Assembly (NCBI RefSeq): GCF_900199635.1
Contig: NZ_LT962687.1
Coordinates: 791,501-855,500 of the forward strand
Source of the DNA: Anaerotruncus massiliensis (ex Togo et al. 2026)
Lineage (GTDB): Bacteria; Bacillota; Clostridia; Oscillospirales; Ruminococcaceae
DNA: 64,000 bases
Direction: 5' to 3'
This document shows, one piece after another, positions 1 to 64,000 of the stretch. The notes below the pieces were generated by a model. The model worked only from the letters and a program-made list of their open reading frames with translations, did not search any database and was not told the origin of the DNA. Positions within the stretch are counted from its first letter, which is position 1, and each line of letters starts with the position of its first letter. Made by a program: the position numbers and the translations under genes.

Positions 1-28
1 TAAAGGCGCGCGCGGGCACGGAAATCTA

Positions 29-57
29 TTGACAAGGGATGGTAAATTTGCTAAAAT
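29..57 (+). promoter_or_regulatory. SigA promoter of the tRNA array
   Basis: TTGACA at 29-34 and TAAAAT at 52-57 with a 17-nt spacer, ending 21 nt before the first tRNA. This is a near-consensus housekeeping promoter placed to transcribe the four tRNAs as one unit. Confidence 0.8.
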
Positions 58-78
58 TAAATGCGTCGCTTAAAGCCT

Positions 79-152
79 GCGGGTGTAGTTCAATGGTAGA
101 ATGTCAGCCTTCCAAGCTGAAAACGTGGGTTCGATTCCCATCACCCGCTCCA
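79..152 (+). tRNA. tRNA-Gly (TCC)
   Basis: The cloverleaf closes with acceptor arms 79-85 (GCGGGTG) and 142-148 (CACCCGC), discriminator T149 and encoded CCA at 150-152. The anticodon loop CTTCCAA gives anticodon TCC. First of four tRNAs in one array. Confidence 0.95.
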
Positions 153-182
153 TAACCCCCGCGCCTGAGGGCGGCCGATTGT

Positions 183-259
183 GCGCCAGTAGCTCATCCG
201 GATAGAGCAACTGCCTTCTAAGCAGTAGGTTGGGGGTTCGAGTCCCTCCTGGCGCGCCA
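183..259 (+). tRNA. tRNA-Arg (TCT)
   Basis: Acceptor arms 183-189 (GCGCCAG) and 249-255 (CTGGCGC), discriminator G256, encoded CCA 257-259. The anticodon stem ACTGC/GCAGT surrounds loop CTTCTAA, anticodon TCT. It reads rare AGA codons. Confidence 0.95.
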
Positions 260-349
260 TTTTCACTTTGCGCCAGGCCTCCTTGAACGCGAAGCGTTCT
301 CGTCGGGCCGAGACAAACGCGCCGTCCCTGAAAACGGGACACGCCATAT

Positions 350-427
<78 letters not shown>

Positions 428-469
428 TCAAATTCCCCGGCCGCGTAGCGGGCGGGGAATTTCTCAAAT

Positions 470-544
470 TGGGCCGTCGTCAAGCGGTAAGACACAGCAC
501 TTTGACTGCTGCATTCGCAGGTTCGAATCCTGCCGGCCCAGCCA
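470..544 (+). tRNA. tRNA-Gln (TTG)
   Basis: Acceptor arms 470-476 (TGGGCCG) and 534-540 (CGGCCCA), discriminator G541, CCA 542-544. Anticodon TTG lies in loop CTTTGAC. Last tRNA of the array; between tRNA-His and this gene a GC-rich hairpin (about 430-463) probably marks a processing spacer. Confidence 0.95.
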
Positions 545-547
545 TAC

Positions 548-579
548 AAAAACCGACTTGTTTCGACAGGTCGGTTTTT
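548..579 (+). terminator. Terminator of the tRNA array
   Basis: Stem 552-561 pairs with 566-575 around a TTCG tetraloop and runs into five T residues. It lies directly after tRNA-Gln and before the acetyltransferase gene. Confidence 0.85.
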
Positions 580-647
580 GTATGGTCCACGCCGCCCGGA
601 CGGAATCGTCCGTGGGGCGGAAATACGACGGAGAGGGCGTGAACGCC

Positions 648-1145
648 ATGTGCGCTGATCAAATGTCCCTGCGGTTCGCGGTCCCGGCGGATTTGGACCG
701 GATCTGCGAAGTGGAGGCGGCCTGCTTCCCGGCGGGCGAGGCGGCCCCGCGGGAGGTCCTCGCCGAACGGCTGAAGGCCTACGCCGGGTCCTGCTGGCTG
801 CTGGAGGACGGGGAGGTCCTGGCGGCCTTGATCAACGGGATGCCCACGGACGAAAAGGACCTGCTGGACGGCATGTACGGGTCGACCGGCTACTACCGGG
901 AGAATGGCCGGTGGATGATGATTTTCGGCGTGGATACGGCGCCTGCGTACCGGAGGCGGGGCTGTGCGGCCCGGCTCATGAAGCGGGTGATCGCGGACGC
1001 GAAGGCCGGGGGCAGGGCGGGCGTCGTGCTGACCTGCAAGGAGCGTCTGATCCCCTATTACGAGCGGTTCGGGTTCCGGAACGAGGGCCTGTCCGCGTCG
1101 ACGCACGGCGGGGAAACCTGGTACCAGATGCGGCTGACCTTTTAG
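648..1145 (+). CDS. GNAT-family N-acetyltransferase
   Basis: A 165-residue protein with the GNAT fold. It probably transfers an acetyl group from acetyl-CoA to an amine; the substrate is unknown. The segment DTAPAYRRRGCAARLM is motif A, where the RRRGCA loop binds the CoA pyrophosphate. IPYYERFGF near the C-terminus is the usual beta6/7 signature. The reading frame stays open upstream through tRNA-His and tRNA-Gln, which cannot be coding. ATG648 is chosen because GGAGAGGG lies 10 nt before it; ATG663 (same frame) is the alternative. It sits between the tRNA terminator and an AT-rich intergenic stretch, so it appears monocistronic. Confidence 0.85.
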   Translation: MCADQMSLRFAVPADLDRICEVEAACFPAGEAAPREVLAERLKAYAGSCWLLEDGEVLAALINGMPTDEKDLLDGMYGSTGYYRENGRWMMIFGVDTAPAYRRRGCAARLMKRVIADAKAGGRAGVVLTCKERLIPYYERFGFRNEGLSASTHGGETWYQMRLTF

Positions 1146-1349
1146 AGGGCCTGCTTAGAAGCCCCCCGCGGACGGGGAAAAGGGGAACAGCTATGTAAAA
1201 TTTCATCCGCCGGAGGCGGTTCGCTCCGCCGCGGAAACGCCGGTGGGACCGTGGTTTCGAGGGAGATAAGCAATATAATTCTAGAAATATAATGGTTTCC
1301 ATAATCAGGTAATAACTCCTATAATTTCAGTGGAAGGAGTTGATTGCCG
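1146..1349 (+). promoter_or_regulatory. AT-rich leader with three TATAAT elements
   Basis: TATAAT occurs at 1274-1279, 1288-1293 and 1320-1325 in the otherwise GC-rich gap before the XRE gene. None has a good -35 match at 17 nt. The near-direct copies ATATAATTCTAGAAATATAAT could be a promoter with overlapping operator for the adjacent regulator. A GC hairpin is present near 1207-1234. Confidence 0.35.
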
Positions 1350-1712
1350 ATGACCGTACAGGAACTTGGCCGGAGCGTCAGATTCCGCAGGCAGCAGATG
1401 GGCGTTTCACAGGAGAGCTTTGCGGCGAAAGCGGGAATCAGCCTGCGGAAGCTCAGCGACATCGAGTGCGGCAACGGGAACCCTACCTTCGACACGATGG
1501 ACAGCATCGCCGCCGCGTTCGGCATCCAGATCGAGGAACTGATCTGCGCCGACGTCGAGGTGGACCTGCTGCCCCGGAACGACCTCTCCCGCCTCCAGCC
1601 GATGCTGGACCGCCTGCCGGAGGCACAGCAGGAGCTCTTCCTGTCCGCCGCGGAGGGCGTTCTCATCCAGTGGACCGAGCGGAGCAGGGCGGGACATGGC
1701 GCCGCCCTATAA
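1350..1712 (+). CDS. XRE-family transcriptional regulator
   Basis: A 120-residue cytoplasmic protein with an N-terminal HTH_3 domain. Residues about 5-60 form the Cro/C1 fold, with helix 2-turn-helix 3 around SQESFAAKAGISLRKLSDIE. The C-terminal 50 residues contain LDRLPEAQQELF, an amphipathic helix typical of dimerising XRE regulators. ATG1350 is preferred to TTG1344 because GGAAGGAG at 1332-1339 sits 10 nt upstream of the ATG. Targets are unknown; the AT-rich leader suggests self-regulation. Confidence 0.85.
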   Translation: MTVQELGRSVRFRRQQMGVSQESFAAKAGISLRKLSDIECGNGNPTFDTMDSIAAAFGIQIEELICADVEVDLLPRNDLSRLQPMLDRLPEAQQELFLSAAEGVLIQWTERSRAGHGAAL

Positions 1713-1743
1713 TAAACGGGGCTTTGATACGGGATATGGAAGA

Positions 1744-1770
1744 GGGGAGCGGCGTGCCGCTCCCCTTTTT
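1744..1770 (+). terminator. Terminator after the XRE gene
   Basis: Perfect 10-bp GC stem (GGGGAGCGGC with GCCGCTCCCC) followed by five T residues. It also separates the gene from the convergent zincin gene. Confidence 0.85.
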
Positions 1771-1782
1771 AAATGACCGGGA

Positions 1783-2238
1783 TCATTTGCGCGGGCGGCG
1801 GCGGAAGAGCCGCCCCTCCCGGCGGCCCGCTTCCAGCGCGGCGCGCCGGGCCTGCTCCGGGTCCTCCCGCGCGGCGTGCCGCCGGAGGTAATCGCCAAAC
1901 TGCGCCTCGTCCTCCCGGTCGAGCGCGTCCTCGCCCGCGAGGGCCTCGATGTGGTGGCGGAACTCGTGGCGGACGGTCTTGCGCAGTTCCCGGCGCAGCT
2001 GCAACGGCCCCAGACGGCCGAACAGGCGCGCGAAGGAGCCGTAGTAGAGGACGATGCTCCGCCCGAGCGGCCCCTCGCAGTACTCGCCGAGGATATAGAG
2101 GTCGTCCTCCCGCGCCGCGGGGTCGCGTTTGGCCTCCTCCAGAAGGCAGACGCCCCCGTTGAGCTCCTCAAAAAAGGCTTCGGGCAGTTCGTCTAGGAGC
2201 TCCCCGAGCATCTCCCGCATCTCGTCGATCGATATCAT
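1783..2238 (-). CDS. Metallopeptidase family protein (zincin, PF06262-like)
   Basis: A 151-residue protein with the minimal zincin signature HEFRHH at residues 91-96 (H91, E92, H95), where zinc ligands and the catalytic glutamate would sit. The preceding strand SIVLYYGSFAR and the small size match the single-domain PF06262 family, whose substrates are unknown. There is no signal peptide, so it is probably cytoplasmic. The start is ATG2238 with AGGGGA upstream. The C-terminal 25 residues are very arginine-rich. It is transcribed convergently with the XRE gene. Confidence 0.8.
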   Translation of the reverse strand: MISIDEMREMLGELLDELPEAFFEELNGGVCLLEEAKRDPAAREDDLYILGEYCEGPLGRSIVLYYGSFARLFGRLGPLQLRRELRKTVRHEFRHHIEALAGEDALDREDEAQFGDYLRRHAAREDPEQARRAALEAGRREGRLFRRRPRK

Positions 2239-2327
2239 AGAAATCCCCTTTGCACGGCGTTTGTGGGAACAGGATAGCGCGGATCGGCCGAAAAGTCAAC
2301 CGCGGATGAAAATTCACAAACCGTTCC

Positions 2328-2356
2328 TTGTGAAAGCGGCGCGCGTGTGGTATACT
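2328..2356 (+). promoter_or_regulatory. SigA promoter of the cyclophilin gene
   Basis: TTGTGA at 2328-2333 and TATACT at 2351-2356 with a 17-nt spacer; AAAGGAG follows at 2377-2383 just before the start codon. Confidence 0.75.
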
Positions 2357-2391
2357 ACTAGCCTAACGATCAAAACAAAGGAGCCAAACAC

Positions 2392-3357
2392 ATGAAAAAA
2401 ATCCTGACGATATTCCTGACCCTCGCGGTCATGCTCACCGCCGCCGCGTGCGGCGCCAAGGAGGAGGGCACGGAGAGTTCCCCGGCGCCGTCTTCCGCCG
2501 CTGAGGAAAGCTCCTCCGAGGCCTCGCTGCCCGAGCCGGGCCCCGTCCCGACCGAGGTGGGCGGGGAGGGCCTCGCGCTGATGGAGCAGATGACCGCCGC
2601 GCTCGAGGGCACGGGCGATTACGCGGACAATCCCACCGCCTCGATCGAGACGAGCGAGGGGACGATCCGGGTGCGCCTCTTCCCGAAGGAGGCCCCCAAG
2701 GCGGTGGAGAACTTCCTCACCCATGCGAGGGAGGGCTACTATGACGGCCTCACCTTCCACCGGGTGATCAACGACTTCATGCTCCAGGGCGGCGACCCGA
2801 ACGGCGACGGCACCGGCGGCGAGAGCATCTGGGGCGGGCCGTTCGAGGACGAGTTCTCGCCGGTGCTGCGCAATTTCCGCGGCGCGCTTTCGATGGCGAA
2901 TTCGGGCGCGAACACCAACGGCAGCCAGTTCTTCATCGTGCAGCGCAAGGACGCGCTCTCGGGGATGGGCCTGTCCGACTACCTGCTGAACCTCTATATG
3001 AACGACCAGGTCTCGGCCGCGCAGCGGGAGATTTCCGAAATGGCGGCGGGCGGCAAGTCGCAGGAGGAAGTCAACGCGCGGATCGACGAGCTCAACGGCG
3101 AGCTTGACGGCAAATATGCGGCGGGAGTCCCGCAGGATTACGCGGACCAGAAGCTCCCGGCGCTCAAAAAATATGAGGAGGTGGGCGGCACGCCCCACCT
3201 CGACGATGTGCACACGGTGTTCGGCTATGTGATCGAGGGCATGGACGTCGTCGACAAGATCGCCGCGCTCGACACGGGGGAGACCGACCAGGCGGGCAAT
3301 CCGGCCGGCAAAACGAGCAAGCCGGTGACCATCGTCAAGGTCACCGTGGAGGAATAG
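2392..3357 (+). CDS. Cyclophilin-type peptidyl-prolyl isomerase lipoprotein
   Basis: A 321-residue secreted PPIase that would assist folding of exported proteins at the outer face of the membrane. Residues 1-20 form a signal peptide ending in AAAC, a plausible lipobox, followed by a Ser/Glu/Pro-rich linker. The cyclophilin domain starts near residue 80. It carries FHRVI (catalytic Arg), [23 protein letters not shown] and the late [12 protein letters not shown]. About 60 extra residues are inserted between QFFIVQ and HTVFG; long-loop bacterial cyclophilins often have such an insertion. It has its own promoter and terminator, so it is a single-gene unit. Confidence 0.9.
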
Positions 3358-3375
3358 GCCCCCGGACAGGGAGGC

Positions 3376-3404
3376 CGGGCGGGCCGCGGGCCCGCCCGTT
3401 TTTT
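3376..3404 (+). terminator. Terminator after the cyclophilin gene
   Basis: Ten-base-pair stem CGGGCGGGCC/GGCCCGCCCG with a three-base loop and six T residues. Confidence 0.85.
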
Positions 3405-3431
3405 GTGGTTTGAGGACAGAGAGGGAATGGA

Positions 3432-4790
3432 ATGAAACTGTTTGTAAACGACCGCGGCTTCTATAAGTCGCTGATGCTGATCGCGGTGCCCATCGCGCTG
3501 CAAAACCTGATCACCGTGGCCGTCTCGATGATGGATACGCTGATGATCGGACAGCTCGGCGAGGTGCAGCTGTCCGCGACGTCGATCGCCAACCAGCTGT
3601 GGTTCATGCTGATGGTCGTCTGCTTCGGCGTGGCGGGCGGCGCCAACGTGCTGATCGCCCAGTACTGGGGCAAGCGGGACGTGGAGGTCATCCGCCGGGT
3701 CGAGGCGATCACCTATAAGATCGGGATGGCGGCGGCGGTCGTCTTCTCCTGCGTGGCGCTCTTTTTCCCGCGCCAGTTCATGGGCATCTTCACGACCGAG
3801 GAGGCCGTCATCGATTTCGGCGTGCAGTATCTGCGCATCCTCGGGTGGTCCTATCCGTTCTATACGGCGGCGAACCTCACGATCATGATGCTGCGCTCGG
3901 TGGGGACGGTGAATATCTCGATCGCCGTCTATCTCGCCTCGCTCGTGGTCAACACGTCGCTCAACTATGTGCTGATCTTCGGCAAGTTCGGCGCGCCGAG
4001 GCTGGAGGTGCGCGGCGGCGCGATCGCCACCGTCTGCGCCCGTCTCGTCGAGTTCGGCATCGCGGCGGGCTACCTCTTCCTGAAGGAGAAGAAGATCCGC
4101 TTCTCCCTGCGCGACCTGCTCCCGAGCAACCGCGACTTCTACAGGAAGTACTTCACCGTCTCGATCCCCGTCATCGGCAACGAGCTGATGTGGGGGATCG
4201 GCACCTCGATCACGGCGGTGGTCATCGGGCGCATGGGCACCAACTTCGTGGCCGCCAACTCGATCTACACGGTGATCAACCAGCTCGTGTCGGTGATGAT
4301 TTTCGGCGTGGGCAACGCCGCCCTCACCGTCGTGGGCAACACGATCGGCGCGGGCGAGTACGAGAAGGCCAAGCAGCGCTCGGTCACGCTGCTGGCGCTG
4401 TCGGTCGTGCTGGGGCTCTTTTCGGCGGCGGTGACGCTGGCGCTCGGGCCGGTGGTCATCTCCTTCTACAACTTCTCCGAGGCGACGATCTCGATCGCCC
4501 GGGGGATCACCCGCGTGGGCGCGCTCATCGTCTTCTTCCAGTCGCTCGCGATCACCGGCATGGTGGGCATCCTGCGCGCGGGCGGGGACGCCAAGTTCGT
4601 GCTCATCTGCGAGACGGCGTTCCTGTGGGGGGTGGCGGTGCCGCTCGGCTTCGTGACGGGGCTCATCCTCGGCTGGCCCGCGCCCGCCGTCTTCCTCTGC
4701 CTCAAGTGCGACGAAATCCTCAAAACGGTGGTCTCGAGCTTCCGCATCCTCGGCTTCAAATGGCTGCGTGATTTGACGGTGCGCGATTAG
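3432..4790 (+). CDS. MATE-family efflux transporter
   Basis: A 452-residue integral membrane protein with about twelve hydrophobic segments in two pseudo-symmetric halves. The N-terminal stretch LIAVPIALQNLITVAVSMMD and the following MIGQLGEVQLSATSIANQ are the MatE hallmark, repeated in the second half from VSIPVIGNELMWGIGTSI. The family exports cationic drugs or metabolites using Na+ or H+ gradients; the substrate cannot be assigned here. GAGGGA precedes ATG3432. The gene is alone between two transcription units. Confidence 0.9.
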   Translation: MKLFVNDRGFYKSLMLIAVPIALQNLITVAVSMMDTLMIGQLGEVQLSATSIANQLWFMLMVVCFGVAGGANVLIAQYWGKRDVEVIRRVEAITYKIGMAAAVVFSCVALFFPRQFMGIFTTEEAVIDFGVQYLRILGWSYPFYTAANLTIMMLRSVGTVNISIAVYLASLVVNTSLNYVLIFGKFGAPRLEVRGGAIATVCARLVEFGIAAGYLFLKEKKIRFSLRDLLPSNRDFYRKYFTVSIPVIGNELMWGIGTSITAVVIGRMGTNFVAANSIYTVINQLVSVMIFGVGNAALTVVGNTIGAGEYEKAKQRSVTLLALSVVLGLFSAAVTLALGPVVISFYNFSEATISIARGITRVGALIVFFQSLAITGMVGILRAGGDAKFVLICETAFLWGVAVPLGFVTGLILGWPAPAVFLCLKCDEILKTVVSSFRILGFKWLRDLTVRD

Positions 4791-4855
4791 CCGCGCGAAA
4801 TTTTGGGGAAAACGTCAAAAAACCGGGGGAGCAGGCGCGCTATTTTTGAAATAGC

Positions 4856-4884
4856 TTGACAAAACCGGACCCCGTGGCTATAAT
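4856..4884 (+). promoter_or_regulatory. Consensus SigA promoter of the sigma factor gene
   Basis: TTGACA at 4856-4861 and TATAAT at 4879-4884, spacer exactly 17 nt. The open frame of the next gene begins inside the -35 box, which shows that the true start is downstream. Confidence 0.9.
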
Positions 4885-4939
4885 GAATAACGAATCAATT
4901 TGGTCACTGCGTTTTACACGCCGGGGAGAACGAGGTCTC

Positions 4940-5536
4940 ATGAACGACACTGCAAAATCCACCTCTCTCTGCGACGCCAGCGACGAGGCCCTCGCCCTGC
5001 GGGCAAAGGGCGGCGACGACGAGGCGCTGGCCATCTTGATCAAGCGGTACGGATCGTTTGTCCACGCGCGCGCGCGTTCCTATTCTAGGGGCGGGCCGGA
5101 CGCGGACGACCTCTACCAGGAGGGCATGATCGCGCTGCTCAAGGCGGTGCGCAACTACCGCGAGGACGCCCCCGGGCGCTTTAAAACGTTTGCCGCGGTG
5201 TGCGTGAACAACAAGCTCATCAGCACCGTGACGGCGCATATGCGCGACAAGAACGCGCCGATGCGCAGCTATCTTTCGCTGGGCGAGGACGTGCCGGAGG
5301 AGGCGCTCGCGTCTCCCGGAGACGACCCCGAACAGCTGCTGATCGCGAGCGAGGAAACAAACGCGCGCAACCGGCAGATAGCCACCCTTTTGTCCCCATT
5401 TGAACGGCAGGTTTTAAGATTGTACCTCAGCTCCTACTCTTACGACGAGATGTCCCGCGAACTCGGTTCATCCTCGAAAGCTGTTGACAACGCCTTGCAG
5501 AGAGTGCGGCGAAAGCTGCGGAGCGTTTTCCAGTGA
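4940..5536 (+). CDS. sigH: SigH-like sigma-70 family factor
   Basis: A 198-residue sigma factor. Region 2 includes RARSYSRGGPDADDLYQEGM and KAVRNYRE (core binding and -10 recognition). Region 4 near the C-terminus contains LLSPFERQVLRLYL and SYDEMSRELGSSSKAVDNAL, which match Bacillus SigH closely in order and spacing. SigH directs early sporulation and stationary-phase genes, consistent with other spore genes in the window. ATG4940 is chosen because the open frame upstream overlaps the consensus promoter; GGGGAG lies upstream of the ATG. A different SigH-clade regulator is possible, so the symbol is tentative. Confidence 0.75.
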   Translation: MNDTAKSTSLCDASDEALALRAKGGDDEALAILIKRYGSFVHARARSYSRGGPDADDLYQEGMIALLKAVRNYREDAPGRFKTFAAVCVNNKLISTVTAHMRDKNAPMRSYLSLGEDVPEEALASPGDDPEQLLIASEETNARNRQIATLLSPFERQVLRLYLSSYSYDEMSRELGSSSKAVDNALQRVRRKLRSVFQ

Positions 5537-5554
5537 AAACGCACGCGATCCATT

Positions 5555-5584
5555 TTGTGACAGTCCCGAGAGGGATTGCATAAT
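5555..5584 (+). promoter_or_regulatory. Possible promoter of the first zinc-ribbon gene
   Basis: TTGTGA at 5555-5560 and CATAAT at 5579-5584 with an 18-nt spacer, about 94 nt before the start codon. Confidence 0.45.
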
Positions 5585-5677
5585 AACTACCCTTTGGCGC
5601 CATTGGCAGAGCTTGGTTTTCAATCTCGGTCCACGCAGTTCCAGCGGGTAAATCAAATTTTAAGCGAGGTAACCAAA

Positions 5678-5956
5678 ATGTACACTGACAAAACACTGAC
5701 ATGCAAAGAGTGCGGAGCCGAGTTCGTCTTCACAGCGGGAGAGCAGGAGTTCTACGCTGAGAGAGGCTTTGTCAACGAGCCCCAGCGCTGCAAGGCTTGC
5801 CGCGATGCCCGCAAGAACAATGCGCGCCCCCAGAGAGAGATGTTCACCGCCACCTGCGCTTCCTGCGGCGGCGAGGCGAAGGTTCCCTTCCAGCCCCGTG
5901 AGGACCGTCCGGTCTACTGCTCCGAGTGCTTTGCCAAGATGAAGGAGCAGCAGTAA
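5678..5956 (+). CDS. Zinc-ribbon protein with CxxC-x17-CxxC domain (paralogue 1)
   Basis: A 92-residue protein with two four-cysteine modules. The N-terminal one, TCKECG...RCKACRDARK, is of the putative zinc-ribbon (zf_Tbcl) type. The C-terminal one spans CASC to CSEC with exactly 17 residues between the pairs, the CxxC-x17-CxxC domain. Function is unknown; nucleic-acid binding is a guess. ATG5678 has GAGG upstream, and the MYTDKTL N-terminus matches the paralogue at 38115-38393. It lies after the SigH-like gene but has its own likely promoter and a terminator. Confidence 0.8.
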   Translation: MYTDKTLTCKECGAEFVFTAGEQEFYAERGFVNEPQRCKACRDARKNNARPQREMFTATCASCGGEAKVPFQPREDRPVYCSECFAKMKEQQ

Positions 5957-5971
5957 TCTGTTTGCATCTTC

Positions 5972-6001
5972 CGGCCGCCGTTTTATAACGGCGGCCGTTT
6001 T
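5972..6001 (+). terminator. Terminator after zinc-ribbon gene 1
   Basis: Eleven-base-pair stem CGGCCGCCGTT/AACGGCGGCCG with a short loop and TTTT. Confidence 0.85.
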
Positions 6002-6048
6002 CATGCCCTGAAAAGTTGGATTTTCCCCTGTTCGCGGCGCAAAAAAGA

Positions 6049-6057
6049 TGTTATAAT
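6049..6057 (+). promoter_or_regulatory. Extended -10 promoter of the DUF1858-trmK-nif3 operon
   Basis: TG at 6049-6050, one base, then TATAAT at 6052-6057. No -35 match is seen at 16-18 nt, as expected for an extended -10 promoter. Confidence 0.6.
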
Positions 6058-6111
6058 AGCCGCAAGGAACCCGCGGCCAAAAATCGGATTCCCAAAACGG
6101 AGGTTTGTAAA

Positions 6112-6321
6112 ATGATCTATACGAAGGATACGCTGATCGGCGAGGCGCTGGACAACGACATGTCCCTCGCGAAATATTTCCTTGAGATGGGGATGCACTG
6201 CCTGGGCTGCCCCTCCTCGCGCGGGGAGACGATCGCGGAGGCATGCATGGTGCACGGGGTCGACTGCGACGCGCTGCTCCGCAAGCTCAACGCCACCGAC
6301 GCCAAGAACGTGCTGGCCTGA
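6112..6321 (+). CDS. DUF1858 domain-containing protein
   Basis: A 69-residue protein with the DUF1858 signature YFLEMGMHCLGCP (residues about 23-35), including the CxxC pair. This small domain occurs alone or fused to hybrid-cluster proteins and similar redox enzymes; its role is unproven and metal or redox binding is inferred. GGAGG at 6099-6103 supports ATG6112. The stop codon overlaps the next start by one base (TGATG), so it is translationally coupled to trmK. Confidence 0.85.
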   Translation: MIYTKDTLIGEALDNDMSLAKYFLEMGMHCLGCPSSRGETIAEACMVHGVDCDALLRKLNATDAKNVLA

Positions 6322-7013
6322 TGGAACGCCTGCCCAAGCTGGACGCGCGGCTCCTGACCATCGCCTCGATGGTGCGGGAGGGGGCGCGCTGCGCGGATAT
6401 CGGCTGCGACCACGGATATCTGGTCGCCTGGCTTGCCGCGCAGAAAAAGATTTCCGCGGGCTGCGCCTGCGACATCAACCGGAAGCCGCTGGAAAAGGCG
6501 GCTTTCACTTTGTCCGAATACGGCGTCGCCGACCGGGTGAAACTGATTCTGTGCGCGGGGCTCGACGGGCTTCCGGCGGGCGGGGCGGACGACATCGTGA
6601 TTGCGGGGATGGGGGGCGACCTCATCTGGGAAATCATCGGCAAAGCCCCCTGGACCCGCGACCCGGCGCTGCGCTTCGTGCTCCAGCCGATGACCAAATC
6701 CGAGCGGCTGCGCCGCAGCCTCGCGGAGAACGGCTTTGATATCCTGCGGGAGGAGGCGGTGGTGTCGGGAAACTTCCCCTACGCGGTCATGCAGGCCGCC
6801 TATACCGGCCGGGCGCGGACACTCACGCCCGCCGAGGCGTACTGCGGAACGCTGCTCGACGACCCGTCGCCCGCCGCGCGGCGGTACCTTGCCAAGACGG
6901 CGCGGCTGATCCGCGAGCGGGTGGAGGGGCTGGGACGCGCCGCCAGCCCCGGGGCGGAATACGAGGAACTGCGGGCGCTCTTAAAAGAACTGGAAAGCAG
7001 GTGCACGACATGA
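6321..7013 (+). CDS. trmK: tRNA (adenine(22)-N(1))-methyltransferase
   Basis: A 230-residue class-I SAM-dependent methyltransferase. DIGCDHGYLVAWLA (residues 26-39) is the TrmK form of SAM motif I. IVIAGMGGDLIWEII carries the family GMGG loop, and VLQPMTKSERLRRSL the substrate-side motif. TrmK methylates N1 of A22 in tRNA. A coiled C-terminal tail (about residues 180-230) matches the Bacillus enzyme. It overlaps DUF1858 by 1 nt and nif3 by 4 nt (ATGA); the trmK-nif3 pairing is widely conserved in Firmicutes. Confidence 0.92.
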   Translation: MERLPKLDARLLTIASMVREGARCADIGCDHGYLVAWLAAQKKISAGCACDINRKPLEKAAFTLSEYGVADRVKLILCAGLDGLPAGGADDIVIAGMGGDLIWEIIGKAPWTRDPALRFVLQPMTKSERLRRSLAENGFDILREEAVVSGNFPYAVMQAAYTGRARTLTPAEAYCGTLLDDPSPAARRYLAKTARLIRERVEGLGRAASPGAEYEELRALLKELESRCTT

Positions 7014-7777
7014 ACGTAAAGGACGTCTATAACGCCATCGACGCGGCGGCCCCCTTTTCGCTCGCGATGGATTTTGACAACCCCGGGCTGCTCGTCGGGG
7101 ATCCGGACGAGCAGGTGAAGGGCGCGCTCGTCGCGCTCGATGTGACCGACAATGTAATCGACGAGGCCGTCTCGCGCGGCGCGAACCTCATCGTGACCCA
7201 TCATCCGGTGATCTTCCACCCCATGAAGCGGGTCACCGCCGACACCCTCGTCTGGCGGCTTGTCCGGGCGGGGCTGTCGGTCGTCAGCGCCCACACCAAC
7301 CTCGACATCGCCAGGGGCGGCGTCAACGACATCCTTGCCGCGCGGCTCGAGCTTGCGGACACCGCGCCGCTTGAGGAGACCTGCCCCGGCGAGGGCATCG
7401 GCCGCGTGGGGACCCTCGCGCGCGGCATGACCCCGCCGGAATTCGCCTACTACGTCAAGCGGATGCTCGACCTCCAGGCGGTGCGCTACTGCGACGGCGG
7501 CCGCGCGATCGAGCGGGTGGCGGTATGCGGCGGCTCGGGCGGAAACATGCTTGAGGCGGCCGCCGCCGCGGGCTGTCAGGCGTATGTCACCGGAGACGTC
7601 AAGCACGACGTGATGCTCGACGCGGTCCACCGCGGAATCACTTTGCTCGACGCGGGGCATTTCGGCACCGAAACGATCGTTCTAGACTACCTCGCGGGCC
7701 TCATCCGCGCCGCCGTCGGGGAGGGCGTGCCCGTCGTGATCGCGCGCACGAACGTCGACGTGACGACCACGATTTAG
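7010..7777 (+). CDS. Nif3-like dinuclear metal centre protein
   Basis: A 255-residue NIF3/DUF34 family protein. Metal-ligand motifs are visible: THHP (H64, H65), HTNLD (H95, D99) and the late GHFGTE. Family members form hexameric toroids; activity as a GTP cyclohydrolase-like or metal-handling protein has been proposed but not settled. ATG7010 overlaps the trmK stop; the in-frame GTG7001 would need a longer overlap and is less likely. Last gene of the three-gene operon. Confidence 0.9.
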   Translation: MNVKDVYNAIDAAAPFSLAMDFDNPGLLVGDPDEQVKGALVALDVTDNVIDEAVSRGANLIVTHHPVIFHPMKRVTADTLVWRLVRAGLSVVSAHTNLDIARGGVNDILAARLELADTAPLEETCPGEGIGRVGTLARGMTPPEFAYYVKRMLDLQAVRYCDGGRAIERVAVCGGSGGNMLEAAAAAGCQAYVTGDVKHDVMLDAVHRGITLLDAGHFGTETIVLDYLAGLIRAAVGEGVPVVIARTNVDVTTTI

Positions 7778-8641
7778 ATTTTCGCTCGTCGAGCGGCGAA
7801 GTTACCGGGTCCCGCCCCGGCGGGCGGCCCTATTTCTTGGCCGCCCAAGAAATAGGGGAAAGAAACCGCAGGGGGCTGTGCCCCCTTGACCCCCGCGCCG
7901 CCTCCGGTTGGCCTGCGGCCAAAGTCGGCGGCGCCCTGTCCACGCATCAACGGACAGGTGTTCAGCATCCCGCCCGCCGCCGCGCCGCGGGCGCAATGCC
8001 TCTGCCGGCGAGTCTCCGGAACCGTACCGGAAGTGCTTCCGGGGAGGCACGGCCGCTTTTGCGTGGCGCGCAGCGCCCACGGGGAGGCGGAAAACTGCGC
8101 GGCTTCGCCGCGCACGCGCGCAGAGCGCGCGAACGCCCGGAACGGGCGTTGTTTTCCGCCGTGTGTCCCCGGCGAGCCTTCCGATAGCCGTTGTTGAGAG
8201 CGCCAGCATCAGCCTCCTACCCGCGTCTGGCTGGACGTGAGCGGAAGGGGGATTCTCAAGGGGGGCGAGCTTTGCGCCCCCATCTTCTTCAAGTGAGCCC
8301 CCCTTGAGCGCCCTTCTTCCGCCGACTTCTTGGGCGCGCAAGAAGTCGGCCCGCCCGCCGGGGCGGGACCCGGCAATCCCCGCCGCCGCAGGCGGCACAT
8401 CTGGAGCGCCCCGAAGGGGTGCGGAAAAAACCCCGCCGGGCGCAGCGCGGCAAATCCAGGACCGCCGCCGGGGCGGGACCCGGCAATCCCCGCCGCCGAA
8501 GGCGGCTCATTCAGAGCGCCTCTACGAGGCGCGAAAAAGCCCTCCGGCCCTCGGGCGGAAAACCCAAGAAAGCCCAGGCCGGGGCGGACCCCGGCAATCC
8601 CCATCTGCGCCGCTCCCTGAGCGGCAAAAAAGGAGAAGATC
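7778..8641. repeat. Non-coding GC-rich inverted/direct repeat block
   Basis: No credible gene lies in these 860 bases; the open frames are GC-driven and overlap on both strands. A 23-nt perfect inverted repeat (7805-7827 against 8351-8373) brackets about 570 bp. Inside each arm lies a hairpin: 7829-7856 (12-bp stem) and 8322-8349 (11-bp stem), with related TTCTTGG cores. Further hairpins lie at 7871-7885 and about 8255-8308. A roughly 110-bp unit then repeats in direct orientation from about 8351, 8462 and 8576, the last one partial. This looks like an assembly of REP/MITE-like elements with no transposase. Confidence 0.7.
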
Positions 8642-9799
8642 ATGCCACAGGTATCCCTGATCAAAACGGAAAGCTACGACCCTGCGGAGGTGGAGCGGGC
8701 GGTTGCCCGCCACTTTGAGTTGCTCGGAGTGGGGGCGTTTTCGCCCGACGCGCGGGTGACGGTCAAGCCGAATCTGATTATGCGCTGCCCGCCTGAACGC
8801 ACCGCCACGACCCATCCGGCGGTGATCGAGGCGGTCGTCCGCCAGCTTCAGGCGCGCGGCGCGCGGCGGATCACGATCGCGGACAGCCCGGGCGGGCTCT
8901 ATACCCCGCAGATTCTCTCCGCCGCCTATGAGGCGACGGGGATGGCGGCGGTGGCCGGACGCACGGGCGCGTCGCTCAACCTGTCGGCGGACTCGCGGAA
9001 CGTGCATGTCGCGGAGGGGGCCCTCTGCCGCGACTTCGACGTCATCGACCCGGTCGCGGACGCGGATTTCGTGGTCAACTGCTGCAAGCTCAAGACCCAC
9101 TGCATGACCACCCTTTCCTGCGGGGTCAAGAACCTTTTCGGCTGTGTGCCGGGACTTTTGAAGCCCCAGCTCCACTACCGTTTCCCGGACGGGGAGCAGT
9201 TCGCGCGGATGCTCGTCGACCTCTCGCTGCTCGTGAAGCCGGGCCTGACCGTCGCCGACGCGGTCGACGCGATGGAGGGGGACGGCCCCACCGGCGGCAG
9301 GCGGCGGCATGTGGGACTGACCGCCGCCGCGAAATACGACGGCCTCTACGCGCTCGATCTCGTATTGGCGGGGCTGATCGGGCTCGGCCCCGACCGGGTG
9401 CCCATGCTCGCGGAAGCGGTGCGGCGCGGCCTCTGCCCGGACGGCGTCTCCGGCGTGGAACTGCTCGGGGACCCGCTGCCGCCGGTGATCGAAGATTTCC
9501 TCATGCCCGCGAGCAAAAAGCTCAATTTCAGCGGGAGTCTGCCGGGGCCGCTTGCAAAGGCGGTCGACTGGCTGGAGCCGCGCCTCGCCCCGCGTCCGAA
9601 GGTGCGGGAACGGGACTGCGTCGGCTGCGGCAGGTGCGCCGAGAGCTGTCCGGCGAAGACGATTGCGGTGACGGGCGGCAAGGCGAAGATCGGCTACGCA
9701 AAATGCATCCGCTGCTTCTGCTGCCACGAGATGTGCCCGGTCAGGGCGATCGATATCCGGTCGGTGCCCGTCTTCCGGTTTTTGAGCAAGGGCCGCTGA
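8642..9799 (+). CDS. DUF362 protein with C-terminal 2x[4Fe-4S] ferredoxin domain
   Basis: A 385-residue protein. Residues 1-310 form the DUF362 domain, with VTVKPNLIMR, TIADSPGG and VNCCKLKTHCMTTLSCGVKN. The C-terminal 60 residues carry two ferredoxin motifs: CVGCGRCAESCP and CIRCFCCHEMCP. DUF362-ferredoxin proteins are common in anaerobes; the reaction is not established but electron transfer is implied by the clusters. AAGGAG at 8630-8635 fits ATG8642. It follows the repeat block and precedes ispE by about 60 bases with no terminator. Confidence 0.88.
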   Translation: MPQVSLIKTESYDPAEVERAVARHFELLGVGAFSPDARVTVKPNLIMRCPPERTATTHPAVIEAVVRQLQARGARRITIADSPGGLYTPQILSAAYEATGMAAVAGRTGASLNLSADSRNVHVAEGALCRDFDVIDPVADADFVVNCCKLKTHCMTTLSCGVKNLFGCVPGLLKPQLHYRFPDGEQFARMLVDLSLLVKPGLTVADAVDAMEGDGPTGGRRRHVGLTAAAKYDGLYALDLVLAGLIGLGPDRVPMLAEAVRRGLCPDGVSGVELLGDPLPPVIEDFLMPASKKLNFSGSLPGPLAKAVDWLEPRLAPRPKVRERDCVGCGRCAESCPAKTIAVTGGKAKIGYAKCIRCFCCHEMCPVRAIDIRSVPVFRFLSKGR

Positions 9800-9825
9800 A
9801 GGGGTTCCCCAAAAGAGGAAGAGTG

Positions 9826-9834
9826 TGTTACAAT
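9826..9834 (+). promoter_or_regulatory. Extended -10 promoter of ispE
   Basis: TG at 9826-9827, one base, TACAAT at 9829-9834, 24 nt before the likely start codon; no clear -35. Confidence 0.5.
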
Positions 9835-9857
9835 AGAAAAAACGGCAGGTGATGGCG

Positions 9858-10754
9858 ATGAAGAAAACGGTGATTGTCGACGCGCCCGGCAAGGTAAACC
9901 TTGCCTTGGACGTCACGGGGAAACGCCCCGACGGCTACCATACGATCGATACGATCATGCAGGCGGTCGACCTGTGCGATACGGTGACGATCTCCCGCAT
10001 GTCCGGGAAGGGCATCTACATATCCTGCGACCGGCAGATGATCCCCTGCGACGAGACGAACTACGCCCACATCGCGGCACGGAAGTTTTTTGAGCGGTTC
10101 GGCCAGCCGGACACGGCCATCTCGATCGATATTCAAAAGCGTATTCCGGTGCAGGCGGGCCTCGCGGGGGGCAGCGCGGACGCGGCCGGGGTGCTCGTGG
10201 GGCTCAACGCCCTCTTCGGGACGGGCGCGGACCGCGGGACCCTCTGTGAAATCGGCGTGCAGGTGGGCGCGGACGTGCCCTTCTGCATCGTGGGCGGCAC
10301 CCGGCGCGCGCGGGGGATCGGCAACGAGTTCACCCCGCTGCCGCCCCTGCCCGCCTGCCATATCCTCATTGCCAAGCCCGGCCCGGGGATGTCCACCCCC
10401 GAGAGCTACCGCCGCTACGACGAGCGCGGCGTGAAGCGCCGCCCCGATATGCCCGCGCTGCTCCGCCAGCTCGAGGCGGGGGAGCTCAGGGCGTTTGCCC
10501 GGGGGATGGTCAACGTCCTCGAAGAGGTCGCCGACCTGCCTGAGATCCCCTTCCTGCGGGAGCGGATGTGCGAGGCGGGCGCGCTCGGCGCGCTGATGAG
10601 CGGGAGCGGCTCGGCGGTGTTCGGCATCTTCGAGGACCGCGGTCCCGCCAAGCACTGCATGCGCCGGCTCTATTCCCACGCGGAAGCGGTTTTCCTCTCC
10701 CGCGCGGTCACCTACGGGGCGGTCGTCCTCGATTTGTTGGACCGGGAGCCCTGA
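9858..10754 (+). CDS. ispE: 4-diphosphocytidyl-2-C-methyl-D-erythritol kinase
   Basis: A 298-residue GHMP kinase that phosphorylates CDP-ME in the non-mevalonate isoprenoid pathway. Motif 1 is APGKVNLALDV near the N-terminus, followed by RPDGYHTI. Motif 2 is GLAGGSADAAGVL (ATP-binding glycine loop) and motif 3 is LMSGSGSAVFGIF. The start is taken as ATG9858 because AGGTGA at 9847-9852 is well spaced for it; GTG9849 and ATG9852 are in frame but poorly spaced. A strong terminator follows. Confidence 0.93.
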   Translation: MKKTVIVDAPGKVNLALDVTGKRPDGYHTIDTIMQAVDLCDTVTISRMSGKGIYISCDRQMIPCDETNYAHIAARKFFERFGQPDTAISIDIQKRIPVQAGLAGGSADAAGVLVGLNALFGTGADRGTLCEIGVQVGADVPFCIVGGTRRARGIGNEFTPLPPLPACHILIAKPGPGMSTPESYRRYDERGVKRRPDMPALLRQLEAGELRAFARGMVNVLEEVADLPEIPFLRERMCEAGALGALMSGSGSAVFGIFEDRGPAKHCMRRLYSHAEAVFLSRAVTYGAVVLDLLDREP

Positions 10755-10761
10755 AACCGAA

Positions 10762-10787
10762 AAGCCGCCTGACAAGGCGGCTTTTTT
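10762..10787 (+). terminator. Terminator after ispE
   Basis: Nine-base-pair stem AAGCCGCCT/AGGCGGCTT with GACA loop and six T residues. Confidence 0.9.
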
Positions 10788-11208
10788 CGCGGGAAAACGG
10801 TTTGCGGCGTTTTAGAGGGTTCGGGCGCGCCGGGACGCGGCCGGTTTTGTGCGCAAAATTTCATCGGAATTTCAGCGTTTCTTCACACCGTGCCGAAAAA
10901 AGGCACACACAGGCGCGGTATGCTCTTCTTGCCGGCAGGGAAAGCCGCCGGCTTTTCAGAGGTTTTCCTCCACTGCGCCGGGGCGCAGAAAAATCAGTTT
11001 TTTCCAATCCCTCCAGCGAAAGGGCCGCCGCGAACCGGCGGCCCTTTCGCTGTCACGCCGGGAAAATGTGTGGGAAATTTCACCGCGATTTCAGGAAAAA
11101 AACACAGTGGTTACAAACCGGTAACACAAACGGGACGTACAATCTTTCCAGTGGATGCGGATGGACGCGTCCCGATCAAAACCGATTTTTTAAGGAGGAC
11201 AAACCAAC
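10788..11208 (+). promoter_or_regulatory. Long leader of the acidic wall protein gene, with a 17-bp hairpin
   Basis: No gene is supported here. A perfect 17-bp inverted repeat spans 11014-11052 with a CGAAC loop and no T tract after it. Two similar elements, AATTTCAtCGgAATTTCAG near 10857 and AATTTCAcCGcgATTTCAG near 11077, flank it. GTTAC/GTAAC half-sites lie at about 11110-11124 and a TACAAT -10-like box at 11138-11143. A processed or regulated leader is possible. Confidence 0.4.
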
Positions 11209-12468
11209 ATGAAAAAAGCGCTATCCCTCTTGCTTTCCGCGGTGCTCGTCCTGAGCGCCGCCTCGGTCGCGGCGTTCGCGGCGGACAGCTTCTCCCTCGA
11301 CAAAGCCTATGATTCCGACGGCTACTATTCCGAGGATGTCGGAGAAAGCGGCAACGGCGACATCACCGTCAGCGGCTCCTTCGCGATCGACGGTACGCTG
11401 GCGGTCTCGATCCCCGACCGCGTGGCCCCCGGCTCCACCTTCTATATCCCGCTCTTTGAGGACCCGACCGACAATGTGGGCGGCGTCGTGTACGAGGATA
11501 TCACCAACACCGACTATTTCAAATTCAAACTCGACAAGGACACCAACTCCAAGCTGATCAGCTCGATCACCGTCGTGACCGATAAGCGGCTGGCGGGCAG
11601 CGCGCGCACCTCCTACCTGAAGGTCGTGCTCAACGACATGACCGACACCGACGAGATGAAGACGGACGGCACGATCACCTTCAAGGCGAAGGCCGACCTC
11701 TCGAGCTACAGCGGCAAGAGCAGCAAGCCCTCCTCCTACGTGGACGACTCGACCGACACCTGGGAGTCGGGCGACACCGTCACGATTGACTACACCTTCT
11801 GGGTCAGCAACGAGAAGGCCACAAACGACGACAACCCGGACGTCGGCGACCGCGTCTACATGGACCCCGACGCGAACGACACCAACACCCTGATCTGGGG
11901 CGACGACCGCGCGGCCCTCAAATTTGACGCGGACGACGACGCCTCCAAGTTCTACGCGCGCCTGTCCACCTCCAACATGAGCGACGTCTACGCCGAGTAC
12001 GGCGACCCCGTCGACGCCGACCTGTGGTTCTACAACTTTGTCGGCAGCCCGACCGTCCCGGCGACCTCCAAGGCGACCCTGACGCTGGGCATCCCGTGGG
12101 ATGACGACGACGATTACACCCCCGACCCGGAGAACTGCTACATCTACACGCTGGATTCCGACGGCTACCTGACCGACGTGACCGCCTCCTTCACCTACTC
12201 GGAGGACGACCAGGAGATCCCGGGCTGGTCGATCCGCACCCGCCAGCTGGGCACCTACATCGTCTCGGACACCGAGCTCGACGTCTATGCCTCTGACGAC
12301 GGGGACGTTGAGGACGTGGAAGACGACGCCACCGCCGACTCCACCGTCAGCGACGGCAAGGACATCCCGAACACCGGCTCGAGCGACATGGTGAACGTCG
12401 CGGTGCTGGCCGCCGTCCTGTCCCTCTCCGCCGCGGGCGCGGTCGCCTTCCGCAAGGCCGCGAAATAA
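11209..12468 (+). CDS. Acidic cell-wall-anchored surface protein
   Basis: A 419-residue exported protein. Residues 1-25 are a typical Sec signal peptide (KKALSLLL...AAFAA). The mature part is very rich in Asp, Thr and Ser, has no cysteine-based motif and is predicted to be beta-rich. Near the C-terminus IPNTG is a sortase-type variant of LPXTG, followed by a hydrophobic segment (VNVAVLAAVLSLSAAGAVAF) and a basic RKAAK tail. It would therefore be linked to peptidoglycan. The ligand is unknown. AAGGAGG precedes ATG11209 and a strong terminator follows. The long untranslated leader is unusual. Confidence 0.8.
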   Translation: MKKALSLLLSAVLVLSAASVAAFAADSFSLDKAYDSDGYYSEDVGESGNGDITVSGSFAIDGTLAVSIPDRVAPGSTFYIPLFEDPTDNVGGVVYEDITNTDYFKFKLDKDTNSKLISSITVVTDKRLAGSARTSYLKVVLNDMTDTDEMKTDGTITFKAKADLSSYSGKSSKPSSYVDDSTDTWESGDTVTIDYTFWVSNEKATNDDNPDVGDRVYMDPDANDTNTLIWGDDRAALKFDADDDASKFYARLSTSNMSDVYAEYGDPVDADLWFYNFVGSPTVPATSKATLTLGIPWDDDDDYTPDPENCYIYTLDSDGYLTDVTASFTYSEDDQEIPGWSIRTRQLGTYIVSDTELDVYASDDGDVEDVEDDATADSTVSDGKDIPNTGSSDMVNVAVLAAVLSLSAAGAVAFRKAAK

Positions 12469-12505
12469 AATTTGACAACCCCCTAACATCTCTCTCATCA
12501 TCCTG

Positions 12506-12537
12506 AAAAGGGCCGCCGGTTTTCCGGCGGCCCTTTT
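12506..12537 (+). terminator. Terminator after the wall protein gene
   Basis: Fourteen-base-pair stem AAAAGGGCCGCCGG/CCGGCGGCCCTTTT with a TTTT loop. Confidence 0.85.
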
Positions 12538-12551
12538 CCCCGCGCGGCGCA

Positions 12552-12581
12552 AAAACGCCCCGCGAAAAGGCGGGGCGTTTT
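12552..12581 (-). terminator. Terminator after the UPF0210 gene
   Basis: Twelve-base-pair stem AAAACGCCCCGC/GCGGGGCGTTTT. Read on the minus strand it ends in TTTT, 27 nt after the stop codon of the UPF0210 gene. Confidence 0.8.
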
Positions 12582-12608
12582 GATATCCGGGCGGGGAACG
12601 CCCGCCTG

Positions 12609-13967
12609 TCAGTTTTTGAGGCTCTGGAGCGGCGCGGGGATGCGCCCGCCGCGGTTGATGAAACGGGCGGGGGAGAAGGTGTTGACCTTCATGATCGGCC
12701 CGCTGCCGAAAAGCCCGCCGAATTCGAGCTCCTCGCCCGCCTTGCGGCCGACGGCGGGGATGACGCGCACGGCGGTGGTCTTGGAGTTGACCATGCCGAT
12801 GGCGGCCTCGTCCGCGATGATGGCGGCGATCACCTCGGCGGGGGTGTCGCCGGGGATGGCGATCATGTCGAGGCCGACCGAGCAGACGGCGGTCATCGCC
12901 TCGAGCTTTTCGATCGAGAGCGCGCCGCAGCGGGCCGCGTCGATCATGCCGGCGTCCTCCGAGACGGGGATGAACGCGCCCGACAGCCCGCCGACCGACG
13001 AGGAGGCCATGACGCCGCCCTTTTTGACCGCGTCGTTTAAGAGGGCGAGGGCGGCGGTGGTGCCGCAGCCGCCGCATTTCTCGATGCCGATCTCCTCGAT
13101 GATGTGCGCGACCGAATCGCCCACGGCGGGGGTCGGCGCGAGGGAGAGGTCGACGATGCCGAACGGCACGCCGAGCCGGCGGCTCGCTTCGGTGCCGATG
13201 AGCTGGCCCATGCGGGTGATCTTGAAGGCGGTCTTTTTGATGAGCTCGGCCACGCCGGTGATGTCGAGGTCGTCGGGGGCGGCGGCCAGCGCGGCGCGCA
13301 CGACGCCGGGGCCGGAGACGCCCACGTTGATGACGCAGTCGGGCTCGCCCGCGCCGTGGAAGGCGCCCGCCATGAAGGGGTTATCCTCCGGCGCGTTGCA
13401 GAAGACGACGAGCTTCGCCGCGGCAAAGCAGTTGTTGTCGGCGGTGATCTCGGCGCAGCGCCGGACCACCCGGCCCATCATCCGCACCGCGTCGAGGTTG
13501 ATGCCCGTCTTGGTGGAGCCGATGTTGACCGACGAGCAGACGTGGTCGGTGCGCTTGAGCGCCTCGGGGATGGCGTTGATCAGCGCCTCGTCCCCGGCGG
13601 CGAAGCCCTTGTGGACGAGGGCGGAAAAACCGCCGATGAAGTTGACCCCCACCTCGCAGGCGGCGCGCTCGAGAGCGAGCGCGTACTGCACCGGGTCGCC
13701 GCCGCTCGCGGCCGCGAGCATGGCGATGGGGGTGACGGAGATGCGCTTGTTGATGATGGGGACGCCGTACTCCATCTCGAGCGCCTCGCCCGTTTTGACG
13801 AGGTCGCGGGCGCAGCGGGTGACCTTTTGGTAGACCTTCTCACAGGAGCGGGAGAGGTCCCCGTCCGCGCAGTCGAGCAGGGAAATGCCCATCGTGATGG
13901 TGCGGATGTCCAGGTTCTGGTCCTGGATCATGTGGATCGTCTCAAGGACGTCGCTGGTGTTGATCAT
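12609..13967 (-). CDS. PFL/UPF0210 (DUF711) family protein
   Basis: A 452-residue cytoplasmic protein of the UPF0210/DUF711 family. Long conserved segments are recognisable, such as [12 protein letters not shown] near the N-terminus, [37 protein letters not shown] and [18 protein letters not shown]. The fold resembles the pyruvate-formate-lyase barrel, but no activity has been demonstrated to my knowledge. ATG13967 has GGAG 10 nt upstream. It lies 37 nt downstream of the ACT-domain gene, a pairing conserved across bacteria and archaea that suggests the ACT protein regulates it. Confidence 0.88.
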
Positions 13968-14004
13968 AGCAGTGGTTCTCCTTCGTCGATGGCCCCGAAG
14001 CGCC

Positions 14005-14274
14005 TTAAATTCTGTGCATCGAGTTGAAGACGTCCTCGTGCATGACGTGGATCGAAAGGCCGGATTCCTCGCCGAGGCGGTTCATCTGGTAGACAAGCTC
14101 GGACATCTCGCAGTTGACCTCGGAGATGTCGATCATCATGATCATGCAGAAGAGGTCCTGCAGGACGGTCTGGGTGACCTCGATGATGTTGGCGTTGGAT
14201 TCGGCGCATTGGTTGGCGACTTTGGAAAGGATGCCCACATGGTCCTTGCCGATGACGGTTAAAACAGCACGCAT
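14005..14274 (-). CDS. ACT domain-containing protein (UPF0237)
   Basis: An 89-residue protein made of one ACT fold. The N-terminal [20 protein letters not shown] carries the strand-loop-helix with the ligand-binding GKDHVGI loop. ACT domains bind amino acids or other small effectors and usually control a partner enzyme, here most likely the downstream UPF0210 protein. GGGAGGT sits 9 nt before ATG14274. The gene is first in a two-gene operon transcribed from the shared divergent region at 14327-14392. Confidence 0.88.
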
Positions 14275-14326
14275 ATCGTCGTACCTCCCAAAAATCTCCC
14301 GGGCGTGCCCGGAGCTTTTAAACGAT

Positions 14327-14392
14327 AAGATAGTATAGCACAGAATTTACAAAAATGCTATACTAATTCGGGCATTTGTGCTATACTATCTT
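14327..14392. promoter_or_regulatory. Divergent promoter/operator with three TGCTATACTA sites
   Basis: A 16-nt perfect inverted repeat (AAGATAGTATAGCACA at 14327-14342 against TGTGCTATACTATCTT at 14377-14392) has a third partial copy, ATGCTATACTA, at 14355-14365. Each contains an extended -10 element (TGCTATACT): one facing left to the ACT/UPF0210 operon, two facing right to the PHP operon. No -35 boxes are seen. The symmetry may reflect paired promoters, an operator, or both. Confidence 0.65.
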
Positions 14393-14455
14393 AATTAAAA
14401 TGTTTTTACGATCATCCGGTCCGGGGAAGGGCCGCGACGGAAGCGAGGGGATTTC

Positions 14456-15274
14456 ATGTTCATCAATCTATTCGACAGCCACACCCATTCGGACAACTCG
14501 AACGACGGCCACCACTCGATCATGTTCATGTGTGAAAAGGCGGTGGAAAAGGATATTTCCGGCATCTGCGTCACCGACCACTGCGAGCTGCGCACCTGGG
14601 CGCAGGAAAAGTACGAGCTGCGCATCCGGCAGTCGGTGTTCGAGGCGGCCAAGGCGCGCCGGGTCTTCAACGGCAAGCTGGCCGTCATGGCGGGCGTCGA
14701 GCTGGGCGATGTGCTCTATGACCCGGCGCTGACCGACAAGGTGCTCGCCTCCTTCAAGTTCGACATGGTGATGGTCTCCCAGCACAACACGGTGCAGGGG
14801 GAGGACATCTACTACTGCGACTTCGGCGACTGGAGCCCCCGGGACATCGACCGCTACCTCGACTGGTACTTCCGCTACCTGCTCGACGTGGCGAAGCTCG
14901 ACAAGTTCGACGTGCTCGGCCACCTGACCTACCCGGTGCGCTACATCACCGGCGAGCACAAGATCCCGGTCAACCTCTCCCGGTACGACGACATCATCGA
15001 CGCGATTTTGAAGACGACCGCGCGCAACGGCCGCGCCATCGAGATCAACACCTCCGGCCTCTGGCAGAAGCTCGGGGATACGATGCCGCCGCTCAAGTAC
15101 GTCAAGCGCTACCGCGAGCTGGGCGGCGAATACATCACCCTCGGCTCCGACGCGCACGCGGCGGACCGGATCGGCGACGGGATCGCCGCGGGCATGCAGA
15201 TGCTGATCGACGCGGGCTTTACGGCCTTCACGTTTTATAAGGAGCGCCAGCCGCTTCCCTTTAAAATCATCTGA
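14456..15274 (+). CDS. PHP-domain phosphatase (histidinol-phosphatase HisJ-like)
   Basis: A 272-residue PHP-superfamily metalloenzyme. Metal-ligand motifs in order: DSHTHSD (residues 7-13), TDHCE, GVELGD, VSQHN, DVLGHLTYP and the C-terminal TLGSDAHAADRIG. The layout matches HisJ-type histidinol-phosphate phosphatases, but no other his gene is near, and PHP phosphatases with other substrates look the same. AGGGG precedes ATG14456. It begins a rightward operon with an Lrp regulator and an aminotransferase, which favours an amino-acid-related substrate. Confidence 0.82.
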   Translation: MFINLFDSHTHSDNSNDGHHSIMFMCEKAVEKDISGICVTDHCELRTWAQEKYELRIRQSVFEAAKARRVFNGKLAVMAGVELGDVLYDPALTDKVLASFKFDMVMVSQHNTVQGEDIYYCDFGDWSPRDIDRYLDWYFRYLLDVAKLDKFDVLGHLTYPVRYITGEHKIPVNLSRYDDIIDAILKTTARNGRAIEINTSGLWQKLGDTMPPLKYVKRYRELGGEYITLGSDAHAADRIGDGIAAGMQMLIDAGFTAFTFYKERQPLPFKII

Positions 15275-15291
15275 CAAAGGAGTTGGGTACC

Positions 15292-15780
15292 ATGCTGGAC
15301 ACCGAAAAATTGCTGAAACTGATCGCGGAGGACGCGAAGCTGACCAACGCGCAGCTGGCGGCGATGCTGGGCGCGCGGGAAGAGGAGGTCGCGTCCGCGG
15401 TCGCCTCGCTCGAAAAGGAAGGCATCATCAAGGGCTACAAGGCGCTGATCGACTGGGACAAGACCGACCGCAACCTCGTGTCCGCGCGCATCGAGATCAA
15501 GGTGATCCCCAAGGGCAGCATGGGCTTTGAGGAGATCGCCTACACGATCTCCCAGTTCCGCGAGGTGGAGACCTGCTACCTGATGAGCGGCGGCTACGAC
15601 CTGGCGCTCACGATCAGCGGCAAGACCTTCAAGGACATCGCCCTCTTCGTGGCGCACCGGCTCGCGCCGCTCGAACCCGTCCAGTCGACGAGCACCCACT
15701 TTGTGCTGAAAAAGTATAAGGAGCGCGGGCTGCTCATGGTCGACGACGTCAAGGACGAGAGGGAGGTAACCTCCCTGTGA
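15292..15780 (+). CDS. Lrp/AsnC-family transcriptional regulator
   Basis: A 162-residue regulator: an N-terminal winged HTH (residues 1-50, with TNAQLAAMLGAREEEVASAV) and a C-terminal RAM/Lrp ligand-binding domain (from LVSARIEIKV, with VETCYLMSGGYDLALTI). Lrp proteins sense amino acids and bind DNA as dimers or octamers. ATG15292 is preferred to TTG15283, which directly abuts AAAGGAG. The gene overlaps the aminotransferase start by 1 nt. A regulator/aminotransferase pair like this recalls the AlaR-AlaT (YugG-YugH) arrangement of Bacillus, suggesting control of alanine or a related amino acid. Confidence 0.88.
   Translation: MLDTEKLLKLIAEDAKLTNAQLAAMLGAREEEVASAVASLEKEGIIKGYKALIDWDKTDRNLVSARIEIKVIPKGSMGFEEIAYTISQFREVETCYLMSGGYDLALTISGKTFKDIALFVAHRLAPLEPVQSTSTHFVLKKYKERGLLMVDDVKDEREVTSL
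15760..15776 (+). promoter_or_regulatory. Hairpin occluding the aminotransferase ribosome site
   Basis: AGGGAGGT at 15760-15767 and ACCTCCCT at 15769-15776 form a perfect 8-bp palindrome. The left arm is the only ribosome-binding site for ATG15780, so it is hidden unless a ribosome translating the Lrp gene melts the hairpin. Confidence 0.6.
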
Positions 15781-16946
15781 TGGACTACGACAAAATCCTG
15801 TCCCGCCGCGCCGTCGCGCTGAAGCCGTCGGGCATCCGCCGCTTTTTCGACATCGCGGCCGAGATGGACGACGTGATCTCGCTGGGCGTGGGGGAACCGG
15901 ACTTCAAGACCCCCTGGAGCATCCGGCGCGCGGGCATTGAGAGCCTCGAGCGCGGACACACCTGGTACACCGCGAATTCCGGACTCGCGCCCCTCAAAAA
16001 GGAGATCGCCGGCTACCTGCGCCGCCGCTTCACCCTTGAGTACGACGCGAAGACGGAGGTGCTCGTCACGGTGGGCGGCTCGGAGGCGATCGACCTTGCC
16101 ATCCGCACGCTGGTGAACCCGGGCGACGAGGTGCTCGTGGTGGAGCCCTCCTTCGTCTGCTACACCCCGATCACCGCGCTGACCGACGGCGTTCCGGTGC
16201 CGATCGCCACAAAGCCGGAGGACGGCTTCCGCCTGACGCCCGAGGCGCTGCGCGCCGCGATCACGCCGAAAACCAAGCTGCTCGTGCTGCCCTTCCCCAA
16301 CAACCCCACGGGCGGGATCATGCGGCGGGAGCATCTGGAGGCGGTCGCCGAGGTGCTGCGCGGCACCGACATCATGGTGCTGTCCGACGAAATCTACGCC
16401 GAGCTCACCTACGGCGGCGAACGCCACGTGTCGTTCGCGGAGATCGACGGGATGAAGGAGCGCACGGTCATCGTCAACGGCTTTTCCAAGAGCTACGCGA
16501 TGACCGGCTGGCGGCTCGGCTACGCGGTGGGCCCGGCCCCCGTGATCGCCCAGATGACCAAGGTGCACCAGTTCGCGATCATGTGCGCGCCCACGACGAG
16601 CCAGTACGCCGCCGTTGAGGCGCTCAAAAACTGCGACGGCGATATCGAGGAGATGCGCGATTCCTACGACATGCGCCGCCGCCTGCTGGTGGACGGGCTC
16701 AACCGGATGGGCCTGCGCTGCTTTGAGCCGGAGGGCGCGTTCTACGTCTTCCCGAGCATCCGGGAGACCGGCATGGCAAGCGGCGAATTCTGCGAAAAGC
16801 TGCTGGCCGCCGAGCATGTGGCGGTCATCCCCGGCGACGCGTTCGGCGAGAGCGGGGAGGGCTTCGTGCGCATTTCCTACTCCTATTCGGTCAATCATTT
16901 ACTGGAGGCGCTCAAACGGATCGAGCGGTTCCTCAAAACCCTGTAA
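15780..16946 (+). CDS. PLP-dependent class I/II aminotransferase
   Basis: A 388-residue fold-type I enzyme. Expected motifs are present: LGVGEPDFKTP, YTANSGLAPLKKEI, the cofactor-contacting VGGSEAIDLAI, PNNPTGG, SDEIYAELTY, and NGFSKSYAMTGWRLGY, where the lysine of SKSYAM binds PLP. The N-terminal GEPDF and TGWRLGY point to the alanine/aspartate/aromatic group; B. subtilis AlaT is the closest context match. The start ATG15780 overlaps the Lrp stop and its ribosome site lies in a hairpin, implying translational coupling. Confidence 0.9.
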   Translation: MDYDKILSRRAVALKPSGIRRFFDIAAEMDDVISLGVGEPDFKTPWSIRRAGIESLERGHTWYTANSGLAPLKKEIAGYLRRRFTLEYDAKTEVLVTVGGSEAIDLAIRTLVNPGDEVLVVEPSFVCYTPITALTDGVPVPIATKPEDGFRLTPEALRAAITPKTKLLVLPFPNNPTGGIMRREHLEAVAEVLRGTDIMVLSDEIYAELTYGGERHVSFAEIDGMKERTVIVNGFSKSYAMTGWRLGYAVGPAPVIAQMTKVHQFAIMCAPTTSQYAAVEALKNCDGDIEEMRDSYDMRRRLLVDGLNRMGLRCFEPEGAFYVFPSIRETGMASGEFCEKLLAAEHVAVIPGDAFGESGEGFVRISYSYSVNHLLEALKRIERFLKTL

Positions 16947-16957
16947 CCTAACCACAT

Positions 16958-16994
16958 CTTCCGCCCGCTGTGGAGCGGGCGGAAGTTTCTTTTT
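16958..16994 (+). terminator. Terminator of the PHP-Lrp-aminotransferase operon
   Basis: Twelve-base-pair stem CTTCCGCCCGCT/AGCGGGCGGAAG with GTGG loop, then TTTCTTTTT. Confidence 0.9.
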
Positions 16995-17014
16995 GAAATT
17001 GGAGCGTGAGAACC

Positions 17015-18775
17015 ATGCCGTTGGACGGCGTCTTTTTAAGCCAGCTCAAGCGGGAGATCGAGGACCGGATCGTCGGCGGACGGGTGGACAAGATCCACCA
17101 GCCCGCGCGCGAGACGATCGTCATCGCCATGCGCGCGCAGGCGGGCAACCACAAGCTGCTCGTCTCCGCGTCGGCCTCCAACCCGCGGCTGCATTTTACC
17201 ACCCTGCCGCAGGACAACCCCAAATCCCCGCCGATGTTCTGCATGCTGATGCGCAAGCACCTGACCGGCGCGAAGCTCGTCAGCATCACCCAGGCGGGGC
17301 TCGACCGCGTGCTGCACCTGCATTTTGAAACGGTGAACGAGCTGGGCGACCGGGTCGTTTTGACGCTCGCCGTCGAAATCATGGGGCGGCACAGCAACAT
17401 CATCCTCGTCGGGCCCGACGGGCGCGTCGTCGACGCGATCAAGCGGGTGAGCGACGAGATGAGCAGCGTGCGCCCGGTGCTGCCCGGCATGGCGTATACC
17501 CATGTGCCGGCACAGGACCGGCTGAACATCTATACGGCGGCCCCGTCCGAAATCGTCGCGCGGCTGCGCGCGGGGAAGGACGCCGAGCTTTCCAAGGCGC
17601 TGCTCGGCGCGCTCGAAGGGATGAGCCCGCTCGTCTGCCGCGAGATCGCCCACAACGCGGCGCGGGGGGAGGAGACGCTCGTCTCCCAGCTGGACGGCGA
17701 ACGGGAGACGCGGCTTAAATTCTACCTCGCCCAGCTCTCCGACCGGCTGAATTCCGGCGGCGCGCGCCCGACAATGCTCGTCGACGGCACGGGAAAGCCC
17801 AAGGACTTCTCCTACCTCGACCTGAACCAGTACGGGCACGCCCTCGTCTGCCGGGAATACGACAGCTACAGCGCGCTGCTCGACAGCTTTTACAGCGAGC
17901 GGGACCGCATCGACCGGATGCATCAGCGGGGCGCGGACCTCCTGAAGCTGCTGGTCAACCTCAGCGACCGGACGGCGCGCAAGCTGGCCGCCCAGCGGGA
18001 GGAGCTGCGGGCGTCGACCGAGCGGGAGAAGCTGAAAATCTACGGCGACCTCATCAACTCGAACCTCTACGCGCTCGAAAAGGGGACGCCCTTCGCGGAG
18101 CTGGAAAACTATTACGAGGAGGGCGCGCCGAAGGTCAGGATTCCGCTTGACCCGATGCTGACCCCGAGCCAGAACGCCCAGCGCTACTACGCGCGCTACC
18201 GCAAGGCGGATACCGCCGAAAAGAAGTTGCGCGCGCTGATCGCGCAGGGGGAGGCGGAGCTCGGCTATTTCGACACGGTGTTCGACGAGCTGGCGCGCGC
18301 CTCGCTCGAGAGCGAGCTGAACGCCATCCGCGACGAGCTGGCCGGGCAGGGCTATCTCCGCCGCGCCCCCAGACGCGGCATGAAGGAGGAGAAGCTCCCG
18401 CCGCTCAAATACCGTTCGGACGACGGGTTCACCATCCTCTGCGGGCGCAACAACCTGCAAAACGACCGGCTCACCCTGAAGGACAGCCGCAACGGCGACC
18501 TCTGGCTGCACACCCAGAAGATCCCCGGCTCCCATGTGGTGGTCGTGACGGAGGGGAAAACGCCTCCCGACCGCACGATCGAGCAGGCGGCGGTCATCGC
18601 GGCCTGCAATTCCAAGGCGCGGGAATCGGGCAAGGTGGCGGTCGACTACACCGAAATCCGCAACGTGCGCAAGCACCCGGCGGGCAAGCCGGGACTCGTG
18701 CTCTACGAGCCCTACCAGACCGCCGTGGTCGCGCCCGACCTCGAGCTGGCGGCGCGGCTTTTGCAGGGCCGGTAA
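17015..18775 (+). CDS. rqcH: RqcH-type NFACT protein (ribosome quality control)
   Basis: A 586-residue NFACT-family protein (older names FbpA, fibronectin-binding). The N-terminal NFACT-N domain contains GLDRVLHL with D97 and R98, the residue pair reported as essential for C-terminal alanine tailing in Bacillus RqcH. A central coiled coil runs from about 290 to 430. The C-terminal NFACT-R domain includes NDRLTLKDSRNGDLWLHTQK and GSHVVVV. It would bind stalled 50S subunits and recruit tRNA-Ala. ATG17015 has GGAG 10 nt upstream; GTG17006 is too close to it. Confidence 0.9.
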   Translation: MPLDGVFLSQLKREIEDRIVGGRVDKIHQPARETIVIAMRAQAGNHKLLVSASASNPRLHFTTLPQDNPKSPPMFCMLMRKHLTGAKLVSITQAGLDRVLHLHFETVNELGDRVVLTLAVEIMGRHSNIILVGPDGRVVDAIKRVSDEMSSVRPVLPGMAYTHVPAQDRLNIYTAAPSEIVARLRAGKDAELSKALLGALEGMSPLVCREIAHNAARGEETLVSQLDGERETRLKFYLAQLSDRLNSGGARPTMLVDGTGKPKDFSYLDLNQYGHALVCREYDSYSALLDSFYSERDRIDRMHQRGADLLKLLVNLSDRTARKLAAQREELRASTEREKLKIYGDLINSNLYALEKGTPFAELENYYEEGAPKVRIPLDPMLTPSQNAQRYYARYRKADTAEKKLRALIAQGEAELGYFDTVFDELARASLESELNAIRDELAGQGYLRRAPRRGMKEEKLPPLKYRSDDGFTILCGRNNLQNDRLTLKDSRNGDLWLHTQKIPGSHVVVVTEGKTPPDRTIEQAAVIAACNSKARESGKVAVDYTEIRNVRKHPAGKPGLVLYEPYQTAVVAPDLELAARLLQGR

Positions 18776-18784
18776 AAGACGACA

Positions 18785-18816
18785 AAAAACGGACAGGCGG
18801 CTGCCTGTCCGTTTTT
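18785..18816. terminator. Bidirectional terminator between rqcH and the spore protein gene
   Basis: Perfect 14-bp stem AAAAACGGACAGGC/GCCTGTCCGTTTTT with GGCT loop; T runs on both strands serve the two convergent genes. Confidence 0.9.
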
Positions 18817-18835
18817 CATACCCAAAAGGGGAAAC

Positions 18836-19036
18836 TTACTTCATGGAGTTCTCGTACGCTTCGATCATCTTTTTGACCATCTGGCCGCCGACAGAACCGG
18901 CTTCACGGGAGGTCAGGTCGCCGTTGTAGCCCTGCTTGAGGTTGACGCCGACTTCGCGGGCAGCTTCCATCTTGAACTTATCGAGGGCTTCACGAGCCTG
19001 CGGGACAACAGGATTGTTGGAAGAATTGTTAGACAT
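18836..19036 (-). CDS. Alpha/beta-type small acid-soluble spore protein
   Basis: A 66-residue SASP that coats DNA in the dormant spore and protects it from UV and heat. The C-terminal half contains the family core GVNLKQGYNGDLTSREAG followed by VGGQMVKKMIE. The region before it, FKMEAAREVGV, is where the germination protease would cleave. The start is ATG19036 with AAGGAG 11 nt upstream; the longer GTG19048 lies inside that spacing. The promoter matches forespore SigG. Confidence 0.95.
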   Translation of the reverse strand: MSNNSSNNPVVPQAREALDKFKMEAAREVGVNLKQGYNGDLTSREAGSVGGQMVKKMIEAYENSMK

Positions 19037-19090
19037 GTTAAAATACACTCCTTAAATTTTTCTGAAGAATGTTTCTTGCGTTTGCAGTAA

Positions 19091-19119
19091 TAGTATGAGC
19101 GCGTGCGGAATGATTATAA
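19091..19119 (-). promoter_or_regulatory. SigG-like promoter of the SASP gene
   Basis: On the minus strand TTATA (19119-19115) and CATACTA (19097-19091) are separated by 17 nt. CATACTA fits the SigG -10 pattern CATnnTA exactly. Confidence 0.65.
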
Positions 19120-19200
19120 CTGCCAAATCCTGCGCGGCAATCCAGATTCCGCCGCTTTTTGCAGGAGGCGCGCCCCGGCTGGGGCCGCGGCCTTGCGCGC

Positions 19201-19253
19201 ATATCCGCCCCCTGGGGCGGATATGCAAAAACAGACGCCATACGTCTGTTTTT
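19201..19253 (-). terminator. Tandem hairpins ending the 191-residue ORF
   Basis: Two adjacent perfect hairpins: 19201-19224 (ATATCCGCCCC arm) and 19227-19253 (AAAAACAGACG/CGTCTGTTTTT). The second supplies T runs on both strands and reaches into the stop codon of the minus-strand gene. Confidence 0.75.
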
Positions 19254-19827
19254 AAGGCCGCGGGCCGGGCGGGATGCGCCAGAGGGGCGCGGCGGCCAGC
19301 GGATTCTGCTTTCCCATGAGGCAGAAGATCGCGGCGGCGGCCAGCAGCTCGAACGGTTCGAGCTTTCCCGAAAAGGAGACGGGCAGTTCAAAGGGCTCCA
19401 CCGGGGTCCCGTCAAAGGCGGTGAGCTGGCGCTGGAGGGAGATCACCGCGCTGTCCACCGTGAAGGAGGAGAGGGTGAGGGTGTCGGAGGTGCCGAGCCC
19501 GCAGGTGACGGCGGGGAGCCTGCGCCCGGCCACGGCGGAAAGCACCGCGGGGTCGGCGCTGTCGATGATCGCGACGGCGTTTTTGCAGGAGAACTCCCGC
19601 GGCAGCTCGCCCTTCCTGCGGACGATGAACGCGGCGTTTTCACACGCGATCTGGTAAAAGGCCCGCTGGGAGAGAAAGACGATATCGGGGCCGTCCCCTG
19701 AGAACGCGGCCCTGTCGGTATCCGCGCAGAGCATCGAAAGCGCGCCGCCTGTGCGCAGCAGCTCCCGCAGACGCCTGCCGGGGCCGCCCGCAGTGACGAC
19801 CACCATCGGCACCACCCGCCAATCCAC
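19252..19827 (-). CDS. Conserved-type hypothetical protein, 191 residues
   Basis: I do not recognise a named family. Visible features are an N-terminal hydrophobic strand followed by GGPGRR, a central DIVFLSQRAFYQIACENAAF, and VTCGLGTSDTLTLSSFTVDS, which looks like the beta-strand pattern of Mur-ligase-like domains without their P-loop. The late EPFELPV and GKLEPFELLAAAAIFCLMG segments also resemble clostridial orphans. No signal peptide or membrane segment. The start is uncertain: GTG19827 has no clear ribosome site, and ATG19806 is the alternative. Confidence 0.55.
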   Translation of the reverse strand: MDWRVVPMVVVTAGGPGRRLRELLRTGGALSMLCADTDRAAFSGDGPDIVFLSQRAFYQIACENAAFIVRRKGELPREFSCKNAVAIIDSADPAVLSAVAGRRLPAVTCGLGTSDTLTLSSFTVDSAVISLQRQLTAFDGTPVEPFELPVSFSGKLEPFELLAAAAIFCLMGKQNPLAAAPLWRIPPGPRP

Positions 19828-19864
19828 AAAATTTTGTATTCTGCGGATAGTTTCCCCTCGGGGG

Positions 19865-19895
19865 AAAAGAAAATCCCCCGCTGAGCGGGGGATTT
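19865..19895 (-). terminator. Terminator after trxA
   Basis: Eleven-base-pair stem AAATCCCCCGC/GCGGGGGATTT with TGA loop; on the minus strand it is followed by TTCTTTT. Confidence 0.85.
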
Positions 19896-19912
19896 AAAAA
19901 AACTTTACGGTG

Positions 19913-20230
19913 TTACGCCTCTTCGATCATCCGGACGAGCGCCTGTTTGGACTGGAGGCCGACCATGCGGGCCGCCTCCTCGCCGTTTTTGAAGAGGATG
20001 ACGGTGGGGATGGACATGACGCCGTAGCGGGCCGCGAGATCGGGCTCCTCGTCGATATCCACCTTGCCGATGACGGCCTTGCCGTCCATCTCGTCGCCGA
20101 GCTGTTCGATGATGGGGCCGAGCATCTTGCAGGGTCCGCACCACGGCGCCCAAAAATCAACCAGCACGGGTCCGGCGGCGCCGAGCGCTTCGGTATCGAA
20201 GGTATCCTTTGAAAAATGAACCACAGACAT
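19913..20230 (-). CDS. trxA: Thioredoxin
   Basis: A 105-residue thioredoxin that reduces disulfides in the cytoplasm. The active site [11 protein letters not shown] has C31 and C34. The cis-proline motif is SIPTVILF, and the internal [14 protein letters not shown] matches the family. GGGAGG lies about 8 nt before ATG20230. It is a single-gene unit with its own promoter and terminator. Confidence 0.95.
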
Positions 20231-20263
20231 CTATAAAGCCTCCCAGATTGTTTTCTTATCCCT

Positions 20264-20291
20264 ATTATACACGGATCAAAAATCTCATCAA
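20264..20291 (-). promoter_or_regulatory. SigA promoter of trxA
   Basis: On the minus strand TTGATG (20291-20286) and TATAAT (20269-20264) with a 16-nt spacer. Confidence 0.75.
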
Positions 20292-20411
20292 GTCTTTTGC
20301 GGACATTTTCCCCACGGGACGGTGTTTTTTTGGAAATGCCCTTCCGTCGTATCTTTCCCAATCCGTTCCCCGCCATGCACCAACATTTTTCCAAAAATAT
20401 CGGCAGAGGAC

Positions 20412-20439
20412 TTGACTTTTTCGAGATGTGCGATATAAT
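20412..20439 (+). promoter_or_regulatory. SigA promoter of the tRNA-Gln/Pro pair
   Basis: TTGACT at 20412-20417 and TATAAT at 20434-20439 with a 16-nt spacer, 22 nt before the first tRNA. Confidence 0.8.
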
Positions 20440-20461
20440 ATAAGTCGTGACTTGTGCATAT

Positions 20462-20535
20462 TGCCCGATTGTGTAAAGGTAGCACGACAGACTCTGACTC
20501 TGTTTGTCTGGGTTCGAATCCTAGTCGGGCAGCCA
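20462..20535 (+). tRNA. tRNA-Gln (CTG)
   Basis: Acceptor arms 20462-20468 (TGCCCGA) and 20525-20531 (TCGGGCA), discriminator G, encoded CCA 20533-20535. Anticodon CTG in loop CTCTGAC; complements the TTG isoacceptor at 470-544. Confidence 0.95.
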
Positions 20536-20536
20536 T

Positions 20537-20613
20537 CGAGGTGTGGCTCAGTTTGGTAGAGCGCTGCGTTCGGGACGCAGAGGCCGCAAGTTCAAGTCTT
20601 GTCACCTCGACCA
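20537..20613 (+). tRNA. tRNA-Pro (CGG)
   Basis: Acceptor arms 20537-20543 (CGAGGTG) and 20603-20609 (CACCTCG), discriminator A, CCA 20611-20613. Anticodon CGG in loop TTCGGGA. Separated from tRNA-Gln by one base. Confidence 0.95.
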
Positions 20614-20615
20614 CC

Positions 20616-20648
20616 AAAAGACCGCTGACTTTTGTCGGCGGTCTTTTT
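20616..20648 (+). terminator. Terminator after tRNA-Pro
   Basis: Stem AAAAGACCGCTGAC/GTCGGCGGTCTTTTT with TTTT loop. Confidence 0.85.
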
Positions 20649-20649
20649 C

Positions 20650-20830
20650 TATTTATGCGAAATGCTGTGGACATCATCCACAGATAAGAGACACAGAATG
20701 GAACAGCGGACCGCCCGCGTGCGTGGTCAGGACTCCTTTGCCATAGGGCCATCGACTCAAGTCTGAGCCGATGGCCTTTTTTATTAAAAAGTAAGCGGCA
20801 CGGAGCAGGTTTGCTTTCGGCCGCTTTTTT
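20650..20830 (+). other. Structured non-coding stretch with two further terminators
   Basis: A small hairpin CTGTGGA/TCCACAG lies at about 20663-20682. Two terminator-like hairpins follow, 20746-20783 (GGCCATCG/CGATGGCC then TTTTTT) and 20793-20830 (AAGCGGC/GCCGCTT then TTTT). Two more terminators after the tRNA terminator suggest a short transcript or attachment debris; no ORF is supported. Confidence 0.4.
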
Positions 20831-21066
20831 GGTTATCGCATGGCCTTATAAGCCTGAATCCTGGAAATTGTCAAGACAAAATTTCGCCCGCTAGACCGGA
20901 TAATTGGACGGGCGGACTGATACAATGAAAGCATATAGAACGTATGTTTCTTAAAAAGGCGAACTTTTAAAAAGAGGCGGCTTAGGAGGGGGTGAAGAGA
21001 GAAAAGCAATTTCAGGGTGGGATGGCGGGTTTCTATAAACAATACAGCATAAAGGGAGGAAATTTC

Positions 21067-22065
21067 ATGTCAAGCACAAACAAACTGCCAAATTCGGATT
21101 TAAACCAATGGGTGGCAAGCGACCGGCCGGTGATGGAGGATTTCAACCGCGACAACGAGATTATCGACGGGCTGGTGGGACACCTCAAAAAGACGCCCTA
21201 TGTCGGTGCGGACGGCTGCTGGTATGTGTGGGACACCGACGTCGCCGAGTACGTCAAGAGTGAAACCAAAGCGCGCGGTGAAATCGGCCCGCAGGGCCCG
21301 AAGGGAGAACAGGGGCCGCGGGGCCCGAAGGGCGATACCGGCGTAAAGGGAGACACCGGCGCGGGGTTCCGGGTGCTGGGGCTCTTTGAGTCGGCGGCGG
21401 CGCTTGCCGGAGCGCACCCGGTCGGTACGGCGGGCGACGCCTATGCGGTTGGGACCGCGGCGGACAACCGCATCTATATCTGGTCTGACGAGAACGTGTG
21501 GAAGGACATCGGCGTATTGCAGGGTCTGCAGGGCTCGCAGGGCGAACAGGGCCCGCAGGGTGTTGCCGGACCTCAGGGTGCGATCGGTCCGGCTGGTGAA
21601 CCGGGGCCAAAAGGTGAACAAGGCGTTCAGGGGCCGGCTGGACCGCAGGGCCCCAAAGGGGACCCCGCTGTAATCAATGGGAAAATGCCTGATGCGGGCG
21701 GCACGATCTCCCTGACGGCGGATGACATCCCGGAGACCGATGGGCGCAAGTTCGTGAGTCCGGAGGAAAAGTCCGGCTGGAATGGGAAAGCGTCCCCGGC
21801 GAGGAACGTCACGGCGACGCTGACGGCGGCGGGCTGGATGGGTGACGCGGCCCCCTATACGCAGGCATTGGCCATCGCGGAGATCGTGGGAGCGGAGACG
21901 CCGGGGACCATCGGGCTGGCGGCGGCCACGACCGCCGAGCAGTATGACGCGGCAGCGGCAGGCAAGCTGCTGCTCACGGCGCAGACCGCCGGACAGGTCA
22001 CGGTATCCGCGCTGGGCGAAAAACCGGGCATGGATATCCCGGTGCTGATTACGATTGTGGGGTGA
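21067..22065 (+). CDS. Collagen-like tail-fibre-type protein 1
   Basis: A 332-residue protein without signal peptide. Residues 1-60 (STNKLPNSDLNQW, RPVMEDFNRDNEIIDGLVGH) resemble the N-terminal attachment part of phage tail-fibre proteins. Gly-X-Y collagen repeats (about 62-95 and 155-205) are interrupted by a GxVLGLFxS...GDAYAVGT...IYIW module common in tail fibres. The C-terminal 125 residues form a separate domain ending VPVLITIVG. The start ATG21067 has GGGAGG upstream; the frame is open further upstream without a ribosome site. First gene of the RHS-linked island and a paralogue of 24100-24978. Confidence 0.75.
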   Translation: MSSTNKLPNSDLNQWVASDRPVMEDFNRDNEIIDGLVGHLKKTPYVGADGCWYVWDTDVAEYVKSETKARGEIGPQGPKGEQGPRGPKGDTGVKGDTGAGFRVLGLFESAAALAGAHPVGTAGDAYAVGTAADNRIYIWSDENVWKDIGVLQGLQGSQGEQGPQGVAGPQGAIGPAGEPGPKGEQGVQGPAGPQGPKGDPAVINGKMPDAGGTISLTADDIPETDGRKFVSPEEKSGWNGKASPARNVTATLTAAGWMGDAAPYTQALAIAEIVGAETPGTIGLAAATTAEQYDAAAAGKLLLTAQTAGQVTVSALGEKPGMDIPVLITIVG

Positions 22066-22069
22066 CAGA

Positions 22070-22912
22070 ATGTTGAACACAGCATTCCCTTGTGACAGCG
22101 GCGGCGGGAGTAACCCGCTGAAACTGCCGGAATTCGAGTATACCGGCCAGAGCCAGACGGTCCTCGAGGAGGGCGTCGGCTGGAAAATCAAGTTTTTGAC
22201 GAGCGGCACCTTTACATTGATTTCTCCGGCAAAACTGAATATCGACGTGTTCCTCGTTGGTGGCGGCGGCGGTGGTGGAAATGGCTTTATGGCAACAAGA
22301 GGAAGCGGTGGGGGTGGTGGATATACTACCACGATCATTACTTCGATCATGGCAGGTACCCCTTATGCAATCGAGGTCGGCGCTGGGGGCGCCTCAGATC
22401 AGCCGGGATCTCCCACGCGGGGATTTGGAACGGCGGCGAACGGCGGGAATCCGGGGACACCGGGCGACGGCAGCAACGTTGGCGGCACAGGCGGGAACAA
22501 CGGCGGTAAAGCGGCCGACAATGGTAAGCCCGGCACCGGATATGACGGTGCGTCCAATGGCGATCCCGGTCAGGGCACGACAACCCGAGAATTTGGCGAA
22601 CCTTCGGGCGTAGATTATGCCGGTGGCGGCGGCGGTGGCGGCGTCAGCGGCAAGGGCGGAGATGGCGGCGCAAGTGGTGGTGTTGGGGGTGCGCGAAACG
22701 GTTCAACAGGAGAAAATGGTGCAAACGGTTCTCCAATAGAAGGTATTGGTGGGAAAGGAGGAAACGGCGGTACTTCCGGTGGTGGAGGCGGTGGAGGAAA
22801 CTACGGAGGCGGCGGAGGCGGAGCGGGCTCCGATGGCGGAATGCATGGAGGAGGTGCGGGCGGACAAGGCATCTGTATCATCCGAAATCACAGAGAGGAG
22901 AAAACAGTATGA
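22070..22912 (+). CDS. Glycine-rich (polyglycine) adhesin-like protein 1
   Basis: A 280-residue protein. The N-terminal 70 residues (EYTGQSQTVLEEGVGWKIKF, FLTSGTFTLISPAKLNIDVF) are a short beta domain; the rest is runs of Gly with Asn, Ser and Asp, such as GGGGGGGNG and GGNGGTSGGGGGGGNYGGG. This pattern is known from phage tail-tip adhesins that pack polyglycine type II helices. No signal peptide. It starts 4 nt after the collagen-like gene and overlaps the next gene by 4 nt (ATGA). It is a paralogue of 23149-24081. Confidence 0.7.
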   Translation: MLNTAFPCDSGGGSNPLKLPEFEYTGQSQTVLEEGVGWKIKFLTSGTFTLISPAKLNIDVFLVGGGGGGGNGFMATRGSGGGGGYTTTIITSIMAGTPYAIEVGAGGASDQPGSPTRGFGTAANGGNPGTPGDGSNVGGTGGNNGGKAADNGKPGTGYDGASNGDPGQGTTTREFGEPSGVDYAGGGGGGGVSGKGGDGGASGGVGGARNGSTGENGANGSPIEGIGGKGGNGGTSGGGGGGGNYGGGGGGAGSDGGMHGGGAGGQGICIIRNHREEKTV

Positions 22913-23142
22913 ATTACGCAATCATCCAAAACGGCGTGGTGGTGAACATGATCGTCATCGCGCCCTACAACACATCCGATTTCCCGGACGCGGTGCCGGT
23001 AGGGGACAAGCCGGTCGGCATCGGGGACGAGTACCGGGACGGGAAGTTCTGGCGGGACGGCGCGGAGATTTTGTCCCCAGCTGAGTCAGAGTTCTCCAGA
23101 GTGAAAACACAAGGGATTTTGAAACGTATCTTCAGGAGGTAA
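22909..23142 (+). CDS. Small tail-fibre-associated protein, 77 residues
   Basis: Starts MNYAIIQNGVVVNMIVIAPY and contains PVGDKPVGIGDEYRDGKFW, a pattern I associate with short proteins encoded beside tail-fibre genes in Clostridia prophages. No catalytic motif or membrane segment. It overlaps the upstream glycine-rich gene by 4 nt and sits between the two glycine-rich paralogues, so it was probably inherited with that module. Function unknown; a fibre chaperone or trimerisation role is only a guess. Confidence 0.65.
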   Translation: MNYAIIQNGVVVNMIVIAPYNTSDFPDAVPVGDKPVGIGDEYRDGKFWRDGAEILSPAESEFSRVKTQGILKRIFRR

Positions 23143-23148
23143 TCAAGC

Positions 23149-24081
23149 ATGCTGACAAGTTGCTTTTTGTCCGGAGGAGGTTCACCCTCCCCCGGAGGGT
23201 GGGTCGATGTGCCGCAGTTTACATACACCGGTCAGTCAGAGACCATCGTCGAAGAGGGCATCGGATGGAAAATCCGCTTTTTGACCTCGGGCACCTTCAC
23301 GCTGCTTTCCCCGGACCGCATGATGATCGACGCCTTTCTCGTCGGCGGCGGTGGCGGCGGAAACCGCGGTTATCTTGTGAGCAGCAACGGGGTAGCTGGA
23401 GGTGGCGGAGGGGGCGGTTTTACTGGTACATTTTTTGTACAGGTTGAAAAAGATGTACCATATGATATCGTCATTGGCGCAGGTGGAGCGGGTGCTACTA
23501 GTAACGGTAGCACAGGAAAAGACGGGGGAGCATCCAAGGCCTTTTCATATACCGTCGGGGGCGGCTGCGGCGCGGTCAATTACGTTGGCGGAGCAGGTGG
23601 CAATAACGGCGGTTCTACTCCAGACCCTAACACAAACGGCGCAGGGCGTGATGGAGCATCCGACGGCAGTCCCGGTCAAGGCACGACCACCCGCGAATTT
23701 GGGGAAGCCGATGCAGAGGACTACGCGGGGGGCGGCGGTGGCGGTGCCCGAGCTTTTGGAAGTTCGAATAGAGCCGCTGGCGGAAATGGAGGCGCAAATG
23801 GTGGGGCAGGAGGAAACATCTCCAATGATTATGGAAATGGGCGCCCCGGGGCTTTCATTACAGGGAGGGGCGGCAATGGTGGTCTTGGCGTCTTCTCTTC
23901 GACAGCACGTGCCGGCGGCGGTGGCGGCGGCGGAAACTACGGCGGCGGTGGTGGAGGCGGCGCAAGCGCCTATACTTCTTCAGTTACTGCGGGTGAAGCT
24001 GTAGCCAGCGGCGGTGCTGGCGGTCAGGGCATCGTCATCATCCGCAACCATCGTGTGAAACAGGCAACTTTATCGGATTGA
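23149..24081 (+). CDS. Glycine-rich (polyglycine) adhesin-like protein 2
   Basis: A 310-residue paralogue of the protein at 22070-22912. The N-terminal beta domain is conserved (FTYTGQSETIVEEGIGWKIR, FLTSGTFTLLSPDRMMIDAF), and the SPGQGTTTREFGE segment and GGQGIVIIRNHR ending are shared. The Gly-rich body differs in length and content, suggesting diversification of the exposed tip. AGGAGG precedes ATG23149, 7 nt after the small gene. No signal peptide. Confidence 0.7.
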   Translation: MLTSCFLSGGGSPSPGGWVDVPQFTYTGQSETIVEEGIGWKIRFLTSGTFTLLSPDRMMIDAFLVGGGGGGNRGYLVSSNGVAGGGGGGGFTGTFFVQVEKDVPYDIVIGAGGAGATSNGSTGKDGGASKAFSYTVGGGCGAVNYVGGAGGNNGGSTPDPNTNGAGRDGASDGSPGQGTTTREFGEADAEDYAGGGGGGARAFGSSNRAAGGNGGANGGAGGNISNDYGNGRPGAFITGRGGNGGLGVFSSTARAGGGGGGGNYGGGGGGGASAYTSSVTAGEAVASGGAGGQGIVIIRNHRVKQATLSD

Positions 24082-24099
24082 AACGAGAAGGAGAATAAA

Positions 24100-24978
24100 A
24101 TGGCAAGTACAAATAAATTTCCGAACACCGGTCTAAACCAGTGGGTCGAGACAGACAAACCCGATATGGCCGACTTTAATCGCGATAACCAGCTGCTGGA
24201 CGCGATGGTGGGCCATCTGACCAGGACGCCTTACATCGGTGCGGACGGCTACTGGTATATCTGGGATCAGGAGCTGAAGGATTACTCCAGATCCAACCAG
24301 CGGGCGCAGGGAGAAACCGGCCCACAGGGGATCAGGGGGCCCGCCGGCCCGGAAGGCCCACAGGGAGAACCGGGCGCGGGGCTGAAGATCCTCGGGCTGT
24401 TCGCTGCCGTGGAGGCGCTTTCACAGGCCCACGGCACAGGCGGCAGCGGTGAAGCATACGCTGTGGGAACCGCCGCGGAAAATGAGATCTATATCTGGTC
24501 CGCGGACCAGAACGCATGGGTTAGCGTAGGCGCTTTGCAGGGGCCGCAGGGCCCACAGGGCGAAGCCGGTCCGCAGGGACCGGAAGGCAAAGCGGGCCCT
24601 CAGGGAGTTCAGGGAGTTCAAGGCCCGGTCGGACCTGCGGGCCCGCGAGGAGAAACCGGACCGCGCGGTGAAGCGGGCCCCCAGGGGCCGAAAGGCGAAC
24701 CGGGCGCATCTCAGATCGTTACGGTGACGCTCGGCGTGGCGGACTGGACGGAAGATCCGGATCAGGGCTGGTGGACACAGCCCGTTCCCGACGGCCGGAT
24801 CGTTGACGGAACCGTCCTGGAAATGACCTTCCCGGCGGCATATCTGAACCAGCTCGAAGCAGACGGCAGCGTGATCATTCTGCGCAACAACGGCGGCGTT
24901 GCAACCGCATACGCATTGAAGGCTGCGCCCACCGCGGATCTTGTTGCACAGATTGAAATCAGAAAGGTGGATATGTAA
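24100..24978 (+). CDS. Collagen-like tail-fibre-type protein 2
   Basis: A 292-residue paralogue of the protein at 21067-22065. The N-terminus ([31 protein letters not shown]), the Gly-X-Y blocks (from about residue 70 and 150) and the interrupting [17 protein letters not shown] module are conserved. The C-terminal domain (from [18 protein letters not shown]) is unrelated to that of paralogue 1, as expected for swapped receptor-binding tips. AAGGAG precedes ATG24100. The stop is directly followed by the next start. Confidence 0.75.
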
Positions 24979-26208
24979 ATGGATACTTGGAGCAATTTTG
25001 TTGGAAGCCGGAGCGGAAGCGGCGTAGGACATATGATGCAGCAGGTGAAACTTCCGCGCAGTACGCTGAGCGGGCAGTCCTCCAGTTTTATGCAGGAGCT
25101 GACCATGAACCTGACGGGATGGACCAGCTATGGCTACAATATGTCGCTCACTTGGGGTGATACCATATATGTTCAGGTGAAGAACACGCTGTTAACGTAT
25201 CATCGTAGCACCAAAACGCAAGGGGACAACATTCGTATGATGGGAAACTACGACGAAAACACTCGCTTTGTACAGGTCATTGTCGATAAGCGAGCCTTCC
25301 TGCTCTCCGGATACACACTCTTCTTCAGCGTGTTGGATTTGGAGTCCGGTCAGGTCACTAAATTGAGCGCACCTCCTTATGGATTAAATAATTATTATAA
25401 TCAGGCGGCAAATATCTTACCTGTCATGCGCTATGACCGCGCTTATAACAAGATTTATGCAGCGATTCCTATTCGGTACTATCCTAACAATACGGCTTTA
25501 AATGGCTACGAATTAGCTGTGTATGATGTGGCCTCCAATACTTGGACATTGCTCAATCGAAACCCGGATTTCTGCAAAGCATCAAATAATTCGGGGAAAG
25601 GCTGTTTAATTGACTTTAACGAGGATACAGTCAAATTTGTCAGCAATATGGGACGTTCTTCCGGAGCGCCTTGGAGCTTTACCACCCCCAGAAACGCGGC
25701 CCCCAGCGGAGGGGTTTTTAATACAACAGAAACGATCTATACGCGATTGCGCGGAAACACGGACGGCCATGGCTCCAGCGCAACAATCGTGCAGACGGAT
25801 GACAAAGTATTCGGCCTGCAGGGAAGCAAGCTCTTTACCTTCGATCTGTTCACGGGAGAGACCAGCGATGAGAGCCTGTTTGGAGCGGTCCCGGTTTCCA
25901 ACAGCGGGAACTATCCGGCCGTGCAGGCCTATGGATGTAACTACTGCGATGGAAAGATGTGGTACTGCGACGGCCAGCGGCTGTTCTCGTTGGATTACGA
26001 CTTGACTGTAAAACCGGACGGCCCTCTGGTGTGGAAGATTTTTAAAGGGCAGAAATACAGCGCTCCGGACCCGATCACACTGCATAAGCCTGACGGCAGC
26101 ACTTTGGAGATCACCGCCGGACAGCAGGAAGCGGCCGCCGACATTGAAATCCACATCGGCGAGTATGACAACAACCAGACGGACAAATATCTGCTGATCG
26201 AGAATTGA
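24979..26208 (+). CDS. Predicted beta-propeller-like protein of the RHS island
   Basis: A 409-residue protein with no recognised family. Repeating segments of the form hydrophobic strand-turn-strand, for example YELAVYDVASNTWTLLNR, KVFGLQGSKLFTFDLFTGE and KMWYCDGQRLFSLDYDL, resemble Kelch/propeller blades. No signal peptide. ATG24979 directly abuts the stop codon of collagen-like gene 2, so the two are probably co-translated. The base composition is lower in GC than in the flanking genes, suggesting recent acquisition. It may be a fibre tip or a structural partner of the collagen-like proteins. Confidence 0.55.
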   Translation: MDTWSNFVGSRSGSGVGHMMQQVKLPRSTLSGQSSSFMQELTMNLTGWTSYGYNMSLTWGDTIYVQVKNTLLTYHRSTKTQGDNIRMMGNYDENTRFVQVIVDKRAFLLSGYTLFFSVLDLESGQVTKLSAPPYGLNNYYNQAANILPVMRYDRAYNKIYAAIPIRYYPNNTALNGYELAVYDVASNTWTLLNRNPDFCKASNNSGKGCLIDFNEDTVKFVSNMGRSSGAPWSFTTPRNAAPSGGVFNTTETIYTRLRGNTDGHGSSATIVQTDDKVFGLQGSKLFTFDLFTGETSDESLFGAVPVSNSGNYPAVQAYGCNYCDGKMWYCDGQRLFSLDYDLTVKPDGPLVWKIFKGQKYSAPDPITLHKPDGSTLEITAGQQEAAADIEIHIGEYDNNQTDKYLLIEN

Positions 26209-26218
26209 GGTAAAAAGA

Positions 26219-26416
26219 ATGTATACATACTTTAAGTTTGATGGGACGCAGACGGTAAACGGCGCCGCTCCGGAAACGATCATTCAAGCCTTCGGATGGA
26301 CAAAGGACAAGCCTCTTTGGTTCATTGAGGTGGACGGAGAAATCCGTTACAACCTGGTCGGCAGCGAAGACGATGTAAAGGCGTTCATCGGGGAAAGCGA
26401 AGCTCCGCGGGAATAG
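26219..26416 (+). CDS. Hypothetical protein, 65 residues
   Basis: Starts MYTYFKFDGTQTVNGAAPET and contains PLWFIEVDGEIRYNLVG. GAGG lies 10 nt upstream of the ATG. No motif is recognised. It sits in line between the propeller-like and cohesin-like genes, so it is counted as part of the same transcript. Confidence 0.55.
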   Translation: MYTYFKFDGTQTVNGAAPETIIQAFGWTKDKPLWFIEVDGEIRYNLVGSEDDVKAFIGESEAPRE

Positions 26417-26429
26417 GGACAAGTTGACC

Positions 26430-26455
26430 GGGAGCCGTCCCCATGGACGGCTCCC
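26430..26455 (+). other. Intra-operon hairpin
   Basis: Perfect 11-bp stem GGGAGCCGTCC/GGACGGCTCCC with CCAT loop and only CTT after it. It may attenuate or stabilise the transcript before the cohesin-like and RHS genes. Confidence 0.5.
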
Positions 26456-26473
26456 CTTGAAAGGAGACAGAAT

Positions 26474-27040
26474 ATGAGCCCGCAAAAAACGGACGGATGC
26501 ACCTGGGAACAATGCGCATTTACATGGAGCGAGCTTGCTTTATCGGGAAGGAGCTGGGCGGAACTGGAAGTCTGCCAGCCCCGTCCGGAACCGGACCCGG
26601 ATGCGGGGTACACCTGGGAGGACATTGAAAAGGCAAAACTGGACTGGCAGATGCTGACGGACAAGCAGCCGACCTGGCAGGAATGGCAGGAGCTCATCCC
26701 CGGCGGCAACTGGGCGGATTCACTCACCGTATCCGTGGCAGAAGGAGAGGCACTCGTTTTGCAGGTCAACGCCCTGAACGCGCCCGCGGCGCAGGGAATC
26801 ACCTTCGTCATCGTATACGATCCCGCCGCGGTATCCTGGGAGGGCTTCCCGCAGAAGGACGTCGGCCTCGCGGTGAACAATCCCCTGCTCCCGGAGACGG
26901 CCTCGCATGAAAACGGGAAGCTCAAGCTGCATCTCCCCATCGCGCCGGAAGAGCCGTGGACGGGGATCATCACCCTGCTGGGGTTCCACGCGAAAAAAGC
27001 CGGAGAACTGACCTTTGCCCTTAAAGGAGGGACATTATGA
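26474..27040 (+). CDS. Trp-rich protein with a cohesin-like C-terminal domain
   Basis: A 188-residue protein. The N-terminal 75 residues contain repeated Trp-acidic motifs (CTWEQCAFTWSELAL, YTWEDIEKAKLDWQML, TWQEWQEL). The C-terminal 105 residues follow the cohesin pattern: SVAEGEALVLQVNAL, then GITFVIVYDPAAVSW, and a late GIITLLGFHAKKAGEL. Cohesins bind dockerins or act as jelly-roll adhesion modules; the assignment here is by pattern only. It overlaps the RHS gene by 4 nt (ATGA), so tight coupling to RHS is likely. No signal peptide. Confidence 0.55.
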   Translation: MSPQKTDGCTWEQCAFTWSELALSGRSWAELEVCQPRPEPDPDAGYTWEDIEKAKLDWQMLTDKQPTWQEWQELIPGGNWADSLTVSVAEGEALVLQVNALNAPAAQGITFVIVYDPAAVSWEGFPQKDVGLAVNNPLLPETASHENGKLKLHLPIAPEEPWTGIITLLGFHAKKAGELTFALKGGTL

Positions 27041-30000
27041 CAACCTATGAAGACAACGGCAGCCTGAACATGGAGCTTACGGAGGAAACGGGCGCACAGG
27101 AAGCGGCGGTCCCTATGGCCGCGGCCGCAAGCGACCGCGCCGAATACATCGACGCGATCCCCCGCGAGTACGTGGAGGCGCCCTACCACATCGCCTATAA
27201 AGGCAACGAAACCGTTTCCCTCAACAGCGGCGCCCTGCAGCTCTCTTACACGGACGTCCACCTGCCGGGCTTAAACGGCTTCGACCTCGACGTGGTGCGG
27301 TCCTACGACTCCACCGCTTCGGGCGCCCAGTACGCCATCCCGGAAAAAACCAGCGGAAGCTGGTACGGACAGGATGTCCGTTATGACACCAAGCTGGAAA
27401 TGCGGTATATGTATTTCAAAAGCAAAAGCGAGCTCAGAGATCAGCGGGAGAGCAACGGTTTCACAGCGGACGACTACTTCCTCGACGATATCATTACTGG
27501 AAAGCGTCTCAAAACCATCGCCCGTACAAACGACCACTTCCTCAAGCTCTACGGCCTGGGATACGGCTGGCGGTTCAATTTCCCCTCCATTGAATACAGT
27601 GCGCCCACAGAAATCATGGAGATTCAGGAAGGACTGCGCGGCACCATGTACCTGCACCTCGACGACGGACGCTCCATCACCATCGCCCGCAACTATGAAA
27701 AAAGAGTCTGGGAGTTTGAGGACTACGAGGAAAAGGACATCACCCTCTCCTTTCCCTCCGGGCAGACGGTGGTGACCCACCGCAGCGGCCGCAAGGACGT
27801 TTTTTCCGGCACCGAGGAGGATATCCGGCTCCAGTATATGGAGGATAAGTTCGGAAACCGGATCTCCTTTGGTTACACGGGCGGCCGCCTGAGCCGGATC
27901 ACCGACACCATGGGGCGTGTTCTCAATCTGAAAGAAACCGTCTCGGGCAATGTGAAGACCCTCTACTGGCAGCAGGAGGAGACAGGGGATATCCTCTGCA
28001 AGTATACGGTGCGGGACAACCTGCTCGCGGACATGCGCGCCGTCATCGGGGAAGGCAGCGAGCGCGTCACGGCCTACGAGTACACCCCGAAGAGCGGGAA
28101 TACCCGGTTGTTCCTGAAGTCGAGCCAGTCGGCGGACGACGGTATCGATATCACCTATCAACTCCTGACGGCCATCCGGCACCCCTCGGGCGCGCGGACG
28201 GAATATACCTATCAGGGGATCAGCCGTGATCTTCCGAGCTGCATGCACGGCACGGTCTACAGCTTCGCGGTACAGGCGCGCAGGGATTTCCCGGACCCGG
28301 CCGACCGGAACGCCGCAATACACGAGGAAACATACAGCTTTGCGGTGGGCGAACTGGACCTGACGGATAAACAGGTCAAGAAGGTTGGCAGGAACGGCTT
28401 CGGGGCCGATTATACCAAGACCGCGACGGTGGAATACCTCAAGGGCGGCGTTGCCGAAAAAAGGGTGGTCAGCAGCTTTGAAAGCAAGCACGGCATGCTT
28501 TCCACGGAGGAGACCTACCACATCATCTCCGGTGCGGCCAGACTCGTGGGCAGGCGGGAGATCAGGTACGAATTTGAAAACCGCGGCAAGCGCAAGCTGC
28601 CCGTCTCGGAGACGGATACGGTTTACGATCCGCAGGGCGGCGGCGCCCGGAGCAAGACGATGACCTGGGCCTACGACTCCAAGGACAATGTCACCGCATA
28701 TACGGAGAACTATCCGCAGGACGCCGCCAACAACCAGAACGTCTCCTCAACCTACGATCTCTCCTACAGCCTCATGACCGGGAGGGTTACGACGAACACC
28801 TCCGGCACGATCCGGGAGGCGTACACGCTTACAAGCGACAAAAAGCTCGCGGCCGAGAAGCGGGTCTATGACGGCGACGTTCTCAAGGAGCGCGCCGCCT
28901 ATGAATACGACGGACAGAATCGTCTGATCCGGGAAAAACGGTACTACGGCGATCCGCTGGATACCACGGAGGACTGCGCCGTCACCGAGTACGTTTACGG
29001 CCCCTACTCCCCCGAGCCCATCGAGGTACGGCTCCTCGGCGTGAAGGACGCAAACGGCAACCTGATCGCTCCCACGGATACGGCTGATGCGGCAGGCACC
29101 ATCAAACAGACGGCAGTGTTCGATTGGTACGGCCGCCAGACCTCCGCGACGGACGGAAACGGCCATACCTCCACGGTGGAATACGACGGTCTCGGCCGCA
29201 AGGTGAAGGAAACGAACCCGGACGGGACCTTCCGCACCGCCGAATACGACGACGCCAACAATCGCATCGCCACCGCGGACGAGGCGGGAAACCGTTCACG
29301 GCTCCAGTATACGCCGCTCGGCCGGATCGAACGGGAGTCCCTGCTGGACGGGGAGACGGAGATCCCGGTTGCCTCGTTTACATACGACCATCTGGAGCGC
29401 CTGACGGAACAGACGGCATACGGCGGGGACGGCACGGTCAAGAATCGCACCGCGCAGGTCTACGATCTCTACGACAACGTGATCTCCAGGACGTTGACGG
29501 ACGCGGCGGGCAAGGAGCTCTATAAAGAAACCGCCGTCTATGAACCCGTCGTGGAGAGCAGGTATTCCCGCGTGACCAAAACGGTCGACGGGGACGCCGC
29601 CGCGCCTTCCGTCGTCACGCAGGCGACCAGCGACCAGCTCGGCCGTGTGGTGGAAGAGCGCATGAAGGGGACGGCGGATTCCGTCGTTGTCCACGGCTAT
29701 GATAAGCTGGGCAACAAAGTCTCCACGATCGATCCCAACGGGAACGTCTCGAGATGGGAATACGACCACGCGGGCCGTGTGACAAAGGAGACGAACGCGG
29801 CGGGCAAGTCATCCCTCACGGCCTACGACGCGCTCGGGAATAAGGTTTCCACGACCGATCCCAAGGGAAACGCCACGCTGTTTCACTACGACGCGGCGGG
29901 ACGCCTCATCCGGCAGGAAGCGCCGTTCGAGGGGGGCACCCGCGCGGTTTCGCGCTACTTCTATGACGCTGCGGGCAACGTCCTCCGGCAGGAGGTGCTG

Positions 30001-32343
30001 TGCGGCGCGCCGGGCGAACCGGAGGCGTGGCGGAAGACCGAATACCGCTACGACAATCGGAACCGCGTCACGGATACCATCCTCTTCGAGGCGGACGGGA
30101 GCGAAAACCGCACGCGGTACGAATACGACGCCGCGGGAAACAAGGTCGCGGTGTACACCGGCATGCTCGGCGATTCCCTAGACGGCGCGGCAAAGACCAC
30201 CTGCGAATATAACCGCTTCGGCAAGGTCGTCAAAATGGTGGACCCGCGCAGCAACGCGCTGCCGGCGGACGATCCGCTCTACCTTGTGGAGACCTGCGTC
30301 TATGACGCGGTGGGACGGCTCGTGAGCAAGACGGACCGCAATAAGAACACGACCGTCTATGCCTATGACGCGCTGGACCGCGTCCTCTCCGAGACGGTGA
30401 CGGTGGATGGCGTCCCTGAGAGCATCTCCCACAGCTATACCAAGACGAACCAGAAGCTGTCCGACTCGAACGGTATGCTGGCGGTGACCTACCGCTACGA
30501 CGCGCGGGGCCGCCTTGTGGAACAGGTGGAATCGGACGGCGTCGTCAAGAGTCTCGCCTACGACGCGGCGGGCAACCGCACAGGCTTTACCCTCACACGG
30601 AACGGCACGGCGGAAATCTCTCTCGGCTATGCCTATGACAGCCTCAACCGATTGGCGGAGGTGAAGAAGGGGGAGGCGGTGATCGCGCGGTATGCCTACG
30701 ACGACAACGGCAACCGGATCTCGCTGGAATACCCCGAGAGCGGCCTCACGACGGCGTATACCTACAATTCCGCGAACCTTGTGACCTCGCTCGTCAACAG
30801 GCGCGGAGACACCGTCGTGTCCTCCTACAGGTATACCTATTATCTCGACGGCAACCAGAAGAGCAAAACCGGGGCGGACGGCAAGGTGACGGACTACGTC
30901 TATGACGGCATGGGCAGGCTCGCGCGGGAGAGAGAGGCGGAGGGCAACACGATCTCCTACGCCTACGACCGCTTCTCCAACCGCTCCAGCATGACGGTGA
31001 CAGGCGGCGAGACCTACACGACCACCTATGGCTACCACCCGAACAACTGGCTGCTGACCGAGGAAAAGCGAGGGAAAGATACGGTTGAAACCTACCGTTA
31101 CCGCTATGACGGCAACGGCAACCAAGTGTACCGGGAATGGAGCAGGACCGGTCCGGACGACGGGACGCCGCCGCGGGTGGGCTATGTGCCGAACGGCTTC
31201 CGCAGGGAACTTGCCACGCTGGAAATAAGAGGGTATAATGGATTTAACCAGACGGCATCCCTCTACGCGGACGGCGAGCGGACGGCCTATACCTACCGTC
31301 CGGACGGGCTTCGCTACGGCAAGACCTACGGGAGCGGCGCGGACGCAACGGGCGTTACCCACCTGTGGGACGGGCAGAACATCGTGGCGGAAGTCGGCGC
31401 GACGGGCGTCATCGTGGCGCGGTATCTGCGCGGCGCAAACCTGATCGCCCGCGAGCAGGACGGCGCGCTCCAGTACTACCTCCACAACGCCCACGGGGAC
31501 GTGGTGCAGCGGACGGACGCGCTGGGAAACCTGCTGAAGAACTACCGGTACGACGCCTTTGGCAACGAAGAGCATCCGGAGCCGCTGGATGTGAACCCCT
31601 TCCGCTACTGCGGCGAGTACTTCGACCGTGAGACGGGCGATTACTACCTGCGCGCGAGAAGCTACGACCCGAGAACCGGCAGGTTTACCGCCGAAGATTC
31701 CACACGTAGTTCCGATGTATCCCTACCCGGAGATAAGAAGACTATCGATCCGCTCAGCCTCAATCTTTATATTTATTGCCGTGGAGATTCTATTAACTTC
31801 ATTGATCCAAGCGGTAACAGATCAAAATGGATTGATTTGGGGAAAGGTTGGAAGGTACGGATAGACCCTCCGCATACAGATAAAGGCTTAAAGCATGTTC
31901 ATCTTGAGTATAAAGATGGGAAGAAAAAATTCTCACAAAATGATGATGGATCTCCTCACGATAAAAACAAAAAATCGCCCGGAGATCCGCCGACAAAAGT
32001 TCTTGAGAGACTTAGAGAAGAAACTGATTGGGACTGGCAGGCGAACCAGCAAGACTGGGCAGATAAAATTACTATAGAAACCGATGAAAAGGGGTGGACT
32101 TTTGTATTTCCTGACGGAAAGCGAGTCCGAGAGTATTATTCGACAGGAGAAATTATGGCGATGCCTACCTCAGAGATGCTTGCAGGTTATTACGTTATGG
32201 AGGGGGATTATATTGAACTAAATCAACCTCAAACAACAGGGCCCAATTCAACGGTATTATTCCCTTTCTTTGGAGCAAATTTTAATTTTGATTTTAGCTT
32301 TAGTTGGACTCCATTTTCCGGTCCCATCCCTGTGTTTGGTTAA
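27037..32343 (+). CDS. RHS-repeat protein with variable C-terminal (toxin-like) domain
   Basis: A 1768-residue polymorphic-toxin-type protein. Residues 40-100 form the RHS N-terminal region (VHLPGLNGFDLDVVRSYDS). YD repeats run from about 220 to 1420 (for example YDGLGRKVKETNPDGT, YDALGNKVSTTDPKGN) and would form the encapsulating shell. The core (about 1420-1587) includes LNPFRY-like DVNPFRYCGEYFDRETGDYY and ends at NFIDPSG. The last 180 residues are AT-rich, differ in codon use, and carry GLKHVHLEYKDGKKKFSQND and TKVLERLREETDWDW, of no family I can name. There is no signal peptide. GGAGGG precedes ATG27037. Confidence 0.88.
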   Translation: MTTYEDNGSLNMELTEETGAQEAAVPMAAAASDRAEYIDAIPREYVEAPYHIAYKGNETVSLNSGALQLSYTDVHLPGLNGFDLDVVRSYDSTASGAQYAIPEKTSGSWYGQDVRYDTKLEMRYMYFKSKSELRDQRESNGFTADDYFLDDIITGKRLKTIARTNDHFLKLYGLGYGWRFNFPSIEYSAPTEIMEIQEGLRGTMYLHLDDGRSITIARNYEKRVWEFEDYEEKDITLSFPSGQTVVTHRSGRKDVFSGTEEDIRLQYMEDKFGNRISFGYTGGRLSRITDTMGRVLNLKETVSGNVKTLYWQQEETGDILCKYTVRDNLLADMRAVIGEGSERVTAYEYTPKSGNTRLFLKSSQSADDGIDITYQLLTAIRHPSGARTEYTYQGISRDLPSCMHGTVYSFAVQARRDFPDPADRNAAIHEETYSFAVGELDLTDKQVKKVGRNGFGADYTKTATVEYLKGGVAEKRVVSSFESKHGMLSTEETYHIISGAARLVGRREIRYEFENRGKRKLPVSETDTVYDPQGGGARSKTMTWAYDSKDNVTAYTENYPQDAANNQNVSSTYDLSYSLMTGRVTTNTSGTIREAYTLTSDKKLAAEKRVYDGDVLKERAAYEYDGQNRLIREKRYYGDPLDTTEDCAVTEYVYGPYSPEPIEVRLLGVKDANGNLIAPTDTADAAGTIKQTAVFDWYGRQTSATDGNGHTSTVEYDGLGRKVKETNPDGTFRTAEYDDANNRIATADEAGNRSRLQYTPLGRIERESLLDGETEIPVASFTYDHLERLTEQTAYGGDGTVKNRTAQVYDLYDNVISRTLTDAAGKELYKETAVYEPVVESRYSRVTKTVDGDAAAPSVVTQATSDQLGRVVEERMKGTADSVVVHGYDKLGNKVSTIDPNGNVSRWEYDHAGRVTKETNAAGKSSLTAYDALGNKVSTTDPKGNATLFHYDAAGRLIRQEAPFEGGTRAVSRYFYDAAGNVLRQEVLCGAPGEPEAWRKTEYRYDNRNRVTDTILFEADGSENRTRYEYDAAGNKVAVYTGMLGDSLDGAAKTTCEYNRFGKVVKMVDPRSNALPADDPLYLVETCVYDAVGRLVSKTDRNKNTTVYAYDALDRVLSETVTVDGVPESISHSYTKTNQKLSDSNGMLAVTYRYDARGRLVEQVESDGVVKSLAYDAAGNRTGFTLTRNGTAEISLGYAYDSLNRLAEVKKGEAVIARYAYDDNGNRISLEYPESGLTTAYTYNSANLVTSLVNRRGDTVVSSYRYTYYLDGNQKSKTGADGKVTDYVYDGMGRLAREREAEGNTISYAYDRFSNRSSMTVTGGETYTTTYGYHPNNWLLTEEKRGKDTVETYRYRYDGNGNQVYREWSRTGPDDGTPPRVGYVPNGFRRELATLEIRGYNGFNQTASLYADGERTAYTYRPDGLRYGKTYGSGADATGVTHLWDGQNIVAEVGATGVIVARYLRGANLIAREQDGALQYYLHNAHGDVVQRTDALGNLLKNYRYDAFGNEEHPEPLDVNPFRYCGEYFDRETGDYYLRARSYDPRTGRFTAEDSTRSSDVSLPGDKKTIDPLSLNLYIYCRGDSINFIDPSGNRSKWIDLGKGWKVRIDPPHTDKGLKHVHLEYKDGKKKFSQNDDGSPHDKNKKSPGDPPTKVLERLREETDWDWQANQQDWADKITIETDEKGWTFVFPDGKRVREYYSTGEIMAMPTSEMLAGYYVMEGDYIELNQPQTTGPNSTVLFPFFGANFNFDFSFSWTPFSGPIPVFG

Positions 32344-32368
32344 TATTATAGATTTTAAGGAGATTCTT

Positions 32369-32824
32369 ATGAAATACTTCAAAAAAGAATATTGGGAAAT
32401 GATGAACTCAATCGATAAAAATGAACGGAATGAGGCATTTGAAAAATGGAATAATTCCGTCCGAAAGTACAGTGCCGAATTTGAAAAAGCCAGTGCAGAT
32501 CTCCCGGAAGCCTTTTTGAAGCACTATCTTAACTCCCAAAATTTTCACGATGCTATCGTCACACAAATTAATTATATGACAATCGGTGATGATAAAGGCA
32601 AAGTTGACATTGGGATTTCTACTGTAGAAAATCATTATGTAATTACATATCTCGATGTGGAAAAATTCCTAGTGGACATCCCACAAGATAAGCACTGGCT
32701 CGGTGGAGAAATGCGCTGGGGATACGATGAATTTGAAAAGGTCAAAGGTGGACTCTGGGAACATAGAATCCTTACAGATGGCGGTGAAATACAGATTATA
32801 TATAAAAAACTAAAGATTCAATGA
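32369..32824 (+). CDS. Candidate immunity protein for the RHS toxin
   Basis: A 151-residue acidic protein directly downstream of the RHS gene (25 nt gap). Its low GC matches the toxin tip. N-terminal MKYFKKEYWEMMNSIDK and the later LPEAFLKHYLNSQNFHDA recall the DUF4085 group found beside polymorphic toxins; that match is from memory. The open frame extends upstream into the RHS gene, but AAGGAG with proper spacing selects ATG32369. Position and composition are the main evidence for an immunity role. Confidence 0.65.
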   Translation: MKYFKKEYWEMMNSIDKNERNEAFEKWNNSVRKYSAEFEKASADLPEAFLKHYLNSQNFHDAIVTQINYMTIGDDKGKVDIGISTVENHYVITYLDVEKFLVDIPQDKHWLGGEMRWGYDEFEKVKGGLWEHRILTDGGEIQIIYKKLKIQ

Positions 32825-32879
32825 AAACATTTACAATATCTGGAAACAGGGTCGGGCATAACTGTCCGGCCCTGTTAAT

Positions 32880-33360
32880 TTGATTGCCACACTAAGGATG
32901 AAAAGGTATAATGGATTTAATCAGATGGTATCCCTCTACGCGGACGGCCTATACCTACCGTCCGGACGGGCTGCGCTATATGGAAGCAGATGCGGTGTCT
33001 ATACGAAAAACCAGGGAGATGCCAAAGCCCTTGCCATCCCTCTGGGATTATCCGCCAAAGAACTGCCTGAACATCACAAAGGGATAAACTCGACCGGAAG
33101 CTACTAGGGTCATTATCATGCTCCGTTCACGGGCAAAGCTCACGGCATGCAAATTTGGTTTGGGAACCCGATAAAATAGGAGGTGTCAGACGAATTGTAT
33201 ACCGAGTACTATGATGATATGGCCCCCATAACAATTGTTATTCTTTGATGTGAAGCGAACGGTGTACCCTATCGCTTGGAGGATCTTTCTGGCCCAAAGG
33301 ACATAACGCCAATATCTGAATCGTATAAATGAGCTTTCGGAAAATTAAACCCAGCTCAGA
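32880..33360 (+). pseudogene. Displaced RHS tip with decayed toxin and immunity remnants
   Basis: Bases about 32886-32985 are a near copy of the RHS core at about 31215-31325 (YNGFNQ..SLYADG). An 11-bp deletion after GCGGACGG shifts the frame. The following frame encodes KALAIPLGLSAKELPEHHKG, then SY, an in-frame TAG at 33105-33107, and GHYHAPFTGKAHGMQIWFG, the look of a different RHS toxin C-terminus. After it, 33195-33360 contains broken fragments (YTEYYDDM, GVPYRLEDLSGPKDITP) of what may have been its immunity gene. Confidence 0.7.
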
Positions 33361-33374
33361 ACAATCTGAAAAAT

Positions 33375-33415
33375 AAGAAAGCGGTAGGGGCCTGTCGGGC
33401 CCCTACCGCTTTCTT
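33375..33415. terminator. Strong hairpin ending the RHS island
   Basis: Eighteen-base-pair inverted repeat AAGAAAGCGGTAGGGGCC/GGGCCCCTACCGCTTTCTT. The T run is better on the minus strand (TTATTTTT) but it can act in both directions. Confidence 0.65.
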
Positions 33416-33795
33416 AATAAATCGATATTTTTTATGAGTCCTTCCTCTGACATGATCAAAGCTCCCGACACGGCTCTTTTGCCGGTTCGTTTCCGGCCTT
33501 TTCGCCGGCAATAACAAAAGCTCTTCCGTCCCTCATATCCGCCATCTTTGCAGACCCCCGAACTCAGCCTGTTTTTCAGAATTTCTATGGCGCGCAAGTT
33601 TAATTCGTGGATTTTTCCGAACACATTCATTACACAATCACTAAATTTTTGTTTTTTCCAGAATTTTCTTTGATTTGAGACCGCAATGTGACCACTCGGG
33701 TATAGACCTATCATATATAGAGGTGTTGCTTGAAAATGGGCGAGCTTCCAATAGAAAGGGGCTTCCCCGCTTCTGTATGGAGAGGAGATGTTGTG
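33416..33795. other. AT-rich intergenic region without supported gene
   Basis: About 380 bases between the RHS remnant and the surface protein. A minus-strand frame of 103 codons (33403-33714) exists, but it has no ribosome site, is rich in Lys/Arg and overlaps the hairpin, so it is not called. TATAGA (33701) and TATCAT (33709) could be -10 elements for the surface protein. Confidence 0.4.
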
Positions 33796-36700
33796 ATGCG
33801 TAACAAAAAGCGGTTTTTCTCAGGATTTCTGGCCGCGCTGATGCTCTTATCCGTCGGACTTCCGGTGTTGGCGGAAGAACTCCCTGAGGCGGAGAGCAAG
33901 CCGGTTTGCACCTGTTCCGCGCGCTGCAATGCGGACGCGCCGGATGAGGACTGCCCCGTCTGCCGGGAGGACCCGGCGGATTGCATGGGCACCCCCTCGG
34001 ATGAGGACGGCGATGACGCGGATAAACCCGTCTGCACCTGCGCGGCCGCCTGCTCGGAGGACGCGCCGAACGGAGACTGCCCCGTCTGCCGGGAGGATCC
34101 GGCGGATTGCATGGGCACCCCCTCGGATGAGGACGGCGATGACGCGGATAAACCCGTCTGCACCTGCGCGGCCGCCTGTTCGGAGGACGCGCCGAACGGG
34201 GATTGCCCCGTTTGCCGGGAGGATCCGGCGGACTGTATGGGCACCCCCTTGGAGGGGGACAGCGATGGCGCGGATAAACCCGTCTGTATCTGCGCGGCCG
34301 CCTGCTCGGAGGACGCGCCGAACGGAGACTGCCCCGTCTGCCGGGAGAACCCGGCGGACTGCGGCCGCGCGCCGGTAGTCCTGCCGGACGCCGGGTCGGC
34401 AAACGGGCTCCCGGCGGCCGAAGGAGCGGACGCGCCGGAGGAACCCGAAATCGTTGTGTATTTCCACAGCAACTGGCCCGACGCGGAAGATGAGACGGTC
34501 GTCAGAGAGCTGGTCCAATCGGATAGTTTGTATGTTTGGCTGTCCGACTCCTGGGATGTGTTCGGTTCCTCGCTGGATTTGAATACATGGGGATTTGCCG
34601 GCTGGAATACCCAGAGGGACGGAAGCGGAAGAAGCTATGCTTCCCATGACAAGGCGTATATCAAAATTTATGGGGATGGCCTGCCGATAGAATATCATTT
34701 TTATGCGCAGTGGGATACAAACTCAGGCCCGATGGATTATCGTGTCACTCTGGATCCAAACGGTGGGGGAATTTGGGATGACAAGCAGGAAAAATATGTC
34801 GGAGAACCTCTTGAAATAATGCTTTTTGACGCAATCTTCGGATGGGCTCCCACCCCGGATGACGTTTCGTACGACGGCCACGAGTTCAAAGGCTGGTGCC
34901 GCGACAAAGAGGGGAACGGGAAAATCTATCTGGATGAGGACATCGTCCTCTGGGAGGAGACGACCACCCTCTATGCGCAGTGGACGCCCATTGTTTCGCC
35001 GGAATCGGTTACCCTCCATCGGAACCTCTCGAAGGAGGATCATTACACGGTCGCCTGGGAAAAAGAAGAAATGCCGTGGCCAGGAGCGAATCTCGATATC
35101 AATATATCCGAGGAACGGGCCGCCCGTTTCCTCTTCTGGACAACGGAACCCGACGGCGGGCAAATCGTGAAACGATGGGGAAGCATCCCGGCCGACCTGT
35201 ACGCGCAATGGGTCGAGGCAGCGGACGGCCGGGCCGTGACGTATTATTCCGATGAGCTTTACAGGAACCCCAACGCAGCTTACCAGGTCTTTGACCTCTC
35301 GTCGGAAACGGCCCTGCGCTCCCCGGAAGAGCTTGGCTTTGGCCGGGAGGGATTCCTGGGCTGGTACGCGCGGGTCCGGTTCGACCCGGACGCGGATCCG
35401 GACGATGGTTTTCCTGACCGGTTTACGCAGAGGGACCTCGACCAATACAGAAAAGATCCGAGCGTGCTGGGGATTGAACTCACCGCCCGCTGGGCAACCG
35501 GCGGTCATATCCTTTACGATGGAAACGGCAACACCGAGGGAAGCGTTCCGGTGGATCCCGCCTTCCATTCCATCGATGAAGATGTAACGTTATCCTTCCC
35601 CGCGGACCTCAAAAAAGACGACGGCGTCCTGACCTCCTGGAACACGGCGGCGGATGGGAGCGGAACCGGCTACTTCCCGGGCGGGAGAGGCCCCTGGCTG
35701 TCCGAGGATTTGAGACTCTACGCCCAGTACGCCGCGTTTGTCGAGCCCGATTCCTGCCGTGTGACCTATGACGCCAACGGCCTCGGCGGGACGGCGCCCG
35801 CCGATCCCACCGTCTACCGGTACGGCGAGGGCGCGGTGGTGCTTTCGCCAGACGGGCTCGTGCAGGGCCCCGGCCGCGAGTTCCTGCTCTGGAACACGCA
35901 GCCGGATGGGCAGGGGCTGGATTACCTGCCGGGCGGGACGCTGCGGGTCGCCGGCGACGTTACGCTTTACGCGATCTGGGGCAGGACGTATACGCTAACC
36001 TATGATGCGAACGCGGCGGAATACACCGGGGAGCTGCCCGCGCCGAAAAAATATCTTCAGGGGATCACTGCCCCGGTGGCGGGCTACGCCCTCCACCGGG
36101 ACGGCTGGCTCCATCTGGGCTGGTCCACCGAACCGGACGGAGGGATCATATACGGTTCCCGGTACGGCGATGATATGATCCCAGTGACGGAAGACACGAC
36201 CCTTTATGCGGTGTGGGTCAGCCCTCTGCGCGTCCGGTACGAAACCGGGCTTCCCGCGGACGACCCGGACCGGGCAAGGCTTGAAAAGCTGCTTCCGACG
36301 GACGAGAGGGGCTACCGTTACGCGGGTTCCACGGACCCGGCCTATCCCTCCGCAATCGAGGTCAAGGCCCCCGGGGAGCCGTTTACACGGGACGAATATT
36401 ATTTCGACGGCTGGAAATATGAGCGGAAATATTACTGGGGCGATCCATATGACGTCGAGGTCCTGCCCGGCGAAACCATTGACATGCGGAATGACGATCC
36501 GGATGAGCTGACCCTTGTCCTGCGCGCGGTATGGCGGGCGGAAGCCGACATCCGCCTGATCCCCTATGACGCGAATCTCCCGGAGGGAAAAACACTGATC
36601 GGGGAGCTGCCGCCGGACTTCAGAGCACCAAAAAACAGAAGCTTTAATTATTATGCGCCCGACGAACCGATCCCCGGCTGCGAGGGATATCTCTTTGCCG

Positions 36701-37824
36701 GTTGGGACGTCGTTGAAAAGAAGAACGGGATCACCCGGTACACCATGCCCTGGGTCGACGGACTCGGTTTTGCATCGGTCTCTTCCGCATATCTGAACTG
36801 GAACACCGACTATGTCATCCGTGCCCGGTGGGTTAAGCCGAAGGAGATGCGCACCATGACCGTCCGGTTTCTCGACGAGGACGGCAGCGTGCATGTGGGG
36901 ACCGATGGGAAGGCGTGCACAGTCGACTATTCAGTCCCTGAGGGTGTCCGTATTTATGCCGGAAATCTCCCCGACTTCTCATTCGGAGAACAAAATCCGG
37001 ATTGGTATATTAATTACTACTGGCCCAATGAAGAATTTGTGGACTGGTCTTTTACAGTAGACGAGGACATGACAATCATCATGCGGGCATTCGCTCGTAC
37101 CCGGGGCCCGGACTGCTCCGTAGACTTCCAGGCGGGCGCGTATGGAAGCCTGCGGCCCGCCGACGGCGGACCGCTCGTCCGGATCGTTTCCGGAGGGGCC
37201 ATGATGAGCCAGCCTCTCGCGCAGACCCTGGATATCGGGGTTCCCGAGCCGGTGGCGGACGCAGGCTATCATTTCGTCGGCTGGAACTTGGAAATTGAAT
37301 ACATGCAGGGGCCCTCCAGAATGTCGGCGCCGGTCGAGACGAGCCACGCCGAAGAGCGGCTTTTTTTCCTGTCGCAGGTGGATCCGGCGGCCTATGTTCC
37401 CGTATGGCCGTTGGACAACTATTATATCTCTAAGCTCACCTTCACCGCCATGTTTGCCCACGACCCGGCGTCCGACTCCGGCGGGGACAGTCCCGCCCCG
37501 AATCCGGGCGGCGGGGGCAGAGCCGCCCGAGCGTCTCCTCAAGCCGCTCGATCCGAAGCCGTTGGAAGATCCGGAGCCGCTGAAGACGATCGTCATCGAG
37601 GAAAACCCGATCCCGCTGACGGGGGACGGTTCCCTGCCCGGGCTCGCGCTGCTGGCGCTGGCCGTCTCCGGATGCGGAATCCTCCTTTCCCGGCGCAGAA
37701 GGCCGTAGCGGGAAGCCGCGCAGGACCAAAAAAGAGCCGTATGGGCGTTTGCCCATACGGCTCTTGTGCGTGTGATCGGGCGGGGCGCTGCCGAAAAAAC
37801 GGCGCGCGGACGCCTATCCTTTGA
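33796..37824 (+). CDS. Cys-rich, InlB/Flg_new-repeat surface protein with frameshifted anchor
   Basis: Signal peptide residues 1-26 (RFFSGFLAALMLLSVGLPVLA). Four tandem 42-residue Cys-rich units follow (33.90-34.37 kb), each with CTCAAAC, CPVC and CREDPADC; each unit would carry six cysteines. The remainder holds about ten Listeria-Bacteroides (Flg_new/InlB B) repeats, recognisable by YDANG, FLLWNTQPDG and LYAQW. As written the frame runs on to 37824 and loses the anchor. One base fewer at the GGGGG tract near 37512-37516 restores IPLTGDG, a hydrophobic segment and RRRRP, ending at 37708. ATG33796 has AGAGGAG upstream. Confidence 0.75.
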   Translation: MRNKKRFFSGFLAALMLLSVGLPVLAEELPEAESKPVCTCSARCNADAPDEDCPVCREDPADCMGTPSDEDGDDADKPVCTCAAACSEDAPNGDCPVCREDPADCMGTPSDEDGDDADKPVCTCAAACSEDAPNGDCPVCREDPADCMGTPLEGDSDGADKPVCICAAACSEDAPNGDCPVCRENPADCGRAPVVLPDAGSANGLPAAEGADAPEEPEIVVYFHSNWPDAEDETVVRELVQSDSLYVWLSDSWDVFGSSLDLNTWGFAGWNTQRDGSGRSYASHDKAYIKIYGDGLPIEYHFYAQWDTNSGPMDYRVTLDPNGGGIWDDKQEKYVGEPLEIMLFDAIFGWAPTPDDVSYDGHEFKGWCRDKEGNGKIYLDEDIVLWEETTTLYAQWTPIVSPESVTLHRNLSKEDHYTVAWEKEEMPWPGANLDINISEERAARFLFWTTEPDGGQIVKRWGSIPADLYAQWVEAADGRAVTYYSDELYRNPNAAYQVFDLSSETALRSPEELGFGREGFLGWYARVRFDPDADPDDGFPDRFTQRDLDQYRKDPSVLGIELTARWATGGHILYDGNGNTEGSVPVDPAFHSIDEDVTLSFPADLKKDDGVLTSWNTAADGSGTGYFPGGRGPWLSEDLRLYAQYAAFVEPDSCRVTYDANGLGGTAPADPTVYRYGEGAVVLSPDGLVQGPGREFLLWNTQPDGQGLDYLPGGTLRVAGDVTLYAIWGRTYTLTYDANAAEYTGELPAPKKYLQGITAPVAGYALHRDGWLHLGWSTEPDGGIIYGSRYGDDMIPVTEDTTLYAVWVSPLRVRYETGLPADDPDRARLEKLLPTDERGYRYAGSTDPAYPSAIEVKAPGEPFTRDEYYFDGWKYERKYYWGDPYDVEVLPGETIDMRNDDPDELTLVLRAVWRAEADIRLIPYDANLPEGKTLIGELPPDFRAPKNRSFNYYAPDEPIPGCEGYLFAGWDVVEKKNGITRYTMPWVDGLGFASVSSAYLNWNTDYVIRARWVKPKEMRTMTVRFLDEDGSVHVGTDGKACTVDYSVPEGVRIYAGNLPDFSFGEQNPDWYINYYWPNEEFVDWSFTVDEDMTIIMRAFARTRGPDCSVDFQAGAYGSLRPADGGPLVRIVSGGAMMSQPLAQTLDIGVPEPVADAGYHFVGWNLEIEYMQGPSRMSAPVETSHAEERLFFLSQVDPAAYVPVWPLDNYYISKLTFTAMFAHDPASDSGGDSPAPNPGGGGRAARASPQAARSEAVGRSGAAEDDRHRGKPDPADGGRFPARARAAGAGRLRMRNPPFPAQKAVAGSRAGPKKSRMGVCPYGSCACDRAGRCRKNGARTPIL
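33901..34372 (+). repeat. Four 126-bp tandem repeats coding Cys-rich units
   Basis: Period 126 nt; the second and third units are nearly identical at DNA level, while the first and fourth have diverged. Each encodes the CTCAAACSEDAPNGDC type segment joined by acidic DEDGDDAD linkers. Confidence 0.8.
37517..37708 (+). other. Out-of-frame C-terminal wall anchor
   Basis: The +1 frame encodes EPPERLLKPLDPKPLEDPEP, then IVIEENPIPLTGDGSLPG, a hydrophobic LALLALAVSGCGILL and SRRRRP, then stop. This is a proline spacer with an LPXTG-like anchor and belongs to the upstream surface protein. Confidence 0.75.
37732..37765 (-). terminator. Terminator downstream of the 37-residue ORF
   Basis: Perfect 15-bp stem AAGAGCCGTATGGGC/GCCCATACGGCTCTT with GTTT loop. 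Only the minus strand has a T run after it (TTTTTT), so it serves a leftward gene. Confidence 0.8.
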
Positions 37825-37927
37825 CATGGGCGAGGCGCAGCCCCAGCTTCTCCGCGAGCGCAAAGACGATTTCATCGCCGAACAGGGAGGCCAGCGTGGG
37901 GAATATCTGTATCAAAAAAGCTCTCAT
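37814..37927 (-). CDS. Small hydrophobic-amphipathic protein, 37 residues
   Basis: Starts at ATG37927 with a perfect AAAGGAG five bases upstream and ends 49 nt before a leftward terminator. The peptide begins MRAFLIQIFPTLASLFGDEI and continues VFALAEKLGLRLAHVKG. The N-terminal 25 residues are mostly hydrophobic with few charges. No family is recognised; it could be a small membrane-associated peptide. TATACT on the minus strand about 45 nt upstream may be its -10. It is too short to be called by most gene finders. Confidence 0.6.
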   Translation of the reverse strand: MRAFLIQIFPTLASLFGDEIVFALAEKLGLRLAHVKG

Positions 37928-38071
37928 AGCGGCTCCTTTCTGAAAACGGGTTCCATCGAATTGCTTTCAGTATACGGGCGGTTTGTGGCGCTGGTATGGA
38001 AAAACCGGCAACAATTCGAGAAAAAACGGTGAACGGACGATGAACCCGCGCGGGGAAAAGCGCCGGGACAG

Positions 38072-38102
38072 AAAAAAAGTGTGCCCCCGAAGGGACACAC
38101 TT
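38072..38102 (-). terminator. Terminator after zinc-ribbon gene 2
   Basis: AAGTGTG/CACACTT stem extended by CCC/GGG, followed on the minus strand by seven T residues. Confidence 0.8.
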
Positions 38103-38114
38103 AAGAGCGACTGG

Positions 38115-38393
38115 TTACCTTCTATTCGAGAAGCACTCACTGCAATAAACAGGGCGGTCGCCGCGCGGCTCGAAGGGGACCCGGCAGGTTTTTCCGCACT
38201 CGGAGCAGACCGTCTCAAACATCTGGCGCTCGGAATTGCCGCCGCGCGCATTTCCTTTTCTGGCATCGCGGCAGGGCTTGCAGCGCTGCGGCTCGTTGGT
38301 GAATCCTTTTTCGGCGTAGAATTCCTGCTCGCTCGCAGTGAACTGAAATTCGTTTCCGCAGTCTTTGCAAATGAGTGTTTTGTCGTTGTACAT
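38115..38393 (-). CDS. Zinc-ribbon protein with CxxC-x17-CxxC domain (paralogue 2)
   Basis: A 92-residue paralogue of 5678-5956, with the same length and order. The N-terminal ribbon is ICKDCG...RCKPCRDARK; the second is CSECG...YCSEC with 17 residues between the cysteine pairs and RGDRPVYCSEC at the end. An extra cysteine lies in GKTCRVPF. The start is ATG38393 with AGAGGT six bases upstream; upstream in-frame codons lie in the leader. It has its own strong promoter and terminator. Function unknown. Confidence 0.8.
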   Translation of the reverse strand: MYNDKTLICKDCGNEFQFTASEQEFYAEKGFTNEPQRCKPCRDARKGNARGGNSERQMFETVCSECGKTCRVPFEPRGDRPVYCSECFSNRR

Positions 38394-38439
38394 GAGATAC
38401 CTCTTTAAAAATATTATGCTAGTTGACAAGCATTAACTT

Positions 38440-38468
38440 AGTATACGTCAAAAACGCGAAAAAGTCAA
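38440..38468 (-). promoter_or_regulatory. SigA promoter of zinc-ribbon gene 2
   Basis: On the minus strand TTGACT (38468-38463) and TATACT (38445-38440) with exactly 17 nt between. Confidence 0.8.
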
Positions 38469-38499
38469 TGGGCAAATGCGGACGGACCAGAAATTTCCG

Positions 38500-39054
38500 T
38501 CAATAGAGGAACAAGCCCAGCGCGCCGGTGACCGCCATCAGCAGGACAGGGTTCAGCTTCCACCTGCGCAGGGCGAAAAGGGAGGCGGCGAACACCGCCA
38601 GCGCGGCCCAGTCGGGCATCGCGCCGGGCGCGGGGGCGCCGGTCCCGAAAAAGGCGAGCAGCAGGATGGTGCCCGCCGCCGACATGATCAGCCCCAGCGA
38701 GGCCGCCTTGAGCCCGCCGAGCACCTCGAATACATATACGGACCTCCGGTAGCGGCGGAAGAACGCATACAGGACCAGGGAGAGCGCCACGCCGCACAGC
38801 ACGCAGCCCACGGTGGCGGCGACGGCCCCGGGGACGCCCGCGATCTGCAGGCCCACAAAGGTGGAGGTATTGACGGCCAGCGGCCCCGGCGTCATCTGCG
38901 AAATGGTGATGATGTCGGTAAAGACCTTTTCGCTCACCCACCCCGCCCGCTCCACCACCTGCTCCTGGATCAGGGGGATGATCGCGTAGCCGCCGCCGAT
39001 GCTGAGCGCGCCGATCTTGAAAAAGGTATAGAACAGCGTCCAGATCCGGTTCAC
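38500..39054 (-). CDS. Chromate transporter family protein, second half
   Basis: A 184-residue membrane protein with the CHR-domain signature FFKIGALSIGGGYAIIPLIQ near the N-terminus and ITISQMTPGPLAVNTSTFVG. About six hydrophobic segments are visible. Short CHR proteins occur as adjacent pairs that together make one transporter; chromate is the family name, and the physiological anion is often unknown. GTG39054 overlaps the upstream stop (GTGA) and has AGGAGG eight bases before it. Confidence 0.85.
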   Translation of the reverse strand: MNRIWTLFYTFFKIGALSIGGGYAIIPLIQEQVVERAGWVSEKVFTDIITISQMTPGPLAVNTSTFVGLQIAGVPGAVAATVGCVLCGVALSLVLYAFFRRYRRSVYVFEVLGGLKAASLGLIMSAAGTILLLAFFGTGAPAPGAMPDWAALAVFAASLFALRRWKLNPVLLMAVTGALGLFLY

Positions 39055-39614
39055 CGGCGCGCCCTCCTTTTCAGCAGCACCCGTCCCACGCAGAGCAGGC
39101 AGCTCGCGGCAAGGATTAGGGCCACGTTGACATTCAGTACGAAGCTGGCCAGAAAGGCGCACGGGATCATGGCGGTCAACAGCGGCGAGCGTTCCTTGAG
39201 CAGCATGCGGCACATGTCGATGATCAAATCCACGATCAGCGCGGCCACGCCCGCCTGCATGCCCTTGAGGACCGCGGCGATCACCGCGTTGGCCGCGAAG
39301 GCCGCGTAAAAGGCGGAGACCAGCCCCAAAATGGCGAGCGGGGGCAGGATGGCGGCGATACAGCTGAGGACGGCCCCGCCCAGGCCCGCCGTGCGGAAGC
39401 CCGCCAGCGCGGAGAGGTTGATGGCGATCGCGCCCGGCGAGGACTGCGCCACGGCCGCCATGCTCACGAGCTCCTCCTCGGTGAAACACCGCCTGCGCTC
39501 CACGAAATAGCGGCGGATCATGGGGACCACCACATAGCCGCCGCCAAAGGTGAACGTGCTGATGAACAGGTTGACGCCCAACAGCCAGAGGTAGGGCTTT
39601 TTTGTTTTTTCCAA
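39051..39614 (-). CDS. Chromate transporter family protein, first half
   Basis: A 187-residue partner of the gene at 38500-39054. It contains FISTFTFGGGYVVVPMIRRY and AAVAQSSPGAIAINLSALAG, the homologous halves of the CHR motifs, plus about five hydrophobic segments. The start is TTG39614 with GGGAG seven bases upstream; the frame is open further but lacks a ribosome site and enters the divergent promoter region. It is divergent from a LysR-type regulator, the common layout for regulated chrA pairs. Confidence 0.85.
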   Translation of the reverse strand: MEKTKKPYLWLLGVNLFISTFTFGGGYVVVPMIRRYFVERRRCFTEEELVSMAAVAQSSPGAIAINLSALAGFRTAGLGGAVLSCIAAILPPLAILGLVSAFYAAFAANAVIAAVLKGMQAGVAALIVDLIIDMCRMLLKERSPLLTAMIPCAFLASFVLNVNVALILAASCLLCVGRVLLKRRARR

Positions 39615-39635
39615 GTTTGCACTCCCTTTCCATAC

Positions 39636-39649
39636 CCTATGATTATAGG
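39636..39649. promoter_or_regulatory. Candidate LysR operator between chrA pair and lysR
   Basis: CCTAT-GATT-ATAGG is a short inverted repeat of LysR-box form in the 108-bp divergent gap. A TATAAT at about 39675 could serve the LysR gene. Confidence 0.45.
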
Positions 39650-39722
39650 ACTGGAAAACCGATCTGTAAAATGATATAATTGTATGGATCACATTAATTC
39701 AATTCATGTCAGGGGGAACGTG

Positions 39723-40598
39723 ATGAACCTGCGGCATTTGGAAATTCTGGAGGCGGTCGCGCGGGCGGGCACCTTTACCGGGGCGGCGCAAAAGCTGTTC
39801 CTCACCCAGTCGGCGGTTTCCCACGCCGTGGCGGAGCTGGAGCGGCAGGCGGGCGCGCCGCTCTTCGACCGGATGCCGCGCGGCGTGCGCCTGACGCCCT
39901 GCGGGACGCTGCTTTTGGAGGAGGCACGGGGGATTCTGGCCGCCTGCCGCGAGCTGGAGGGGCGGCTTGCCGGCCTGGAGGAGGAAGCGCCCGTAAAGCT
40001 GGTGTCCAGCATTACGATCGCCTCCTTCCCGCTGCCGGAGATCCTGCTGCGGGTGCGGGAAATACTGCCCAGACTGCAGGTGCAGGTGCGGGTGGTGAGC
40101 GCGGCCAGCGCCGTTGAAATCCTGCAGAGCGGGGAAGCGGACCTGGCGCTGATCGAGGGCGCCGAGCCAAAGGGGATCTTTCGCAGCGAGCCCTTCGGAT
40201 CCTACCGGCTGTGGGCGGCCTGCGCCCCCGGCTTCCCGCTGCCCGCGGAGCCGCTGACGCCGCGGGAGCTGTGCGCCGCGCCGCTGCTGCTGCGGGAGCG
40301 GGGAAGCGCGATCCGCGACACGCTGGACAGCACGCTCTTTCTCGCCAACCAGACGGCGCGCCCCCTGTGGGAGAGCGTGAACTCCACCGCGCTGATCCAG
40401 GCCGCCCAGGCGGGCCTGGGGATCACCGTCCTGCCGGACCTGCTGCTGGCGGAGCCGGTCGCGCGAAAACGGCTGCGGGTGGTTGCGCTGGACGGCGTCG
40501 ACATGCGCAACGAGATGCTGGCGGTGCGCAACAGGAACCAGCGCCCTTCGCGCGGCCTGCGGGTGCTGTTGGATGCCGTCGGCGGAATCACGGCGTAA
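39723..40598 (+). CDS. LysR-family transcriptional regulator
   Basis: A 291-residue LTTR. The N-terminal winged HTH spans residues 1-60 with GTFTGAAQKLFLTQSAVSHA and LEREAG-like LERQAGAPLFDR. The C-terminal type-2 periplasmic-binding-like domain begins near residue 88 and would bind a co-inducer. AGGGGG precedes ATG39723. The divergent chromate transporter pair is the expected target. Confidence 0.88.
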   Translation: MNLRHLEILEAVARAGTFTGAAQKLFLTQSAVSHAVAELERQAGAPLFDRMPRGVRLTPCGTLLLEEARGILAACRELEGRLAGLEEEAPVKLVSSITIASFPLPEILLRVREILPRLQVQVRVVSAASAVEILQSGEADLALIEGAEPKGIFRSEPFGSYRLWAACAPGFPLPAEPLTPRELCAAPLLLRERGSAIRDTLDSTLFLANQTARPLWESVNSTALIQAAQAGLGITVLPDLLLAEPVARKRLRVVALDGVDMRNEMLAVRNRNQRPSRGLRVLLDAVGGITA

Positions 40599-40600
40599 AA

Positions 40601-40629
40601 AAGGGAGACGATTTTCGTCTCCCTCTTTT
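40601..40629 (+). terminator. Terminator after lysR
   Basis: Stem AGGGAGACGA/TCGTCTCCCT with TTT loop, then CTTTT. Confidence 0.8.
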
Positions 40630-40696
40630 GCATTTTGAAGGATGATTCGGACAATCCGGGAAATAATATTCCAAAAAGTTTGGAGGAGGCATCCCA

Positions 40697-41383
40697 ATGT
40701 TCAAACATGAAAAAATGTTGTTCCATCCAGTACGGGTCGAAAAACCCAACCCGCAATATGCCGTCCTGCTGCAGGAGCAGCTGGGCGGGGCCAACGGCGA
40801 GCTGAAATCGGCCATGCAGTATATGTCGCAGAGCTTCCGCATCAAGGACGCGGCGATCAAGGACCTCTTTATGGATATCGCGGCGGAGGAGCTCAGCCAC
40901 ATGGAGATGGTGGCGACGACGATCAACATGCTCAACGGCCACGACGTCGACAGCCAGCAGGTCGCGGCGGGCGAGATCCAGAGCCATGTCCTGCTCGGAC
41001 TCAACCCGGGGCTCATCAACGCGTCGGGCTATTCCTGGGTGGCCGACTATGTCACGGTCACGGGGGACCTGTGCGCCGACCTGCTTTCCAACATCGCGTC
41101 GGAGCAGCGCGCCAAGGTGGTCTACGAATATCTCCACCGGCAGATCGAGGATAAGCACGTCCGCGAAACCATCGACTTCCTCCTCAACCGCGAGGAGGCG
41201 CATAACGCCCTCTTCCGCGAGGCGTTCAACCGCGTGCAGGATTCCGGCTCGAATCGGGATTTCGGCGTCACGGAGGACTCCCGCCTCTATTTCAATCTCT
41301 CGACGCCTTCCCCGGCCAACGGCTTCGGTGACACAAAGGCCGCGCCGCCCAGCTTCAACAACCCGAATACGCGTCCTTCGTAG
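40697..41383 (+). CDS. Manganese catalase family protein (CotJC-like)
   Basis: A 228-residue four-helix ferritin-like protein. Ligand helices are visible: LLQEQLGGANGELKSAMQY (Glu), MDIAAEELSHMEM (Glu, His), ASEQRAKVVYEYL (Glu) and FLLNREEAHNALF (Glu, His). These would bind the dimanganese centre that dismutates hydrogen peroxide. Related CotJC is a spore-coat component in Bacillus, consistent with a sporulating host. The C-terminal 40 residues are Pro/Asn/Ser-rich. GGAGGAGG precedes ATG40697. Confidence 0.88.
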   Translation: MFKHEKMLFHPVRVEKPNPQYAVLLQEQLGGANGELKSAMQYMSQSFRIKDAAIKDLFMDIAAEELSHMEMVATTINMLNGHDVDSQQVAAGEIQSHVLLGLNPGLINASGYSWVADYVTVTGDLCADLLSNIASEQRAKVVYEYLHRQIEDKHVRETIDFLLNREEAHNALFREAFNRVQDSGSNRDFGVTEDSRLYFNLSTPSPANGFGDTKAAPPSFNNPNTRPS

Positions 41384-41408
41384 CGCGGCAGCCGCCGCGC
41401 GGGGGAGC

Positions 41409-41448
41409 AAAAAGGAGGCGGACAAGCATGCTTGTCCGCCTCCTTTTA
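41409..41448. terminator. Bidirectional terminator after the Mn-catalase gene
   Basis: Near-perfect palindrome of 38 bases ending TTTT, overlapping the stop codon of the convergent XRE gene. Confidence 0.85.
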
Positions 41449-41808
41449 CTCTTCGGGTGTCCCGGGGTGGCCCCCGAGGCGCTGGCGAAATGCCTTGATC
41501 ACATCCAGGATATAGAGCTGTTCCTCTTCGGAAAGTTCCTTGGCGAGCTCGTAAAGCTCCGCCAGAACGCGCGCGCTCCGGGACGCCGCACGTTTGTCCT
41601 CCATCTCGCCGTCGCCGGTCATGAGCCAGTTTTGGCTGATTTTGAGCGTTTGGCAGATGGCGTTGATGACGATCGGCTGCGGCGAAGTCTTGTCTTTTTC
41701 CAGATTGTAGATTACCCCGCGCGAGACGCCGATCTCCTCCGCAAGGGAGTTCTGCGTGTACCCTCTTTTTCTGCGGGCATAGTTTAAGCGCGCACCCAGC
41801 GTATCCAT
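41446..41808 (-). CDS. XRE-family transcriptional regulator
   Basis: A 120-residue protein. The HTH_3 domain (residues 1-58) has GYTQNSLAEEIGVSRGVIYNLE and a following MTGDGEM turn seen in phage-type repressors. The C-terminal ELYELAKELSEEEQLYILDVIKAF is a helical dimerisation tail. GAGGTGAT precedes ATG41808. It is divergent from a 60-residue gene, with palindromic sites overlapping both promoters, so it almost surely controls itself and that gene. Confidence 0.88.
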   Translation of the reverse strand: MDTLGARLNYARRKRGYTQNSLAEEIGVSRGVIYNLEKDKTSPQPIVINAICQTLKISQNWLMTGDGEMEDKRAASRSARVLAELYELAKELSEEEQLYILDVIKAFRQRLGGHPGTPEE

Positions 41809-41825
41809 AGCATCACCTCATGGAA

Positions 41826-41854
41826 ATTATAACCTATTTGCAATGCTTTTTCAA
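41826..41854 (-). promoter_or_regulatory. SigA promoter of the XRE gene
   Basis: On the minus strand TTGAAA (41854-41849) and TATAAT (41831-41826) with 17 nt between. Confidence 0.8.
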
Positions 41855-41861
41855 TGATTAT

Positions 41862-41909
41862 TTTCATTGACAGTGAAATTGTTTTACAAAAGTATTCATT
41901 GACACTGAA
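41862..41909. promoter_or_regulatory. Two palindromic operator sites of the XRE divergon
   Basis: TTTCATTGACAGTGAAA at 41862-41878 and TTCATTGACACTGAA at 41895-41909 share TTCATTGACA and end in TGAAA. The centre-to-centre distance is 32 nt, about three helical turns. The second overlaps the -35 box of the rightward promoter; a weaker half-site TCAATGA is near 41851. Confidence 0.75.
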
Positions 41910-41927
41910 AAATAGGCATGTTATAAT
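41899..41927 (+). promoter_or_regulatory. Consensus SigA promoter of the 60-residue gene
   Basis: TTGACA 41899-41904 and TATAAT 41922-41927, spacer 17 nt; its -35 lies inside the second operator. Confidence 0.85.
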
Positions 41928-41957
41928 TCATCTATAAAGCATTAAGGAGGGAAAAGG

Positions 41958-42140
41958 ATGACGGAGCGGGAAATTCAAAGCCGTTTGTCCGGATACGCCG
42001 GGGAAATCATCGAACAAGCGGCTGAATTGCCGCTGGAGGATCAGGAACGGCTGCTGCTCATTGCGCGCGGTATGGCGTTCACCAGAAACCTGATGCACAC
42101 CACCTCGGACGGTCCCACCCCGTCCGGAAAGAGCGCATGA
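41958..42140 (+). CDS. Small helical protein under XRE control, 60 residues
   Basis: Starts MTEREIQSRLSGYAGEIIEQ and contains LPLEDQERLLLIARGMAF, a motif seen in short proteins encoded beside XRE repressors. GGAGG lies upstream of the ATG. The layout repressor/divergent small protein resembles SinR/SinI-type or phage anti-repressor pairs, so it might bind the XRE protein; this is inference. It lies upstream of the 3348-residue surface gene, which may be co-transcribed. Confidence 0.65.
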   Translation: MTEREIQSRLSGYAGEIIEQAAELPLEDQERLLLIARGMAFTRNLMHTTSDGPTPSGKSA

Positions 42141-42317
42141 GCGGCCGCGCCCTTTACGGCGCGGTCCATTCCTTCCGGGGGAAAACGGCATGCCGGTCCT
42201 TCCGGAACGCATCTGAAGACCCTGCACAGACGAAGCATTTCCTTTTTCATCAGGATGGGTCCCCCCGTGGCGGACGGTCCTGACCAGGAGGGGACATTTT
42301 AAGGAGGTTAGAGACAG

Positions 42318-45300
42318 ATGAGAAAGACCAAGCGGATTCTGTCGGCCATGCTGGCCCTGATCCTGACGCTGACCATGTCGATGGGCGGCACGGTATCGGC
42401 TGCGGACACGGGAAGCGCGGAAATCCGGGCGTCCATCGAGGGCGGAGACCTGACGGAACCGTCCTTTGTGGGCGGGATGGTTCTTCGCATGAGGAGCTTC
42501 TTCAGCGCCGGAACGAACGGCGAGACCTGGCCTCATGGCGATGCGCTCGCCATGACCGAATATCAAAACGGCCCGGTCAGCAAGGAGTTCAACATTGTCA
42601 AGACGCCGGCGGGCGCGACCGCCACGGCGAGCGGCGGCTATGACGACCAGGGCCGCCAGATCGTCTCGGTGGAGGTGCTCGGGGCGGCGGACGCCGACGG
42701 GAACATCCCGGTGAGGGCCGCCGCCGTGAATCCCGGCGAAGCGACCGTCGTCTACACCATCCGCAAGAGCGGATACAGCCCGGCGACCGTGGAGCAGAAG
42801 GTGCAGGTCTTTGACCGGATGCGCCTTGCCAGCGAGGATTTTCCGGAAAAGGACGAGCTGATTTACGCGGGCACCGCGCGCGACTTTACCTATAGCGTTT
42901 CCGGAACCAATGGCGATATCCTCACGGAAAACGCCAAACTGGAGATGTCTCCGAACAGCGCGGCCACGCTGGACGCCGCGCCCGGCACCGGGCGCGGAAC
43001 GCTTAACGCGGTCTCGGCGGTCTACGGCGCGGACGTGTCCCTGACCGCCGGAAGGATCGCGGACGAGCCCTATCCGATGTATTTCTATGACGATTCGGAG
43101 GCGCTGGGCCGGACGATCTCCGTCTCGGATTCGGTCCTGTTCAAGGATCTGAAGTCCTCCCACCCCGACCTGGCGGCGGCGCTTTCGGGCGATAAGGGCG
43201 GCCAGACGATCACGGCGGGCTTCACCTACGGGCAGTTCGCCGACGACCAGTACCTCGAGTTTGCGACCACGCCGAAACAGAACGTGGCGCTCTCGATCGA
43301 TTCGGTCACCTTCCGCGGGGAGGAGATCGGCATCTCGGAGAGCGGCTTTGCCGTTTCGATCACGGGCGACACCGGGATCGCCAGGCTGACCGTCCCCAAG
43401 ACGGCCGGCGCGGGCGACTATGCCATCCGTCTGCTTGCCTCCCGCCCCAACGCCTATCTGGAGACGCCGCTGACCGTCAACCTCACGGTCGCGCAGGCGC
43501 AATTCACCGGCGTGGGACTTGCCTACAGCACGGGCGATCCGGAAGGCCCCGCCTGGGCGGATGCCGTGGACGGCAAAATTTCCGCCAAGTTCAACGCACG
43601 GTATGAAAAGGCGTTTGACGTTTCGCTCACCAGCGGCGACGAACGCCCGAACGGCGTCACCACCTTCGCCTCTTACCGCGCGTCCGGGCTGCCGGAGGGC
43701 GCCTCCTTCGAGGGGAACGTCCTCTCCCTGTCGGGCAAAAATCCGGTGGGCAGCTATCTCATCCCGGTCACCCTCTATGACCCGGCGGGCAACTATGCCG
43801 ACGCCGAGCTGGCGCTTACCTACCAGGTGGACAACACCTATACGATCGCGCTGAAGGACGTCACCGGCAATCTCGTCGGAAACGCCGAGATCGTCAACGG
43901 CTCGGACATCGTCGCGACGGTCCATCTGCCCTATGAGGATACGACGGGCAGCAACAAGCTGAACCTCCTCTTCTACCAGGACGGCGAGGATGGACGCATG
44001 AAGGCCGCGACGGCCGTTGCCAAGCTGGCCACCGGCGAGGGCGCCGTCACCGTCAAGAACAACGTCGTCACCGTTCCCAAGCGCCTGCCGGTGCTCGCGG
44101 AGGGGGAGACCTACGACCTTGTCACGACGGTCAGCGCCGACAACTACAACGACGCGCGGCTGACGGTCAAGATCATCGTCGACAAGGCGGCGATCACCGT
44201 GACCGACGTGGCGAGTTCGACCACCAACAGCAGCTACCAGACCATCGCTCCCGCGGCGGACGGCGAGACCTACGAGGCCGACCGGTTTGCCTATGGGGAG
44301 AACAAATACTTCCGGATCACCTCCGACTCCAAGAGCAGCGCGCAGTTTACGGCGGCCTCGCTCGTCTCCGCCGACGAGCCGGAAACCGACCTGCGGGATG
44401 CCTACCTCGTGAAGGAGAGCTTTGCCAAGGGCAAGAGCCTCATCCAGCTGGCGCCCGGGCTTCCCACGGGGGACTATGAGCTGACGCTGACGGGCGAGAG
44501 CTCCTCGTCCGACAAGGGCGGCAACTACCAGACCAAGACGATTGTCATCAAATTCACGGTGGCGCAGTCTCCGCTTTCGGTGGAGATGCGGGTGACCGGG
44601 GACGGCGTGAAGGCCGGGACCGGCGCGGACAACTTCGTCGTCACCCAGAAGGTCGCGGATTCCGGCCTCGTCTACACCTACCGGGTGGAGGTCACCGGGC
44701 CCGAGGGCGCGGCCGACACCGCGCAGGTGGCTCTCGACCCGTCCTCCGCGCAGGCGGGCGATTTCGACGAGGCTACCGGGACTCTGACCATTCCGGCGGA
44801 CACTGAACCGGGCGTCTACACCTATGTCTTTAACGGCACCGACAAGAGCTTCCAGTCCGGCAAGGTCACGCTGGTCGTCACGGTCGGCGACTACGCGCGG
44901 ATCACCAGGATCACCTCCAACACGAGCACCGTCAAGGCGTTCGCGCCGGGCGAGGACGACAAGGGCTTCGACTTCCGCACCCGCGCGCCGGAGGGGGTCA
45001 AGACGGTCCTGACCCTCACCAGGGATCCGGCGAACGCCAAGGTGGCCCTCACTGTCACGAACGGCAGGGGCGAAGCGGTCAAGACGATCAAGCTGAACAC
45101 GGCCGGCGACAAGATCGTCGTCCCGGCCAGCCAGTCGGCGGGCACCTACCATCTGACGATGGAGGTCACCCACGCGTCCCGTTCCTCCAGGACCTATCTG
45201 CTCGACCTGCGGATCGTGGGCAAGAATGAAATCACCTCGATCCACGACGAGGGGGAGGTCTACTCGACCGTGCCGGCGGACGGCGCGGCCACGCTGGACA

Positions 45301-48300
45301 TCGACCTCTCCAAGCTGAACGACTTTGACGGCGCGTTCCAGGTCGCCACCAACGAGGGCACGACCCACATCGACGACACGATCGACGTGGAAAACTGCGT
45401 CCCCGCCGGCGCGGTCGCCTGGGACTTTGACACCGACACGCTGAACGTCGACGTGACGAAGGCGGGCCGCATCACCACCGACCTCGTGGTCGACAAGGGC
45501 AGGCCCTCCGAGACGACGACCAGACTGACGGTCAACGTCATCCCGGCGGTCACCGTGACGGACAAATCCGGCGAGCTGACCCTTTCGGACGGCGTCTACA
45601 CCGCCGAATCCAAGGCGGGCGAGGGCAATCAGATCACGATCGCGGCGAACCCGTCCGCGGGCTGCACGGTCGAGACGAGCCTTTCCTCCGCGGAGGTCCG
45701 GCAGCTGCTGCAAAACAAAAAGATCACCGTCCTCGGCGACGCGATCACCGTTGCGAACGACGCGCCCGCCGGTACGGTGGAAATCCCCTTCCGGATGAGC
45801 GGCACTTCCGACCGCAACATCACGCTCGGCTCCGGCTTCACCGTCCGGGTGCGGGTCGGCGCGGGGGACATCACCGCTTCGGTCTCCTCCCCGCTGATGG
45901 ACGCGCCCGCCGTGGTGGCGGAAAACAAGGCCGAGCTCACCCACGGCTACGGCGCGGATGAGGTCTTCACCATCAGCACCACGCCCGAGACGACCCTGTC
46001 GCTCGTGAGCGAGAGCGTCAACAACCTCATCTTCAACAGCGCGAACAAGACGGTCACCGCCAAGGCCAATCTGGCGGCCGGCACCTATACCCTCCGGCTG
46101 AAGGCCGAGGCGCAGTACTATACCCCCTTCCTCTTTGACATCGTCGTGGAGGTCGTGCCCGCCGCCGAGGTGGCGTGGACCGTCACCGGCGCGGACGGCG
46201 AGGCGATTTCCCCCGACAAGGCCGGCGTCTACCAGCTGCCGGTCAACCGCAGCGAGGGCGGGAGCTTCACGGTCTCGACCGTGCCCGCGAACGCCAAGGT
46301 CACCCGCACCGACAAAAACGCGGAGATCACCTCCGACGACAACCGGACCTTCACCGTCCCCGCGAACCTGTCCGGGGACAGCATGGAGGTGACGCTCAAG
46401 GGTACGAATAAGAACTACCTCCCGAGCGAAATTACAATCAGCGTCAACCTGGTCAGCGACGCGCGGCTGACGCCCGTCGCAACGGTCGGTGACAAGACCT
46501 ATTACGCCGACGCGGACGGCGTCATCTCCGTCACCCTCAAGGACCTCGAAAAGGCCGTCCTGTCCACCAATGCGGCGGACGCGGTCATCACGAAGCAGAT
46601 TTCCGAACAGGCCGGGTTCAACATCGTGAATTCCGGCGTCCGCGCCAACGGCGCCAAGGCGGGGACCTACGACTTCCCGTTCAGGGCCACGGCGGAAAAC
46701 TATCTGGACACCGACTTCACCCTGCGCGTGACGATCGCCCCGATCGTCGAGTACAAGGTGGACGACGACCAGGATTACGCGGCCGTTACCGAGAGGACCG
46801 TCGAGGTCGGCTATGGCGACGGCGCCCAGATCCCGGTGCTCGCCAAGCTCGCCAACGGCGACAACGCGGTCACCCTTTCGGCCGGCGCCACCCCGCTCTA
46901 CACCGCGTGGGGCAACGGGGTCCTGACCATCCTGCCGAACGCTCCGGCGGGCAGCTATACGATCAAGCTCACCCCCAGGGCGGACGGCGTTTCGATCCCT
47001 GACGCGCGCCTGACCCTGACGGTCAAGGTTCTGAGCGGCAGAATCGCGGTCGACGCGGCTTCCGATCTGTCGGGCGACCTCCCGAAGCAGGACGGTCCGG
47101 ACGGCGTCGTCTTCACGGCCTCCCACTATGCGGGCGAGACCCAGACGATCACCTTCTCCGACAAGGTCGGCGCGGGCTACCGCTTCACCGGAACGAGCTG
47201 GCCGATGGGCTTCGCGCTCAGCGGCAGGACGCTGACGATCGCCCCCGAGGCGATGGCCGGGGAGTATTCACTCCCCTTCCAGGCGTCGAAGGAAAACTAT
47301 GAGCCGACCTCCATCACCCTGCAGGTGAAGGTGGCGACCGACACGACCTCCTTCTACGACACGGCGGTCGCCGTCAACGGCGACGCGCGGCAGGCGTCGT
47401 CCGAGCCGTCCGTCGGCGCGGCGGTCGACAACCGGCGCGTCTATGACATCCAGGTGAAACCCGGTCAGACGGTCTCCGTCACCACCGGCGTGAACATCAC
47501 CGCCGACAGGATGGCGGTGGACGCGCCCGACGGATGGACGGTCAGCAAGATCGATTCCACGGTCACCTTCCCCTTCCCCGAGACGGCCGTAACCGGCGAG
47601 ACCTACACCGTCAAGGTGGACTACCCGCGCAGCGCGGACAACCGCGCGACCCAGGCGGTTGTCAACATGACCGCCGTGGAGAAGAGCCAGCTCGCGCAGC
47701 CGGTCATCTCCGGCCTCAGTCTGGCGGTCGATCCGTCCGACGAGACGAGCGGCACGGTCACAGTCAGCTGGAACGCGGTGGAAGGCGCCGCCTACTACCA
47801 GCTTTACGCCGGCGGCGAACTGAAGGTGGAAACCGATTCGGCCAGCGCCCAGCTGGGCATTGGCGCGGGTTACGCCGGCAGTCTCCCGACGGTTGAGGAG
47901 AACGCTTCCCTCACGGTGAAGGCGTTCCCGGCCAAGGGCAGCGGAAACGCGGAATCCCCCGTCTCCGACCCCAAGACCCTGACGATTACCCGGGCGGCGC
48001 TGGACGACGTCCAGTTCACCGGAACGGTCAGCCGCACCCCCGCGGACGGGAAGACGCGCTTCTTCTTCCAGCCCGTTGCGGACGCGGCCGGCTACGCGGC
48101 CACCGAGGACGGCGAGCCGGTGGAGAAGGCGCTCATCCAGGATTCCAGCAGCGGCGGCAAGTACTATCTGACCAGGCTTGCGCCCGGCGGCGGGCTCACG
48201 GTCGGGCTCCGCGCGCTGGCGAAGGAGGGGTCGCTCCTCCACACGGATTCGGCCGAAGAGAGCTTCAAGACCTATCAGGCCGACGCGCTCAAGGAACTGA

Positions 48301-51300
48301 CCGTCCTGGTCAACGGCGAAGCGGTCGGCGGCGACGGCGTCACCGATACCTTCAAGGCGGGCACCCTGACTGCTCCGAAGCAGTATTCCGTCGCGGTCGG
48401 GGAGACCGGAGGGACCGCCAGCATCGCAGTCGCCGCGGACGACGAGTCCTACAAGGACATGGTCAGTTCCACGGACGGCGTCGCGGTCGAAGTCCCGGCG
48501 GATGTGGAGCCCGGAACCTATGCCTTTACGATCACCGTAACCCCGTCCGGAAACTTTGACGGCGTCTATCAGGAGACGGTCAAGGCGCTGACGATCGTTG
48601 TCACCGAGAAGGATTCCTTCGACGTGAGCGGCGCCGCCCTCGCCCTCGAGACGCAGTTCACGGCGGATGAGGAAGTCAAGTGGGTCCGCGCCTCGTGGGA
48701 TGCGGTCCCGAACGCGGAAAGCTACGACCTGCTTGTGAACGGCACGCTGGTCGAGCATACCGCGAAGACCGCGGCGACGATCCTCCCCGCCAAGATCAAG
48801 GCGGGCGACACGGTTTCCGTCGTCGCGAAGGCCCCCGGCTACAACGACGGCACGCCGGTCACGGCGGTCTACGAATACGCGCCCGCCAGACTGGCGGCCC
48901 CCGTGGTTACCTTCGCCTACGACGATGAAACCGGAGAGCTGACCGCCTCGTGGGAGGCCGTCGAAGGCGCCGCTCACTACAGTGTGGACCCGAGCGCCGA
49001 CTGGGGCGGCTACAACACCACCAACAACCAGGCGCTCACAGCGGTCCGGAACATCCGGAGCGGCACGGAGGTCGACTACCCGATCACGGTCCGGGCGATG
49101 GCCAGGAGCGGTTCGGCGAAATACGCCGATTCCGACAGGACGGAAGCGGTCTTCCACTATGACCGCCCGACCCTGACGGCCGACACCGCGACCACGACGA
49201 TCAACCACCTGCCCAGCGAGTATCCGGACGGCAAGACCTATACGATCAAGGTCGAGCCGGCGGGCGCGGCGATCGCAATCGCCGACAGGACCCCGTCCGT
49301 CCCGGGCATCGTGCCCAACCGGGACGGCACGGTCTCCATCTACAGCACCGCCAAGGAGACCGATGTCCCGCTCATCTATGACGCGACGGCGGCGCTTGAC
49401 GGCTACCAGACGCTCAACTTCCAGATCGCGGTCAACGTCCTGCCCGCGCCTCCGAAAGCCTCCGCAACCTTCCAGTACCAGCTGGGCGGCAACAGCGGCG
49501 AGTGGACGGACCTCACGGACGGGCAGACGATCACCGCAACGGAAGGGGAAGCCCTCCTGCTCTATCTCCAGTCGGACAACACCGATTTCAATCCCAAGAC
49601 GATGATCAAAAAGGACGCGGGCGGCAGCGCGGACATCAACGCGGCCTCCGCGGGCGTCTACGCCCCCGGCTCCGCCCCGGCCGGCAGCGCCTCCTTCACG
49701 ATCACGGTTCCGGAGAACGATCTCTTTGCCGAGACCACGCTGCACTTCACCGTGGAGATCGCGGAGAAGCCCGCGCTCGACCTCTCCGGGATGACGACGG
49801 CGTATACCTACAGCCTCAAGGGTGCGGAGTCCATCCAGTACTCGAAGGTCATCACCGATGAGGTCCAGGTGGCCTATCCGGGCGCGACCGTGGGCTTCAA
49901 CGCCGACCCGAGCGCGCTGAACTACGGCCCGGCCAAACCCGTCGGCGACGAAACCTACACGGTCACCGTCTCGAATGTGGCGGGCCACAAGGAAGGCAGC
50001 TTCGAGGTCACGATTACGGTGGTCGACGACCGCGACGAGCTCTCGGTCGATGACTTCACCTTCACCCACCCCTACAAGAAGACCAGCACCGCTTATCCGG
50101 TCGCGGTCGATGGCGCGGCGGTTACCGTCACGACCACCCCGCTCCCGGCGGGCATCAGCTGGAGGTCCGATAACAGCACCCTCTATGTGAACAGCGACGC
50201 CAAGGTCGGGGAGTACACCCTCGACGCGACGGCGAGCAAGCCCGGCGTGAAGGACGCCTCCTTCCGGATCATTGTCACCGTCACGGATGAGCGGCAGGAG
50301 CTGACCATCCTGCTGGACGGCGGCGCGGTCACCGCGGACCCGGTCGAGACGCCTTACGGCGCGCGGAAGGACTTCGCGCTGTCGACGGCGGAAAGCCTGA
50401 CCAGTCCGACGATCGAGCTGACGGCGACCGACGACGCCGGAAAGGTCCACTTCAGCAGCGATGGAAAAACCATCATGATCTACGAGGGCGGCGCCGAGGG
50501 CACGACCTATACGGTCCATGCGAAGATCACCCCGACCGGCGACGACGCGAGGGCCTATAAGGCCGCCGAAGCGGACATCACCTTCGTGGTGGGCGCGCCC
50601 AAGCAGATCGGGGAGGTCCCGGCGGACGTCGCGGAGACCTACTATGCCGACGAGACGGGCGAGCAGACCCTGACGCTGGATATCCCGGCGGACCTCACCC
50701 TCAAATCTCTGGCGGCAGACTTCGACAACGCGTCCGGCGGCTTTGTGATTGACCCGTCCGCAAAGACGATCCAATTCACCCCGTCCGATGTGGAGCCCGC
50801 GGTTTACGGCTTCACGGCGACGGTCGGCAAATCCGGCGGTTACGCGGATGCAACCTTCACCGTGACCATCACGGTGAACGACGCCTCCGCCCGCCCGGGA
50901 ATCACCCTTAACGAGCCCACCGACATCACCGTCGACCTCAAGGGCTTCCTCGGTGAGACGAAATCCTTCACCACGGGCGAGGGGATCGCGGTGACCCTCA
51001 GCGGCGTCACGGCCAGCCCGGTCACCGACCAGATCCGTCTCGATAACGGCGGCCTGCGCATCGGCGCGGACATCGCCGAGGGCGACTACACGGTGACCGC
51101 GGCGGCCAGCGCGGCGGGCTACAAGGAGACCCCGGTCACCTTCACCGTCCACGCGAGCGACAGCACGCCCACGATCACGGTGCTCGAAAAGGACTTCACC
51201 TACGAGCGCGGCCAGGCACAGACCGGCTTCACCGTGACGACCGACCCGGCCGACGCGACGGTGACCATCACCGACGCGCACCATAACGGCCTCAACGTGA

Positions 51301-52364
51301 ACGGCGCGGAGATCAACGTGGATGAACCCTGGCTGGGCGCCGACGGCACCTACACCTACCAGGCCACCGCGACGAAGGACGGCCACAGGACCGCAGCCTT
51401 CGAGGTGACGGTCACGGTCACCACCAAGCCGAACGAGGCGCTCACGATCGACGGGAACGCCTTCAGCGTGAAGCAGGGCGAGGGCGCGTCCTTCACCCTC
51501 GGCTTCAACGACGCGGGCGCGACGATCGAAGCGGACGGCACCGGCTGGGACGAGGCGACCATGCAGGAGCCCAACCGTCCGAAGCTCAACAGGGCGGATA
51601 AGACCATCACCGTGGGCACGGACACCCCGGCCGGCACCTACACCCTGACGCTCAACGTCACCGGCGGCAGCGGCTACACCGACGGCACCTTCACGGTCAC
51701 CGTCCGCGTGCAGGAGGCCAATGCGTTTGAGATCGCGGACCAGAGGATCAGCGTCGCGGTTCCCGAGGGCCAGGCCTTCGGCGGCCCGCAGGCGATCGAC
51801 TTCGGAGACGCGGACACCGCCGGCATGACCTTCTTCGTGGATCCGACCAACTACGGCGACAGGATCTTCCTCGGGATGAGCGGCACCAGGGCGCTGGTCT
51901 TCCTGACGGACGACGCGCCGGAAGGCACCTTCTACTTCATGGTGACCGCACAGAAGGACGGCTTCAGTACCGAATTTGAGATCGCGCTTGAGGTTGTCCG
52001 CACGGCGGCCAACAACCTTCTGGCCTCCCCCGCCAGCTTGGAGGAGGAGCCGATTGAAGAGGCCCCGCCCGCGGAGGAGGAGCCGAAGCCGGACGGTGGG
52101 CAGTCCACGGAGGGCCAGACTCCCGACGGCGAGACCCCTGACACGGAAACCCCCGGCACCGAATCCCCCGATGGGGAACAGGTCCCCGGCAAGGAACAGG
52201 GCACCGACGTCCAGCAGCCTCCGAAGGAGCAGGACGCCGGGCAGGATCAGACCGGGACTGAACCGGGCGGCGATGGGACGGGGAGCGAAAGCAAGCCCGA
52301 GGTCGCCCCGCCTCCGGCCAAGTCAGAGGAAACTCCCGCCGAAAGCGGCGGAACGACCGAATAA
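42318..52364 (+). CDS. Giant secreted Ig/cadherin-like repeat protein, 3348 residues
   Basis: Signal peptide residues 1-29 (RILSAMLALILTLTMSMGG...SAA). The body consists of roughly 35 divergent beta-sandwich repeats of 80-100 residues, each closing with a strand of the type TFTVTVTV preceded by GTYTLTL or GDYTVTA. Two fibronectin-III-like modules with VSWNAVEGAAYYQLYAGG (about 1795) and ASWEAVEGAAHYSV (about 2200) lie in the middle. The C-terminal 110 residues are Glu/Pro/Thr/Gly-rich and end without LPXTG, SLH or a membrane segment, so attachment is unclear. AAGGAGG precedes ATG42318. Confidence 0.85.
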   Translation: MRKTKRILSAMLALILTLTMSMGGTVSAADTGSAEIRASIEGGDLTEPSFVGGMVLRMRSFFSAGTNGETWPHGDALAMTEYQNGPVSKEFNIVKTPAGATATASGGYDDQGRQIVSVEVLGAADADGNIPVRAAAVNPGEATVVYTIRKSGYSPATVEQKVQVFDRMRLASEDFPEKDELIYAGTARDFTYSVSGTNGDILTENAKLEMSPNSAATLDAAPGTGRGTLNAVSAVYGADVSLTAGRIADEPYPMYFYDDSEALGRTISVSDSVLFKDLKSSHPDLAAALSGDKGGQTITAGFTYGQFADDQYLEFATTPKQNVALSIDSVTFRGEEIGISESGFAVSITGDTGIARLTVPKTAGAGDYAIRLLASRPNAYLETPLTVNLTVAQAQFTGVGLAYSTGDPEGPAWADAVDGKISAKFNARYEKAFDVSLTSGDERPNGVTTFASYRASGLPEGASFEGNVLSLSGKNPVGSYLIPVTLYDPAGNYADAELALTYQVDNTYTIALKDVTGNLVGNAEIVNGSDIVATVHLPYEDTTGSNKLNLLFYQDGEDGRMKAATAVAKLATGEGAVTVKNNVVTVPKRLPVLAEGETYDLVTTVSADNYNDARLTVKIIVDKAAITVTDVASSTTNSSYQTIAPAADGETYEADRFAYGENKYFRITSDSKSSAQFTAASLVSADEPETDLRDAYLVKESFAKGKSLIQLAPGLPTGDYELTLTGESSSSDKGGNYQTKTIVIKFTVAQSPLSVEMRVTGDGVKAGTGADNFVVTQKVADSGLVYTYRVEVTGPEGAADTAQVALDPSSAQAGDFDEATGTLTIPADTEPGVYTYVFNGTDKSFQSGKVTLVVTVGDYARITRITSNTSTVKAFAPGEDDKGFDFRTRAPEGVKTVLTLTRDPANAKVALTVTNGRGEAVKTIKLNTAGDKIVVPASQSAGTYHLTMEVTHASRSSRTYLLDLRIVGKNEITSIHDEGEVYSTVPADGAATLDIDLSKLNDFDGAFQVATNEGTTHIDDTIDVENCVPAGAVAWDFDTDTLNVDVTKAGRITTDLVVDKGRPSETTTRLTVNVIPAVTVTDKSGELTLSDGVYTAESKAGEGNQITIAANPSAGCTVETSLSSAEVRQLLQNKKITVLGDAITVANDAPAGTVEIPFRMSGTSDRNITLGSGFTVRVRVGAGDITASVSSPLMDAPAVVAENKAELTHGYGADEVFTISTTPETTLSLVSESVNNLIFNSANKTVTAKANLAAGTYTLRLKAEAQYYTPFLFDIVVEVVPAAEVAWTVTGADGEAISPDKAGVYQLPVNRSEGGSFTVSTVPANAKVTRTDKNAEITSDDNRTFTVPANLSGDSMEVTLKGTNKNYLPSEITISVNLVSDARLTPVATVGDKTYYADADGVISVTLKDLEKAVLSTNAADAVITKQISEQAGFNIVNSGVRANGAKAGTYDFPFRATAENYLDTDFTLRVTIAPIVEYKVDDDQDYAAVTERTVEVGYGDGAQIPVLAKLANGDNAVTLSAGATPLYTAWGNGVLTILPNAPAGSYTIKLTPRADGVSIPDARLTLTVKVLSGRIAVDAASDLSGDLPKQDGPDGVVFTASHYAGETQTITFSDKVGAGYRFTGTSWPMGFALSGRTLTIAPEAMAGEYSLPFQASKENYEPTSITLQVKVATDTTSFYDTAVAVNGDARQASSEPSVGAAVDNRRVYDIQVKPGQTVSVTTGVNITADRMAVDAPDGWTVSKIDSTVTFPFPETAVTGETYTVKVDYPRSADNRATQAVVNMTAVEKSQLAQPVISGLSLAVDPSDETSGTVTVSWNAVEGAAYYQLYAGGELKVETDSASAQLGIGAGYAGSLPTVEENASLTVKAFPAKGSGNAESPVSDPKTLTITRAALDDVQFTGTVSRTPADGKTRFFFQPVADAAGYAATEDGEPVEKALIQDSSSGGKYYLTRLAPGGGLTVGLRALAKEGSLLHTDSAEESFKTYQADALKELTVLVNGEAVGGDGVTDTFKAGTLTAPKQYSVAVGETGGTASIAVAADDESYKDMVSSTDGVAVEVPADVEPGTYAFTITVTPSGNFDGVYQETVKALTIVVTEKDSFDVSGAALALETQFTADEEVKWVRASWDAVPNAESYDLLVNGTLVEHTAKTAATILPAKIKAGDTVSVVAKAPGYNDGTPVTAVYEYAPARLAAPVVTFAYDDETGELTASWEAVEGAAHYSVDPSADWGGYNTTNNQALTAVRNIRSGTEVDYPITVRAMARSGSAKYADSDRTEAVFHYDRPTLTADTATTTINHLPSEYPDGKTYTIKVEPAGAAIAIADRTPSVPGIVPNRDGTVSIYSTAKETDVPLIYDATAALDGYQTLNFQIAVNVLPAPPKASATFQYQLGGNSGEWTDLTDGQTITATEGEALLLYLQSDNTDFNPKTMIKKDAGGSADINAASAGVYAPGSAPAGSASFTITVPENDLFAETTLHFTVEIAEKPALDLSGMTTAYTYSLKGAESIQYSKVITDEVQVAYPGATVGFNADPSALNYGPAKPVGDETYTVTVSNVAGHKEGSFEVTITVVDDRDELSVDDFTFTHPYKKTSTAYPVAVDGAAVTVTTTPLPAGISWRSDNSTLYVNSDAKVGEYTLDATASKPGVKDASFRIIVTVTDERQELTILLDGGAVTADPVETPYGARKDFALSTAESLTSPTIELTATDDAGKVHFSSDGKTIMIYEGGAEGTTYTVHAKITPTGDDARAYKAAEADITFVVGAPKQIGEVPADVAETYYADETGEQTLTLDIPADLTLKSLAADFDNASGGFVIDPSAKTIQFTPSDVEPAVYGFTATVGKSGGYADATFTVTITVNDASARPGITLNEPTDITVDLKGFLGETKSFTTGEGIAVTLSGVTASPVTDQIRLDNGGLRIGADIAEGDYTVTAAASAAGYKETPVTFTVHASDSTPTITVLEKDFTYERGQAQTGFTVTTDPADATVTITDAHHNGLNVNGAEINVDEPWLGADGTYTYQATATKDGHRTAAFEVTVTVTTKPNEALTIDGNAFSVKQGEGASFTLGFNDAGATIEADGTGWDEATMQEPNRPKLNRADKTITVGTDTPAGTYTLTLNVTGGSGYTDGTFTVTVRVQEANAFEIADQRISVAVPEGQAFGGPQAIDFGDADTAGMTFFVDPTNYGDRIFLGMSGTRALVFLTDDAPEGTFYFMVTAQKDGFSTEFEIALEVVRTAANNLLASPASLEEEPIEEAPPAEEEPKPDGGQSTEGQTPDGETPDTETPGTESPDGEQVPGKEQGTDVQQPPKEQDAGQDQTGTEPGGDGTGSESKPEVAPPPAKSEETPAESGGTTE

Positions 52365-52449
52365 CGCCGGGCCAGGCGGTTTGAATCTTCAGGGAGCCGG
52401 GGAGGGGGCCCGCCCCCTTCCCGTCCCCAAGTAAAAGGGAGGTATCCCC

Positions 52450-53082
52450 ATGGGAAAAAAGATTTTGGCAATGCTGCTGGCGGCCGCCCTGGCCGTGGCG
52501 TTCGCGGTCCCGTCGGCCGCGGTTTCTGGCAAGGTCGCCGGCGGCGCGGACGGAACCGTCAAAACGGTCGACACCCGGCAGACGATTGACACGGCGGACA
52601 TCACCTACCAGAATATGCGTGTGGAAAACAACCTCACGATCTCCGAGGAGGTCGGCCGCGGCACGGTGACCCTGAAAAATGTCGAGATCACCGGGACCCT
52701 GCTCATCAGGAGCGGCGGCACTGTGGTTCTGGACGGCGTCACCTGCCCCAATGTGACCATCCAGAACCCCAAATACAAACCCACCGTCATTGCAACCGGC
52801 TCCACCTCCATCGACACCACCTACCTCAAGGGCAACTGCGTCATTGAGGAACGGGACCTGTCGGCGGACGGGGAAGGCTACATCGACGTGATCTACAGCC
52901 CCAACGTCAACTACGAGCTGACCAACGTGTCGCTCGAGCGGATGACCAAGGGCGTCAACGCGCCGGCTTCCGGCAGGAGCTTTGCCGGCAGCTCGAGCGG
53001 TTCCGGCGGCGGTTCGGGCGGCTCCTCCACCTTACCGTCCGCGGGAGGCAGCGTGGGCGACCTGGTCGAAAACAAAGGCTGA
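52450..53082 (+). CDS. Secreted beta-helix-like protein
   Basis: A 210-residue exported protein. Residues 1-25 are a signal peptide. The central part has short parallel-helix rungs (ITYQNMRVENNLTI, GTVTLKNVEITGTLLIR, GGTVVLDGVTCPNVTIQ), like small right-handed beta-helix or bactofilin-like proteins. The C-terminal tail is Gly/Ser-rich and has no anchor. AGGGAGG precedes ATG52450, 85 nt after the giant gene with no real terminator between, so the two are likely one operon and may form one surface complex. Confidence 0.7.
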   Translation: MGKKILAMLLAAALAVAFAVPSAAVSGKVAGGADGTVKTVDTRQTIDTADITYQNMRVENNLTISEEVGRGTVTLKNVEITGTLLIRSGGTVVLDGVTCPNVTIQNPKYKPTVIATGSTSIDTTYLKGNCVIEERDLSADGEGYIDVIYSPNVNYELTNVSLERMTKGVNAPASGRSFAGSSSGSGGGSGGSSTLPSAGGSVGDLVENKG

Positions 53083-53086
53083 CAGC

Positions 53087-53116
53087 AAAAATCCCCCGTT
53101 TCGGCGGGGGATTTTT
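53087..53116 (+). terminator. Terminator of the giant-protein operon
   Basis: AAAAATCCCCC/GGGGGATTTTT stem with GTTTCGGC loop, ending in T residues. Confidence 0.85.
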
Positions 53117-53221
53117 GCCGTCCTGATGATCAGAAACTGATCAATTCTGATTGAAATTACAAATCTTGACCGCGTTTGTGCAAAAGCGCCGCCGCGCATG
53201 GCTTTCCCGCCGCGGGCTTGC

Positions 53222-53227
53222 TACAAT
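53222..53227 (+). promoter_or_regulatory. Probable -10 of eutS
   Basis: TGC then TACAAT at 53222-53227, 39 nt before the start codon; no -35 at the expected distance and no EutV-type dual hairpin is seen. Confidence 0.4.
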
Positions 53228-53265
53228 AGAAACAGGAATGACCGAAAGGGAAAGGAGGCGGGCGA

Positions 53266-53640
53266 ATGGCGTATGAGCGGGCGGAATCTCCGGAAAAGCA
53301 GCGAATCATCCAGGAACTGGTGCCGGGCAAGCAGGTGACGCTGGCGCATGTGATCGCCAGCCCCGACAGGATCATCTACCAGAAACTGGGGCTCGATCCC
53401 GAGGCCGATTACCGGCAGGCGGCGATCGGCATCCTGAGCATGTCCCCGGCGGAAATCGCCGTGATCGCGGGCGACCTCGCGCTCAAGACGGCGAGCGTCG
53501 AGATGGGGTTCATCGACCGCTTCAGCGGCACGCTGATCTTCACCGGCCTCATCTCCGACGTGGAGGCCGCCATCCACAGCATCCTCGCCTACCTGGAGGG
53601 GACGCTGGGGTTTACCGTCTGCGCGGTGACCCGGACGTGA
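53266..53640 (+). CDS. eutS: Ethanolamine-type microcompartment shell protein
   Basis: A 124-residue circularly permuted BMC-domain protein. IIQELVPGKQVTLAHVIASP (from residue 14) is almost identical to enterobacterial EutS, followed by AAIGILSMSPAEIAVIAGDLALKTA and GFIDRFSGTLIFTG. EutS/PduU hexamers form part of the polyhedral shell around ethanolamine or diol metabolism. AAAGGAGG precedes ATG53266. Only eutP accompanies it; no other shell or enzyme gene is in the window. PduU is the alternative name; the sequence favours EutS. Confidence 0.9.
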   Translation: MAYERAESPEKQRIIQELVPGKQVTLAHVIASPDRIIYQKLGLDPEADYRQAAIGILSMSPAEIAVIAGDLALKTASVEMGFIDRFSGTLIFTGLISDVEAAIHSILAYLEGTLGFTVCAVTRT

Positions 53641-53644
53641 CGGA

Positions 53645-54166
53645 ATGAAAAAGATCATCCTGATGGGACGCAGCGAATGCGGCAAGACGACCCTCTCCCA
53701 GGCGCTGCGGGGTGGTGAGATCGCCTACCGGAAGACCCAGTATATCAACCACTACGACGTGGTGATCGACACGCCGGGCGAGTACGCCGAGACGGCCTCG
53801 CTCGGCCGCGCGCTGGCGCTCTACGCCTACGAGGCCGACGTGGTCGGCCTGCTCTGCGGCGCGACCGAGCCCTACTGCCTCTTTCCGCCCTGCGTCGCGG
53901 CGGCCTGCACGCGGCCGGTGATCGGCATCGTGACCCGCATCGACGAGCCGGGCGCCAACCCCGGCCGCGCCCAGCGGTGGCTTGAACTCGCGGGCTGCCG
54001 CCCGGTTTTCCGAGTGAGCGCCTATTCGGGGGAGGGCATCTGGCGGATTCTAAGCTACCTGAAGGAGCCGGGGGACCGTCTGCCGTGGGAGAACGCCGAG
54101 GAGGCGGAACGCCCGCGCACCGTCCTTTCGGACAAATACGGGGAGACGGGGCGAAAACGCCCCTGA
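53645..54166 (+). CDS. eutP: EutP/PduV-family GTPase-like protein
   Basis: A 173-residue P-loop protein of the EutP/PduV family. The Walker A motif is GRSECGKTTL near the N-terminus; DTPGEY corresponds to the switch II (DxxG) region; GIVTRIDEP is the G4-like motif (TKxD variant) and VSAYSGEGI is the G5 region. EutP has been described as an acetate kinase or microcompartment-associated GTPase; both are uncertain here. The C-terminal 25 residues are basic. It follows eutS by 4 nt and is ended by a strong terminator. Confidence 0.88.
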   Translation: MKKIILMGRSECGKTTLSQALRGGEIAYRKTQYINHYDVVIDTPGEYAETASLGRALALYAYEADVVGLLCGATEPYCLFPPCVAAACTRPVIGIVTRIDEPGANPGRAQRWLELAGCRPVFRVSAYSGEGIWRILSYLKEPGDRLPWENAEEAERPRTVLSDKYGETGRKRP

Positions 54167-54167
54167 G

Positions 54168-54197
54168 ATCCGGAAGCTTTGCTTCCGGATTTTTTTA
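54168..54197 (+). terminator. Terminator after eutP
   Basis: Stem ATCCGGAAGC/GCTTCCGGAT with TTT loop and seven T residues. Confidence 0.9.
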
Positions 54198-54336
54198 TGC
54201 ACTATCCACATGCGGAGGGTTGTGGTATCATGAAGGCTGAGGGCGCGCCGGAGTTGTAAGATTTCCGTAAGAAACGCGTCCATTTTTTTGTAAGGAAACC
54301 GCATTAGGATAGAGACAGGCCTAAGGGGGAGATCAG

Positions 54337-55047
54337 ATGAACGAATGCGTGCTGGTGGTCGACGACGACCGGGAGATCGTGCAGGCGATCGCGCTGCTGC
54401 TCGAAAAGGAGGGCTACCGCGTGCTGCGGGCGTACGACGGGATGGAGGCGCTCGAACAGGCGATGGACCGTTCGGTGCGGCTGATGATCATCGACGTGAT
54501 GATGCCGAGGCTCGACGGGCTGTCGGCGGTGATGAAGCTGCGGGAGCGGCGCAACCTGCCGATCATCGTGCTCAGCGCCAAGAGCGAGGACACCGACAAG
54601 GTGCTCGGACTCTCGATGGGTGCGGACGACTACGTCACCAAGCCCTTCAATCCGCAGGAGCTGGTGGCGCGGGTGCGCAGCCACCTGCGGCGGTACACGA
54701 GCCTGGGGGACATCAACGCGCCCGGGACGGGGGACGAGATCCACAACGGGCGGCTCAGCTACAGCCCGGAGGAACGCGTCCTGCGCGCGGACGGCGACCC
54801 GGTCAAGCTGACGGCCACCGAGACGAAGATCGTCGACCTGCTCATGCGCAACCTGGGGCGCATCTTTCCCGCCGAGGAGATCTACCGGCGGGTGTGGGAG
54901 GAGGACGCCTTCGCCGCCGAAAACACGGTGATGGTGCACATCCGGCGCATCCGGGAGAAGATCGAGCTCAACCCGAAGGAACCAGAATACTTAAAGGTGG
55001 TATGGGGAATTGGATACAAGATCGAAAAAGTGGAGGGCGGCCGTTAG
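54337..55047 (+). CDS. OmpR/PhoB-family response regulator
   Basis: A 236-residue response regulator. Receiver domain residues 1-120: VVDDDREIV (acidic pocket), IIDVMMPRLDG with phospho-acceptor Asp in the LMIIDVMMP strand, VLSAKSEDTDKV and DYVTKPFNP with the conserved Lys. The C-terminal winged helix (from about 138) has LTATETKIVDLLMRNLG and NTVMVHIRRIREKIE. It is of the VanR-like type found in Clostridia. Its 3' end overlaps the kinase start by 38 nt. Target genes are unknown. Confidence 0.92.
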   Translation: MNECVLVVDDDREIVQAIALLLEKEGYRVLRAYDGMEALEQAMDRSVRLMIIDVMMPRLDGLSAVMKLRERRNLPIIVLSAKSEDTDKVLGLSMGADDYVTKPFNPQELVARVRSHLRRYTSLGDINAPGTGDEIHNGRLSYSPEERVLRADGDPVKLTATETKIVDLLMRNLGRIFPAEEIYRRVWEEDAFAAENTVMVHIRRIREKIELNPKEPEYLKVVWGIGYKIEKVEGGR

Positions 55048-57310
55048 CTTTACGGCCTTTTTTCTGGGGATCAGCCTGCTTCTGACGAGCGTGCCGGAGG
55101 CGCTTTCCCTCCTGACGGGCGGCTCGTGGAAGCGCACGTCGGTTGCGGACGCCTTCCAGGAGGACTACCAGAATACGCGGGCGTTCCGCGACGCGGTCGC
55201 AAGCTACCTCGAGGATTTTCTGACGATGGCCGTCGGCGGAAACGCGAACTACTCCGAATACAGCGTCTCCTACAACGGCGAAATCACCTCCGCGGTCATG
55301 GAGGCGGCCGAGGTCGCCGACGCGATCGGCGAGTACGGCTCGGGCGGCTACCACGGCTGGGACGACGGCTACGATTTCAGCGTCACCATCTCGCCGCCGT
55401 CGAGCTACGGCTCGTCCGCGCAGGCGGCGCACGACTACTTCAAGGAGGATAAGAACGTCCTCTACGACATCCGCTACGACGGCGAGCAGAAGTATACCAA
55501 CGCCGAGGGCACGGGGCTGGACGGCCCGAACCTCAAGCTGCCCGAGGGCTACAATTTTCTGCTCTGGTTCGACGGGAGCAAGGTGCGCGTCGTCAAGGAC
55601 GGCAGGGAGCTCGACATCTACGGCGACGGCTACTACCGCGAGGGGAAGGACTGGTACGTCCCCGGGTATAAAAACTTCACGGTGGACGAGGAGGCCGCCC
55701 GCGCGAGCGTGGTGATCGCGGCGGCGAAGAGCCCGATGCTCTACGTGCGCGGCAGCTACGGGAACAGCTCGGCCGAGCGGCAGAACAACCGCCTCTACTG
55801 GCTCGAGCAGAACCTGAAGGAGAGGCGGGACCGCTACACCGGCATGGCCGCCTCCTGCGCGGCCGGCGTCCTGCTGCTGGCCGTCTGGTTCCTGCTGCGC
55901 GGGGACAAGCGCCGCGCCGACGCGGCGATTGCACGGGTGACGGGGCGCGTGTGGTACGAGGGCAAGCTCCTGCTCCTGCTGGCGGCGCTGGTGGTCTTCC
56001 TGGCCGGCCCGCAGGACGCCCTGCGGGAGATCACCTATATGGTCCGGGAGGAATATCTCGACCCGTGGATCTTCACCTACTACGCGCAGGAGCTCTCCCG
56101 CAACGGGTTCTCCCTGCTGGTGATCTTCTGGTCGGCCTACCTGCTGATCAACGACTGGAGGCACAACCCGAAGCCCTGGAAGCACAGCCTCACCGGGAAG
56201 TTCTGCGCGGCGGCGCGCGCCTCCGATCTGAAGCTGCCCCTCCAGCGGCGGATGGTGCGCCGGTTCGGCGCGGTGCTGATCGCGGCCGCGGCCTTCGCGG
56301 CGTCGGCGCTCCTGCTCTACGCGGGCTTCCGCGTCTATAACCGCGACTCCCTCTTCGCGTTCCTGCTGCTGGCGGGGCTGCTGGCGCTGCTGCTCTGGAT
56401 GCTCTACCGCTTCGCGCGGGGCAACCGGGAGACCGCCCGGGACATCGGCGCGCTGGTCGGGCAGATCGCCGCCGTGCACGCGGGAGGGCTCACGATGCCG
56501 CTCGACCTGCCGGAGGACGCGGACCTCGCGGCGGCGGCGAAGGACCTCAACGACATCCAGCGCGGGATGAACGAGGCGCTCGAGGAGCGGATGCGCAGCG
56601 AGCGGATGAAGGTGGAGCTGATTGCGAACGTCTCCCACGACATCAAGACGCCGCTCACCTCGATCATCAGCTATGTGGAGCTTTTGGGGCAGGAGGAGGA
56701 GCTCCCCGAGCATGTGAAGGACTATATCCGCATCCTCGAGAGCAAGTCGCAGCGGCTCAAGACGATGGTGCAGGATGTGTTCGAGGTGAGCAAGGCGGCC
56801 TCCGGGCAGCTCCCGGTGACGCTCGAGACCCTCGACCTGGGCAAGCTGCTGCGTCAGACGCTGGCCGACATGGCCGAGCAGATCGGCCGCAGCACGGTGA
56901 CGGTGCGGGCGGAGATCCCCGAGGAGCCGGTGATGATCACGGCGGACGGCCAGCGGCTCTACCGCGTCTTCCAGAACCTCGTGCAGAACGCGCTGCAATA
57001 TTCGCTGGACGGCTCGCGGGTGCATGTCAGCCTCGCGGCGGACGGGACCACGGCGGTCGCGAGCGTCAAAAACACCTCCCGCGAGGAGATCGCGAGGAAT
57101 AAGGACTTCACCGAGCGGTTCGTGCGGGGGGACGACGCCCGCACCGACGGCGGCAGCGGGCTGGGGCTTTCGATCGCGCGTACCTTTACCGAGGCGTGCG
57201 GCGGGCGCTTCTCGGTGGAGACGATCGCGGACCTCTTTGTCGTGACGGTTGAATTCGCCCGGCAAGCGGCGGAGGAACAGGCGGAACAGGCGGAACAGGC
57301 GGAGGACTGA
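55010..57310 (+). CDS. Membrane sensor histidine kinase
   Basis: A 766-residue kinase. TM1 is at about 14-30, followed by a 240-residue extracytoplasmic sensor region, then five further hydrophobic segments between about 275 and 470. HisKA begins at LIANVSHDIKTPLTSI (phospho-acceptor His about residue 544), followed by HATPase_c with FQNLVQNALQYS (N box) and GGSGLGLSI (G2 box). The tail has (EQAEQ) repeats. The start is TTG55010, inside the regulator gene, with GGGGA upstream; the next ATG would remove TM1. The overlap implies translational coupling. Confidence 0.88.
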   Translation: MDTRSKKWRAAVSFTAFFLGISLLLTSVPEALSLLTGGSWKRTSVADAFQEDYQNTRAFRDAVASYLEDFLTMAVGGNANYSEYSVSYNGEITSAVMEAAEVADAIGEYGSGGYHGWDDGYDFSVTISPPSSYGSSAQAAHDYFKEDKNVLYDIRYDGEQKYTNAEGTGLDGPNLKLPEGYNFLLWFDGSKVRVVKDGRELDIYGDGYYREGKDWYVPGYKNFTVDEEAARASVVIAAAKSPMLYVRGSYGNSSAERQNNRLYWLEQNLKERRDRYTGMAASCAAGVLLLAVWFLLRGDKRRADAAIARVTGRVWYEGKLLLLLAALVVFLAGPQDALREITYMVREEYLDPWIFTYYAQELSRNGFSLLVIFWSAYLLINDWRHNPKPWKHSLTGKFCAAARASDLKLPLQRRMVRRFGAVLIAAAAFAASALLLYAGFRVYNRDSLFAFLLLAGLLALLLWMLYRFARGNRETARDIGALVGQIAAVHAGGLTMPLDLPEDADLAAAAKDLNDIQRGMNEALEERMRSERMKVELIANVSHDIKTPLTSIISYVELLGQEEELPEHVKDYIRILESKSQRLKTMVQDVFEVSKAASGQLPVTLETLDLGKLLRQTLADMAEQIGRSTVTVRAEIPEEPVMITADGQRLYRVFQNLVQNALQYSLDGSRVHVSLAADGTTAVASVKNTSREEIARNKDFTERFVRGDDARTDGGSGLGLSIARTFTEACGGRFSVETIADLFVVTVEFARQAAEEQAEQAEQAED

Positions 57311-57338
57311 CTTCGGGAAAATCTCCTTTCCAACAGGA

Positions 57339-57373
57339 GGGGGCGCGCGGAACATACCGCGCGCCCCCTCTTT
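57339..57373 (+). terminator. Terminator after the kinase gene
   Basis: Twelve-base-pair stem GGGGGCGCGCGG/CCGCGCGCCCCC followed by TCTTT. Confidence 0.75.
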
Positions 57374-57407
57374 GCGTAAGCTCCGTGGAACCCGATAGCG
57401 GGCCGGT

Positions 57408-58217
57408 TCAGCACGCCAAAAACTGGAGGAAACAGGAATTGAAACGGTCGAGCTCGTCGTAGAAGATGCCGTGGCCGCTCTGGTCAAAGGGATAGAGGAC
57501 GGCGTTTCGGATGCCTTGCTGCGTGACGAGCGCGAGGTCGAAGGGGACGACCCGGTCCTGCCGGCCGTGGAAGACGCCGGTGGGGACGCAGACCCTTGCG
57601 AGGTCGGCGCGGCCGTCCTCGTCGCGCAGGGCGCAGGCGGTCTGGATGGTGGCGATGCCCGACGCGGAGAGGGAGACGTCGCCCAGCCAGTCGGTGATCG
57701 CCTGGCTGTGGGGAAGCGCGAAGAGCATCCCGCCGAACTGCCGGATGAGCGCGGGGCGGTCGGTCGAGGCCCCCGCGGCCCACTGGTCGACCGCGCTCGC
57801 GGGGACGCCGTGGCAGAAGCCGGGGGCCTGCGTCAGCCTGGGGGCGGCGGCTGAGAGCAGCGCGAGCTTTTTGACGCCATAGCCGCGGTGGCGGGCCATG
57901 TAGCGCAGGACGATCGCGCCGCCCATCGAGTAGCCCGCGAGGGTGAAATTTTGCAGGTTGAGGGCGCGCACGACGGCGTAGATGTCGTCGGCCATCCGGT
58001 CGTAGGTGTAGCCGCAGGCGGGCTTGTCGGAGCTGCCGAAGCCGCGCAGGTCGATTTCGACGACGCGGTAGCCCTTGCAGATGAGCGGCGTCTCCTGGTA
58101 TTCAAAGATGCGGTGGGAAAGCGGCCAGCCGTGCACGAGGAAAACGGTCTCGGCGGCCGTGGGATTTAAATCATAGACGGCGATTTTGACGCCGTCGTTC
58201 GTTCGGACATAAAACAT
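57408..58217 (-). CDS. Alpha/beta hydrolase (chloroperoxidase/esterase-like)
   Basis: A 269-residue alpha/beta-fold protein. VFLVHGWPLSHRIFE carries the oxyanion-hole HGW, RGFGSSDKP the loop before the nucleophile, GYSMGG the nucleophile elbow, HGRQDRVVP the acidic residue and SGHGIFY the catalytic His. The set is typical of non-haem chloroperoxidase and related esterases; the substrate is unknown. ATG58217 has AGGAGG nine bases upstream. No signal peptide. Confidence 0.88.
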   Translation of the reverse strand: MFYVRTNDGVKIAVYDLNPTAAETVFLVHGWPLSHRIFEYQETPLICKGYRVVEIDLRGFGSSDKPACGYTYDRMADDIYAVVRALNLQNFTLAGYSMGGAIVLRYMARHRGYGVKKLALLSAAAPRLTQAPGFCHGVPASAVDQWAAGASTDRPALIRQFGGMLFALPHSQAITDWLGDVSLSASGIATIQTACALRDEDGRADLARVCVPTGVFHGRQDRVVPFDLALVTQQGIRNAVLYPFDQSGHGIFYDELDRFNSCFLQFLAC

Positions 58218-58293
58218 GGAAAGAATCCTCCTTCCTCCCATTCTATGCGCCCCGGCGGGCGCGGGTGCGGGAGGAGGGCGGGACCCGGGACGG

Positions 58294-59343
58294 TCATTCG
58301 TCCGCGAGGCGGACGAGGGTCAGCTGGATCGAAACGGCTGCCATGCGGTCGACCGCGTCGAGCGTTTCGACGGGCGTGAGGTCGCCCTGCGCGGCGCGGA
58401 AGAGGCAGAGCCGGTCGCCCGCCGCCAGCCGCGCGATTCCCGTTCCCGCGCAGGGCGCGGCCTCGCCGTCCTCGGCGCGGCCGAAGCTCGCGTGCCCCGC
58501 CGTGTCCGCGCCCTTCTCCGAGCGCAGGACAAACACCCCGGAGAAGCCCGGCGCGAGCACCACCCGGTGGCTGATGAGGTAGAGCCCGCCCGCCGGGACG
58601 GTGACCCACCCGTCCTCGAGCAGGAATCCGCCGGCATTGCAGGGATTTGCCTGCGCGAGCGGCAGCACGCTGTTCGGCTGCAGGACCTGCCGCCCCGCCG
58701 TATAAAAGCTCGCGGCCGCGAGCCCCGCCGGCCCCGCTTCGCCGCGCGGCCCCACAGGGCCCGCCGCGCCTCTCGGCCCGCGCGGTCCGGTCGGTCCCGT
58801 CGCGCCCGCGGCCCCCGTTTCACCGCGCGGTCCGGTCGGTCCCGTCGCGCCTGCGGCCCCCGTTTCACCGCGCGGTCCGGTCGGTCCCATCACGCCTGTT
58901 GGCCCCGTTTCACCGCGCGGTCCGGTCGGCCCCGTCGCGCCGGTTGGCCCGGTTTCGCCACGCGGTCCGGTCGGCCCCGTCGCGCCCGCGGTCCCCGTTT
59001 CGCCGCGCGGTCCGGTCGGTCCCATCGCGCCCGCGGCCCCCGTTTCACCGCGCGGTCCGGTCAGTCCCGTCGCGCCCGCGGCCCCTGTTTCGCCGCGCGG
59101 TCCGGTCGATCCCGTCGCGCCCGCGGCCCCTGCCTCGCCGCGCGGGGCGTATGGAACGCCGTTCCCGTCCGGCTGCGCCGCGCCGCCCGGCCTGCGCGGT
59201 CCCGGCGCGCCTGCGGCGCGCTGGACGCCGCCCTGCGGGGGCGCCGTCCTCGGCGTCCCGCCCGGGACCGCCGCGCCGATGGGCGGCGGGACAACCCCCC
59301 AGCGCCCGCCCATGGAAAATTCCGAATTTCCGTATCGCAGCAT
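58294..59343 (-). CDS. BclA-like collagen-repeat surface protein
   Basis: A 349-residue protein. The N-terminal 65 residues are Gly/Pro-rich. Residues about 66-220 are uninterrupted Gly-X-Y repeats built mainly from the 15-residue unit [15 protein letters not shown]. The C-terminal 130 residues (from [20 protein letters not shown], with [13 protein letters not shown] and [10 protein letters not shown]) have the C1q/TNF-like jelly-roll layout of BclA. Such proteins make hair-like trimers on the exosporium; no signal peptide is seen, as expected for mother-cell expression. GGAGGT precedes ATG59343. Confidence 0.82.
58740..59150 (-). repeat. 45-bp tandem repeats coding collagen units
   Basis: About nine copies of a 45-nt unit encoding GPTGPRGET plus GAAGAT or GPTGAT variants. 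Copy number of such arrays varies between strains in BclA genes. Confidence 0.85.
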
Positions 59344-59423
59344 TAAAATACCTCCCAACCGGTCAATAAATCGTCTGAAACCATCCTATTCAAAAATCGG
59401 CGCGGGGGTTCCGCGCGCATACG

Positions 59424-59455
59424 AAAAGCGGCCGGTCCCCTTGGGGACCGGCCGC
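59424..59455 (-). terminator. Terminator after the 59-residue gene
   Basis: Perfect 13-bp stem GCGGCCGGTCCCC/GGGGACCGGCCGC; on the minus strand followed by TTTT. Confidence 0.8.
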
Positions 59456-59474
59456 CGGAAAGGCTGGCTGGAGC

Positions 59475-59654
59475 TCACATGATGTGTTCCTCGCAGATGT
59501 TGTCGACCACCTGGTAGCCGATTTTGTTGTAGCCGTCGGGGATCTCGGTGCCGTCGGTGTTGACGCAGTCGGGAATCACATCCACGGCGCAGGGCGCGGG
59601 CTCGCCGCCGGATTCGGGCGGCCGCTTGGACTTCGCGCGGTCTTTTTTCGGCAT
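59475..59654 (-). CDS. Hypothetical protein, 59 residues
   Basis: Starts MPKKDRAKSKRPPESGGEPA and continues with CAVDVIPDCVNTDGTEIPDG, ending in an acidic NICEEHIM. Three cysteines, no transmembrane segment. GAGGTGA lies about five bases before ATG59654. The gene stands between two leftward terminators, so it is an independent unit next to the BclA-like gene. A spore-coat role is possible but not shown. Confidence 0.6.
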   Translation of the reverse strand: MPKKDRAKSKRPPESGGEPAPCAVDVIPDCVNTDGTEIPDGYNKIGYQVVDNICEEHIM

Positions 59655-59715
59655 AAAATCACCTCGGCTTTTAGTGTTCCCCGCCGGAAAGGGAAGATGC
59701 AGAGCCGGGGAAAGC

Positions 59716-59750
59716 AAAAACCTCCCGGGAAATCTTCCCGGGAGGTTTTT
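59716..59750. terminator. Terminator after the zinc-ribbon membrane protein gene
   Basis: Perfect 16-bp stem AAAAACCTCCCGGGAA/TTCCCGGGAGGTTTTT with ATC loop; T runs in both directions. Confidence 0.85.
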
Positions 59751-59772
59751 CTTTACGGCCGCAGCCGATTTT

Positions 59773-60864
59773 TCATTCAAAATCATCGAGGCGGATGGCC
59801 GTCTCCTCGTCGAAGAGGGAGGTGCCCTCCTCGCGCTCGTAGAACTGCGCGCCTTCGGCGGTGACGTAGCCGTCGCGGTCGACCGTGTCGCGGATGTCGA
59901 AGACCGGCTCGCCGTTGACCGCGAGGTAGAGCGGGTGGTAATAGCTCGGCGACATCGCGAGCACCACCTCGAAACGGTCGGTCTTTGTGCGCCCGCCCAA
60001 AGTGAGGTCGGCGGTGCCGTAGGTCGTGATGAACGCGCCGTCGCCGGTGAGCTGTTCCCGGTCGTGGTGGAAGGCGACCGAATCGGCCTCATAGTAGGCG
60101 GGTATCATCGCGTAGAGGGTGCTTTCCGCGGCGGAGACGATGAACTGGTCGAACAGCTCGTCGCGGCTTCCGGTGCTGATGACGTTCGCGCCGTCGTCAA
60201 AGCCGGGCTCGCTCTCGTCGTCCGCCTGCCAGTCGCTCTCGTCGTCCGGCCACCAGTCGCCGTCTATCGGGGAAGCCTCGGAGACGGGCGCAATGGCGGC
60301 GTCCACGGAGGAATGGGAGTCCGCCGCGAAGCTGAAGATGAAGACGGCGAGGATGGGGAGCACGAACACCACGACGATCACCACGATCGCCGCAATGAGG
60401 CAGCCGCGGTTGGCGGGCTTGGGGTCCGCGCCGCCGAGCGCGCCGGCCGGCTTGCCGGTATAGGTGGAGCGGGACGGGCGCTCCTGCGAGCGGTAGCCGG
60501 GCTCCTCGCCGCGGAAATAGTTCGCCCGGTCGCGCTCGAAGACGCTCTGGTCGAATTCGTCCGAAATGTCGTAGCGGTCCCTGTTCGGCGGTTCCGCGTC
60601 CCGCCGCTCGCGCTCCTCCTCGATTTCGCGGTTGCGCCGCCGGATGGTGCACATCGCGCACAGGTCGGAAATCGTGCTGCTGGGAAGCTCCTTCCCGCAT
60701 TCGGAGCAACGCTTTTTCGGCGCGCCCGGTCGGACGCAGGGCGCTTCCTCCTCATCGCCGCAGGGCTCCCCGGCCTCCCGCGGCTCCTCCTCGACGCACT
60801 CGCCGCAGTAGGAGCAAAAAACGCTGTCGTCCCGGATTTCCCTTCCGCATTTGCTGCAAAACAT
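59773..60864 (-). CDS. Zinc-ribbon single-pass membrane protein
   Basis: A 363-residue protein with two N-terminal zinc ribbons: MFCSKCGREIRDDSVFCSYCG (double CxxC, zinc_ribbon_2 type) and RCSECGKELPSSTISDLCAMC. A charged linker leads to one strong transmembrane helix (CLIAAIVVIVVVFVLPILAV, about residues 167-190). The remaining 170 residues lie outside, start with an acidic DDESDWQADDESEP stretch and have no known domain. This layout is frequent in Clostridia and may sense or report envelope status. GGAGG precedes ATG60864. Confidence 0.75.
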   Translation of the reverse strand: MFCSKCGREIRDDSVFCSYCGECVEEEPREAGEPCGDEEEAPCVRPGAPKKRCSECGKELPSSTISDLCAMCTIRRRNREIEEERERRDAEPPNRDRYDISDEFDQSVFERDRANYFRGEEPGYRSQERPSRSTYTGKPAGALGGADPKPANRGCLIAAIVVIVVVFVLPILAVFIFSFAADSHSSVDAAIAPVSEASPIDGDWWPDDESDWQADDESEPGFDDGANVISTGSRDELFDQFIVSAAESTLYAMIPAYYEADSVAFHHDREQLTGDGAFITTYGTADLTLGGRTKTDRFEVVLAMSPSYYHPLYLAVNGEPVFDIRDTVDRDGYVTAEGAQFYEREEGTSLFDEETAIRLDDFE

Positions 60865-60925
60865 GGCTTTCCTCCGTATGGGCGCGTGGCGCCCCAATCA
60901 TGTTGGTGGGCTTCCTCGCTTACGC

Positions 60926-61561
60926 TCAGGAACAGAACCCGAGCGCGACCTCCGCGCAGGTGGCGGCGTCGGGGGTATAGCTGTCCGCGCCGATCTCGTC
61001 GCAGAACGCCTGGGTGACCGGCGCGCCGCCGATCATCACCTTGACCCCGCCGAGTGCGGGCGTGCCGTTGCGGAGCGCGACGACGGCGCGCATCTCGTTC
61101 ATCGTGGTGGTGAGCAGGGCGGAACAGGCGATGATGTCCGCGCCGTTTTGCTCGGCGGCGGATATGTACTTGGCGGCGGGCACGTCGACCCCCAGGTCGA
61201 TGACCCGCAGGCCCTTCCCCTCGAGCATCATTTTGACGAGGTTCTTGCCGATGTCGTGCCGGTCGCCCTTGACGGTGCCGAGCACGACGGTGCCGCGCAC
61301 CTCGCCGCCGCTTTCCGCGAGCAGGGGCTTGAGCAGCTCAAGTCCCGCGTTCATCGCGCGCGCGGCGATCATGACCTCGGGGATATAGACCTTGTTCGCC
61401 TTGAACTTCTCCCCGATGACCCCCATGCCCGCAAGCAGGCCGCCGTTCAGAATTTCCCCGGCGGAAAGGCCCTCCGCAATCGCGCGGGAAACCGTTTCCT
61501 TGACGGCGGGCGCGCGCCCCTGCTGCAGGAGCCGGCTGATTTCATCCAAAAGCTGGGACAA
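60926..61561 (-). CDS. Corrinoid protein (B12-binding, MtaC/MttC-like)
   Basis: A 211-residue protein of methyltransferase corrinoid-subunit type. The N-terminal helical cap (B12-binding 2) covers about residues 1-85 with EILNGGLLAGMGVIGEKF. The C-terminal Rossmann B12-binding domain has GTVKGDRHDIGKNLV, where His of DxHxxG is the lower cobalt ligand, then GVDVP, and the late GGAPVT. The start is taken as TTG61561 because AGGGGGG lies eight bases upstream; TTG61579 has no ribosome site. No partner methyltransferase is in the window. 61 nt separate it from the zinc-ribbon membrane gene. Confidence 0.85.
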   Translation of the reverse strand: MSQLLDEISRLLQQGRAPAVKETVSRAIAEGLSAGEILNGGLLAGMGVIGEKFKANKVYIPEVMIAARAMNAGLELLKPLLAESGGEVRGTVVLGTVKGDRHDIGKNLVKMMLEGKGLRVIDLGVDVPAAKYISAAEQNGADIIACSALLTTTMNEMRAVVALRNGTPALGGVKVMIGGAPVTQAFCDEIGADSYTPDAATCAEVALGFCS

Positions 61562-61849
61562 CCGATTTTCCCCCCTCAAATGCCAAAAACAGGCGCGGAT
61601 TCCGATTTTCCGCTACAGCAATCATACCTTACTTTGGCGCTGATTTCAAGCGGGTGGGCGCAAACGGGCGCCCGGAGATTCTGGATGGCCGGGGGACCGG
61701 GGATTTCCTCCCCGGGAAGAAGCAGGGAGGGGGAGGGGACAGGGCTTTCCAATATCGTAAACCTTGTGTAAACGATGCCCGGTGTTCACAGACAGTTCAT
61801 AAACGCCCGGTATCCTGAGTGCGTATCGATTCAGGGAGGAGGCACACCC
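61562..61849. other. Intergenic region, no gene seen
   Basis: Divergent gap between the corrinoid and peptidase genes. It contains a GGGG-rich stretch (61690-61740) and no ORF with a ribosome site. TTCACA near 61793 and TATCCT near 61811 are poor promoter candidates. Confidence 0.4.
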
Positions 61850-62632
61850 ATGCAGTTTTCTGCGGACAACTCCGGACAATCGACATCGCGGAAGCGGACA
61901 AAAAATACCCCCATCAGGAAGCTGACGGCGCGCGCCCTCGCGGTGACGCTCGCGTTCTTCTGCGCGGTGAACATTCTGGCGCTTCAGCCGCCCGCGCGCA
62001 CCACGCGCACCGTCGTCACCACGGAAAAAATCCCCTACAGCGTCGCCTACCAGGACGAGCCCGCCCGCTACCGGGGCTATACCGAGGTCGTCTCGGCTGG
62101 GATTGCGGGCGAGCGGGAGATCCGTTCACAGGTCGTTTTCGAGGGCGACCGGCCGGTCAAGGTGCTGTCGGTCCAGTCGACCGACACCGCCCGCCCCGTC
62201 GACCAGGTGGTCAAGAGGGGCACCCGGGTGCTGCGAAGCGAAACCGCCGACGGCAGCCGCTGGGTGTCCTCCTTCATCCGCCCGCTCAAGACCGGGTGGC
62301 TGTCGGCGGATTTTTACGACTATCCCCACCACAACGGCATCGACCTCGCCGCCCCGCACGGCACGCCCGTCTATGCGGCGGCGCAGGGGCGCGTCGTGCT
62401 CGCGGGCTGGTACGGGGAGTACGGCAAGTGCGTCATCATCGAGCACGCCGACGGCTCCCGCACCCTCTACGGGCACAACAGCTCGCTCGACGTATCGGCC
62501 GGGCAGGAGGTCAAGCAGGGGGAGAAGATCGCCAACGTCGGCTCGACGGGCAACTCCACCGGCAACCATCTGCATTTTGAAATCCGCATCGGGTCGAGCT
62601 TTTTGGACCCGCTGGTCTACATCGACAAATAG
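61850..62632 (+). CDS. G5 domain / M23 metallopeptidase, membrane-anchored
   Basis: A 260-residue cell-wall hydrolase. A basic N-terminus is followed by one hydrophobic segment (about residues 24-45), so it is exported as an anchored or cleaved protein. A G5-like domain (about 52-120, EKIPYSVAYQDEP, RVLRSET) precedes the LytM/M23 domain with zinc motifs HHNGIDLA and HLHFEI and the VGSTGNSTGNH loop. It would cut peptide cross-links of peptidoglycan; spore-related M23 enzymes share this layout. AGGGAGGAGG precedes ATG61850. Confidence 0.88.
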   Translation: MQFSADNSGQSTSRKRTKNTPIRKLTARALAVTLAFFCAVNILALQPPARTTRTVVTTEKIPYSVAYQDEPARYRGYTEVVSAGIAGEREIRSQVVFEGDRPVKVLSVQSTDTARPVDQVVKRGTRVLRSETADGSRWVSSFIRPLKTGWLSADFYDYPHHNGIDLAAPHGTPVYAAAQGRVVLAGWYGEYGKCVIIEHADGSRTLYGHNSSLDVSAGQEVKQGEKIANVGSTGNSTGNHLHFEIRIGSSFLDPLVYIDK

Positions 62633-62638
62633 CGCGGG

Positions 62639-62680
62639 AAAAGCCCCGGGACGCTTCGGAGGAAGCGCCCCGGGGCTTTT
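62639..62680 (+). terminator. Terminator after the M23 gene
   Basis: AAAAGCCCCGGG/CCCGGGGCTTTT stem enclosing a second GCTTC/GAAGC hairpin. Confidence 0.85.
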
Positions 62681-62712
62681 CGCGTGGCCGGCGGCCGCAC
62701 TTTTGGATTCGG

Positions 62713-63069
62713 CTATGACGCCTGCGCGTTTTTCGTGATGAGATCCATATGATCTTTGATGCAGAGCGAAAGGTCCTCAAAAAAAGCGCGCGCATCACTG
62801 TCGTTCCCAAGAAAGGGAATCATCAGGCTGGCGATCACATGGTGGACCGTTTTTTGCATTTGCTCCTCCGTCTGATTGACGACCATGATCACGAATTCCT
62901 CACACAATACGTTTGCGGCAAGTTCGGGAGTATCAATGACAAAATCCAATGCCATACGGTCGATCACTTCGCCGATCGAAAGCCCGGTGTTTTCGCAGTG
63001 CTTTAACAGGGCCTCTTTTGTTTTGGTCATGATGGTTGCTTCAATGGTCGTCAGTACCTTGTCAGGCAT
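62713..63069 (-). CDS. Putative ribbon-helix-helix type protein, 118 residues
   Basis: The first 45 residues (IEATIMTKTKEALLKHCENT, then GLSIGEVIDRMAL) follow the beta-helix-helix layout of Arc/CopG-type DNA-binding proteins. The remainder is mostly helical without motifs. AGGAGG lies seven bases before ATG63069. Its base composition is lower in GC than the genes before it. A role as regulator of an adjacent mobile element is possible. Confidence 0.5.
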   Translation of the reverse strand: MPDKVLTTIEATIMTKTKEALLKHCENTGLSIGEVIDRMALDFVIDTPELAANVLCEEFVIMVVNQTEEQMQKTVHHVIASLMIPFLGNDSDARAFFEDLSLCIKDHMDLITKNAQAS

Positions 63070-63193
63070 TGCGCTTCCTCCTCGTCATGCGTTTTGGCGA
63101 AGCTGCCAATTTCCCAGTCCTATGTTAGCACAAATGTTTATCGAGCACAACTCCTATTTAGGGACATTTCTATTAATAGATCATTTTGTTGGC

Positions 63194-63208
63194 TTTGTAT
63201 AGTTGGTA
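63194..63208 (+). repeat. 15-nt direct repeat, copy 1
   Basis: TTTGTATAGTTGGTA, also at 63948-63962. It contains TATAGT, a possible -10 element, 42 nt before the XRE start. Confidence 0.6.
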
Positions 63209-63249
63209 TGCTATTTGTAGAAGATATCCCTAGATAGGTGGTGGTGCCC

Positions 63250-63576
63250 GTGAACTGTAAAAGCATGGGAAAGAAGCTTAAGTCATATAGAGCGAAATGT
63301 GGTTGGAGTCTGAAAGAGTGTTCAGAAAGGATAGGCATCAGCACAAGGTATCTGGCCGATATCGAACGTGGCGATAAAGTGCCGAAGCTAGAAACGTTCC
63401 TGCTGATCCTGAACACTTTGAATGCTTCTGCCGACGATGTCCTTCAAGATAGTTTGGTCGTTGGCTATGAAGCCAAGAGTAACGACATGATTAGGAAGTT
63501 GAATGCTCTTGATGTTACCAAGAGAAAGCAAGCGTTGGAGATTTTCGATAGTGTCATATCTTCGCTGAAAGAATAA
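63250..63576 (+). CDS. XRE-family regulator, element-type
   Basis: A 108-residue protein with HTH_3 domain residues about 8-62 (CGWSLKECSERIGISTRYLADIE) and a short helical tail (RKQALEIFDSVISSL). GTG63250 is chosen because AGGTGG at 63235-63240 is 9 nt upstream; GTG63238 lies inside that motif. It is AT-rich and followed by a second XRE gene 32 nt away, a pairing usual for repressors of phages and integrative elements. Confidence 0.75.
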   Translation: MNCKSMGKKLKSYRAKCGWSLKECSERIGISTRYLADIERGDKVPKLETFLLILNTLNASADDVLQDSLVVGYEAKSNDMIRKLNALDVTKRKQALEIFDSVISSLKE

Positions 63577-63608
63577 AAGCCTTATAACGTAGCAAGAGGG
63601 TGGGGATC

Positions 63609-63917
63609 ATGATAGATATACTCAAAGAAATTACGAAACTCCGCTTGGCTCGGAACTGGACTGAGTATGATTTATCAAAACATTCCGGACTGTCTCAATC
63701 AACGATATCCACCTGGTACCGCAAGGGACAAACGCCAACAATACAAACGCTGGATAAGGTGTGCAAAGGATTTGGAATTACCTTATCACAATTTTTCTCA
63801 GAAGGGGATGACCCCATTTCGCTTACGCCAGAGCAGAGAGAAATGCTTGATAATTGGTCGGCACTAAACCCAAAGCAGCAACAGATCATTATGGACTTGC
63901 TTAGAAATATGTTTTGA
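63609..63917 (+). CDS. Second XRE-family regulator, element-type
   Basis: A 102-residue protein. The HTH domain has NWTEYDLSKHSGLSQSTIST and WYRKGQTPTIQTLDKVCKGF. The tail SLTPEQREMLDNWSALNPKQ and QIIMDLL is the common dimerisation end of phage-type XRE regulators. GAGGGTGG precedes ATG63609; the in-frame GTG63600 is less well spaced. With 63250-63576 it probably forms a control cassette of an element that continues beyond the window. Confidence 0.8.
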   Translation: MIDILKEITKLRLARNWTEYDLSKHSGLSQSTISTWYRKGQTPTIQTLDKVCKGFGITLSQFFSEGDDPISLTPEQREMLDNWSALNPKQQQIIMDLLRNMF

Positions 63918-63947
63918 CAACAATTGATGTCGAATACCCCCCTTTTT

Positions 63948-63962
63948 TTTGTATAGTTGGTA
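63948..63962 (+). repeat. 15-nt direct repeat, copy 2
   Basis: Same TTTGTATAGTTGGTA as at 63194-63208, here after a T-rich run and before whatever gene follows the window. Confidence 0.6.
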
Positions 63963-64000
63963 AATAGCCGCTCCAAATAAAAATGAACGCTTCAAAATGA

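What the first reader, a model, noticed from the sequence alone, without database searches (positions are those of the whole stretch)
21067..32824. Operon of leaderless collagen-like and polyglycine fibre proteins leading into an RHS toxin/immunity pair
Ten co-directional genes with 4-nt overlaps or gaps mostly under 60 nt encode two tail-fibre-like collagen proteins, two polyglycine proteins, a small fibre-associated protein, a propeller-like protein, a 65-residue protein, a cohesin-like protein, an RHS protein and a likely immunity protein. None has an evident signal peptide, and the window has no phage sheath, tube, baseplate, holin or portal gene. Fibre adhesins combined with an RHS effector but without a visible delivery machine could be a cargo/adhesin module for a particle encoded elsewhere, a spore-surface weapon, or a new export route.
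Basis: partly seen in the sequence, partly recalled or inferred. Interest (0 to 1): 0.85.

Follow-up and report, generated by a model that had tools for sequence, protein, structure and literature searches.

The report
SOS-controlled, fibre-guided RHS toxin operon
A gut-type Clostridium relative carries an apparently DNA-damage-switched operon that pairs phage-type tail fibres with a caged polymorphic toxin, and relatives show it is a recurring module that may act as a targeted bacteriocin without a phage particle.

Summary
The operon is real: ten co-directional genes, 21067-32824, none with a signal-peptide-like N-terminus by hydropathy. It belongs to a recurring Clostridial module: phage-type fibre, then a protein with 10-residue tryptophan repeats and a cohesin-like end (WRC), then a leaderless RHS protein with a variable toxin tip and an immunity gene. 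WRC lies just upstream of the RHS in 13 of 17 RHS loci without signal peptide and 0 of 18 with one; strict LexA/SOS boxes lie upstream in 12 of 17 and 0 of 18 (14 and 4 with a relaxed pattern). The window's only strict LexA box (20938-20950) precedes this operon; the same pattern precedes lexA, recA, uvrB and a polymerase IV gene in this genome. Tryptophan repeats in phage baseplate protein I usually go with this fibre type, so WRC probably docks the fibres. In Lacrimispora relatives fibre and toxin tips are polymorphic, and several loci have inverted tip cassettes. Best reading: an SOS-induced, leaderless, fibre-guided RHS bacteriocin, working like a colicin or tailocin but without a contractile particle. 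Induction, release, docking and killing are inferred. My literature searches found no description.

The parts
20918..20926 (+). extended -10-like promoter element (TGnTACAAT), just upstream of the LexA box
   Evidence: read from the sequence; no good -35; consensus recalled; a resemblance only
20938..20950 (+). LexA/SOS box GAACGTATGTTTC, 117 nt before the first gene
   Evidence: only match in 64 kb, 0.29 expected; same pattern before lexA, recA, uvrB, a DNA polymerase IV gene and a repair radical-SAM gene in this genome
21067..22065 (+). collagen-like fibre 1; phage-type fibre N-terminus; C-terminal tip shared with phages
   Evidence: Pfam Collagen; N-terminus 54% over 37 aa to the fibre of the contractile element beside rpsT, tip 34% to an own prophage fibre; tip 39-40% to two Enterocloster phages
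22070..22912 (+). glycine-rich protein 1, probable fibre-tip adhesin (function inferred)
   Evidence: PF21722 Gly_rich_2 1.3e-13
22909..23142 (+). 77-aa small protein, fibre-associated by position only
   Evidence: phrog_14370 1.2e-4, unknown function
23149..24081 (+). glycine-rich protein 2, probable fibre-tip adhesin (function inferred)
   Evidence: PF21722 2.3e-9; phrog_863 'tail fiber assembly' 9.3e-13
24100..24978 (+). collagen-like fibre 2, 60% identical to fibre 1 over residues 1-202 of fibre 1
24979..26208 (+).
   Evidence: no relative; PDB sequence matches only at E 0.42
26219..26416 (+). 65-aa protein, unassigned
26474..27040 (+). WRC adaptor: N-terminal tryptophan repeats (8 W in the first 80 residues, several 10 apart), cohesin-like C-terminus; likely joins fibres to RHS
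27037..32343 (+). leaderless RHS protein; shell to residue 1593 (about 31815), C-terminal toxin tip after it
   Evidence: RHS_repeat 1.1e-65; TIGR03696 at 1505-1593; PDB RHS proteins 5.5e-34
32369..32824 (+). probable immunity gene (151 aa), by position
   Evidence: directly after the RHS toxin tip; DUF4085 3.1e-6
32880..33107 (+). short frame resembling part of the RHS C-terminal region, probably a remnant of a displaced toxin-tip cassette
   Evidence: reads YNGFNQMVSLYADG, cf. YNGFNQTASLYADG in the RHS (by eye)

Best explanation
The operon is one member of a recurring Clostridial weapon: an SOS-induced, leaderless, fibre-guided RHS toxin. DNA damage relieves LexA (inferred from the box). The cell makes phage-type fibres, a tryptophan-repeat adaptor (WRC) and an RHS shell that encloses a variable toxin tip, with an immunity protein for kin. 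The fibre N-terminus docks on the tryptophan repeats as it seems to do on phage baseplate protein I; the cohesin-like end of WRC holds the RHS (both inferred). The complex leaves by lysis of some producers (inferred), the fibre tip binds a target bacterium, and the toxin tip is freed and enters (mechanism unknown). It works like a colicin or tailocin, without a contractile particle.
For: Fibre, WRC and RHS recur together in Lacrimispora-type genomes and G085 in that order, and in G162 with the fibre on the other strand. WRC just upstream (17-66 nt) in 13 of 17 RHS without and 0 of 18 with a signal peptide; strict LexA boxes within 4.5 kb upstream in 12 of 17 and 0 of 18. In 11 Lacrimispora-type loci (215 kb) all 18 strict boxes lie 44-336 nt before the fibre gene, in 10 of 11 loci. 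In this genome the box precedes lexA, recA, uvrB, a Pol IV gene, a repair radical-SAM gene and this operon. Protein I repeats and this fibre type occur together in 9 of 30 baseplate-J loci with no discordant one, and 18 of 27 fibre-first loci have the repeats just upstream. WRC repeats share the 10-residue period and score above background on a protein I profile. Fibre N-termini 87% alike, tips 0 of 55 pairs similar; RHS cores 71% alike, toxin ends diverge; one RNase-type tip has a Barstar partner. Inverted tip cassettes with a tyrosine recombinase in two loci.
Against: No lysis gene in the operon and no test of release. This fibre type also occurs without tryptophan repeats upstream: of 27 loci, 3 have other 10-residue repeats (L022, L030, L045), 3 have none (L023, L025, L039) and 3 were unreadable. 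The relaxed LexA pattern also matches upstream of 4 of 18 signal-bearing RHS loci (14 of 17 leaderless), and the strict pattern has 16 matches in this genome against 11 for a reversed control. G162 has no LexA box near its module; leaderless RHS G005 and G024 have a box but no WRC or fibre. Most module loci come from one genus, so they are not independent. This genome's WRC is short (188 aa against about 350) and the operon has extra genes.
Confidence: 0.65

Rival explanations
1. The fibres and RHS arm a contractile particle or prophage tail encoded elsewhere in the genome, for example the element beside rpsT.
For: This genome has a phage-like element beside rpsT (sheath and baseplate J by profile; terminase, portal and capsid by reading) whose protein I has tryptophan repeats and whose fibre N-terminus matches the operon's. 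13 of 15 module genomes have a sheath match.
Against: In 11 of 12 Lacrimispora-type genomes the fibre N-terminus was found only in the module, in the twelfth not at all; 2 of 15 module genomes gave no sheath match; WRC carries its own repeats; no WRC or RHS N-terminus relative in the viral collections searched.
Confidence: 0.2
2. The proteins stay on the producer's surface or spore as a contact-dependent toxin and adhesin, exported by an unknown route.
For: Some related RHS proteins with signal peptides have a cohesin-like protein upstream (L190 and L093 directly, L195 with one gene between).
Against: No signal peptide by hydropathy; SOS box; no T7SS-type domain in Pfam scans.
Confidence: 0.08
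3. Decaying prophage tail genes that happen to lie next to an RHS gene.
For: Phage-type fibre domains; RHS-like remnant at 32880-33107.
Against: Ten intact frames; the same set in other genera; WRC in 17 of 25 genomes of one genus; SOS boxes at the same place.
Confidence: 0.03
4. Host-directed adhesin and toxin, aimed at animal cells.
For: Collagen-like and glycine-rich proteins.
Against: Probable immunity genes, including Barstar beside an RNase-type tip, and tip similarity to Enterocloster phages point at bacteria.
Confidence: 0.04

Closest known systems
RHS/YD-repeat polymorphic toxins (T6SS Rhs, WapA, teneurin-like proteins)
   Same: RHS shell, core domain TIGR03696, toxin tip, gene in immunity position
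   Different: no signal peptide, PAAR or other export domain matched; fibre and WRC partners; SOS-type box
Colicins and S-type pyocins
   Same: leaderless, SOS-controlled, receptor part plus toxin part plus immunity (family features recalled)
   Different: several proteins, phage-type fibre as receptor part, RHS shell, Gram-positive producer, no lysis gene found in the operon
Tailocins, diffocins and other contractile injection systems
   Same: phage-type fibres; diffocins are SOS-induced (start of the abstract of PMC6088184 in the listing)
   Different: no sheath or baseplate J in the window; none seen by eye in the module neighbourhoods read (about 4.5-7.5 kb upstream and to the end of each locus downstream)
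Tc toxins
   Same: RHS shell around a toxin tip plus receptor-binding partner (recalled)
   Different: no TcA-like subunit matched by Pfam in the ten proteins
Shufflons and phage fibre inversion systems
   Same: inverted repeats inside a fibre gene, inverted alternative tips and, in two loci, a tyrosine recombinase
   Different: attached to a toxin module; seen in Lacrimispora-type relatives, not in the window; inversion not observed

Membership tests
RHS polymorphic toxin | RHS/YD repeats and RHS core domain | tested here: met
RHS polymorphic toxin | variable C-terminal toxin with immunity gene | tested here: met
   relatives: toxin ends diverge, RNase-type tip with Barstar; in the window itself by position only
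RHS polymorphic toxin | known export signal (Sec signal peptide or PAAR) | tested here: not met
Tailocin / contractile injection system | sheath and baseplate in the locus | tested here: not met
   PF04984 and PF04865 matches of this genome lie outside the window
Colicin-like bacteriocin | LexA control | tested here: inconclusive
   LexA-type box at 20938-20950 with genomic and comparative support; binding and induction not testable here
Colicin-like bacteriocin | lysis gene in the operon | tested here: not met
   no holin-like Pfam or PHROG match in the ten proteins
Colicin-like bacteriocin | kills related bacteria | not testable with these tools
   none
Tc toxin | TcA pore subunit | tested here: not met
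   no match among the ten proteins; the rest of the genome was not searched for it
Prophage tail module | portal, tape measure, baseplate neighbours | tested here: not met
   sheath and J by profile; the rest by reading the gene lists of the window and of Lacrimispora-type loci
Type VII (LXG/WXG) toxin | LXG or WXG N-terminus | tested here: not met
   Pfam scans of the window RHS and two relatives

The most novel reading that the evidence does not exclude
A new class of bacteriocin in Clostridia: a self-contained, non-contractile, SOS-released complex in which swappable phage tail fibres are plugged, through a tryptophan-repeat socket shared with phage baseplates, onto an RHS-caged polymorphic toxin, with fibre tips shuffled by site-specific inversion in some lineages.
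Probability: 0.48. Interest if true: 0.9.

Novelty: new variant of a known kind. Interest (0 to 1): 0.8.

Why it matters
It suggests how leaderless RHS toxins of Gram-positive bacteria might leave the cell and find a target: a cohesin-like partner and RHS core seem to exist in a secreted form and in an SOS-controlled, fibre-bearing form. It also proposes a docking rule between tryptophan repeats and a phage fibre N-terminus that can be tested in vitro, and a possible source of narrow-spectrum agents against gut Clostridia. The LexA box, fibre N-terminus and repeats together give a search signature for more such systems.

Tried and rejected
Propeller function of 24979-26208: no relative in 297 family genomes, IMG/VR or 50,697 phage records, and only E 0.42 in PDB sequences. 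The 188-aa protein alone found no relative in IMG/VR; the WRC alignment and the RHS N-terminus alignment found none there either. Dedicated-particle idea: tested by sheath and fibre searches in 15 module genomes, weakened but not excluded. Sporulation control: upstream regions were aligned and a sigma-A-like promoter with LexA-type boxes was seen by eye; no scan for sporulation promoters was run. The idea that the phage-like element beside rpsT is conserved across the family was dropped: among loci L019-L048 rpsT lay in the fetched stretch only for L020; the own genome has it too.

Rows dropped or doubtful: 5 of the 40 RHS loci had no complete RHS in my gene call (L078, L080, L086, L097, L100), leaving 35. 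Of the 17 'leaderless' rows L092 and L099 are doubtful (distant phyla; L099 has 130 nt upstream). Some loci have less than 4.5 kb upstream. In one search about ten of the 30 loci had no readable protein I or next gene, so the 'neither' side has about 11 informative loci; L141, L142 and L154 have other repeat-like tails beside other fibre types. In one search, 2 of 29 fibre-first loci did not show the motif (L043, L048), leaving 27; several of these loci are the same places as. The output was cut; I used instead. Gene starts come from a simple caller of mine.
Full report
OBSERVATION. The ten genes are present as described, on the + strand, with junctions from 4-nt overlaps to a 57-nt gap (starts of three genes chosen by me). 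Pfam confirms collagen repeats, glycine-rich domains and RHS repeats. The 409-aa 'propeller' protein has no relative I could find and should be called unassigned. None of the ten looks Sec-exported by a hydropathy test in which three exported proteins of the same window stand out; the 77-aa protein (1.89) comes nearest. The window is G000:C7:791501-855500 of a 3.1-Mb genome. A genome placed in the same genus, G005, has a contig of the same length as one of Marasmitruncus massiliensis that carries the same RHS, family Oscillospiraceae.

FIBRE ORIGIN. Both collagen proteins share an N-terminus (MSSTNK..LNQW..DRP..DFN.DN). Of 247 family genomes 35 have a match to it. In the own genome it also heads a 155-aa protein placed after baseplate proteins J and I of a phage-like element beside rpsT. 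The C-terminus of collagen protein 1 resembles a fibre of another own prophage (34%) and proteins of two Enterocloster phages (39-40%). So the fibres are phage-type parts.

THE MODULE IN OTHER GENOMES. I call this protein WRC: tryptophan repeats plus a cohesin-like C-terminus. In G085 the order is LexA-type box, fibre (190 aa, same N-terminal type), 82-aa protein, WRC, RHS. In G162 the fibre lies on the opposite strand. A scan of GTDB genomes with the RHS N-terminus gave 40 loci. Thirteen have WRC 17-66 nt before a leaderless RHS; 11 of the 13 have a fibre gene by pattern, a twelfth (L070) by reading, and L075 is cut by the contig end. Twelve of the thirteen are Lacrimispora-type Lachnospiraceae. 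WRC is found in 17 of 25 genomes of that genus, one of them by partial matches; in 3 of 299 of its family, counting the query's own genome and one weak match; and in 10 of 391 of the class, counting the window's genome and a Lacrimispora-type one. The other eight class matches cover only the cohesin-like end.

TWO FORMS OF ONE SYSTEM? Those cohesin-like ends belong to other proteins. In L190 the next gene is an RHS with signal peptide; in L195 one signal-bearing gene lies between; in L093 the protein 39 nt before a signal-bearing RHS matches a profile of WRC C-termini (1.4e-15); L093 is the only signal-bearing locus with such a match among close upstream genes. In L189, L191-L194 and L198 the next gene has a signal-peptide-like start but its RHS nature was not visible. 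Of 35 usable RHS loci, WRC is present in 13 of 17 without and 0 of 18 with a signal peptide. The loci are related by descent, so the Fisher values overstate the evidence; by lineage, fibre, WRC and RHS together are seen in the window genome, G085, G162 and the Lacrimispora group.

SOS CONTROL. Aligned upstream regions of Lacrimispora-type fibre genes showed a TTGACA/TATAAT-like promoter with GAACATATGTTC-type boxes (by eye). PMC4234289 (passages) gives GAACN4GTTC for B. subtilis LexA and GAAC....GTTT/C for C. difficile. In 11 loci (214,955 bases) there are 18 strict boxes, all 44-336 nt before the fibre gene, in 10 of 11 loci. The window has one strict match, at 20938-20950, 117 nt before collagen protein 1 (0.29 expected, 25 of 100 shuffles had at least one, so position and relatives carry the weight). 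The genome has 16 matches at 14 sites, against 11 for a reversed control. Six of the 14 sites lie within about 130 nt upstream of lexA, recA, uvrB, a DNA polymerase IV gene, a repair radical-SAM gene and this operon (first five identified). Of the other eight, L200 overlaps the start of a regulator-like gene, L206 lies 49 nt before a lipoprotein-like gene, L212 140 nt before a gene, and the rest lie inside genes or far from a start. Boxes also precede the leaderless RHS of G005 (about 300 nt) and G024 (about 100 nt) and the G085 fibre (about 80 nt). None is near the G162 module (relaxed patterns too) or the second own RHS. Strict boxes upstream: 12 of 17 leaderless and 0 of 18 signal-bearing RHS loci; relaxed pattern: 14 of 17 and 4 of 18.

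DOCKING. Of 30 baseplate-J loci, nine have a protein I whose tail carries TWxxFD-type repeats and the MxSSNK-type fibre next (L159 and, in part, L151 and L157 by reading); none has one without the other; about 11 of the other 21 are readable. Starting from the fibre instead, 27 of 29 loci could be read: 18 have tryptophan repeats in the protein just upstream, 3 have 10-residue repeats with other residues, 3 have none and 3 show no upstream protein. So the association is strong but not exclusive. WRC has the same 10-residue spacing, with seven tryptophans invariant in 15 sequences, and its tryptophan windows score above 83 background windows on a profile of protein I tails (p 5e-4 to 8e-10 for five WRCs; windows within a protein are not independent). 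I infer that the repeats are a socket for the fibre N-terminus. That is a prediction.

POLYMORPHISM. Among 11 Lacrimispora-type fibres the first 38 residues have a median identity of 87%, while 0 of 55 tip pairs match at E 1e-3. One tip is 46-50% identical over half its fibre to proteins of four Enterocloster phages. Twelve RHS cores have a median identity of 71%; of 66 toxin-end pairs 15 match, 13 over 62-141 residues and two (both with L064) over 179-209 residues at 34-37%. Immunity candidates differ; L079 has an RNase-type end with Barstar. A recombination-site-like core lies in the fibre gene and inverted downstream in 7 of 12 loci (L064, L067, L069, L070, L075, L079, L082), and in L064 and L070 a tyrosine recombinase lies among inverted tip pieces. 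That is the anatomy of a shufflon; inversion itself was not observed.

PARTICLE OR NOT. Thirteen of 15 module genomes have a sheath match somewhere; G162 and G332 gave none. In the 12 Lacrimispora-type genomes the fibre N-terminus was found once in 11, in the module, and not in G334, whose module contig is cut. In the window genome three places share it, so a second use on the element beside rpsT cannot be excluded.

MECHANISM. Shown by sequence: gene order, no signal peptide by hydropathy, LexA-type boxes, repeat-fibre association, polymorphic tips, a toxin-immunity pair in one relative. Inferred: SOS induction, complex formation, release by lysis, target binding, toxin entry. Release is the weakest step: no lysis gene was found in the operon.

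NOVELTY. Searches (an open-licence PMC library; listings only, cut to the best 15 where more papers matched) showed no description of SOS-controlled, fibre-linked RHS toxins. The survey PMC3482391 (passages) lists RHS and tail-fibre repeats as toxin-protein parts under several export systems, and PMC13018210 (passages) notes that some teneurin-like RHS proteins lack signal peptides and may use other routes. I file this as a new variant of RHS polymorphic toxins that works like a colicin or tailocin.

Noticed in passing
L013 7420-17990 with L056 193-1939 (G000:C7 about 175.4-187.9 kb); L058 143-12394: A compact phage-like element (by reading: terminase, portal, capsid, short sheath, tube, baseplate J and I, 155-aa fibre) sits beside rpsT in this genome and in G003 of the same genus; I noticed no tape-measure, lysis or integrase gene by eye.
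   Followed up: partly
L011 6642-13724 (G000:C7 about 352.6-359.7 kb): A second leaderless RHS in this genome follows a ricin-type lectin protein and a BhlA-family holin (E 2.1e-21), with no LexA box in the 20 kb read; possibly another receptor and release arrangement.
   Followed up: partly
L053 1941-6049 (G075): Three neighbouring fibre-like genes with related N-termini, one ending in an endosialidase-type chaperone domain; I saw no RHS gene in the 20 kb read.
   Followed up: no
L064 6014-8365 and L070 6103-8511: Fibre gene, inverted alternative tips and a Xer-like tyrosine recombinase between fibre and WRC: a shufflon-like switch attached to a toxin module.
   Followed up: partly
L022, L030, L045 (ends of the protein upstream of the fibre): The same 10-residue repeat with cysteine or phenylalanine instead of tryptophan beside the same fibre type: perhaps a variable docking code.
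   Followed up: no
window 32880-33107: Short frame resembling part of the RHS C-terminal region just downstream of the immunity gene, probably a displaced toxin-tip cassette.
   Followed up: no
window 33796-37824 and 42318-52364: Two large proteins (1342 and 3348 aa) with signal-peptide-like N-termini downstream of the operon.
   Followed up: no
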